A DNA stretch of 38,487 nucleotides from Armatimonadota bacterium (lineage in GTDB: Bacteria > Armatimonadota > UBA5829). Both the position numbers and the translations under genes were made by a program. Below, in pieces: positions 1 to 38,487 of the stretch. The notes under the pieces were generated by a model. It did not search any database, was not told where the DNA came from, and saw nothing but the letters and a program-made list of their open reading frames with translations. Where the stretch lies: assembly GCA_012522555.1 (NCBI GenBank), contig JAAYKG010000068.1:1-38487 (forward strand). Direction: 5' to 3'. How positions within the stretch are numbered: position 1 is the first letter of the stretch; every line of letters begins with the position of its first letter.

Positions 1-170
1 CAAGATTGGTTGCGGAAGCCGAGAAATGCGGCGCACGAGCGATGAACGGGTTGTCGATGCTGGTTTATCAGGGTGCGATATCTTATGAAATGTGGACGGG
101 GTTTCAAGCTCCGATATCGGTGATGGAAAAAGCAATTCTCAATACTCTAGGTGATACCCGGGGGCAATAG
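1..170 (+). CDS. aroE: Shikimate dehydrogenase, C-terminal fragment (5' end outside window)
   Basis: This is the last 55 codons of a gene that begins before the window; the reading frame starts at base 3 and stops with TAG at 168-170. The peptide contains NGLSMLVYQGAISYEMWTG, which matches the conserved C-terminal segment of AroE (GLxMLxxQGxxxFxxWTG). That segment closes over the shikimate site in the NADPH-dependent reduction of 3-dehydroshikimate in aromatic amino acid synthesis. The next gene, pilB, starts 84 bases later behind its own promoter-like sequence. From general knowledge, aroE next to pilB is a recurring arrangement in several Gram-positive-affiliated phyla. Nothing can be said about the N-terminal half. 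Confidence 0.85.
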   Translation, partial: RLVAEAEKCGARAMNGLSMLVYQGAISYEMWTGFQAPISVMEKAILNTLGDTRGQ

Positions 171-201
171 CTTGCCGAATCCGCATCCACCTGAGCATAT
201 G

Positions 202-210
202 TGCTATAAT
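202..210 (+). promoter_or_regulatory. Extended -10 promoter candidate for the pil operon
   Basis: A perfect TATAAT (205-210) is preceded by TGC (202-204), the extended -10 arrangement that can work without a good -35 box. At 17-base spacing the -35 position reads CGCATC, a poor match. Transcription would begin near 217, giving a leader of roughly 38 bases before the pilB ATG at 255. It lies in the aroE-pilB gap, so pilB need not depend on aroE transcription. Confidence 0.5.
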
Positions 211-254
211 TGTAAACTGTCTCGTGTGCAACGGGACTCTGGGAGTGAGGGATA

Positions 255-2039
255 ATGGCTAGAAAAGATCTGGGCGAAGCGCTGGTCGAAAAGGGCGTAA
301 TTACAGCAGAGCAGCTCTCTCAGGCTAGAGAAGTTCAGCGCAGCGCGCCTGGCGATATAGGACGAATAATTGTTGACCTCGGGTTTACCACCGACAAGGC
401 AGCCACGAAGGTGCGCGCCGAGACAATGAATTTGTCGTTTGTAGACTTGTCCACCCAAAAGATTGATCAGGCCGCCGTCAACTCGGTGCCGGAGCATATC
501 GCTAAAAGGCATAAAGTTTTGCCGATCGCCAAAAACGGCAACCGATTAATCGTAGCCGTAGTAAACCCCAGCGATCTGCTGGCTATTCAGGATATCAAAC
601 TCGCCAGTGGGGTCCAGCAAATTGCTATGGCGCTGTCCACTGAAGATGATGTGATGGATGCCATCGATCGAATGTATAAATCCGGCGATTCCACGGCGCA
701 ACCGGCAAATGTGGCCGCTACTGACCTTTCCGCAGTGGTGCCCAAAGAAGAGGGGGTGGCCAATACATCTGGGTTGTCAGCCGACATTCGACAGGCCATC
801 GCCGGTTTCGGAGCGCGCGAGGATATTCTTGACGAAGATACCGAGAGCATCGCCAAAGTATCCGAAGAGGCGCCGATTATCAGGATTGCCTATACCGTTA
901 TTCAGCAAGCTATCAGCGACGGGGCCAGCGATATCCACGTGGAGCCTGATAAGCGATCGGTGAGGATCCGCTATCGCATCGACGGTGTGTTGCACGAAGT
1001 GATGCCTCTGCCTAAGTATATCGAAAAGCCGCTGACCTCGCGTTTTAAGATCATGTCGGATATGAACATCGCTGAGCGCCGCGTTCCTCAAGACGGCCGT
1101 ATCCCTGTAACATTATCCGGCAAAGACTATGACTTGCGTGTATCGTGTCTGCCGACGGTCAACGGCGAAAAGATCGTTATGAGAATCCTGGACAAATCCA
1201 GCGTATTGCTGGGCTTGAATAAACTGGGATTCAGCCCGGAAGTGCAGGCGCAGGTCGAAGAGTTGGTCGCCCAGCCGAACGGCATGTTCCTCTCCACTGG
1301 CCCTACCGGCAGCGGCAAGACTACCACTCAATACTCGGTTCTGCACAAGCTCAATTCCGTCGAAAAGAACATCATCACTATCGAGGACCCGGTCGAGTAT
1401 CAGCTCAGCGGAATCGCGCAGGTTCAGGTGAACAAAAAGGCGGGTTTGAACTTCGCCAACGCGCTGGCGAGCTTCCTGCGGCAAGACCCGGATATCATCA
1501 TGGTTGGTGAAATGCGTAACCTGGAAACAGGGGAGATCGCCGTCGAGGCGTCGCTGACCGGCCACCTTGTTCTCTCGACACTGCACACAAACGACGCGCC
1601 GAGCGCTGTTACGAGAATGGTCGATATGGGAGTTGAGCCGTATTTGATCTCTGCTACTGTAATTGGCGTCCTTGCGCAGAGACTTGCTCGCAAGGTTTGC
1701 TCCAAGTGCAAAGCGCCGTATCAAGTTCCTGCATCGGAGCTTCGACGATTTGGCTTTAAGTCTAAGGATCCGAATGAACTGGTGACTTTATATCGCGGCG
1801 AAGGCTGTGACACGTGCAGGCATACCGGTTTCAAAGGCAGGCTTGGAATTTACGAATTGATGCGACTAAATGACGAGATTCGTGAGCTTGTTGTGCGTCG
1901 AGCGCCTCTAGCAGACATCAGAGAGGCCGCGAAAGCAAATGGCATGCACGAACTGAAAGATGACGGACTCGATAAAGTTCTGCAGGGCATCACGACCCCG
2001 GACGAGGTTATGAGGGTCGTCTTTACCGCAGGCGGTTAA
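255..2039 (+). CDS. pilB: Type IV pilus assembly/extension ATPase PilB (GspE family)
   Basis: A 594-aa cytoplasmic secretion ATPase expected to power pilin polymerisation at the inner membrane through PilC. Residues 1-145 resemble the MshEN/GspE N-terminal domain. The ATPase core carries Walker A GPTGSGKTTT from about residue 349, the Asp box IEDPVEYQ, and the Walker B region DPDIIMVGEMRN near 411. A conserved His box (GHLVLSTLHTNDAPSA) follows. A four-cysteine zinc element typical of PilB/GspE lies near 482-521 (CSKC and CDTC), followed by GFKGRLGIYE. The ATG at 255 follows GAGTGAGGG at a normal distance. Length and motif order are ordinary for PilB. It heads the pilB-pilT-pilC-pilD block. 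The zinc element and the intact GspE N-terminal domain separate it from the PilT paralogue downstream. Confidence 0.95.
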   Translation: MARKDLGEALVEKGVITAEQLSQAREVQRSAPGDIGRIIVDLGFTTDKAATKVRAETMNLSFVDLSTQKIDQAAVNSVPEHIAKRHKVLPIAKNGNRLIVAVVNPSDLLAIQDIKLASGVQQIAMALSTEDDVMDAIDRMYKSGDSTAQPANVAATDLSAVVPKEEGVANTSGLSADIRQAIAGFGAREDILDEDTESIAKVSEEAPIIRIAYTVIQQAISDGASDIHVEPDKRSVRIRYRIDGVLHEVMPLPKYIEKPLTSRFKIMSDMNIAERRVPQDGRIPVTLSGKDYDLRVSCLPTVNGEKIVMRILDKSSVLLGLNKLGFSPEVQAQVEELVAQPNGMFLSTGPTGSGKTTTQYSVLHKLNSVEKNIITIEDPVEYQLSGIAQVQVNKKAGLNFANALASFLRQDPDIIMVGEMRNLETGEIAVEASLTGHLVLSTLHTNDAPSAVTRMVDMGVEPYLISATVIGVLAQRLARKVCSKCKAPYQVPASELRRFGFKSKDPNELVTLYRGEGCDTCRHTGFKGRLGIYELMRLNDEIRELVVRRAPLADIREAAKANGMHELKDDGLDKVLQGITTPDEVMRVVFTAGG

Positions 2040-2057
2040 TATAGTTGGAGGGACGAA

Positions 2058-3236
2058 TTGTCTGAGGCAACAACAGTTGGCAGTATCGCGGATGTTAAGG
2101 TCGAACCCGGCAAAAAAGTTAGCGATCCGGTCTCGCTTGACGATACTCATATAGATGACCTGTTAAATGAAATGGTCCAAAGAGGATCATCGGACCTCCA
2201 TATATGCACGGGAGTTCCGCCGGTGATCAGGGTTGACGGGCAGATGACAGCCCTGAACTTCACCAAGTTCAATGCGATGCAGACACAGAGAATGCTCTAC
2301 GATATTTTGTCCGACGAGCAGATTCAGCGTTTTGAGGACACATGGGAGCTGGACTTTTCATACTCACTGGAGGATGTATCGCGTTTCCGCGTCAATATTT
2401 TCAAAGACAAAGGCACAGTTGCTGCGGCTTTCCGATTGATTCCGATCAAAATCCCCACCCTTCGAGAGTTGGGGTTGCCGGCAGTGCTGGAGACGATCAC
2501 ACGCAGGCCGAGGGGCCTGGTGTTGGTCACCGGGCCAACGGGTTCAGGAAAATCTACGTCTCTTGCCGCTATGATCAACCAGATCAACCACGAGCGCAGC
2601 AGCCATATAATCACGATTGAAGACCCGATCGAATATCTGCACCAGCACCGATTGAGCGTAATTAACCAACGCGAGGTCGGCCAGGACACCAAAGAGTTTG
2701 CAAATGCTTTGAGAGCGGCTTTGCGTGAAGACCCGGACGTGATTCTGGTTGGCGAGATGAGAGACCTCGAGACTATGTCCAACGCAATCAGAGCGGCGGA
2801 AACAGGCCACCTTGTGTTTGCGACTCTGCATACCAACAGTGCGGCCTCGACCGTGGACCGCGTGGTTGACTCGTTCCCTGCTTCTCAACAAGAGCAGATA
2901 CGACTGATGCTTTCAAACAGCCTTGAAGCCGTGCTTTGTCAGCAGTTGCTGCCGAGAGCGGGGATGCCGGGAAGAGTCTGCTGTATGGAGATTATGATAG
3001 CGACTCCAGCTATTCGTAACCTGATTCGCGAAGCCAAAAGCCACCAGGTGACCTCTATTATACAGACCAGTTCGAATGTAGGCATGCAGACGATGGACCA
3101 GCACCTTCGTGATCTCTACCAGAAGGGGATCATCACATATGATGAGGCGATGGCTCGGGCGATGAGCCAGGAAGAGCTTAAGAATATGATCACCTCCGCG
3201 ATGGGCGCGGCAGGCTCTCCGGGGCCGCGAAGATAA
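2058..3236 (+). CDS. pilT: Type IV pilus retraction ATPase PilT
   Basis: A 392-aa ATPase expected to depolymerise the pilus. It starts with TTG at 2058, chosen because GGAGGGACG ends just upstream and no ATG lies nearby. Key motifs are Walker A GPTGSGKSTS near residue 158, the Asp box IEDPIEYLH, Walker B DPDVILVGEMRD, and AIRAAETGHLVFATLHTN, which is diagnostic for PilT rather than PilB. The PilB zinc cysteines and large N-terminal domain are absent. About 25 extra N-terminal residues precede the usual PilT start. The gene lies 18 bases after pilB, so the two are probably co-transcribed. Having both ATPases predicts a retractile pilus (twitching, DNA uptake) rather than a pure type II secretion system. 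Confidence 0.95.
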   Translation: MSEATTVGSIADVKVEPGKKVSDPVSLDDTHIDDLLNEMVQRGSSDLHICTGVPPVIRVDGQMTALNFTKFNAMQTQRMLYDILSDEQIQRFEDTWELDFSYSLEDVSRFRVNIFKDKGTVAAAFRLIPIKIPTLRELGLPAVLETITRRPRGLVLVTGPTGSGKSTSLAAMINQINHERSSHIITIEDPIEYLHQHRLSVINQREVGQDTKEFANALRAALREDPDVILVGEMRDLETMSNAIRAAETGHLVFATLHTNSAASTVDRVVDSFPASQQEQIRLMLSNSLEAVLCQQLLPRAGMPGRVCCMEIMIATPAIRNLIREAKSHQVTSIIQTSSNVGMQTMDQHLRDLYQKGIITYDEAMARAMSQEELKNMITSAMGAAGSPGPRR

Positions 3237-3286
3237 AAGCGACTAAACGATCCGGGCAATTGGAATCTGAACAGGAGTGATCTGAT

Positions 3287-4501
3287 ATGCCAAACTTTGC
3301 ATATACGGTGCGTGATGCGACGGGGCAGATTATTGCGGGAAACTCTGAGGCCGAAAACGAAGAGATTCTGCGTAAACGGCTGATCGAAAACAGCTTCACG
3401 GTCGTCGAGATCAAGCAGGTCAAAAGCTCCCAAAAAAAGGTCGGGGGAAGCCGTGGGATCAAAAAGACCGACCTGGCTGTTATGTGTCGACAGTTTTCGA
3501 CTATGATCGATGCGGGTGTTTCTCTCGTTCGATGCCTGAATGTTCTTGCCGAGCAAGCGACTAACCCCAGGCTCAAGGCGATTTTGAACGACGTAAAAAA
3601 CGAGGTCGAGGGCGGAAATACGCTCTCGAAAGCGCTGGAAAAATACCCCAACGCTTTCGACAGGTTGTTTATTGGTCTGGTCAACGCGGGTGAAGTCGGG
3701 GGTGCGCTTGAAGAAAGTCTGCAAAGGCTTTCACAGTTCCTTGAAAAAGACGTGGAATTGAGGCGTAAGGTCAAGAGCGCAATGACCTATCCGACGATTA
3801 TCATGGTCTTTGCGACAATGGTCGTGTTGGGCTTGATGACGTTCGTTTTGCCGAAGTTTATGGTGTTGTTCGATGACCTCGGGATTGAAGATTTGCCAGG
3901 CCCGACGGCGGTGTTGCAGGCTTCGAGCAACTTTATGGTGGCTAAATGGTATTGGGTGATTGTGTTCGGGGTGATCTTCTTCATCTCGGTGAAGCTTTTC
4001 GTGAAGACCAAGGTTGGCCGCCGTGTTTTTGACCGGCTGAAGTTGAAAGCTCCCGTGTTTGGTATGCTCAACCACAAAGTAGCTTTGGCGAGATTTGCCA
4101 GGACGCTGGCCACATTGCTTTCAAGCGGCGTCGGTATCCTGCAGGCCATGGAGACTGTGGCGGGCACTGTATCTAACGATATTATCTCCGATGCGATTTT
4201 GGAGGCCAGGGCCAGGATCAGAGAAGGCGACAAAATCGGCGAGCCGCTTGCACGCAGCGGGCTGTTCCCGCCTATGGTGGTTCAGATGATCGGAATCGGC
4301 GAAGAATCGGGGTCGCTTGACCCGATGCTTTCCAAGGTAGCTGATTTTTATGAAGACGAGGTCGATGCCGCTCTCGCCAGCCTTACCGCGGCGATCGAAC
4401 CTGTGCTTATCGTCGGGCTTGGAGGAGTGGTCGGCTTTATCGTCATATCGTTGTTCTTGCCTCTTGTTGCGGTCATCCAAAACCTGAGCGGGGCCGGGTA
4501 A
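3287..4501 (+). CDS. pilC: Type IV pilus inner-membrane platform protein PilC (GspF family)
   Basis: A 404-aa platform protein that would couple PilB and PilT to the growing or shrinking pilus. Two T2SSF repeats are visible, about residues 68-192 and 271-394. Each begins with the same pattern (LAVMCRQFSTMIDAGVSLVR and LARFARTLATLLSSGVGILQ) and contains the GE(V/E)(G/S)G motif (NAGEVGGALEE, GIGEESGSLDP). Three hydrophobic segments lie near 165-190, 222-242 and 375-398, as in PilC/GspF. The ATG at 3287 follows AGGAG nine bases upstream. The gene is 50 bases after pilT and 10 bases before pilD. Confidence 0.95.
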   Translation: MPNFAYTVRDATGQIIAGNSEAENEEILRKRLIENSFTVVEIKQVKSSQKKVGGSRGIKKTDLAVMCRQFSTMIDAGVSLVRCLNVLAEQATNPRLKAILNDVKNEVEGGNTLSKALEKYPNAFDRLFIGLVNAGEVGGALEESLQRLSQFLEKDVELRRKVKSAMTYPTIIMVFATMVVLGLMTFVLPKFMVLFDDLGIEDLPGPTAVLQASSNFMVAKWYWVIVFGVIFFISVKLFVKTKVGRRVFDRLKLKAPVFGMLNHKVALARFARTLATLLSSGVGILQAMETVAGTVSNDIISDAILEARARIREGDKIGEPLARSGLFPPMVVQMIGIGEESGSLDPMLSKVADFYEDEVDAALASLTAAIEPVLIVGLGGVVGFIVISLFLPLVAVIQNLSGAG

Positions 4502-4511
4502 TAGTCAGAGT

Positions 4512-5402
4512 ATGCTACCGATTTGGTTTGGAAGCCTGATAGCATTTGTATATGGCGCGATAGTGGGCAGCTTTCTGAACGTATGTATTTATCGCATGCC
4601 GGCGGATAAATCTATTGTGAATCCGCCCTCGCACTGCCCTAAATGCGACACTAGATTGCGGGGTTGGGATAATATTCCGCTGATTAGTTTTTTGTTGCTG
4701 GGAAGAAAGTGCAGATATTGCAAGGCTCCTATAAGCTGGAGATATTTCTCGGTTGAGTTGTTGACAGGGCTGTTGTGGGTAGCGACATATCTGAGGTATG
4801 GCGTTTCGATCGATGTATTCGCGTATGTATTGTTTATCTCAGCGCTGCTGATAGCGTTTTTTGTTGATCTGGACGAGTTCATAATTCCAGATCAGGTGTG
4901 GATTGCGGGGATAGTGATCGGAGTTGGCAAGGATATCGCGCACTGGGTTGCGGGGGATCTGCGGATGGTGTCGATTTCTGTGCCGGGAACACCGATGGCA
5001 ATTCCTTTGCCGCCCAGCATAGTCGGCGCTGTGCTTTGTTTTTCGCTGTTCTTTTTAATTGCGTATGTCAGTTATTACGCTTTCAAGCCGAAGGATAAAG
5101 AGGCGCTGGCTGAATATGAAGGAGCGATGGGCGGCGGGGACGTGAAGCTGGCTGCCGGTATTGGCGCGGTTGTCGGGTTGTGGCCTGCGTTGGTCAGTTT
5201 TTTTATTGCGGTTTTGTTGGGCACGATTATCGGCTTAACACACCTGGCGCTGCGGGCACGAGCGGAGAAGCGCGGGGTGCGATGGAGGACGGAGATACCG
5301 TTCGGCCCTTATATGGTTACGGGAGCCTTGGCTGTTATATTACTTTGGCCTGAGTTGGGCGCTGTGTGGAATGCATGGATCGGCTTGGTAGCGACGGGAT
5401 AG
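4512..5402 (+). CDS. pilD: Prepilin peptidase / N-methyltransferase PilD (A24 family)
   Basis: A 296-aa polytopic membrane enzyme that should cleave the leader of the class III signal peptides encoded downstream and methylate the new N-terminus. Cys42, Cys45, Cys67 and Cys70 (CPKC and CRYC) form the zinc element typical of the bifunctional enzyme. The two aspartyl-protease motifs are DLDEFIIPD near residues 119-127 and GGGDVK around Asp210. Several hydrophobic helices follow. It starts 10 bases after pilC with only a weak ribosome-binding site (CAGAG), which suggests translational coupling. At least three of the four pilin-like proteins that follow carry a cleavage site for it. Confidence 0.95.
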   Translation: MLPIWFGSLIAFVYGAIVGSFLNVCIYRMPADKSIVNPPSHCPKCDTRLRGWDNIPLISFLLLGRKCRYCKAPISWRYFSVELLTGLLWVATYLRYGVSIDVFAYVLFISALLIAFFVDLDEFIIPDQVWIAGIVIGVGKDIAHWVAGDLRMVSISVPGTPMAIPLPPSIVGAVLCFSLFFLIAYVSYYAFKPKDKEALAEYEGAMGGGDVKLAAGIGAVVGLWPALVSFFIAVLLGTIIGLTHLALRARAEKRGVRWRTEIPFGPYMVTGALAVILLWPELGAVWNAWIGLVATG

Positions 5403-5425
5403 CTGGAACAAGTGCGCAGTCTGAG

Positions 5426-5455
5426 TCGACCTATAAGCAGGTCACGGCGTATAAT
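5426..5455 (+). promoter_or_regulatory. Promoter candidate before the H-X9-DG prepilin gene
   Basis: A perfect TATAAT at 5450-5455 lies 18 bases after TCGACC (5426-5431), a partial match to the -35 consensus. It sits in the 87-base gap between pilD and the prepilin gene. A separate promoter would let a pilin be made in larger amounts than the assembly machinery. There is no extended -10 TG. Confidence 0.35.
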
Positions 5456-5489
5456 ATGGGGCTGATATCGCCTTTGGAGGTGATTGGAG

Positions 5490-6248
5490 ATGAGGATTTT
5501 GAATAATAGAAGGGGTTTTTCTCTGGTCGAGCTTTTGACGGTCATTGCTATCATCGCGATTCTGGCCTCGATCATATTCCCTGTTATGAGTATGGTGAGC
5601 AACAAAGCGCGGATGAACAAGTGCATTACGCAACTACACCAGATCGGCCTTGCTGTGCAGATGTTCAAGCAGGATAACCGAAAATATCCGGACATTCTGG
5701 GTGTTGAGATAATGCACTCCGGAGGGAATATCATACCTATGGACCAGCCGTCCCCTCCTGCAAGCCCTCGGGCGGTTGGGTTGTTCCCGGAGTATGTGAA
5801 GGCGGCGCGAATGTATCATTGCCCAAACTCAAAATTTCTCGACCCGACAACGTATATCCAGGCAAGTCCGGCTTATGACCCGCTCGGGGATGGACAGGGC
5901 ATCGATGCATACTCATACAACAGCTATGACTTTATGATATATGGGGAAAATGACATTCGACAGCACTACACCAAATCATGGGCAGCCACACCTGCGGATG
6001 TTGAGTCACAAGGGCCTGGAGCGCCAAGCGATCCGCAGCGCGACTATGAGCGGCAGCTTAAATTCAAGACCCCGCCTGATAACACAGTAATCACCTGGTG
6101 CTCGTGGCATGAAGTCTATACGGGCAGCGGCGCCAGCCTGACAGTCTCCGGAAGAGCCCCTGTGCTGTTTTTGGACGGCCATGTCGACTCACTGCAGGCC
6201 CCTGAGGTGGAACAATACCGATGGAGGACACTGCCCAAGAAAGAATAG
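5490..6248 (+). CDS. Prepilin with H-X9-DG C-terminal motif
   Basis: A 252-aa pilin-like protein. Its start RRGFSLVELLTVIAIIAI is a class III signal peptide: PilD would cut after the Gly, leaving Phe+1 and Glu+5, and the hydrophobic helix would anchor it and pack in the pilus core. The C-terminus carries HEVYTG...VLFLDGHVDSL, the His-spacer-Asp-Gly pattern of the H-X9-DG (DUF1559-like) prepilins. From general knowledge these are common in Planctomycetes, Lentisphaerae and Armatimonadota. ATG 5490 is preferred over the in-frame TTG at 5484 because GGAGG (5476-5480) is nine bases from the ATG but only three from the TTG. It could be the major pilin or a GspG/GspH-like pseudopilin; the sequence does not decide. 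Confidence 0.88.
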   Translation: MRILNNRRGFSLVELLTVIAIIAILASIIFPVMSMVSNKARMNKCITQLHQIGLAVQMFKQDNRKYPDILGVEIMHSGGNIIPMDQPSPPASPRAVGLFPEYVKAARMYHCPNSKFLDPTTYIQASPAYDPLGDGQGIDAYSYNSYDFMIYGENDIRQHYTKSWAATPADVESQGPGAPSDPQRDYERQLKFKTPPDNTVITWCSWHEVYTGSGASLTVSGRAPVLFLDGHVDSLQAPEVEQYRWRTLPKKE

Positions 6249-6277
6249 TTGCGCTGGTTGCAAAGAATTGTATGTGA

Positions 6278-6304
6278 TGTTGGGGCAGAGATTCTGCCCC
6301 AACA
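6278..6304 (+). terminator. Perfect 12-bp hairpin after the H-X9-DG prepilin gene
   Basis: The arms TGTTGGGGCAGA (6278-6289) and TCTGCCCCAACA (6293-6304) pair perfectly around a GAT loop. It lies 30 bases past the prepilin stop and is followed by GTTGTTTGT, a poor T tract. It may be an intrinsic or Rho-assisted terminator, an mRNA 3'-end stabiliser, or a small dispersed palindrome. The remaining gap to 6469 shows no convincing gene. Confidence 0.55.
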
Positions 6305-6469
6305 GTTGTTTGTGGTAGAATTGTTAGGACTTATAGATCAGTATGCTCTTTTGCCATTTACGGAACATTCGAGGGGTCTTAGTAGTCGTACCATCGGGAG
6401 TCTGCCACTGCGGTCGCAAGGACTTATCACGCAGACCGGCGTGGGATTAACTTGTTATAGGAAGCGTCC

Positions 6470-8347
6470 ATGAAGGGTCTTAGCAACAACAGGAAGGGCA
6501 CCACTTTAGTAGAGATACTTGTGGTGATGTTGGTTCTGCTGGTCGGGATCATGACGGTTATCCAGTTGTTCCCCACCGGGTTCCGTGTCGTGCGGGCTGC
6601 CGAGAGCCAGACTATCGCCTCCAAACTTGCGCAGGCCGAGGTTGAGCGCTGGAAGAATATGCCGGGAAATCTGCCCGACGGAATTTTGCCTGTCACCTCG
6701 GACGGGACTGTTATAAACGATCAAAACCCCGGCCCCCCATTCGAGGGGTTTTCCCCAACTTTGGTAAATGGTCTCTATGAGGCCGGAAATGTGATCAACT
6801 CTCGCTATGTCCGCAATGAGACCACTCCGATTCCTGTGGGCAGCTATTTCACCAGCGGAGCAGGCGCGGCATACGGGTCGAAGTATACCCTTGCGTTCAG
6901 CCCGATCGAAGTTACCGCTGACCCTGAGAACCCCGGATTGTATTTGGGGCTTACTATTAAGAGTGGGGATTTGCAGAGGCGGGTCGGTAGTGCGGATTCG
7001 TATATTTATTTGCGCCCCGGACAGTATGGGATCGATTATGACCTGACAACTGTCGGCGGAGACCCCGCGTTTATGGTATGCTTCAGCTACGACCGAAACC
7101 CGGGGCATGCGTATCATATAAGTTATTCATATTGGGTCGAGCACAAGCGCACCGGCGAGGCGACGCTGCTCAGCGAGGTCGATCAAACGGTGCGGCCGGA
7201 TCCGAATGGAGATTGGGTTCCAGTGCCGATCAGGCCTCCGAGCGATTATCCCCCGTCTGACTATGATGTTGTTGAAGTTGAGAGCGGGGCCGATTCGTGC
7301 GCGAGGGGCTTTGTGCAGGTTCCGCCGCAGGGTTGGTCGGGTGACCCGTATGAGTTTGCGTTGGTGGACTCGATTATGGGGGTTGTGGCGTTTAACCCGC
7401 GCGCTCGGAATATGACTGAGCGCACCGCCAGAGGAGTGCGAGCGATAACGGCGCGAATCGACTATAAGATATATGATCCGCGAATCCTGCGCGAGGACAA
7501 AATCGTGCCGGCAGTCAACGAAGACCCGTTCAACACTGGCCAGAACACACACTCAGCAATTAAACTGGCGCTGAGGTTTATTTTGAATGCGGGCAGCCCG
7601 TTGAGCATAACCGATGGTGATGCTACAGATAATCCCGATGAACCGACCTTTGAGGGGCTGGTAAAAAAGAGGCTCGGAATGCCGCTGTCCAGTCCGGCGG
7701 ATTTGATGGTTGCGCAGTCGGTTTTGATTATTGATCTGGCCACGGGATTGAGAGTGGAGATACCCTCCGATGCTCCGCCATTTTATGCTATCGACTACAA
7801 GGCGGGGGTTGTGCATCTGCCTGAGACAGCCAACCTGATCGACTGGAACAGTGAACCGCTCCCTGACACCCGCGATATTCCACTAGCCGGGCGGCACCTG
7901 AGATTTTTCTATCGCGCGGATGGTGATTGGTCGGTGCAGTGTCAGAAGGCATATTCCTATTATCTTAGAAAATGGGATACATCGCGAGTCGACTACAGAC
8001 ATTTTAAGCTGCGAGCGCCCCAGGGAGGGCCGTATCAACTGCTGTTTGCCAGATGCGACTCCGGTAAGAATGTTACTGTTGACTATAGTTATTGGCTTGG
8101 CGGTGCGGAGCATAAGGTGGTGGGAAAGTCGTACAGGCTGTCTGATGATTGGGTGGCCGACCCGGATGCGCCCGCGGTGAGATGCTCATATTTCAACCTT
8201 GATATCCCACCGGGAGCCACTATTGATCCATCGACGAGGATCGTGGTCGCCGGCGCTTCTTTCAGGGCCAGAGTGACTTGGCGAGACGGCAAATCCTGGC
8301 GATTTGTTGATATTGATACGGATCTGACGAGGAATTCGTCACCATGA
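6470..8347 (+). CDS. Very large PilV/GspI-like minor pseudopilin
   Basis: A 625-aa protein with the class III signal NRKGTTLVEILVVMLVLLVG (predicted cut after Gly, Glu+5 present) and a hydrophobic helix. The sequence TIASKLAQAEVERWKNMPG follows, like the ASxLAQxxxE segment of PilV/GspI. Ordinary PilV proteins have about 130-200 residues, so roughly 450 extra residues form an exposed beta-rich body. Two internal segments look alike, around residues 210-245 (HISYSYWVEHK) and 534-565 (VTVDYSYWLGGAEHK). The motif YAIDYKAGVVHL near 441 resembles one in the next protein and in the propeller protein. The ATG at 6470 follows AGGAAG. The stop overlaps the next start (ATGA), so the two are translationally coupled. 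The identity of the exposed region is unknown. Confidence 0.8.
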   Translation: MKGLSNNRKGTTLVEILVVMLVLLVGIMTVIQLFPTGFRVVRAAESQTIASKLAQAEVERWKNMPGNLPDGILPVTSDGTVINDQNPGPPFEGFSPTLVNGLYEAGNVINSRYVRNETTPIPVGSYFTSGAGAAYGSKYTLAFSPIEVTADPENPGLYLGLTIKSGDLQRRVGSADSYIYLRPGQYGIDYDLTTVGGDPAFMVCFSYDRNPGHAYHISYSYWVEHKRTGEATLLSEVDQTVRPDPNGDWVPVPIRPPSDYPPSDYDVVEVESGADSCARGFVQVPPQGWSGDPYEFALVDSIMGVVAFNPRARNMTERTARGVRAITARIDYKIYDPRILREDKIVPAVNEDPFNTGQNTHSAIKLALRFILNAGSPLSITDGDATDNPDEPTFEGLVKKRLGMPLSSPADLMVAQSVLIIDLATGLRVEIPSDAPPFYAIDYKAGVVHLPETANLIDWNSEPLPDTRDIPLAGRHLRFFYRADGDWSVQCQKAYSYYLRKWDTSRVDYRHFKLRAPQGGPYQLLFARCDSGKNVTVDYSYWLGGAEHKVVGKSYRLSDDWVADPDAPAVRCSYFNLDIPPGATIDPSTRIVVAGASFRARVTWRDGKSWRFVDIDTDLTRNSSP

Positions 8348-10269
8348 TAAAAATCAGCGAAACCACAATCAGGATCAATAGGACATCGGTAATGCGAGCG
8401 CGAGGCGGGTTCACTCTGGCGGAGTTGCTGGTGGTGATGGCGATCTCGGCAATCTTGATGATGCTGGTGCTGGAACCTGTTGTGCAATCTTTCCGGCTCA
8501 CGAGACAGGCGCAGGCTATGGTCGATGCGCAGGACGCCGCGCGTATGTCCCTCGCCTCTATCAGCAGGGAGCTTGGGCAGGCGATGTATGTCTATGATAA
8601 CGCGCAGGTTCCTATGACGCCAGCTTCCGGGGGATTGCCTGCCGGAGTAGTCGCTAATAGAACGCAGACGCCGATTATGCTGCCTGTCTCTCAACCCGGT
8701 TCCAGCGCTCCTCATTGGTTTGTGCTGCCGTATGCGATGATCGATTTCATATTGCCCAACATCTACATGCACTGCAACAATCCTGCTCACCCGCCAGGCA
8801 AACCGCGCAGTTATCCGAGAGATATTGTGATCGATGATGGCGGCAACAAGCGCACCGAACTGCGGGGCTGGCCGGATTGCCCATATTGCAAAGCGGACGG
8901 AAAAAAAGCTGACGATGTGGAGGCTAAGCCAAAGGTGCCGCTTGAGCCATCGGTGACGCATGTGCGTTATTTTTTGGCTCTTCGTTATAACAATCTGGGC
9001 GTTCCGCTGACCACTGGAGCGCCGCCGAACTATGGCTGGGTCCCTCCTTTTGGGACAAATGTTATTGAGGGGACCGAAAACGGGGTGGTCTTGTATCGCG
9101 CTGAGTATAACCCTTACGACGACAACCTGTTTCCGAACAGTATGAACGTTAGTGAGCGCATTAACGATCCGTATTTCTTCTACAGGACAGGGACAGCCCC
9201 CAATGGCCATGAATATCATGAAAACTGGCGGAATACAGCGCGCGTTATGGGAATCGGCAAGTATTCTGACTTTATAGCTGCCGAGTTCAGCCCTGATGGC
9301 ACTGTCAGGTCGGTGGATCCGACAGTCAAATTCCAGACTTCGTCCGTAGAAAACGACACGTTTAACCCGGCGTACTCAAATGATGCCAAAAACGATTGGC
9401 CCAGCGCACCGGCTATGGTGTTTTCCGGAACCTATGGATATTGGACGCCGGATCATCGAGTGGATGTGATGCGTGGGGCGTATTGGGACAATCCGCCCGG
9501 CGGTGTAGATTTCTACACTGTGATGGAAGGGGGCGTGCAACTGATAATCAGGAGAACGCCGAGCGGCGACTATTGGAGCGAAACGACCGAGTTTAATGTC
9601 AGCGAATATCTGTCCAGAGGGTTTGTATCGGCTGACCAGGCTAACAGACCGCCGCTTGAAATGGCGTTTACGGTCGACGCAAACAGAGGCACGATCAACT
9701 TCGCGCTTCAACCTCCGCGCCCGGGGCAGGCGGCATCCGGCCCTGTCGGCATAGACAGCGCGATAGCTATTAATAAAGATTTCCACTCTCATTATGCTGC
9801 AGACCGCGGCGGAGCCATCAGATGGACGCTGCTGCCGACGTTCAACCCGGATGTATCCGATCAATTCCTGCAAAATGCTCGAATTGTGCCGGGAAGTGAG
9901 AGAATTGTCGGACCGGAGATGACGTTTGGCGAGAACTTCGCTCGCCCAGTGCGCTATGAGCGTGTGCCGTTGTCTTTGGGTAATCCCGGCATCAACCAAT
10001 ACATGATCGACTACGACACGGGAAGACTCTATTTCAGCCGCGACCCAAGCCTGGATCTGCCTGAGGTGGACGGCGGGGGGAATCAGTGTCGGGTCGAGGC
10101 AAGCTACTTGGTATATTTTAATAGAGCAGACGACGTAATCAGGGCCGATTATCTGACCAAAAGCCTGATTACGGTAAACTTGGGGATGAGGATGTTCGAC
10201 CCGGAGACAGGGAAACCGTTCACAGTGGATTTGACGGACAAAGTGAAAGTCAGAAACGCGCTAAGGTAG
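8344..10269 (+). CDS. Very large PilW/GspJ-like minor pseudopilin with a Cys/His cluster
   Basis: A 641-aa protein with class III signal RARGGFTLAELLVVMAISAI (Glu+5 present). After the hydrophobic helix comes AQDAARMSLASISRELGQAM, the arrangement seen in PilW/GspJ. Those families usually have about 200-350 residues, so this one is oversized. Cys144, His149, Cys179 and Cys182 (CNNPAH...CPYC) form a possible metal site or disulfide set in an exposed loop. The motif MIDYDTGRLYF lies near residue 554. ATG 8344 has GAGGAA nine bases upstream and overlaps the previous stop. An in-frame ATG at 8392 after AGGA would give a shorter leader and cannot be excluded. The gene lies 5 bases before the next gene in the same operon. 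Confidence 0.8.
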   Translation: MIKISETTIRINRTSVMRARGGFTLAELLVVMAISAILMMLVLEPVVQSFRLTRQAQAMVDAQDAARMSLASISRELGQAMYVYDNAQVPMTPASGGLPAGVVANRTQTPIMLPVSQPGSSAPHWFVLPYAMIDFILPNIYMHCNNPAHPPGKPRSYPRDIVIDDGGNKRTELRGWPDCPYCKADGKKADDVEAKPKVPLEPSVTHVRYFLALRYNNLGVPLTTGAPPNYGWVPPFGTNVIEGTENGVVLYRAEYNPYDDNLFPNSMNVSERINDPYFFYRTGTAPNGHEYHENWRNTARVMGIGKYSDFIAAEFSPDGTVRSVDPTVKFQTSSVENDTFNPAYSNDAKNDWPSAPAMVFSGTYGYWTPDHRVDVMRGAYWDNPPGGVDFYTVMEGGVQLIIRRTPSGDYWSETTEFNVSEYLSRGFVSADQANRPPLEMAFTVDANRGTINFALQPPRPGQAASGPVGIDSAIAINKDFHSHYAADRGGAIRWTLLPTFNPDVSDQFLQNARIVPGSERIVGPEMTFGENFARPVRYERVPLSLGNPGINQYMIDYDTGRLYFSRDPSLDLPEVDGGGNQCRVEASYLVYFNRADDVIRADYLTKSLITVNLGMRMFDPETGKPFTVDLTDKVKVRNALR

Positions 10270-10274
10270 CCGCA

Positions 10275-12998
10275 ATGCCATACAAGAAGCATTCAAATAG
10301 ACAGATATTGAGAAGCGACAGCGGGCAGACCCTGATCATCGCGATTATGGTGATGTTTATCCTCGCCGTGCTCGCGACTGTGTTCATCGCTTTGGTCGCC
10401 CGCAACCTGACCAGGTCGTCACGAATGTCGAGTACGGATGCTGTCGCTGCGATAGCGGAGGCGGGCATTCGCTATGCTGATGAGATGATGACGACTTCTG
10501 AGGATGGCGCCGATTGGCGGCCTGCTCCGGATAATCTACCGCCTGCTCTAAGAGAGGATGACCCCGATTTTGAATGGCTCCGGCCATATACGCCGGCGGA
10601 AGCAGGGGATACCGGCCCGACCGGCGGATATACGAGATTCAACTCCGGCCAGGGCAGGTTCCTGCTGCGTGTGTCATATAATCCGGACCCCAGGATACCG
10701 ATGTCCAAGTATATCAAGATAGAGTCTGTGGGCAGATGGGGAAATATCGATCCGGACGACCCCACAACCTTTCACGATGTCAGCAGCAAAAGCCTGCGGC
10801 GCGAGATAACCGCCTACAAGCCGATCGGTCTCACCGAAAGCTGCCGCTTTATTACCAACAAAAGCAACCGTAACGTCGATGTTGCCCTGGGTGTGCCTGG
10901 ATATAGAACTGAGTTTGGCCGGCCGACGTCGAGTAAATATCAAATGCGAGGCGGGCCAATTCGGGTGAATGCTAATCTGCTTTGGCATGGGCTTTATGGC
11001 GGTGGGCCGAGTGTGGACATCTATTTACGCGGCCTGATGGCGAACGCGATTACAGATCCGGAGGTGGGGACTCCTACGGATAGGATCCCGGTTGATGATG
11101 TGCTGGTGTCAGGGGAGTTCAAAGCGGATAGCGACCCCGCCAGGGACTCGGATCGCGTAACGGTTCGATTGCATCGATTGATTGACACTGGGGGGTCTTA
11201 TTCCACCAGCAGCGTAGAGGTGCGGGAGAGTGATGACCCAGACTTTGATACCGTGGAAGGGTTTTATCGGGACGGCAGCAACTACCCGGATGTAAACAGA
11301 AGGCCGCGTGGAGTGAAGCGAATTGAGCCGCCGTTGGTCGATCAAGCCGATTCCACGAATACCACTACACGCTATCGCGTTTTGACGTATAGCTCGGGGG
11401 AGCGAGTGCGCAGGGGCGGCACTGGTCGCTGGGTTAACCTCGGACAGTTAGGCTGGGGTAAGGGGGTTTATATCGGCAATACCTCCGACAAACAGGACGA
11501 AAGCGAGACCCTGTTCGGCGGTGTAACAGTTCGCGCTGATATAATGCAACCGGATAATATGATGACCAGCAATTGGAAAGGGCCTTATTATAACCCTCCA
11601 GCGACGATAATCAACCTGCTGCCGAACGATAGAGAAACTATCAATGGTCGAGATCAGTATTATTTCACTATAACTCGCAGCGACTCGACGAATGGGCGCA
11701 AAGCTGTTTGGTCGGATTCGGCGGGTGTTGAGCGGCCGGATTGGGGATCTACAGTGCGAATGCCCTACCCGGATGCGGAGAATGGCAGATGGATCGGGCC
11801 GAATCACTGGATCGATGGTAATGGCGTCATCTTCGCCGAGGGCAACATCCGTGTTCGAGGAATGCTGCCGAAGGGCATGAAACTGACGATCGTGTCCAAT
11901 CAGAATATATATATCGATGGCAACGTGCTGAAATATCGGGAGCCTGATTGGAATGGTTCTGATAACGACGCCTACAGAGGGGCGGATCGAACCGGCGGGC
12001 TTGCGCTGCTGGCCCGGCAGAACGTAATCGTCAACACGACGCAGTTTTTCATGCCGTTGAGCGATCTTGGGGCTGATGATTATGGCCCGGATTCTATTAT
12101 CGGACAATCTTCATCCCATGTGGTGGTTCGCAATAATCCGCAGAGCGCGTTCAGATGCGGCTTTGAATTTGGCCCGTTTGAATCTGAAGGAAATAGCCCT
12201 CCGACGGATTGGCTGCTTTTTGTGCGCCAGTCCGGTGAGTTTGGTGCAGCATATATAAACGCGTGGCTAAACCCGACCGGCGCTACCCCCGGCTGGGGTA
12301 TTTTGGGGCTGAACAATGTATTTCCGGGGTTGCCTCGACACGTTTGGGGTGTGGGTGATCCACGATACGGATTTGGAGCGGCGCCTCCCGGAGCGGGGAT
12401 AGGAAGCTCATTTGCACACAATGTTTATGATTTGGGAGCTATGAATGCGGCGCTAAACATCGCCGCCGGGATGCCCAATATCCTTCAGATCGCGCTGGAC
12501 TCGAATGTCTATACGCGAAGCAACTATTGGATGGGCGGAGTGGCTGTTATGCCGATGGATGTGCGAATCGAAGCCATTTTGTATGCCCAAGAAGGCTCGC
12601 TGTATGTGATTCCGGGCTATTGGATGAATCCCAATCCGGCAGATACCGACCCGACGAATCGGCCGCCGGGTGTGGACCCGCGGTTCCCGTTATATGGACA
12701 AGCGCCGGATATACGTATCATAATAGACGGCGCTGTGAGCGAAAACCTGCCGGCTGCGGTGAGCGACGTGCAGGCCTGGATGGCAAAGTGGGGCCGGATT
12801 CCTGCTTTTTATGGATCGAGCAACATTTCGACAGCCCATGCGAACGAAGGTATCACGTTCCTGTATGATGATTATGTCGGCTGGCCGCTTGATGACGCAG
12901 GAGTCCCGCTACGCGTTGACAAATTTAACCGGCCCCTGCCGATCACGCCGAAGCTGCCTGTGAGCGGAAGCCTGATCTACTTCGGCGATGTGATGTAG
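10275..12998 (+). CDS. Very large PilX/GspK-like pilus protein
   Basis: A 907-aa protein whose start, SDSGQTLIIAIMVMFILAVLATVF, is a pilin-like hydrophobic helix. A Ser-Arg rich stretch and DAVAAIAEAGIRYADEMM follow, resembling the AAEAG(I/L) segment of PilX and GspK. It lacks Glu+5, as GspK does; in type II secretion that subunit caps the pseudopilus tip. The long exposed body includes VIFAEGNIRVRG near residue 517 and NIYIDGNVL, a pattern like the repetitive beta-helix regions of DUF4900-type proteins. That comparison is tentative. PilX is normally about 150-200 aa and GspK about 300. Position (third after PilV- and PilW-like genes) and helix type support the assignment. Confidence 0.72.
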   Translation: MPYKKHSNRQILRSDSGQTLIIAIMVMFILAVLATVFIALVARNLTRSSRMSSTDAVAAIAEAGIRYADEMMTTSEDGADWRPAPDNLPPALREDDPDFEWLRPYTPAEAGDTGPTGGYTRFNSGQGRFLLRVSYNPDPRIPMSKYIKIESVGRWGNIDPDDPTTFHDVSSKSLRREITAYKPIGLTESCRFITNKSNRNVDVALGVPGYRTEFGRPTSSKYQMRGGPIRVNANLLWHGLYGGGPSVDIYLRGLMANAITDPEVGTPTDRIPVDDVLVSGEFKADSDPARDSDRVTVRLHRLIDTGGSYSTSSVEVRESDDPDFDTVEGFYRDGSNYPDVNRRPRGVKRIEPPLVDQADSTNTTTRYRVLTYSSGERVRRGGTGRWVNLGQLGWGKGVYIGNTSDKQDESETLFGGVTVRADIMQPDNMMTSNWKGPYYNPPATIINLLPNDRETINGRDQYYFTITRSDSTNGRKAVWSDSAGVERPDWGSTVRMPYPDAENGRWIGPNHWIDGNGVIFAEGNIRVRGMLPKGMKLTIVSNQNIYIDGNVLKYREPDWNGSDNDAYRGADRTGGLALLARQNVIVNTTQFFMPLSDLGADDYGPDSIIGQSSSHVVVRNNPQSAFRCGFEFGPFESEGNSPPTDWLLFVRQSGEFGAAYINAWLNPTGATPGWGILGLNNVFPGLPRHVWGVGDPRYGFGAAPPGAGIGSSFAHNVYDLGAMNAALNIAAGMPNILQIALDSNVYTRSNYWMGGVAVMPMDVRIEAILYAQEGSLYVIPGYWMNPNPADTDPTNRPPGVDPRFPLYGQAPDIRIIIDGAVSENLPAAVSDVQAWMAKWGRIPAFYGSSNISTAHANEGITFLYDDYVGWPLDDAGVPLRVDKFNRPLPITPKLPVSGSLIYFGDVM

Positions 12999-13023
12999 TT
13001 TTTCGAGTGAGAGGAGTCCTGAT

Positions 13024-16000
13024 GTGAAGCTGATCAGCCGCGTTCTCTCGGCAATTATTATAGTTGGTACCCTACTAGCCCTAAGTATGCCTGCGCAAGC
13101 TGGCGCGTATTTGTATGCGGGTAAGCGCAAGAAGGTTTACTGCGGCATAGTCGAGATCGTTAACCCGCTGACTGGAGTTGTTCAAAACGACCAGGCCATT
13201 AAGGATGCGGCGCTGCTGTTTGCGAAGCTGGATGCGCTCAACAGTATGAAGCCGAGCGGATGGACGCTGGAAAACCCGCTTGCTCTATCGCAAAATAAAG
13301 CGGACCCGTATTATTGGCGGATACGGGTGGCTTCTGCGCGAAATTTATCACGCGTAAATGTGTTGTATCTGCCCGGCTCTGGGACTCTTAACCTGACTGA
13401 TGATGAACGCGAGAACCTCAGGCGCTTTGTGGACGCGGGCGGGGTGCTGTGGGTTGATAATGCAAACCCAAACTCGCCGCTGAAATTCAACGCTTCTGGG
13501 CCGTTTTTCATAAGTAAATTGAACTTCAAGACAGGGGGGAGCGGTGTTGACGTTCCTGTTTCACGCCACCACCCACTTCTCGCAACTCCATACTGGCTCA
13601 CCGACTCGGAGATTATGAGCCTGGGATTGCTGGTAGGCGGAGGAGGAATCGGCCGCAGCTACTGCGATCTTGATATTAGCTGGACAAACGATGAGCCGAC
13701 TACATTCGATATTTTATTCCCTATTATTGATGGGGCGGATAACTCGGGAGCGTTGAGCGGCCAGCCGGCGGTTGTTGCTAATTCTTACGGCAGTGGTCGT
13801 GTGGTGGCCAGTGCCAATGCAGTGGGGCGAGGCTGTATGCTGAATGAGCCTTACAGCCTGGCCAGCCTAAAGTTCGCGTTCAATATAATGTCTTATGCTT
13901 CGACGTGGACCGACCTTCGCAAGAACCCAAGGCACTCCGGGTCGTCTATCGACACACTGGGAGCCAATCGACTGGTTGAGAAGTGGTCGATTCCTGTTAC
14001 ATCGCACGGGATTCGGCGCGAAGCTGCTCCGCTGCTATATAAAAACACTGTGTTTTACACCTCCGGCGACACACTGTGTGCATTGGAGCAAAACGGGGAC
14101 ACCAAGGGCGGGATGTGGCCGGCAGGCTCCAATGGCGAGGTCATAATCTGGAGTTGGCAGGATCCGGACGGAGGGGTTCTGAGCACTCCGACTATTGCGA
14201 CCGTTCAAGACCCAAACGACGATTGCCGGCCGATAGAGGCGGTTATCGTTCAAAATAATCAGGGCAACGTATTCTTACTTAATGCCTTTCCAATCGACGC
14301 GAACAATGTCGTTCTTATGCCCAATGAGCCATTTTACGTGATGGAAACAGCTCCGACCAGTGGGGGCGGCAGCAAGGGCAGATGGCCAAGCCCACCGATA
14401 TACATAAACGGCTGGATTTATGCGTTGGGAGGCGACGGCAGGTTGTATGCGGAGAATCCGTGCCTGAAGAAGTGGTCGGATGGTCACGCCGGCGTCAACA
14501 ATGTCTCTTCCGATTGGCAATGCCCCGATCTCAAACTGCAACCTGGTTGGACCGCCGAGCCGAGATGCGGCCCGAGCTTCGGCACGATGAGAAACGCCAA
14601 CACAGGCGCGGTTTTGGGGATGGTGTATTGGTTCACATCTCCCACCACTATGCCTATGATAGCCGGAGATATCAACGATCATATTTGCTCACTTCCCGTA
14701 TCAGTGAGCAGAGAACGCCCAAAGCTGACAAATATCCAGCCTGGCAGGGATGCTGCGGAGATTCGAGTCACCTACCCTGGTTGGTTAAGCAATGTGCATG
14801 TGAGTATTTTTGAGGCCAATGGCATTACCCCGGTCCCGTTGACCGAGGATCCAAAGCCAAACCAGAACATAGCAGGCGCCACGCAGCCCGGCACGATTGC
14901 GTTGAGGATACGGCCTCCACTGCCCCGGCAGTATGTGGTCTATTGCAGCTATTCCATTTCATATGGCAACAGGGCTCCCGCGCTGAACCCGCGTGGAGGT
15001 GAGATCGAGCCTAAGAGTGCATCCACCACGGGCGGGGGCAGCACGCCGCTCAGCCACGGCCCGACAGAGATAGCAGGGACCCCGGTTATGGGGCCGGACA
15101 ATCAACTGTTCTTGACTGGGACCCGCGAATCGTCATACCCGGCCGGCGGCTCCATACTGACGTATGCCAATGACGGAGGGGTAGCGACGAATGGCAAGCT
15201 GAAATGGCACTACTTCCTACACTCGGGGGTCGACCCATCATTCGGAGTGAATGTCGATTTGCCTGGTGTGATCCAAACCCCGAAGGGGCCGATGATCAAC
15301 CCGCAGCCCAGTTCGTCTCCTGCGTTCTCAGACGGAAAAGTTTTTGTCACCGTGTCCGGATCGGAGGACGGCCCGAGAGGAGCGCTGTTGTGCCTGCGAT
15401 CGTCCGCGGAATGCGTTGTCAGAATAACCGAAGGCGGGGGATATGACTCTAACGGCAAGCCTATCAGGCGCCCCAAATCCCTTTGGAAGGGAAACAACGA
15501 GGGCCACTACAACGTCCGAATATGGCAGCCGAATCTGATTAACGATGCCAGCAGTGGGATACCACTGATGGATGCGAGAGATATATCCAGTGGCGACGTT
15601 TCTACCACTGGTATAAGCGTCGATTACGACACCGGCACCATAACGTTTGATGATTTCAGCAAGACAAAAATCCAGAAGATGATGGTGGATACCAATACAT
15701 TTTCTCCGTCGCTGCCGGTTTGGGTCTATCTGGACAACGTGGAGGTTCCGATTGATTGGACGACGTGGGGGCCGGGAGCGCTCGATATGTCCAACGCCAG
15801 AACCGCATCCAGCGACGCGGTAGATTTGAGCGGTTGGAACAATCTGCTGTGGTATTATGTGGTCGACGATCACAATTGCAGCGGCATTCATTCGCCACCA
15901 ACTGTCATCGGAAATACTGTTTACTTCACTTGTGATGATGGCTACCTTTATGCTCTCGACACCGAATCCGGGGAATCCAGGGGCAGGCTCACCTCCAAAA

Positions 16001-17562
16001 AGCCGATCTGGACAACCAAAGTGGGCAGCGGGCAGATGTCACAGGACAGCGCTCTGTCGGTAGCAGGCGCAAACGGGGTTCTGATGGTCCCTGGGCCGGA
16101 TGGTTTGTATGCTTATACAGACACGACCACTCTGGTGACAGATAACAATCGCATTACTGAAATAGACGGGCAAGGCGAAGTGACGTGGGCAGTGGATTCG
16201 ATCGATTGGCCGGCAAACGTTCCGCAGAGCACCGGCAAAGCTATGGCACTCAAACAGGGGCCGATAAACAAGCCCTCAAGAGCGAGATACGTTGGCACGG
16301 GAGAGATTCTGTTCTGCAACTCCGGTGCGAACCAGGTATGCAAGATTGATAAGTCCGGCAGAGTCGGCTTTGACGGCACCGGAGGAAGATACCTTCGGTG
16401 GATATACACCAAATTCGCCGATCCTAAGAAACTGCTTCGCCCTGGGCAACCGACGCAGCTCAGCGGCCCACGAGACGCGATAATGTGGCAGGAGATGGAA
16501 AGTGTCGCTTCCGGCGGTGTCGCATCGGTTGTGCATTGCCTGATAGCGGATTCCGGTAACTCCAGGATTCTGGACCTGACGTATCGTGTGAAGAATGGTC
16601 AGTTTGTAGATTCGGCGGGGGAGGCGATAGACCCTGCCAGAAATCCTGCTCATCAGAGGTTTATAGACCCCGAAAGCGGGTTCGTGCTGCCGGAGCTTAA
16701 TTGGGCATCAAAGACGGATTCGCTTAACGAACGATATGCTTTTGATTGCTTGCAATTGGTCTCGGTGCCGGGGACGAACAGTATGGTGCAGGATATATGG
16801 GTGGCCAGTTCGAACTTCACCTCCAGCGGCACCGACATGGGAGGTGTAAGTCCTAAAGGTAAGGCTGGCCTGGGCGGGGCGATAATGGCGATTGGATATA
16901 GACACCGCACTATGACGGCAGGTCAGGCTGCCGGAGAGTGGGACTATTCCGACCCGCAATCCGGCACGATTACAGCGCGCTGCGACCGAGTTCAAATTAA
17001 CGGAGCTGTTGTACCACTTGCGAACCCGAGATTCTTTGATGTGCTAGTTACGCCGCCTTCGACGCCGGGCGGCAGCCCCGCGCTCGCGTTGTTGATATGC
17101 GACAACTATGGAGTTTATGAAGCGAAAATCGGCGGGCCGGAGCCGGTGGTTGGTCCAAGGCTGCTGGCTGAGGATTATAGTAAGTTGCTGAGATTGCCTG
17201 ATCCTGCGACCAAGATTAACTCGGCTTGCCCGAATTACCCACCAACGCCGACCATGCCCATACCGCTGCCGGCGACGATTCCTTTCATACCTACGTCTGT
17301 TCAGAAGCTGCCGAATGGTAAGTGGTTGATTACCAACAGCTACAGCGGTTCGGATTCAAGCGGCGCGGTTAAGTTTAGCGGCGAAGCGTTTGAATATGAT
17401 CCGGAGGGCCCGATCGCTCAAGAAGTGACATGGTGTTCGCCAAGATTGGAATGGGTGGATCCTCCGCCGAGCGCAGACCCCTGCGCTGTGCCGTTTGAGT
17501 GGAAGCAGGTTACGACAAATACCTACAACCTGCGCCAGCCCAAGTCCGCATTCCGGCAGTAG
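13024..17562 (+). CDS. Secreted 1512-aa protein: DUF4159-like N-terminus plus PQQ-type beta-propeller (PilY1-position protein)
   Basis: The GTG start at 13024 is set by GAGGAG seven bases upstream; the overlapping ATG at 13022 is out of frame. Residues 1-27 form a Sec signal ending in SMPAQA. Residues 35-295 include LNLTDDERENLRRFVDAGG and LWVDNANPNS, similar to DUF4159/glutamine-amidotransferase-like surface proteins. From about 295 onward, BamB/PQQ-like propeller strands recur, such as TVFYTSGDTLCALEQNGD, WIYALGGDGRLYAEN and TVYFTCDDGYLYALDTESG (near 955). An Ig-like insertion lies around 560-650. ISVDYDTGTITF near 866 matches a motif in the neighbouring pseudopilins. The order PilV-PilW-PilX-propeller mirrors pilVWX-pilY1, so a pilus-tip adhesin role is a reasonable inference. 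I see no PilY1 von Willebrand domain or calcium loop. Confidence 0.7.
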   Translation: MKLISRVLSAIIIVGTLLALSMPAQAGAYLYAGKRKKVYCGIVEIVNPLTGVVQNDQAIKDAALLFAKLDALNSMKPSGWTLENPLALSQNKADPYYWRIRVASARNLSRVNVLYLPGSGTLNLTDDERENLRRFVDAGGVLWVDNANPNSPLKFNASGPFFISKLNFKTGGSGVDVPVSRHHPLLATPYWLTDSEIMSLGLLVGGGGIGRSYCDLDISWTNDEPTTFDILFPIIDGADNSGALSGQPAVVANSYGSGRVVASANAVGRGCMLNEPYSLASLKFAFNIMSYASTWTDLRKNPRHSGSSIDTLGANRLVEKWSIPVTSHGIRREAAPLLYKNTVFYTSGDTLCALEQNGDTKGGMWPAGSNGEVIIWSWQDPDGGVLSTPTIATVQDPNDDCRPIEAVIVQNNQGNVFLLNAFPIDANNVVLMPNEPFYVMETAPTSGGGSKGRWPSPPIYINGWIYALGGDGRLYAENPCLKKWSDGHAGVNNVSSDWQCPDLKLQPGWTAEPRCGPSFGTMRNANTGAVLGMVYWFTSPTTMPMIAGDINDHICSLPVSVSRERPKLTNIQPGRDAAEIRVTYPGWLSNVHVSIFEANGITPVPLTEDPKPNQNIAGATQPGTIALRIRPPLPRQYVVYCSYSISYGNRAPALNPRGGEIEPKSASTTGGGSTPLSHGPTEIAGTPVMGPDNQLFLTGTRESSYPAGGSILTYANDGGVATNGKLKWHYFLHSGVDPSFGVNVDLPGVIQTPKGPMINPQPSSSPAFSDGKVFVTVSGSEDGPRGALLCLRSSAECVVRITEGGGYDSNGKPIRRPKSLWKGNNEGHYNVRIWQPNLINDASSGIPLMDARDISSGDVSTTGISVDYDTGTITFDDFSKTKIQKMMVDTNTFSPSLPVWVYLDNVEVPIDWTTWGPGALDMSNARTASSDAVDLSGWNNLLWYYVVDDHNCSGIHSPPTVIGNTVYFTCDDGYLYALDTESGESRGRLTSKKPIWTTKVGSGQMSQDSALSVAGANGVLMVPGPDGLYAYTDTTTLVTDNNRITEIDGQGEVTWAVDSIDWPANVPQSTGKAMALKQGPINKPSRARYVGTGEILFCNSGANQVCKIDKSGRVGFDGTGGRYLRWIYTKFADPKKLLRPGQPTQLSGPRDAIMWQEMESVASGGVASVVHCLIADSGNSRILDLTYRVKNGQFVDSAGEAIDPARNPAHQRFIDPESGFVLPELNWASKTDSLNERYAFDCLQLVSVPGTNSMVQDIWVASSNFTSSGTDMGGVSPKGKAGLGGAIMAIGYRHRTMTAGQAAGEWDYSDPQSGTITARCDRVQINGAVVPLANPRFFDVLVTPPSTPGGSPALALLICDNYGVYEAKIGGPEPVVGPRLLAEDYSKLLRLPDPATKINSACPNYPPTPTMPIPLPATIPFIPTSVQKLPNGKWLITNSYSGSDSSGAVKFSGEAFEYDPEGPIAQEVTWCSPRLEWVDPPPSADPCAVPFEWKQVTTNTYNLRQPKSAFRQ

Positions 17563-17595
17563 GCTGCATTGCGGCAGCAAACTGAAACGCGATTC

Positions 17596-17621
17596 CCCCA
17601 CCCTGAGACATCGGGGTGGGG
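17596..17621 (+). terminator. G+C-rich hairpin terminator after the propeller gene
   Basis: CCCCACCCTGA (17596-17606) pairs with TCGGGGTGGGG (17611-17621) around a GACA loop, 11 pairs with one T-G wobble. TTGGGTGTATCTTCTCAATTTTTG follows, a loose T-rich tail. It probably ends the pilus operon and separates it from the GH99-like gene. Confidence 0.65.
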
Positions 17622-17661
17622 TTGGGTGTATCTTCTCAATTTTTGATTCGAGGTGTGATCT

Positions 17662-20394
17662 TTGATCCACAGACATCTTATCCTTTTTATCGTCGCATTC
17701 GCCATCTCGAGCGCCACTTCAGCAGATCAGCCGACTGTAGACTGGCGGTTCTCGGAATCGAGAGCTTCACTCGGCTGGAGTTCGGCGGGAGGCTCGATTG
17801 GCGTTGATGCATCGGACGGGGCTATGACGTTCAGCGGCGATGTGTGCAGAATGATCAGCCAACTTTTTGAGATCAAACCCACGCCTTGGCAGTATGTCGA
17901 GATAGAAATGAAAAGCGACAGCAGTGGAGTTGCGAGATTTTTTTACTCGGATACAACAGCGGAACCTTATAACGGATTCCGTGAGAAATGGCATCAGAAT
18001 TTCGCGATGATCGGAGATGAAAAGTATCATAAGTATATCATCTTCCCTTGCTGGCAAAAGTTGGACAGAGTCATTCATATTCGCCTGGACCCGTCCGGCA
18101 CACATAACGCTGTGAAGTCCATTCGCATAATCGACGGCAGCAAAACGAAGTCATCGAGCACGATTTGGCAATTTCCCGAGAATATCGAACTCTGGAATGC
18201 GCTAACAAACATCACACGATCAGACGCATCGAGCGACGGCTGGCATATAAAAGGTGGGCGTGATTGCCTGCTGTTTTCGCCCACTTTGGAAGTTCGGTCA
18301 GATACTATCCCGAAACTGTCGCTGCGAATCGCCTCCAAAACCTCAAAGAAAATACTTTTCCACTGGCTTGGGGCCGATTCACAGAGCCTCAGCACGCTGC
18401 CCATCGAATTGAAGAATGACGGCAAGTTCCATACGTACAGCGTGGAGATGGGAAATATCGCTGAGTGGAACGGAACCATACTTCGCGTGGGCCTGTCCCC
18501 ATCCGACTCCGACGAGGAAAGCGAGATAATACTGCATTCGATATCCCTTGCACGCAAAACCATCGGCCCGGCGGAAATTCAGATCAGCCGACTTTGGCTC
18601 GACAACCCTGTCAGTCGGGTCGGAAGCGATGCTGTCATCTTGATGGAGGTGAAGAACACGGGCGGCGCGGCGGCGAGTCACGTTAGCGCACAGATAACCT
18701 TGACCGGAGGAGACTCGTCTCGAATTCTGCCGGGCAAATCGATATCTTCTCTGCCCGCGGGCAAAACTGCGCGCTTTGAATGGAATATCACCTTCGCGAG
18801 CGCTGATGAGATTGTGGCTGTCTCGAGAGCCGATTCAGTGAATACCGAACCTGATAGGCGACAGGCAAAATTGAAGATTTATCCGAAGCTGGATCGGGAT
18901 GTGTCCAAGCAATCATATGTGCCGGAGCCGCAAATCGCCGACACAGGGGATTATCTCGTGGGGTGTTACTATTTCCCGGGCTGGCGGGACTGGGCTGCGT
19001 GGTCAGTGCTCGACGACTATCCGGAGCGCAGGCCGATACTGGGCTACGCGCATAACGGCAATCCCGAGGTTGTCGATTGGCAGATCAAATGGGCGCTGGA
19101 GCATGGCATTCGGTTTTTCATATATGATTGGTATTGGAATAGAGGCAGTCGCGGGTTGGAGGAAGGGCTGCACGACGGCTTCTTGAAGTCGAGATATCAA
19201 GACAAAATGAAGTTCTGTTTGCTTTGGGCGAATCATAATGACGTTGGATCGCATTCCGAGGCGGATATGGTTGAAGTTACGCAATTTTGGATCAACAACT
19301 ACTTCAACCGGCCGAATTATTTGAAGATCGACGGCAAAAACGTGATGGTCATATTCAATCCGCACGGCATCACCACCGATATGGGCAGCAAAGCGACCAA
19401 GGCCGCCTTTAACCGAATGAATAAGCTCTGCGAGGACGCGCAAGTAGGAGGGATATATTTCGTGGCTTGCGGGCAGGGCGGCAAAGAATGGGCCCAACAG
19501 CTAGCCAATGAGGGGTACAACGCGATATCCGGTTACAACTATCCCTCGGCAGGGGATCGGGGCCAGGCTATCGCGCCGTATTCGTGGATGGTGGATGCTT
19601 ATAAGGATATTTGGAATCGAATATCCGATGTGTCGGAGATTCCATATATTCCGATTTGCGAAGCCGGATGGGACTCGCGTCCGTGGGGCGGGCCGTCTGC
19701 GCGGGTCAGAACCGGTAAATCGGCGGCTTTGTGGCAGAAAATGCTGGTCAACGCGAAAGAATACTTCAATGATGAACGCAGAAATCCGCCAGGCGGAAAG
19801 AAACTTGTCTTCTGCGAAGCATGGAATGAGTTTGGCGAAGGGGATTACATTGAACCGACGGCAGAATATGGATTTGAATATCTTGAGGCGATTCGCAAAG
19901 TATTTTCTGTGAGTGAAAATCCGCCCGCGATAATCACCCCTAAGGATCTCGGCTTGGGGCCGTATGACATAGCCATGCCAGCGATCCAATTCGCGTGGGA
20001 CTTCTCCAAGCCGGCGGATCGAGTTTGGTCCTATGCGGGGATGACATCTCCACAATACGAAACCGGAGCCTTAGCCGCTCAGGCTCTGCATCGTGACCCG
20101 ATATTGTCCGCTCGGTGGGTAAAAATAGACGCGGATAAGTTCAAGTTTTTGGAAATCCGAATGAAAACAGATCGGGCTGGCGAGGCGCAAGTGTTTTTTA
20201 AGGGTGACCGAGAAGCGCTTAATGAAGAAAAAAGCGTGAGATTTCAGACAACGGGAGACAATCAATTTCACACATATCGTGTGAATATGGGAGCTAACCA
20301 GAGGTGGCAGGGGACTGTGTCCGGACTTCGATTCGACCCGACCGACGCAGCCGGCTCGCACTTCGAGATTGCAAACATAAAGTTTGCGAAGTGA
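17662..20394 (+). CDS. Exported GH99/WbsX-like glycoside hydrolase with CARDB and beta-sandwich modules
   Basis: A 910-aa protein starting with TTG after GAGGTG; the hydrophobic signal peptide (about residues 1-21, ending ATSA) starts immediately. The central barrel begins near residue 431 with LVGCYYFPGW and continues through FFIYDWYWNRG, FCLLWANHND and VMVIFNPHG. It reaches CEAWNEFGEGDYIEPT near 717, the pattern of GH99-like/WbsX domains that act on polysaccharide glycosidic bonds. Two beta-sandwich modules lie before it (about 25-150 and 160-300) and one after (about 775-910). A CARDB-like domain spans about 302-405. The three sandwiches share the pattern 'hydrophobic-EIxMK...FHTYxVxMG...W-G-t-xx-LRxDP'. 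The substrate is unknown. It sits alone between a terminator and hisI. Confidence 0.8.
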   Translation: MIHRHLILFIVAFAISSATSADQPTVDWRFSESRASLGWSSAGGSIGVDASDGAMTFSGDVCRMISQLFEIKPTPWQYVEIEMKSDSSGVARFFYSDTTAEPYNGFREKWHQNFAMIGDEKYHKYIIFPCWQKLDRVIHIRLDPSGTHNAVKSIRIIDGSKTKSSSTIWQFPENIELWNALTNITRSDASSDGWHIKGGRDCLLFSPTLEVRSDTIPKLSLRIASKTSKKILFHWLGADSQSLSTLPIELKNDGKFHTYSVEMGNIAEWNGTILRVGLSPSDSDEESEIILHSISLARKTIGPAEIQISRLWLDNPVSRVGSDAVILMEVKNTGGAAASHVSAQITLTGGDSSRILPGKSISSLPAGKTARFEWNITFASADEIVAVSRADSVNTEPDRRQAKLKIYPKLDRDVSKQSYVPEPQIADTGDYLVGCYYFPGWRDWAAWSVLDDYPERRPILGYAHNGNPEVVDWQIKWALEHGIRFFIYDWYWNRGSRGLEEGLHDGFLKSRYQDKMKFCLLWANHNDVGSHSEADMVEVTQFWINNYFNRPNYLKIDGKNVMVIFNPHGITTDMGSKATKAAFNRMNKLCEDAQVGGIYFVACGQGGKEWAQQLANEGYNAISGYNYPSAGDRGQAIAPYSWMVDAYKDIWNRISDVSEIPYIPICEAGWDSRPWGGPSARVRTGKSAALWQKMLVNAKEYFNDERRNPPGGKKLVFCEAWNEFGEGDYIEPTAEYGFEYLEAIRKVFSVSENPPAIITPKDLGLGPYDIAMPAIQFAWDFSKPADRVWSYAGMTSPQYETGALAAQALHRDPILSARWVKIDADKFKFLEIRMKTDRAGEAQVFFKGDREALNEEKSVRFQTTGDNQFHTYRVNMGANQRWQGTVSGLRFDPTDAAGSHFEIANIKFAK

Positions 20395-20482
20395 ATTCAA
20401 CCCGATTTGAAAAAGCAGATAACTATGGCGGTTGGGTTAGTGGTTGATGTAGAATATAGCTGTGCCATATAGTGTGTGGCTG

Positions 20483-20488
20483 TATAAT
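20483..20488 (+). promoter_or_regulatory. -10 promoter candidate for hisI
   Basis: A perfect TATAAT (20483-20488) would place the transcription start near 20495, leaving a very short leader before the GGGAGG ribosome-binding site (20499-20504). The -35 position (CTGTGC at 17-base spacing) is a poor match, so this is only a candidate. Confidence 0.35.
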
Positions 20489-20510
20489 CAGTAGTAACGG
20501 GAGGCGCTTG

Positions 20511-20885
20511 GTGCTCGAAAAGTTTTTGGATAGCCTTAAATACGATAAAGATGGTCTACTTCCAGCGGTTGTTCAGGATGATTCTAACGGGGATGTGCTG
20601 ATGGTGGCGTATATGAATCGCGACGCCGTCGCGCAGACACTTACCAGCGGCAGGGCGTGTTTTTGGAGCAGATCCAGGCAGAGATTCTGGATCAAAGGGG
20701 AAACATCGGGCAACATCCAGGCGATCAAATCGGTTTATGTTGACTGCGATAGGGACTGCGTGGTGGTTAAGGTTGATCAAACCGGGGCAGCTTGCCACGA
20801 GGGATATCGATCGTGTTTCTTCAGGCGGGTCAATTCCGATGGCAGCGAGACAGTTGTAATGGAACAACTGAGTGAGGCGTATTGA
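20511..20885 (+). CDS. hisI: Phosphoribosyl-AMP cyclohydrolase
   Basis: A 124-aa cytoplasmic enzyme that opens the adenine ring of phosphoribosyl-AMP in the third step of histidine synthesis. Family residues are clear: AYMNRDAVAQTLTSGRACFWSRSR, the metal-binding VDCDRDC, and CHEGYRSCFFR carrying the paired cysteines. It is the stand-alone form without a fused HisE pyrophosphohydrolase. GTG 20511 is chosen because GGGAGG lies six bases upstream and the family begins here; an upstream in-frame start at 20472 would add 13 unlike residues. Its TGA overlaps the ATG of the amidohydrolase (TGATG), so the two are co-translated although no shared pathway is obvious. No other his gene is in the window. 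Confidence 0.93.
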   Translation: MLEKFLDSLKYDKDGLLPAVVQDDSNGDVLMVAYMNRDAVAQTLTSGRACFWSRSRQRFWIKGETSGNIQAIKSVYVDCDRDCVVVKVDQTGAACHEGYRSCFFRRVNSDGSETVVMEQLSEAY

Positions 20886-22405
20886 TGGCGAAGAGAATAT
20901 TTGTAAATGGCATGTTTTACACTCTGGATGCCGGTGGGACGAAAGTCGAGGCTTTGGCAGTCGACGGAGAGCGAATATCTGCGCTTGGGAGCATAGAAGA
21001 AGTGCGGTCGAAATCCGCGGGAGCCGATGAGATCAACCTGGGCGGCAAAGCGGTGATACCCGGCTGCATCGACACTCACTGCCACTTGATGACCCACGGA
21101 ATCGCCTGCACGATGTTGGCGGACCTGTCGGATAGCCGCTCCATATCAGAGATCCAGGATCGCTTGCGCCGACACCTCAAGAATAATCCGACGGCCAAAT
21201 GGATCATCGGGGAGCGATTCGATCAAGAATTGTTCGCTGAGGGCAGATGGATAACTCGAGACGATTTGGATAAGGTGAGCAAAGATGTGCCGGTGATGGC
21301 GGTTCGACTATGTCGCCACGCGGTCGTCGCAAATACCGCTGCTCTGCAGCCTGTAAAGGGGCGACTCAGCAAGGAGCAATGGGAGACTGGGATACTGACG
21401 GAGGATTATACAGACCTGATGTGGGATCAGGTTCCGGATTACACAGATGAAGAACTTGAAAGGGCCGTTCTGCATGCTTTCTGCGAGGCTCGTTCAGTCG
21501 GCCTCACCACTGTCCACTGCCAATTTAACTCGATGCAGCATCTGGGGATTGTCAGGAGACTGAACTCGGAGGGCAGGCTGCCTGTGCGAGTGCGCTTTCA
21601 GTGGCCATACGAGCTGATGTCGAAATTGGTTGATGAGGGCTTGAAGACTGGCTCCGGCGATGATTATTTGAAGATGGGTTCGATCAAGATATTTATGGAT
21701 GGCTCCCTTGGCGCCAGGACCAGCGCTATGTGTGAGGAGTTTTGTGATGAACCGGGAAACTGCGGCGAACTTTTTCGGACCGCCGAAGAACTAGCCGAGA
21801 TGCTGGTTGAGATTCAGAAAAACGGATGCCAGGCAGCTATTCACGCCATCGGCGATAATGCGATTCTGCAGACCATCAGGGCGATAGAAATTGCCGCGCC
21901 GGAGGGCAATGAAGGCAATCGACTGCGCCACCGTATCGAGCACGTCGCTCAGATGAGCCAGCAGATCCTCGAAGATATGGCGCGGCTCAACATAATCGGC
22001 TCGATCCAGCCTCAGTTTGTGGTCACGGATTTCTGGTCGCAGCGTCGGGTCGGGCCGGAGCGGTATCGCTACATGTATCCGTTCAAAACTATGCTGCAGA
22101 TGGGCATTCAATTCGGGATGGGTTCGGATTGCCCTGTAGAGAGGCTCGATACGATGGAGCTTATTCATCGTGCCGTGAATCGTGAGCCTGATAGTTTGCA
22201 AGAGTGCTTGACGGTGGATGAGACGCTGCGTGGGTATACATGTGGAAGTGCGCACGCCGGATTGGAAGAACACGACAAAGGATCGCTGGAAGTCGGCAAG
22301 CTCGCCGATTTTGTGGTGCTTTCGGAGGACCCATATCTGGTGGATCAGCGGTTTTTGGAAAATATCAAGACAGCGAATACGGTTGTTGGAGGTCGAATGC
22401 AATGA
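20885..22405 (+). CDS. YtcJ-type amidohydrolase (Amidohydro_3 family)
   Basis: A 506-aa metal-dependent hydrolase. The HxH pair lies in IDTHCHLMTHG, followed by HCQFNS, HAIGDNA, HRIEHVAQMS and GSDCPVERLD, the ordered metal and substrate motifs of the YtcJ/Amidohydro_3 group. The N-terminal GxxxTLDAGGTKVEALAV strand and the C-terminal LEVGKLADFVVLSEDP complete the composite beta-sandwich of the superfamily. The substrate cannot be inferred; family members act on varied amides and imidazolones. The ATG overlaps the hisI stop and the TGA overlaps the next ATG (ATGA), so it is the middle gene of a coupled trio. Cytoplasmic; no signal peptide seen. Confidence 0.88.
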   Translation: MAKRIFVNGMFYTLDAGGTKVEALAVDGERISALGSIEEVRSKSAGADEINLGGKAVIPGCIDTHCHLMTHGIACTMLADLSDSRSISEIQDRLRRHLKNNPTAKWIIGERFDQELFAEGRWITRDDLDKVSKDVPVMAVRLCRHAVVANTAALQPVKGRLSKEQWETGILTEDYTDLMWDQVPDYTDEELERAVLHAFCEARSVGLTTVHCQFNSMQHLGIVRRLNSEGRLPVRVRFQWPYELMSKLVDEGLKTGSGDDYLKMGSIKIFMDGSLGARTSAMCEEFCDEPGNCGELFRTAEELAEMLVEIQKNGCQAAIHAIGDNAILQTIRAIEIAAPEGNEGNRLRHRIEHVAQMSQQILEDMARLNIIGSIQPQFVVTDFWSQRRVGPERYRYMYPFKTMLQMGIQFGMGSDCPVERLDTMELIHRAVNREPDSLQECLTVDETLRGYTCGSAHAGLEEHDKGSLEVGKLADFVVLSEDPYLVDQRFLENIKTANTVVGGRMQ

Positions 22406-22479
22406 AGCTCAGACAAATTCTCCTAACGCTTGCCGCGCTGGCGGCGCTGACCCTTACTCTCGCCGGATGTGGCGCTTGA
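22402..22479 (+). CDS. Tiny lipoprotein-like ORF (25 aa, signal peptide and lipobox only)
   Basis: The ORF reads MKLRQILLTLAALAALTLTL followed by AGCGA and stops. It has a positively charged start, a leucine/alanine-rich core and the lipobox LAGC. A mature product would be a lipidated Cys-Gly-Ala tripeptide. ATG 22402 overlaps the amidohydrolase stop in an ATGA arrangement, which favours real translation. No continuation in another frame downstream looks like a lipoprotein, and the convergent DUF512 gene ends 59 bases further on. It may be a truncated lipoprotein remnant, a very small lipopeptide, or a chance ORF. Entericidin-like lipoproteins are small but still about 40 aa or more. Confidence 0.45.
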   Translation: MKLRQILLTLAALAALTLTLAGCGA

Positions 22480-22537
22480 GGAATTTAGACGGCCCGGTCG
22501 GGTCGTGATAGATCATTCTCAATTGCATCGGCGGGTA

Positions 22538-23842
22538 TTAAAGGCTCGTTATCAGCCTGATAAAGGCGGTGGGACTCGGGTAGCTCGATGCCACTCGAGT
22601 GTTGAGTGCTGTCTCGACATCAACAAGTTTGACGTCGTCCAAAAAGGTATCATCCCGCAGAGCGATCGACGGGATCACCAAGAGATCGCCCAATTGTTTG
22701 CCCCGCAGTTGGTCGATTATATCTCTGCCTGCCATTAGCCCCGCCACAGTCACCGTGTCACCAAAGAGGCGGTTTTCTATCGGATAAACTTTAGTTTTGA
22801 GCTTATCTGTAAATGTGGCAGCCCATTTTGTGACGACCGGTGCGGCCAGCGTGCCGGTAGCCACGGATATACGCTTTTTCGCTGAATCAGATGGCAGCGC
22901 GGACAATATCCGTTTAGCTCGATAGGCGCTGTCCTGAAACTTGCGGACTAGTCCTATGCCGTTACCGATCTGAGGGAAGCCCTCGTAGGCCGCCGCAACT
23001 GGAACAGCTTTGCCTGCGCACAAGTAGAACTCGTCCGCCGCCCACACCAGCCTTGTCCCATATTCCGACTTAAAGCGCCGTTGCCATCGTCTAATATTGT
23101 CCAAGATATCGGCGGAATATTGTGCATCTATCGGAGGAATTGATTTCTTGTGCCGCCTGTGAGGAGTAAGCCCAGCCGGGACTATTGCGATGGATTTCAC
23201 GTAAGGATAACGAGCGCCAAGCTCGCTGATTGTCCGGTCGAGTTTCTCAGAATCGTTGAGGTTTCGGCACAGAACTACTTGAGTGTGCAGGGTGATTCCG
23301 CCTTTAGCTAGAACATCGATCTGATCTAATATTGCTGGAGACGGCCGACCGAGCATCATCTGCCGAAGCGCCGGGGCGGTGGTGTGTACAGAGACGTAAA
23401 GCGGGCTGAGTCGCTGCTCGATTATCCGAAATAAATCGCTGTCGGAGACATTTGTCAACGTGACAAAGTTGCTGTGCAAAAATGACAGTCTGAAATCATC
23501 ATCTTTAAGATACAGCGACTTGCGCAGTCCTTTAGGGAGTTGATCGACGAAGCAAAAGACACACTTGGCCCCGCAGGTGCGCACCCCGTCGAAAAGCGCA
23601 TCTTTGAATGTTATTCCGAGATCAAGATCGATGTCTTTTTCGATTTCGAATTCTGCAGTTTCGGCCCCGCGTTTGATAATTACGCGCAGATACTCTTCAG
23701 CGGTGCAAAATTGATAATCTATGAGGTCGCTCAGAGTATGGCCATTTACCGAGACTATCTCATCGCCAGGCATCCACCCCAGGTCCTCAGCGATGCTGTC
23801 TTGTGCAATTATGTCTATGATTCCATTGGTATTCTTAGACAC
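22538..23842 (-). CDS. PDZ-radical SAM-DUF512 protein
   Basis: A 434-aa protein of the DUF512 radical SAM group, function unknown. Residues 5-70 form a PDZ-like domain (GIIDIIAQDSIAEDLGW, MPGDEIVSVNG). The [4Fe-4S] cluster motif CxxxCxxC is Cys90-Cys94-Cys97 (CGAKCVFC), followed by FVDQLPKGLR and a TIM-barrel-like region (LYVSVHTTAP, LHTQVVLCRNLND). The DUF512 region forms the C-terminal half and includes the C-terminal NDS-free segment DTVTVAGLMAGRDI. The family is known from Firmicutes, cyanobacteria and others. Start: GTG 23842 just after the ispH stop is preferred, since the longer frame to 23947 would overlap ispH by about 100 bases; TTG 23848, overlapping the ispH stop, is an alternative. 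It is the last gene of the minus-strand series. Confidence 0.85.
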   Translation of the reverse strand: MSKNTNGIIDIIAQDSIAEDLGWMPGDEIVSVNGHTLSDLIDYQFCTAEEYLRVIIKRGAETAEFEIEKDIDLDLGITFKDALFDGVRTCGAKCVFCFVDQLPKGLRKSLYLKDDDFRLSFLHSNFVTLTNVSDSDLFRIIEQRLSPLYVSVHTTAPALRQMMLGRPSPAILDQIDVLAKGGITLHTQVVLCRNLNDSEKLDRTISELGARYPYVKSIAIVPAGLTPHRRHKKSIPPIDAQYSADILDNIRRWQRRFKSEYGTRLVWAADEFYLCAGKAVPVAAAYEGFPQIGNGIGLVRKFQDSAYRAKRILSALPSDSAKKRISVATGTLAAPVVTKWAATFTDKLKTKVYPIENRLFGDTVTVAGLMAGRDIIDQLRGKQLGDLLVIPSIALRDDTFLDDVKLVDVETALNTRVASSYPSPTAFIRLITSL

Positions 23843-23844
23843 GA

Positions 23845-24681
23845 TCAACCGCCGATGCGCTCCAGTTTTTGCTTGACCTCGTCGATTATCCACTGCGGAG
23901 TAGATGCACCCGCCGTTAACCCTACTACTTCCATTCCCGAAATCCAAGCAGGGTCAATTTCAGATGCAGTCTCTATATGATAGGTCGGTACGCCAGCGCT
24001 TTCGCAGATTTCAGCGAGGCGGTTGGTGTTTGCGCTGTTGCGACCGCCTACAACAAACATAGCCTCAACCGTTGGAGCAAGTTCTCGTGCGGCGGCCTGG
24101 CGCTCGTGGGTAGCGTAGCATATCGTGTTGTAAGCCATTACCTGTGCCGAATTGGCGGCTATTTTGCCAACCACTTCGCCAAAATGATCGCCAGTCTGAG
24201 TGGTCTGGCTGACTATGCCTACTTTTTTGCCGCTCCAATCGTAGTTATCGACTTCCTCTGCGCAGCTTATCACAATCGCGTTTTCCACAGCCGCACTGAG
24301 AATAGCCTTGACCTCAGAATGATCCGAATCGCCAACAACAACGACCGTGAAACCTTTAGCTGCAAGAGAGCGCACCCTTCGATGGACATTGGCGACAAAC
24401 GGGCACGTGGCATCGATTACGTTCAAACCCGCATCTTTTGCAGCTTGGTGAACCTCGTAAGGAACGCCGTGAGACGGGAGGACAATTGCACAATCGGCAT
24501 CCTCCACACGCCGCACCACCCGCACCCCCTTGGCCTCGAGTGCGCCTACTACCTGCGGATTATGAATCAGCGGACCAAGCGTAGACAGTGATGCGCATCG
24601 CTCACACTCTGAATAGACGAGATCGAGCGCACGTTTTACACCGAAACAGACTCCCGCCTGATCCGCTACTATTACTCTCAC
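23845..24681 (-). CDS. ispH: 4-hydroxy-3-methylbut-2-enyl diphosphate reductase
   Basis: A 278-aa iron-sulfur enzyme that makes IPP and DMAPP in the last step of the MEP isoprenoid pathway. The three cluster cysteines are Cys12 (GVCFGVKRA), Cys93 (DATCPFV) and Cys188 (NTICYATHERQ). The diphosphate and catalytic residues are also present: His40 (GPLIHNPQVV), His71 (PSHGVP), His121 and Glu123 (DHSEV), Thr161 (SQTTQT). It starts with GTG at 24681, overlapping the cimA stop by four bases, and its own stop lies within a few bases of the DUF512 start. It lacks extra domains such as a fused S1 protein. Sitting at the end of the leu/cim series suggests co-transcription without a shared pathway. Confidence 0.96.
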   Translation of the reverse strand: MRVIVADQAGVCFGVKRALDLVYSECERCASLSTLGPLIHNPQVVGALEAKGVRVVRRVEDADCAIVLPSHGVPYEVHQAAKDAGLNVIDATCPFVANVHRRVRSLAAKGFTVVVVGDSDHSEVKAILSAAVENAIVISCAEEVDNYDWSGKKVGIVSQTTQTGDHFGEVVGKIAANSAQVMAYNTICYATHERQAAARELAPTVEAMFVVGGRNSANTNRLAEICESAGVPTYHIETASEIDPAWISGMEVVGLTAGASTPQWIIDEVKQKLERIGG

Positions 24682-26249
24682 TTTTGCCTCAAAAGGCCAT
24701 ATTCGACACTGTCCGCGAGCGCATGCCAGCTTGCCTCGATTATATTCGTAGACACTCCGACCGTGCTCCAGGAATCGGTGGCATCGCGAGATTCGATGAT
24801 CGTTCGAACCCTTGCCGCAGTCCCCTCACCGGAATTGACCACACGAACTTTGTAGTCGGAGAGCCTGATGCCATCGAGTTCGTAGCTGTAAAATTGTTTG
24901 AGAGCGAGCCGCAGGGCGTTGTCCAAGGCATGAACAGGCCCATCGCCTTCTGCTACAGTGAACGCTTCGACCCCATCCACGGCTATTTTCAGGGTAGCTT
25001 CGGTGATCGGAGCTTCCTGTGGCCCACGCTTTTCAACAATCAGCCTGAACCCTACAAGCTCAAAGAGCTTTTCATATTGCCCCATCGCCTTTTTCAGCAG
25101 CAGCTCAAAGCTCGCTTCCGCGTCTTCAAAGGAATATCCCTGGTGTTCGAGCTGGACCACCCGATTCAAAACGGCCTTGACCTCCGGCGATTTCTTGCCT
25201 AGATCGATATCATACTTTCTGGCTTTCTGCACAACGCTGCTGCTGCCGGCCAGTTCGGATATCAAGAATCTGCGTCGATTGCCGACTTCGGCCGGGTCGA
25301 CGTGTTCGTACGTCGTCGGGTTCTTTGTCACTGCATCGACATGGACCCCGGCCTTGTGCGCAAAAGCGCTTGCCCCCACAAACGGCATAGCGTAGTCCGG
25401 TATGCGGTTCGCTATTTCGTCAAGCCACCGCGACAAAGCCGTCAGGTTCTTCAGCGCACCATCCGGCACACACTTCATTCCGAGCTTAAGCTCCAATATG
25501 GGTATAATCGCGCAGGTGTTCGCATTGCCGCATCGTTCGCCGTAGCCGTTTATAGTGCCCTGCACCTGCGTAGCTCCGTTCTGGGCGGCAGCCACTGAGT
25601 TGGCAATTGCAAGGCCTGAATCATTGTGTGCATGCATGGCTACAGATATATTGGGATGCCTATCCACAACTACCCGGACTACATCTGCGACTTCCGATGG
25701 CAGCGTACCGCCGTTCGTATCGCAAAGCGACAGGACCGCTGCGCCGGCTCGCGCAGCAGCATCGAGCGCGGAGAGCGCATATTTGGGGTTGCGTTTGTAT
25801 CCATCAAAGAAGTGCTCTGCGTCGAAGATCGCCTCCCTGCCGTTATCGACCAGATATTTGATCGAGTCGTAAATCATTTCGAGATTCTCATCGAGAGATA
25901 TTCTGAAAACCTCAGTTACGTGCATATCCCACGATTTGCCGAAAAGGGTGACCGTCGGGGTCTCGGCTTCGATGAGTTTGAGAATCTGCGGATCTTCAGC
26001 CGCAGTCAGATTAGCCCGGCGGGTGCTGCCGAATGCCGTGAGCTTGGAGGTTTCAAACCCTACTTTTTTGGCCAGCTCGAAGAACTCGACATCTTTGGGA
26101 TTGGAGCCTGGCCATCCGCCTTCGATGTATGCGACGCCGAATGCATCGAGTTTGCGCGCGACCTTGAGTTTCTCTTCAGCAGAGAAACTAACCCCCTCGC
26201 CCTGGGTCCCGTCACGAAGTGTTGTATCATAAATTGCTATTTTAGGCAT
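24678..26249 (-). CDS. cimA: (R)-citramalate synthase
   Basis: A 523-aa enzyme of the LeuA/CimA family. It condenses pyruvate and acetyl-CoA to citramalate, the entry to threonine-independent isoleucine synthesis. The N-terminal barrel has DTTLRDGTQGEGVSFS, with the DTTLRDGxQ metal and catalytic motif, and the HAHNDSGLAIANS metal ligands. GTINGYGERCGNAN is the family signature. GVHVDAVTKNPTTYEHVDP and the C-terminal regulatory domain (about 385-515) follow. The D/A-type features (GEGVSFS, YEHVDP) fit the citramalate synthase group (TIGR00977-like) rather than LeuA, and a separate LeuA is encoded upstream. Citramalate would then be processed by the LeuC/LeuD and LeuB proteins of the same operon. 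Substrate assignment is by family; homocitrate or other activity is unlikely but not excluded. Confidence 0.92.
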   Translation of the reverse strand: MPKIAIYDTTLRDGTQGEGVSFSAEEKLKVARKLDAFGVAYIEGGWPGSNPKDVEFFELAKKVGFETSKLTAFGSTRRANLTAAEDPQILKLIEAETPTVTLFGKSWDMHVTEVFRISLDENLEMIYDSIKYLVDNGREAIFDAEHFFDGYKRNPKYALSALDAAARAGAAVLSLCDTNGGTLPSEVADVVRVVVDRHPNISVAMHAHNDSGLAIANSVAAAQNGATQVQGTINGYGERCGNANTCAIIPILELKLGMKCVPDGALKNLTALSRWLDEIANRIPDYAMPFVGASAFAHKAGVHVDAVTKNPTTYEHVDPAEVGNRRRFLISELAGSSSVVQKARKYDIDLGKKSPEVKAVLNRVVQLEHQGYSFEDAEASFELLLKKAMGQYEKLFELVGFRLIVEKRGPQEAPITEATLKIAVDGVEAFTVAEGDGPVHALDNALRLALKQFYSYELDGIRLSDYKVRVVNSGEGTAARVRTIIESRDATDSWSTVGVSTNIIEASWHALADSVEYGLLRQK

Positions 26250-26275
26250 ATCTATTCCTCATCGCCAAACCGTCG

Positions 26276-27373
26276 CTAGTCCTGCAATATTTTGTCTGCG
26301 ATCAGATCTCCCATTTTGCTGCACGACACGACATTAGAGTATTCAGTTGCTATATCGCTGGAGCGATAGCCTTCGTTCAAAACTGATTCTACCGCGCATC
26401 GAATCATCACCGCCCCATCCGGGCAATCGCAGGCGTAGCGCAGCATCATCGCGGCGGTCAAAATAGTAGCGATTGGATTGGCGATGTCCTGGCCTGCGAT
26501 GTCCGGCGCTGATCCGTGTATAGGTTCGTAAAGCCCGCCGTGCTGTTCGCCGATGCTTGCAGACGGCAGCATTCCCAGCGAACCCGCCAGCATAGCAGCT
26601 TCGTCGGTCAGCAAATCGCCAAACAAATTGTCCGCCAGAATTACATCGAACTGCTTGGGGTTGCGCAGCAGTTGCATGCCGCAGTTGTCGGCGAGCATAT
26701 GTGTCAGTTTGACGTCGGGATACTGCTCGGCCACTTCGGTCACGACTTCTCGCCACAACCGAGAAGTTTCCATTACATTCGCTTTGTCGATCGAATGGAC
26801 GATTCCTGATCGTCTGCGAGCCTGCAGAAAAGCCATATGAGCTATGCGCCTGATCTCGAAATCGCTATATGAGCACGTGTCGATAGCGACGACTTCACCA
26901 TCAATCTCGCGTCTTTCTTTGGGTTTACCGAAATATATTCCTCCGGTAAGTTCGCGCACAAAGAGAATATCCAGGCCCCCTTCAAGCCGATCGGCCTTCA
27001 AGCTCGACGCCGACGTAAGCGACTCAAATACAACGACCGGCCGAAGATTTGCGTAGGCGCCGAGAGACTTTCTGAGCGGAAACAGCCCGCCCGGCTCTGG
27101 GCGCATCGAGACTGGCTGGAGATTATCCCACTTCGCGCCGCCAACCGCACCGAAGAAAACGGCATCGCTGGCTAACGAAAGCTCAAGAGTCTCCTTTGGA
27201 AGTGGGGTTCCCACTGCGTCGATAGCGGCCCCTCCAACAAGCGCTTCATTATATTCAAATGATATTCCGAGCTTATTTGCTACTGCATCAAGAGCTTTGA
27301 TTCCCTGCGGCACAATTTCGACGCCGATCCCATCGCCGGGAAGAACCGCAATCTTGAATGCTTTAGTGGACAT
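26276..27373 (-). CDS. leuB: 3-isopropylmalate dehydrogenase
   Basis: A 365-aa NAD-dependent decarboxylating dehydrogenase. It oxidises 3-isopropylmalate to 2-oxoisocaproate in leucine synthesis and probably also 3-methylmalate to 2-oxobutyrate in the citramalate route. Family motifs include AVLPGDGIGVEIVPQG, FGAVGGAKWDN, LRKSLGAYANLRPV, VRELTGGIYFGKP and DNLFGDLLTDEAAML. NAD-binding GSAPDIAGQDIANPIA near the C-terminus completes the set. ATG 27373 directly abuts the leuD stop, a sign of coupled translation. Ordinary length and no missing residues noted. Confidence 0.96.
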   Translation of the reverse strand: MSTKAFKIAVLPGDGIGVEIVPQGIKALDAVANKLGISFEYNEALVGGAAIDAVGTPLPKETLELSLASDAVFFGAVGGAKWDNLQPVSMRPEPGGLFPLRKSLGAYANLRPVVVFESLTSASSLKADRLEGGLDILFVRELTGGIYFGKPKERREIDGEVVAIDTCSYSDFEIRRIAHMAFLQARRRSGIVHSIDKANVMETSRLWREVVTEVAEQYPDVKLTHMLADNCGMQLLRNPKQFDVILADNLFGDLLTDEAAMLAGSLGMLPSASIGEQHGGLYEPIHGSAPDIAGQDIANPIATILTAAMMLRYACDCPDGAVMIRCAVESVLNEGYRSSDIATEYSNVVSCSKMGDLIADKILQD

Positions 27374-27865
27374 CTATTCACCAACCTTTGCCTTAGCGTA
27401 GTTCACCAATCCTCCAACCTCGATCAGTTCGCGCATAAAGGGAGGAAACGGCTTGGCCTGGAAGCTCGCGCCGGTAGTGACATTCGTGATTTTGCCGGTG
27501 CCGAGATCAACCTCAACGGTATCACCCCTGCCGATACCCGCAACCGCCTCGGGACACTCCAATATCGGAAGCCCGGTGTTGAGGGAGTTGCGATAGAATA
27601 TTCGTGCGAATGTATTAGCGACAACGCACGAAATACCGGATGCCTTGATCGCAATCGGCGCATGCTCGCGCGAGGAACCGCACCCGAAGTTATCTTCAGC
27701 GACGATAATATCGCCAGGCTCGACAGTCTTGACGAAATCCGCATCTATATCTTCCATGCAGTGCGACGCAAGCTCGGCGGGATCGGTGGTATTCAGATAC
27801 CTAGCCGGTATAATAACGTCTGTGTCGACGTTGCTGCCGTATTTATGAACCTTACCTTTTAGCAT
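27374..27865 (-). CDS. leuD: 3-isopropylmalate dehydratase small subunit (archaeal-type LeuD)
   Basis: A 163-aa swivel-domain subunit that joins LeuC to isomerise 2- and 3-isopropylmalate. It begins [20 protein letters not shown] and contains [16 protein letters not shown], the hallmark loop, and [13 protein letters not shown]. The start is ATG 27865, preceded by AGGAGAGG. The open frame extends upstream to 28048, but that part overlaps leuC and does not resemble LeuD. The short length and sequence pattern fit the archaeal/type 2 small subunit (about 160 aa) rather than the 200-aa proteobacterial one. This type sometimes acts on both isopropylmalate and citramalate, which suits the presence of cimA. 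Confidence 0.95.
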
Positions 27866-27878
27866 AGCCAAACCTCTC

Positions 27879-29141
27879 CTACGATAGTTCCTCGGGGCTG
27901 CCCAATCTGCCAAGAACCGCAGACGCGGCTGCGATTGCGGGGCTGGCGAGATATACTTCGGATTTTGTGTGGCCCATGCGGCCGACGAAGTTGCGATTTG
28001 TGGTCGCAACAGCACGCTCACCCTCGGCAAGCACACCCATATGCCCACCCAAACACGGGCCGCAGGTCGGAGTGCTTACCGCCCCACCCGCCTCGACGAA
28101 TATCTCGGTGAGACCTTCCTTGATGGACTGTAGATAAATCTCCTGCGTCGCCGGGATAACTATCAACCGAACGTCCGGATGGACTTTGCGGCCCTTTAGA
28201 ATACCCGCAGCCACCCGAAGATCCTCGATGCGGCCATTGGTGCACGACCCTATTACGGATTGGTCGAGCTTGATATGCGCAGCCTCCGATATCGGCCTTG
28301 CGTTTTCAGGCAGATGCGGGAAGCTGACGATCGGCTCCAGCTTCGAGACATCGATTTCGATGACATCTTTATAAGCTGCATCCGGGTCGCTCTTATATAG
28401 CTTAAACTCCCGTTTGGCACGCGGATTCACATACGCAAGGGTCTTTTCGTCCGGTTCGATGATTCCGTTCTTGCCGCCCGCTTCGATCGCCATATTGCAC
28501 ATTGTAAACCGACCAGCCATATCAAGCTCGGATATTGTCTCACCTGTGAACTCCATCGTGCTGTAGAGCGCTCCATCAACGCCGATTTTGCCGATTGTAT
28601 ACAGGATCAAATCTTTGCCGCTCACCCATTTCGGCATCTTTCCGTAGTATATAAACTTGATAGCCTCAGGAACCTTGAACCAGGTCTCCCCCAGCGCCAT
28701 CGCGCAGGCCAAATCTGTCGAGCCGACCCCGGTGGAGAAGGCGCCCAGTGCGCCATAGGTGCATGTGTGGCTGTCGGCGCCGATTATGGCGTCGCCCGGC
28801 AGCACAAGGCCCTCATCCGGCAGCAGGGTGTGCTCGATGCCCATTTTGCCAATTTCAAAAAAGTTTGTAATGTTGTGCAGTCGGGCGAAGTCGCGCAGAA
28901 TTTTCACGAGTTGGGCCGATTTGATATCCTTGTTTGGTGTTGAATGATCCGGCACAAGTGCGACGCGATCCTTGTCGAACACTGTCTCCGCGCCGATTTT
29001 CGCAAATTCGGCAATCGCAATCGGAGCGGTGATGTCGTTACCCAGCACCATATCCAGGCGAGCGTTGACCAGTTCTCCAGGCTCGACAGCCTCTTTGCCG
29101 CAGTGTGCAGCCAGTATTTTTTGGGTTATTGTTTGTCCCAT
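27879..29141 (-). CDS. leuC: 3-isopropylmalate dehydratase large subunit (archaeal-type LeuC)
   Basis: A 420-aa aconitase-family subunit carrying a [4Fe-4S] cluster. Visible motifs are [54 protein letters not shown] (cluster cysteine) and [18 protein letters not shown] (the other two cluster cysteines). [10 protein letters not shown] lies near the end. At 420 residues it is the shorter HacA/LeuC type 2 form rather than the about 470-residue bacterial form. It starts at ATG 29141 after GGGGA and lies 13 bases before leuD. The gap to leuA upstream contains a palindromic repeat. Confidence 0.95.
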
Positions 29142-29170
29142 GTATGAGTCCCCAGTCTATTGTGAAATGC

Positions 29171-29242
29171 CCCTCACCCTAACCCTTCTCCCAGAGGGAA
29201 AGGGGAAAGTGGTCCTAACCCTCTCACAAGAGGGAGAGGGGA
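29171..29242. repeat. Palindromic dispersed repeat between leuA and leuC (copy 1)
   Basis: The block starts with CCCTCACCCTAACCCTTCTC at 29171 and ends with AGAGGGAGAGGGGA. It can fold into two tandem hairpins on either strand: a CCCTT/TCCC arm pairing with GGGAGAAGGG, and CCCTCTC pairing with GAGAGGG. The first 22 bases match the terminal inverted repeat of the element at 37758-37898 with one inserted base. It lies inside the leu operon, just past the leuA stop codon, so it could affect mRNA stability or termination between leuA and leuC. Confidence 0.7.
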
Positions 29243-29249
29243 TACGCGG

Positions 29250-30806
29250 TTAGAGGGTCGCTTTGTCCTTTGGTTTGCCGCCATTGCCACGCAGTTTTTC
29301 GTAATGGGCGAGCTTGTTGATCGCATTGACGTAGGCCTTGGCGGCGGCTTCCACTACATCGAGGCTCGCGCCGCGACCCGTGTATATCTCTCCATTGGCC
29401 GCTTCCAGTTTTATCGTCACCTCACCGAGGGCATCGGTGCCACCCGTGACCGATTTGACAACGAAATCAACCAGGCAATACTCCGCCTCGACCATTTTAT
29501 CGATAGTTTTATAGATCGCGTCAACTGACCCCACTCCAATGCCCGCCTCTACGATGTCCCCGCAATCGCTTTTGAGCTTGATTGTGGCGGTCGGGATACC
29601 CTCGAGGCTGCTCATCACGTTCATATATGTAAGCTCATATTTGGACGGAATCGTGTAGGCCTCATCGGCAACGATCGCTTCCAGATCTTCATCAAAAATC
29701 TCTTTTTTCTTGTCAGCGGTAATCTTAAACCGAGCGAAAGCTTTGTCAAGTTCGGCCTTGCCCAGATGATAGCCCATGGACTTCAAACGATCCTCAAAAG
29801 CGTGGCGGCCTGAGTGTTTACCCAAAACCAGTTTGCTTTCGGTCAGGCCAACAGACTCAGCGTCCATTATCTCGTAGGTGCGCTTATCCTGCATGACCCC
29901 GTGCTGGTGAATGCCGGCCTCGTGGGCAAATGCATTCATCCCAACGATCGCTTTGTTCACCTGGACATCCAGCCCGGTTACGTCGGAGACCAGCCGGCTG
30001 GCACGGTAAATTTCTCTCGTATTGATGCCGGTGGTAGCCTTAAACAGGTCGGTGCGAGTATGTATCGCCATCACAACCTCCTCCATCGCGGCGTTGCCGG
30101 CACGCTCCCCAAGTCCATTGATAGTGCACTCGACCTGGCCCGCGCCATTTGCGACGGCCGCCAGCGAGTTTGCGACACCCAGCCCCAGGTCGTTATGACA
30201 GTGTACGCTGAAAATGGCTTTTTTGGAATTTGGGACAGTCTCGATAACCCGTCGGATCATCTCACCGTACTCGCTTGGAATCGCGTAGCCGACGGTATCG
30301 GGCAGGTTCACAATAGTCGCGCCCGCGTCGATGACCGCTTCGACTACCTGGCACAGATAATCGAAATCGCTGCGAGAAGCATCCTCCGCGGAGAACTCCA
30401 CTTCTTCTGTGTAGCCCTTCGCACGCTTAACTGCGGCGACGGCGATGTCGAGAGCTTCTAATCTTGTTTTCTTGAGCTTCTTTTCGAGGTGTATGTCCGA
30501 TGTTGCCAGAAACGTATGAATCAGCGGTTTTTTCGCATGTTGCAAGGCTTCCCAGGCGCGATCTATGTCGGCATTCGCAGCGCGACACAGCCCAGCAACC
30601 GCCGGCCCTTTGACCGTCTCGGCGACTGCTTTGACAGACTCGAAGTCTCCTGGCGATGAGATCGGGAACCCCGCCTCGATCACATCGACTTTCAGCCGCG
30701 CCAACTGCTTTGCAACTTCCAGCTTTTCTTCGATGTTCATGCTCGCGCCGGGGGATTGCTCCCCATCACGCAGCGTGGTATCGAAAATACGAATTTTTCT
30801 TGCCAT
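29250..30806 (-). CDS. leuA: 2-isopropylmalate synthase
   Basis: A 518-aa enzyme that condenses 2-oxoisovalerate with acetyl-CoA, the first committed step to leucine. The barrel begins with [17 protein letters not shown]; the family motifs [34 protein letters not shown] and [16 protein letters not shown] follow. The linker region KHSGRHAF precedes the C-terminal leucine-binding regulatory domain (about 385-500). The bases allow a GTG start at 30809, but ATG 30806 has better spacing from GAGG and matches the family start. The regulatory domain predicts feedback control by leucine. A hairpin and promoter-like sequence lie directly upstream. Confidence 0.97.
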
Positions 30807-30830
30807 CACTACACCTCTAAGCTCAAGAAT

Positions 30831-30848
30831 GCGGCGGATAACCGCCGC
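30831..30848 (-). terminator. 7-bp G+C hairpin upstream of leuA
   Basis: GCGGCGG (30831-30837) pairs perfectly with CCGCCGC (30842-30848) around ATAA. On the minus strand it lies 25 bases before the leuA start and 45 bases after the stop of the C_GCAxxG gene. It is followed there by ATTCTT, a weak T tail. It may terminate read-through from the upstream pair of genes or act in the leuA leader. Confidence 0.45.
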
Positions 30849-30850
30849 TT

Positions 30851-30879
30851 ATTATAACTATCTGCGATACGCCATATAA
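30851..30879 (-). promoter_or_regulatory. Promoter candidate for leuA
   Basis: On the minus strand a perfect TATAAT corresponds to plus-strand 30851-30856. TTATAT (30874-30879) lies 17 bases upstream, a half match to the -35 consensus. The start of transcription would fall inside or next to the 30831-30848 hairpin, so promoter and terminator readings compete. Confidence 0.33.
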
Positions 30880-30892
30880 GTTCACTTCGGCC

Positions 30893-31342
30893 TCACTCGC
30901 CGACAATCGACGAGGTAGCCCGGGCTGCAAACGCCACATATTTCGGGCAAAGCGTGTTGTGTAAATCCAACTCCTTAGCACGCGCCCGGCCTTCCGGAGT
31001 GCGCATCTCACAATCGGTCAGTGCGCTGCACTCAAGAGTGCCAAATTCCGCTTCAAACAACTCGATTAGCTGCTCCACTTTATTGTAACAAATTGTCTTC
31101 TGATCCGGATTCGATAGATCATCCCTTCCAAAGATCAGGCCAATCGCCATCACAGCTCCTGAAACAGCGCCGCACAAATCTCCGCACTGCCCCACCCCGC
31201 CTCCGAAACCACTGGCTATTCTCGGCGCACATTCGCAATCTAAATTATAATATTCAATTAAGCCCAACAGCACAGATTCCGTGCAGTTATATCTCTGCGC
31301 GAAATAATCCAGTGCAGCGTCTTTTGCGCTTCGTTGCGACAT
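30893..31342 (-). CDS. C_GCAxxG_C_C family redox-type protein
   Basis: A 149-aa cysteine-rich protein of the C_GCAxxG_C_C family (TIGR01909-like), biochemical role not established. The core is YNCTESVLLGLIEYY, then GFGGGVGQCGDLCGAVSGAV, with later cysteines in KTICYNKVE, LECSALTDCEMRTPEG and NTLCPKYV. The clustered cysteines suggest metal or Fe-S binding. No signal peptide is visible, so it should be cytoplasmic. ATG 31342 overlaps the nucleoside hydrolase stop (TAATG), so the two are coupled. The pair interrupts an otherwise continuous branched-chain amino acid series. Confidence 0.82.
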   Translation of the reverse strand: MSQRSAKDAALDYFAQRYNCTESVLLGLIEYYNLDCECAPRIASGFGGGVGQCGDLCGAVSGAVMAIGLIFGRDDLSNPDQKTICYNKVEQLIELFEAEFGTLECSALTDCEMRTPEGRARAKELDLHNTLCPKYVAFAARATSSIVGE

Positions 31343-32376
31343 TATTTTCCTTGTCGACTCGAATTATTACGCGGCGGCTCTGACACCAACCACAAGTAAG
31401 CCTCAAGAACCCGGCTGCGATTTTCCGTCGGAAGAATGAAGTAACGATGCCTGCCGTCGTTAGCTTTCGCAAAATGTGTCGCGCCTTTGTCGTCGACCGT
31501 GATCCAACCCGCCTCAGATAAATCGAAATAACCGCGATCAGGCCGGGCAGCATATAAAACTGCGCTCAAATCCCAGGTCGGACGATCGTACGGCATTTTA
31601 GCATATTCGCGATACGCCTCGGCTACCGGGTGATCCCGAACATATCCGAAGTCTTTTTCTACGCTCTCCGCGGGATAATTCACTGCCTCGCCAACGTCAT
31701 ATCCCGAGGCTATTATTGCGGTCGGCCACTGGTCGAAGACAGTCTTGGCCGCCGGAGCGTCGATATGGATGTTAAACTCCGGCGCGGCGCCCGGCCTGAA
31801 TTCTCCAGCCATAGTGACATAGCTTTTGATCTTGCGCCCAACCAGTTCGATTCCGTTGAGGCCGGAGTGTTCATCAGGAGTAGATTGGAGCAATCGTGCC
31901 ATATTCGTCATCGGCCCCACGCTCAACATCACGACCGACCCGTCCGGCTCCTGAGCGAGAATTTTGCGAATAAGGCCAATCGCCTCCGGCGCATCATCCC
32001 CGGATTGAAGCCCCCTCGGGTAGACAAATTCGCCATTTAACTTGCGCATAGCTACAGTTTTAGAATATCCATCCTCGGGCCGTTTGCCTTTTTTGACGAC
32101 CCCAATCGGGATATTCGGGCGGCCGTAGAACCGGTTGATTATATCCGTATGAACGGCGCTGTAGGGATTGTCTTTACTGATGGTGACGGCGAGGATTTCC
32201 ACTTCAGAGCGATCGGCGAGCGCATGCAGCATCGCCAACGCCAGCGCATCGTCGATGTCACCGCCAATATCGGTATCGAAAATAACCTTCACAGGCGATT
32301 TTAACGCCGTTTGAGCACTAGCACCCATAGTCAACAAACTCACTATCATCAGCACAATTGCGGCACATTTGAGCAT
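31342..32376 (-). CDS. Secreted nucleoside hydrolase (IunH family)
   Basis: A 344-aa protein with a signal peptide (MLKCAAIVLMIVSLLTMGAS, cut predicted after ASA). An inosine-uridine nucleoside hydrolase fold follows. The calcium-binding DTDIGGDIDDALAL motif lies near residue 35; VMLSVGPMTNMARLL and PEFNIHIDAPAAKTVFDQW are the further family blocks. The enzyme class splits the N-glycosidic bond of ribonucleosides; outside the membrane it would scavenge bases. Substrate choice is unknown, and some secreted members act on other glycosides. There is no clear ribosome-binding site: a 9-bp hairpin ends 13 bases before ATG 32376. It follows ilvC by 61 bases. Confidence 0.85.
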   Translation of the reverse strand: MLKCAAIVLMIVSLLTMGASAQTALKSPVKVIFDTDIGGDIDDALALAMLHALADRSEVEILAVTISKDNPYSAVHTDIINRFYGRPNIPIGVVKKGKRPEDGYSKTVAMRKLNGEFVYPRGLQSGDDAPEAIGLIRKILAQEPDGSVVMLSVGPMTNMARLLQSTPDEHSGLNGIELVGRKIKSYVTMAGEFRPGAAPEFNIHIDAPAAKTVFDQWPTAIIASGYDVGEAVNYPAESVEKDFGYVRDHPVAEAYREYAKMPYDRPTWDLSAVLYAARPDRGYFDLSEAGWITVDDKGATHFAKANDGRHRYFILPTENRSRVLEAYLWLVSEPPRNNSSRQGK

Positions 32377-32389
32377 ATATTAACGCAGC

Positions 32390-32416
32390 GGAGAGCAGAG
32401 CCTAGCCCTGCTCTCC
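32390..32416 (-). terminator. Perfect 9-bp hairpin between ilvC and the nucleoside hydrolase gene
   Basis: GGAGAGCAG (32390-32398) pairs with CTGCTCTCC (32408-32416) around a nine-base loop. On the minus strand it lies 21 bases after the ilvC stop. It is not followed by a T tract but by GCTGCGTTAATATATG, whose last three bases are the next start codon. It may partly end ilvC transcription, protect its mRNA 3' end, or limit translation of the hydrolase. Confidence 0.5.
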
Positions 32417-32437
32417 AACTTCACTCCTTATTGATGA

Positions 32438-33511
<1,074 letters not shown>

Positions 33512-33547
33512 TTAGAATACATTTCAAATGCGGTCTTTGATGTTTTA

Positions 33548-34048
33548 CTATATCGCCGTATGAGCGCCGCGAGCCATAGCAATCTTGCCCGTTCGCACAA
33601 CCTCCATAATCCCGTATGGCCTCAAAAGGTTCTCGATAGCATCGACCTTATCAAGGCCGCCGGTCACCTCGATTGTGAACGACGTGACGCTGATGTCGAT
33701 GATCTTCGCTCGGAAAATATCGACAATCTGCATAATCTCCGCACGATGCACAGGCTCGGCCTTGACTTTGATAAGCGCAAGTTCCCTTTCGATGATAGGA
33801 ATCTGGCTGTAATCGACGAGTTTGATGACGTCGATCAGTTTGCTGGTCTGTTTGTTGATCTGATCCAGTGTCGAATCATCACCAGAAGCAACGATTGTCA
33901 TTCGCGAAACTGTCGGATCGTCGGTGATGCTTACCGCCAGCGACTCTATGTTAAACCCTCTCCGCGCGAACAGGCCGGATATTCTGGCCAGCACGCCAGG
34001 CTTGTTGTCGACCAGCACGGTTATAGTATGCTGCATTAGTTTTGGCAT
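33548..34048 (-). CDS. ilvN: Acetolactate synthase small (regulatory) subunit
   Basis: A 166-aa regulatory subunit (also named IlvH). An N-terminal ACT domain begins HTITVLVDNKPGVLARISGLF and RRGFNIESLAVSITDDP, where valine binds in characterised homologues. The second ACT-like half contains ALIKVKAEPVHRAEIMQIVDIFRAKIID and LRPYGIMEVVRTGKIAMARG. The length is that of the usual full-size subunit. ATG 34048 lies four bases after the ilvB stop, so the catalytic and regulatory subunits are coupled. Feedback inhibition by valine is predicted from the family. Confidence 0.96.
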   Translation of the reverse strand: MPKLMQHTITVLVDNKPGVLARISGLFARRGFNIESLAVSITDDPTVSRMTIVASGDDSTLDQINKQTSKLIDVIKLVDYSQIPIIERELALIKVKAEPVHRAEIMQIVDIFRAKIIDISVTSFTIEVTGGLDKVDAIENLLRPYGIMEVVRTGKIAMARGAHTAI

Positions 34049-34052
34049 ATTT

Positions 34053-35741
34053 CTAACTCCCCTTAGGCCTGTTGACCATCATCTCTTCGATGCTTTGGCC
34101 AGCCGGGATCATCGGGAACACATTCTCCTGCGGGTTGATCTGGAAGTCGATCAGGGTGGGCCGATCGTTTATTTCCATCGCCCTCGCAAGCGCCCCGTCC
34201 ACCTCGTCAGGATGCTTCACGCGCATACCCTCGGCGCCGTAAGCTTCGGCGAGCATCTTGAAATCGGGCTGCACGGAGATGTCCACGCCCGAATATCGCC
34301 CGTTCCAGAACAGCTCCTGCCATTGGCGCACCATCCCCAAATACTGATTGTTCAGGAGGATAATTTTTATAGGCAACTTGTGTTCGACTGCCGCCGCCAG
34401 TTCCTGCAGAGTCATCTGGAACCCACCATCGCCGCAGATACAGAACACAGGCAGGTCCGGTCGGCCGACCTGAGCGCCTATGGATGCAGGGAAGCCATAC
34501 CCCATGGTACCCAACCCGCCGGAAGAAAGCCACCGGCGAGGCTTGGTGGTGGAATAGTATAGCGCGGAGAACATCTGGTTCTGGCCAACGTCCGTCACCA
34601 CTATCGCTTCACCTTTAGTCATATCAGAGATTTTGGCGATCACACACTGAGGCTGCAGCGCGCCTTCATTTGCCGGGCATTGCAGCGCAAACTCTCTCTT
34701 CCACTGCATGATCTTCTTGTTCCAATCCGTCTCTTCGCGCGGCTGAACCTTTTCCACAAGCATCGCGAGCGCTTCTTTGCAATCGCCAAGCACCGGAACC
34801 GTCGTTTGCACGGTTTTGTCGATCTCAGCCGGGTCGATGTCTATGTGTATAACCTTGGCTCTTTGAGCGAACGCGGCCAGTTTGCCGGTCACCCGGTCGT
34901 CAAACCGCGCACCGACTGCGATCAACAAGTCGCACTCATTCACAGCATGGTTGGCGTAGGCTGTGCCGTGCATGCCCAACATGCCGAGCGAATGCGGATG
35001 ATATTCCGAAATCGCGCCCTTGCCGAGAAGCGTATTTGTTACCAGGATGTGCGTTTTTTCAGACAGCCTGGTCAATTCTTCATTCGCACCGGAAGTAATC
35101 ACACCCCCGCCCACATACAGCACCGGCCGCTTCGCCTCATTTATCAGCGCCGCCGCCTGTTCGACCATAGCTTCATCAATGTCGATGTGCGGCGAATAGC
35201 TTCGCATCTTCACTTCGGTGATCGGCTGGTAATCAACCTCCGCCAATGAAACATCCATCGGCACGTCGACAAGCACAGGGCCGGGTCTGCCTGTCTGCGC
35301 AATGTACATTGCTTCCGCGATGGTTCTAGGCACATCGTTGACATCGCTCACTAGAAAGTTGTGCTTGGTTACAGGCATGGTAATGCCAAATGTATCGGCT
35401 TCCTGGAATGCGTCTTTACCAAGGGATGTGGTTCGCACCTGGCCGGTGACGGCAAGCACAGGGATCGAATCCATATGCGCATTGGCAAGGCCGGTGACGA
35501 GGTTGGTCGCGCCTGGGCCGGAGGTCGCGAAACACACTCCGACCTTACCGGTGGCTCGTGCATACCCATCAGCCGCGTGGCCTGCGCCCTGCTCGTGGCG
35601 CATCAGCATATTTTTGAGATCTTCTCGACCATACAAGGCATCGTAGATGGGAATCATCACCCCGCCCGGTATACCGAAGACCATATCTACTCCCTGATCC
35701 ACAAGAGATTGGATCAGAGCATTTGCTCCGTTCATTTTCAC
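34053..35741 (-). CDS. ilvB: Acetolactate synthase large (catalytic) subunit
   Basis: A 562-aa thiamine-diphosphate enzyme that joins two pyruvates, or pyruvate and 2-oxobutyrate. FGIPGGVMIPIYDAL and the catalytic glutamate in MRHEQGAGHAADGYARATG lie at the N-terminus. GVCFATSGPGATNLVTGLA follows, and the ThDP/Mg motif is CICGDGGFQMTLQELAAAVE with NNQYLGMVRQWQELF after it. GTG 35741 is preferred: AAGGAG lies eight bases upstream. An ATG at 35735 is only two codons in but 14 bases from the ribosome-binding site, and the frame start at 35777 has no family similarity. It follows ilvD by 90 bases. Confidence 0.96.
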   Translation of the reverse strand: MKMNGANALIQSLVDQGVDMVFGIPGGVMIPIYDALYGREDLKNMLMRHEQGAGHAADGYARATGKVGVCFATSGPGATNLVTGLANAHMDSIPVLAVTGQVRTTSLGKDAFQEADTFGITMPVTKHNFLVSDVNDVPRTIAEAMYIAQTGRPGPVLVDVPMDVSLAEVDYQPITEVKMRSYSPHIDIDEAMVEQAAALINEAKRPVLYVGGGVITSGANEELTRLSEKTHILVTNTLLGKGAISEYHPHSLGMLGMHGTAYANHAVNECDLLIAVGARFDDRVTGKLAAFAQRAKVIHIDIDPAEIDKTVQTTVPVLGDCKEALAMLVEKVQPREETDWNKKIMQWKREFALQCPANEGALQPQCVIAKISDMTKGEAIVVTDVGQNQMFSALYYSTTKPRRWLSSGGLGTMGYGFPASIGAQVGRPDLPVFCICGDGGFQMTLQELAAAVEHKLPIKIILLNNQYLGMVRQWQELFWNGRYSGVDISVQPDFKMLAEAYGAEGMRVKHPDEVDGALARAMEINDRPTLIDFQINPQENVFPMIPAGQSIEEMMVNRPKGS

Positions 35742-35831
35742 GATAAAAGCTCCTTGGCCATCAACCACGGCAATCAAAACAGGAACCGCCCGCTGATGGC
35801 TGGGAGCCGGCGGCTGACGATTGATGCCGTT

Positions 35832-37550
35832 TTACTCTATGATCGCACCTGTTGAAGCCGAGGAGACCATCCGCGCATAACGCGCGAGATACCCCTCCTT
35901 CACTCTCGGCTGGGGAGCTTTCCACTCCGCTCGCCGAGCAGCAAGCTCTTCATCGGAGAGCTTGACATCCAGACGTTTGCCCGGAATATCTATAGAAATT
36001 ATATCGCCTTCTTTGAGCAGCCCGATCGGCCCGCCGGAAGCAGCTTCAGGGGAAATATGGCCGATACACGCCCCACGAGAGGCCCCAGAGAAGCGACCGT
36101 CCGTGATAAGCGCGATGTCCTTACCCATCCCCATGCCGGAAACCGTGGCGGTGGCGGTGAGCATTTCGCGCATCCCCGGTCCGCCTTTTGGCCCCTCATT
36201 GCGAATAACTATCACTTCACCTTTATTGATTTTGCCTGCCAAAAGTTCTCTAACAGCATCGTCCTCGCACTCAAAGACTCTCGCCCGACCTTCGAACACC
36301 CAAGCCTCCGGCTCCACCGCCGACTGCTTGACAACTGACCCATCAGGCGCGAGGTTGCCTTTCAGAACGGCAAGCCCACCTTCTTCGTGATACGGATTAT
36401 CGGCCGGGCGGATCACGTCCGGGTTGCGATTGACCACACCGGATATGTTCACACCAAGGGTGTTGCCTGTAACCGTCTTCACATCGAGATCAATAAGCCC
36501 CAGCTTACCAAGTTCTTTAAGCACAGCCGGCACCCCGCCGGCCTCGTCGAGGTCCTGAATATGATGTATGGCCTGCTGGTGAGATGGAGTGTCCATCTGA
36601 GCGGCATCAGTCAGCAATTCTGGGTGCGCCACCGCAGGGCTTAGAGTGGCCAGGTGCGGAGTGCGCTTACTGATCTCATTGAGCGAATCCAGCGTGAATT
36701 CAACTTTGGCCTCGTGGGCGATAGCAGGGATGTGTAGAGTGGTGTTGGTCGAGCAGCCCAGCGCCATATCCACAGCCAGCGCATTAGCGAACGCGGCCGG
36801 CGTCATAATATCGCGCGGCTTGATGTTCTTCTCCAGAAGCTCCATCACCTTCATTCCCGCGTGCTTTGCCAAACGCGTTCGCGCAGCATGTACCGCTGGG
36901 ATGGTGCCGTTGCCGGGGAGTCCCATACCGATCGCTTCGGTCAGGCAGTTCATAGAGTTTGCCGTAAACATACCAGCGCAGCTCCCGCATCCCGGGCAGG
37001 CCTCGTTTTCCATCTCGCAAAGGTCATCTTCGGTGATGTTGCCTGCCAGCAAGGCTCCCGCACCTTCGAACATCTGGCTCACGGAGATATTTCTGCCTCG
37101 GTATCGACCGGCCATCATCGGCCCGCCGCTGATCACCACTGTGGGAATATTTACTCGCGCGGCGGCCATAAGCATGCCGGGCACGATCTTGTCGCAGTTG
37201 GGGATCAGGACCAGCGCATCGAATGCGTGCGCCTTCGCGATGCATTCAATTGAGTCGGCGATAATCTCGCGGGTGACCAGGGAATATTTCATGCCCTCGT
37301 GGCCCATTGCGATACCATCGCACATGCCTATCACCCCGAACTCCATCGGGGTCCCGCCGGCCATCCGCACCCCAGCTTTGACGGCGTCGGCAATTTTGTC
37401 GAGTTGAATATGCCCAGGCACAATCTCATTCCAGGAGTTTGCCACTCCGACGAGGGGGCGATACATCTCCTCATCGGTATACCCCATAGCCTTGATCAAC
37501 GATCTTGCGGCTGCCCGCTCCATTCCCGTGCGTAAGACGTCGCTTCTCAA
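35832..37550 (-). CDS. ilvD: Dihydroxy-acid dehydratase
   Basis: A 572-aa Fe-S enzyme that dehydrates 2,3-dihydroxy-isovalerate and 2,3-dihydroxy-3-methylvalerate to the oxo acids. Motifs are [55 protein letters not shown] and [19 protein letters not shown] (cluster cysteines). [32 protein letters not shown] and [20 protein letters not shown] follow. The start is TTG 37550, seven bases after GGAGG, with no ATG alternative that keeps the conserved N-terminus. It is the first gene of the ilv series, with a promoter at 37682-37710 and a structured leader containing a short ORF. Confidence 0.97.
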
Positions 37551-37572
37551 CTGCCTGCCTCCACAAAATACC

Positions 37573-37602
37573 GGCTCGCCGCTAAAGTTTCGGCGGGTAG
37601 CC
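37573..37602 (-). promoter_or_regulatory. Hairpin just before the ilvD ribosome-binding site
   Basis: GGCT plus CGCCG (37573-37581) pair with CGGCG (37591-37595) and AGCC (37599-37602), nine pairs with a three-base bulge. On the minus strand it ends about 15 bases before GGAGG of ilvD and is followed by GGTATTTTG, a short T run. The stop codon of the leader ORF lies in its loop. A second stem, GGTTCAG (37631-37637) with CTGAACC (37645-37651), lies further upstream in the same leader. An attenuation role is inferred, not shown. Confidence 0.42.
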
Positions 37603-37662
37603 AGAATATATACTTAAACGAATTGCAATTGGTTCAGCGCTTGCCTGAACCGCTCGCCACAT
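37582..37662 (-). CDS. Possible 26-aa leader peptide upstream of ilvD
   Basis: The ORF starts at ATG 37662, reads [20 protein letters not shown] then GYPPKL, and stops with TAG at 37584-37582 inside the loop of the hairpin before ilvD. Six of 26 codons are for Val, Ile or Leu (V5, I12, I14, L16, I18, L26), including rarer ATA and TTA. There is no ribosome-binding site. If transcription starts near 37675 as the promoter predicts, the ATG is only about 13 bases in, close to leaderless. Branched-chain operons are often controlled by such peptides, but the codon enrichment here is modest and the ORF may be chance. Confidence 0.3.
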
Positions 37663-37681
37663 TAAGAAAAAGTGTCGTTAT

Positions 37682-37710
37682 ATGTTAGCACAGCAGGCGG
37701 AGGGGGTCAA
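37682..37710 (-). promoter_or_regulatory. Promoter of the ilvD-led operon
   Basis: On the minus strand TTGACC (plus 37710-37705) and TAACAT (37687-37682) are separated by exactly 17 bases. They match five of six and four of six consensus bases of a housekeeping promoter. Transcription would start near 37675, giving a leader of about 125 bases before ilvD. It is the best promoter seen on the minus strand. Confidence 0.6.
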
Positions 37711-37757
37711 TATTTGCGCGGGCGTGTCCGGAACTTATGCGCTTAAATACGGCTTCC

Positions 37758-37898
37758 CCCTCACCCCAGCCCTCTCCCTCGAGGGAGAGGGGGTAAATTG
37801 TTCCTACGTCAAGGGGGGAGGGAGCAACTGGTTCCCTTTCCTGGGAAGAAGATTAGGCTCAAAGTCCCCTCTCCTGGGGGAGAGGGTTAGGGTGAGGG
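37758..37898. repeat. Inverted-repeat element upstream of the ilvD promoter (copy 2)
   Basis: The 21-base ends at 37758-37778 (CCCTCACCCCAGCCCTCTCC+C) and 37878-37898 are inverted copies matching at 19 of 21 positions. Inside the left end is a perfect 22-base palindrome at 37770-37791, with half CCCTCTCCCTC. The right end folds as CCCTCTCC against GGAGAGGG. About 75 bases of unrelated spacer lie between. The same terminal sequence occurs at 29171. It encodes no protein and has no obvious target-site duplication; a REP-like or MITE-like element is the likely class. Confidence 0.7.
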
Positions 37899-37998
37899 CG
37901 AGGGCAAGCAATCAGGCTCACGGCCTTAGCACTAACACATCACACAGTATTTGTTTGCACATTGGCCCTACGCTGGAGGGTAACGCACGAGGCGCTAC

Positions 37999-38487
37999 CT
38001 ATTTATATATGTAAGTCGGCAGGTCGAGTTCTCTTAACCTTCTCTTCAACGCCACAGCCGACACCTCGAATCTCTTGGCCATAATGTTCACACGGTTTTG
38101 AGGATTAAACGCAAGCTCCTCATAGTAAAGCAGCACTAAGTCCTGAGGCATAAGCAGCAGAGCAGCGAATCGATCACAGGCCCGTTCCATTGGCGATGTC
38201 TTCATCTTTGCTGTGTCGAGGAAAAATAGTCTGGACCCGGGCTGTATATGCGCACCGAGCAAATGGTGGCCGATCTCGTGGGCCAGGGTAAAACGGCGGC
38301 GAGTGGGTGGTTTAATGTAGGAATTGTTGATAGCGACAATCGGAGGCACATCCGGCAGGCGCAGATATAGCCCGTCGATTTCCTTTGAGAATTCGCGTTC
38401 GCAGACCTCTATTCCGAGCCTGTCGGCCACTTTATGCAAATCGACCGGGGGTTGAAGACGCAGGGTCTGCCAGGCTTTGTGAGCGAA
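37999..38487 (-). CDS. ImmA/IrrE-family metallo-endopeptidase, N-terminus outside window
   Basis: The open frame runs off the window edge, so 162 residues are visible and the start is missing. It should not be read as starting at the TTG at 38439: the upstream codons give AWQTLRLQPPVDLHKVADRL, the usual ImmA beginning before LGIEV. The zinc-protease motif is FTLAHEIGHHLLG, followed by ERACDRFAALLLMP, the second conserved block where the Glu/Asp helix lies. Members cut phage-type repressors (ImmA) or act in stress response (IrrE); often an XRE-type regulator is encoded next to them, which here would be outside the window. No phage genes are in view. Isolated from the ilv operon by 448 bases. 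Confidence 0.88.
   Translation of the reverse strand, partial: FAHKAWQTLRLQPPVDLHKVADRLGIEVCEREFSKEIDGLYLRLPDVPPIVAINNSYIKPPTRRRFTLAHEIGHHLLGAHIQPGSRLFFLDTAKMKTSPMERACDRFAALLLMPQDLVLLYYEELAFNPQNRVNIMAKRFEVSAVALKRRLRELDLPTYIYK

Follow-up and report, generated by a model that had tools for sequence, protein, structure and literature searches.

The closest described counterparts of the locus analysed here are the minor pilin/PilY1 complexes that prime and tip type IVa pili (T4aP), exemplified by those encoded by fimU-pilV-pilW-pilX-pilY1 in Pseudomonas and by clusters 1-3 in Myxococcus (PMC7541494). In the model proposed for M. xanthus, PilX is placed on top, in contact with PilY1 (PMC7541494); beta-strand complementation has been predicted as the mode of this contact, and the heads of PilY1 vary between orthologues (PMC13190605). 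The subunit capping the tip complex is one without Glu5 (PMC10191384). ComZ from Thermus thermophilus, a GspK-like tip-type pilin of about 554 aa, holds one large beta-solenoid module as an insertion; in the sections of the ComZ-PilA2 report considered here, its place at the tip is argued for, and a protein in the PilY1 position is not described (PMC6561018). The modular pilins PilB and PilC of Streptococcus sanguinis display on the filament recognised domains (vWA, lectin) that are grafted on a pilin stem (PMC8179133). Other sets of pilin-like proteins are those of the Verru_Chthon cassette, with proteins A-D (TIGR02600, TIGR02598, TIGR02599, and TIGR02596), and of the cyanobacterial Hps locus for polysaccharide export, which includes HpsC.

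The window (the whole stretch of 38,487 nucleotides analysed here, from an Armatimonadota bacterium) holds a locus that probably encodes the tip (priming) complex of a retractable T4aP, formed by minor pilins with grafted modules (V, W, and X) and capped by a PilY1-like protein (Q). As in the complexes from Pseudomonas and Myxococcus, the order V-W-X leads up to a large secreted propeller protein, V and W possess Glu5 and X lacks it, a PilB/T/C/D/M/Q system is shared, and an EF-hand-like loop is found in most Q homologues. Unlike those complexes, the armatimonad V, W, and X are several times larger, the PilY1 domain PF05567 is undetected, Q combines a conserved head (DUF4159) with two propellers and is followed by a second giant propeller protein (R), and the genes are gathered in one large operon. 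The divergent pilV-pilW-pilX-(pilY1-position) cluster that a previous sequence-only reading had proposed is upheld, and lies inside a type IV pilus operon.

Nine genes of the plus strand run from base 255 of the window. The first one encodes a PilB/GspE-type extension ATPase with a MshEN (c-di-GMP-type) domain (255..2039; Pfam T2SSE, E 1.4e-134; MshEN, E 5.9e-21), whose best NCBIfam match is type_IV_pilB (639 bits, cut-off 675), with gspE at 608 bits (cut-off 630). The c-di-GMP motif of this protein is above the NCBIfam cut-off and, together with the MshEN domain, suggests that pilus extension is under c-di-GMP control. The following genes encode the retraction ATPase PilT (2058..3236; TIGR01420, 511 bits, cut-off 319), the platform protein PilC (3287..4501; NCBIfam PilC of the Thermus type, E 8.9e-126, under the strict equivalog cut-off), the prepilin peptidase PilD (4512..5402; A24_N_bact and Peptidase_A24, both above cut-off), and a DUF1559-type pilin or pseudopilin of 254 aa (5484..6248; N_methyl, E 5.4e-8; IV_pilin_GFxxxE above cut-off). 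The latter, with its GspG-like N-terminus, is a candidate for a major pilin or a GspG/H-like protein. The run ends with V (6470..8347), W (8344..10269), X (10275..12998), and Q (13024..17562), which correspond to the open reading frames of 625, 641, 907, and 1512 aa reported earlier and are all confirmed on the plus strand. The V and W frames share 4 bases, and the gaps between W and X and between X and Q are of 5 and 25 bases, so the four genes look translationally coupled.

V and W are oversized minor pilins in the PilV/GspI and PilW/GspJ positions, respectively, as judged from their prepilin sites and gene order. Cleavage is predicted between G10 and T11 in V (...NNRKG/TTLVEIL), and between G22 and F23 in W (...RARGG/FTLAELL), both proteins holding a class III leader and Glu5. 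In a motif search, the Glu at mature position +5 was found in 16/16 V homologues and 19/19 W homologues. The Pfam N_methyl model gives a weak match to V (E 0.0022, under cut-off) and a better one to W (E 2.3e-6). The N-terminus of V is the nearest of the three pilins to a curated family, matching the PilV model TIGR02523 with an E of 4.2e-8 and 33.8 bits, under the cut-off of 52.2. No curated PilV/W/X or GspI/J/K model passed its cut-off for V, W, or X; W passes only the generic prepilin motif, and the V and W profiles matched only the shared pilin helix among the sequences of solved structures. The membership of V, W, and X in a tip complex is consequently drawn from their leaders, order, and context rather than from family models. 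That three consecutive genes have pilin-type N-termini in the order PilV/GspI, PilW/GspJ, and PilX/GspK, as had been claimed from the sequence, is sustained by the prepilin sites and by the adjacency of these genes in relatives.

X, the oversized pilin in the PilX/GspK position, has a leader of the prepilin kind with a predicted cleavage between G17 and Q18 (...RSDSG/QTLIIAI), and does not hold Glu5. Position +5 is hydrophobic in every homologue that the motif search was able to read (19/19 homologues in one set and 44/52 in another), and also, on sight, in the remaining eight rows, which were missed by the regular expression. The distribution of Glu5 in V, W, and X (present, present, and absent) corresponds to that of the GspI-J-K/PilI-J-K tip complex, in which K is the cap subunit. 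Pfam N_methyl does not match X, nor does any family model match the X of the window; GspK models match 5/52 X homologues (best E 0.0089), and the X profile gave no significant match to any solved pilin among the sequences of solved structures.

The AlphaFold2 model of X, built from 52 homologues and covering 900 residues from residue 8 of the protein, reached a pLDDT of 85.8 and a pTM of 0.87. A 63-residue N-terminal helix, a beta-sheet, putatively pilin-like domain, and a long all-beta part are predicted in this order. The helix, assigned by DSSP to residues 5-67 of the model, corresponds to residues 12-74 of X (10308..10496). A conserved stretch in which short strands alternate (11751..12032; GVIFAEGNIRVRG...LTIVSNQNIYIDGN...) appears solenoid-like in the model. 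The best solved-structure matches obtained with Foldseek are jelly-roll carbohydrate-binding modules (CBM36, 1w0n, TMt 0.61; CBM35, 4qb2, TMt 0.51), with a weak resemblance (E about 1e-3, TMt 0.5-0.6) that is partial in most ranks, and there is no pilin structure among the 50 matches listed. X can be read on this model as a pilin stem carrying a grafted jelly-roll and solenoid-like assembly, with a hint of carbohydrate binding. Comparison of the model with viral protein folds gave generic and uninformative matches to tail spikes and solenoids. X resembles ComZ as a GspK-like pilin with a large beta-solenoid-like module; however, it is longer, it holds jelly-roll-like parts as well, and it matches no solved structure by sequence. 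V, W, and X also resemble the modular pilins of S. sanguinis in the grafting of modules on a pilin stem but, unlike theirs, the large modules of the armatimonad proteins are not recognised over cut-off by any family of Pfam or NCBIfam.

Q starts with a GTG codon and holds a Sec-type signal peptide, recognised by eye. Its head matches DUF4159 at residues 104-193 (13333..13602; Pfam, E 8e-8, above cut-off), and a profile of this head matches every homologue scanned with the exception of one weak case. No paper on DUF4159 was found in the open literature searched. The remainder of the protein is occupied by a first propeller region at residues about 310-800 (13951..15423), placed by profile mapping, the structural model, and BamB-like Foldseek matches, and a second one with PQQ and NHL-like repeats at residues about 930-1510 (15811..17553), placed by PQQ_2 and the model. 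PQQ_2 matches weakly at residues 956-1075, under cut-off, and NHL was found in 6/20 homologues. The AlphaFold2 model of residues 313-1512 (pLDDT 82.2, pTM 0.80) retrieved double-propeller proteins and BamB in Foldseek. The homologue scans, the model, and the Foldseek matches thus support a first propeller of the BamB/PQQ type and a second of the PQQ plus NHL type. The DUF4159-like N-terminus and the presence of a propeller, both noticed in the sequence-only reading, are retained, while the single PQQ-like propeller described there has to be replaced by two.

Two further features of Q were revealed by its homologues. An EF-hand-like DxDGDGxxDDGxxD loop, kept in 39/47 aligned sequences, is degenerate in the window (14095..14151; EQNGDTKGGMWPAGSNGEV), in its congener, and in five other rows. 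At the other end, Q holds a conserved tail, NLRQPKSAFRQ in the window (17527..17559), with the consensus QPxxADR at or near the end of the protein; P..A.R lies close to the C-terminus in 40/51 segments scanned. Because beta-strand complementation has been predicted between PilX and PilY1, this tail is a natural candidate for docking. In a rumen lineage (L096 and L064), Q has strongly diverged, and the weak case mentioned above belongs to it: in L096, an Abditibacteriota locus from goat rumen (Q at 12612-17132), the DUF4159-type head can hardly be made out (E 0.028).

The PilY1 family is defined by the domain PF05567. This domain matches neither the Q of the window nor 20 Q homologues, and was found in 0/101 genomes of the phylum, a search in which the control genomes were equally silent, so that absence from the phylum is not proven. 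Q could nevertheless be truly orthologous to PilY1 and have diverged too far for this to be detected, in which case the locus would be a canonical pilVWXY1 set with large proteins. Its place after pilX, its signal peptide, its propeller towards the C-terminus, and the EF-hand-like loop of most homologues, which parallels the calcium loop of PilY1 (PMC8833165), would fit with this explanation. However, Q has two propellers instead of one, its calcium-type loop, lost in the genus of the window, lies around residue 360 at the beginning of the first propeller rather than inside the C-terminal propeller as in PilY1, and no PilY1 structure is found among the first 50 Foldseek matches of the Q model; together with the silence of PF05567, these differences make orthology unlikely. 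Q would be PilY1-like, with a homology to PilY1 not demonstrable by the PF05567 search and possible at the level of the fold. In all likelihood it functions like PilY1, and it is kept here out of the PilY1 family. A swapping of heads from species to species, as in PilY1, was also considered for Q and rejected, as the head-profile scan showed that the head is conserved phylum-wide.

The distribution of these genes extends well beyond the genome of the window. X was found in 141/151 genomes of the phylum, and in 112 of the 116 with a completeness of 90% or more and a contamination of 5% or less. Q was detected in 48/61 relatives at the sensitivity used, a lower count that fits its lower conservation. 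Gene order was counted in the best 80 of 157 named loci, and only where the contig reaches far enough: V and W are adjacent in 61/61, W and X in 67/67, X and Q in 59/59, and Q and R in 38/48. Homologues are therefore not found mostly away from pilin genes, a result that would have spoken against the earlier proposal. As these loci were fetched with X, the counts speak for the constant setting of X; a search made with Q gave, in the genomes compared, positions that agree with those of X. The recurrence of the same order in every long-enough locus examined argues against a chance arrangement. By record label, the best 80 of the 157 loci belong to Armatimonadota, with several from uncultured bacteria, some from Abditibacteriota, and one from Propionibacteriaceae. 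The last of these (L086, DIVW01000042.1, labelled Propionibacteriaceae bacterium UBA6122) is an armatimonad-type pilus operon close to that of the window, and its label is probably wrong.

The V-W-X-Q set is a core trait of Armatimonadota, and the lineage specificity suggested earlier holds in the sense that the set is phylum-wide in the armatimonad genomes surveyed. Between the window and one relative (L062), V, W, X, and Q share 40-53% identity and PilC and PilT 77-79%, the identity of PilC with relatives in general being about 60-77%. The lower values of V, W, X, and Q are as expected for exposed parts. In a search of a plasmid collection, X was unmatched and Q was matched only over a 4% PQQ stretch.

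In relatives, the complete operon reads pilB-T-C-D-A-V-W-X-Q-R-M-(N-O-P position)-PilQ-aroB. R, which directly follows Q in the 38/48 loci given above, is a second giant secreted propeller protein that spans about 2,200-3,600 aa and holds PQQ-type and Golvesin_C domains; the highest length, 3,598 aa, comes from an open frame that is truncated at the end of its locus and whose start is hence uncertain. Next to R comes PilM, and then three small ORFs that occupy the PilN, PilO, and PilP positions, a small protein with an STN domain, a secretin of the PilQ type, and finally aroB. Of the genes after R, PilM and the secretin are the only ones to pass family tests. The three small ORFs have no Pfam match, so that their assignment as PilN/PilO/PilP is positional. 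PilM (221 bits, cut-off 133) is encoded as a separate gene, with no GspL fusion, and the secretin holds a secretin domain over the Pfam cut-off, PilQ being its best full-length model, ahead of GspD, both under cut-off. In the genome of the window, R (about 2,476 aa), PilM, and the secretin are found together on another contig (C57), where R occupies positions 9601-17031 of the minus strand of L177 (G000:C57:8000-27999) and holds a PQQ propeller and two Golvesin_C stretches. The ancestral operon therefore appears to be split in this genome.

A different machine could in principle be served by these pilins. Type II secretion systems (T2SS) are devoid of PilT and have M and N fused into GspL. V, W, and X might accordingly be pseudopilins of the GspI-J-K type with enlarged recognition modules, working in a T2SS-like pseudopilus with Q and R as exported effectors. 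Some Armatimonadetes systems were indeed reassigned to T2SS in a published survey (PMC6668835), the GspE model scores the PilB of the window almost as high as the pilus model does (both under cut-off), and other secretins and GspE-type ATPases are encoded in this genome. On the contrary, PilT is over its cut-off within the same operon and is present in 151/151 genomes of the phylum, PilM is separate and over its cut-off, and the secretin scores higher with PilQ than with GspD. PilT and the separate PilM point to a T4aP rather than a T2SS, and an extension ATPase, a platform protein, and a prepilin peptidase are present as well, PilB and PilC being assigned by best match under strict equivalog cut-offs. 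A T2SS-like pseudopilus is thus an improbable explanation. The reassignment in the survey may concern other loci, given the further secretins and ATPases of this genome: besides the secretin on C57, three others and several GspE/PilT-type ATPases are found on contigs C43, C147, C64, C82, and C258 of G000, pointing to additional type IV filament or secretion systems.

The pilins could also form a cassette with a role other than a pilus, like the Verru_Chthon cassette or the Hps locus, that shares the pilus machine. The N-terminus of W gives a match to HpsC in 15/19 homologues and to Verru_Chthon C in 16/19, and a single X hits Verru_Chthon A (E 0.006). However, the likeness of the W of the window to HpsC and Verru_Chthon C is confined to the N-terminal helix region, spanning only the first 60-100 residues and far under the cut-offs, the genes lie inside a complete T4aP operon, and no glycan export gene set was recognised alongside in the loci read, all of which makes this role very unlikely. 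That Q is an unrelated BamB-like envelope protein, merely co-transcribed with the pilins, is hardly credible in spite of the resemblance of its propellers to BamB, as X and Q are adjacent throughout the phylum in all the loci counted, Q is a single copy beside the pilins in the genome of the window, and its two propellers, head, and conserved tail are unlike BamB.

The probable function of the locus in building a T4aP tip complex can be depicted as follows. PilD, encoded in the same operon, would cleave V, W, and X at their leaders, and the resulting helices would pack as a trimer of the I-J-K type, as Glu5 and the homology of gene order suggest, with X on top and, in the absence of Glu5, capping the tip. 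The large modules that follow the pilin part, which in X would be the jelly-roll/solenoid assembly, are expected to project beyond the filament. Q and R, with signal peptides visible in their sequences, would be exported by Sec. Judging from its constant adjacency to X and from the M. xanthus model (PMC7541494), Q would then dock on X and form the extreme tip in the place of PilY1, joined or followed by the still larger R. As in the known T4aP cycle, the complex would prime PilB-driven extension, exit through PilQ, and grip a surface or a polysaccharide, so that retraction by PilT pulls. A polysaccharide is the best guess for the target, suggested by the CBM-like fold in the model of X. The action of Q as an adhesin, its location at the tip, and the formation of a complex are what we infer from this scheme, in which gene linkage provides the putative connection between Q and the pilins.

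This locus therefore appears to be a real, phylum-wide variant of the T4aP tip complex that is as yet undescribed, a search of the open literature, whose coverage is incomplete, having returned no description of it. It is also conceivable, although somewhat short of likely, that in the whole phylum PilY1 has given way to a non-homologous tip, made of giant minor pilins with grafted carbohydrate-binding-like jelly rolls and of the unrelated giant propellers Q and R, docked through conserved tails like QPxxADR. The tip of a type IV pilus decides what the pilus grips. If a phylum builds its tips without PilY1, then priming, calcium-gated grip, and mechanosensing would be independent of that one family, and a comparison between Q and PilY1 would reveal the essential features of a tip. 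The locus would also provide, with its X-Q pair, a ready marker for tip complexes missed by PilY1-based searches, and is relevant to the assignment of some Armatimonadetes systems to type II secretion.

Downstream of Q, the window holds a gene for a secreted WbsX-type (glycosyltransferase/GH-like) protein with a NEW3/CARDB-like stretch (17662-20394), which stands in the usual place of R and is outside the conserved gene set. Further on, beyond the pilus operon, the minus strand (22538-37550) is mostly occupied by branched-chain amino acid genes, encoding two LeuA-type synthases, aconitase-type LeuC/D, isopropylmalate dehydrogenase, ketol-acid reductoisomerase, acetolactate synthase subunits, and dihydroxy-acid dehydratase.
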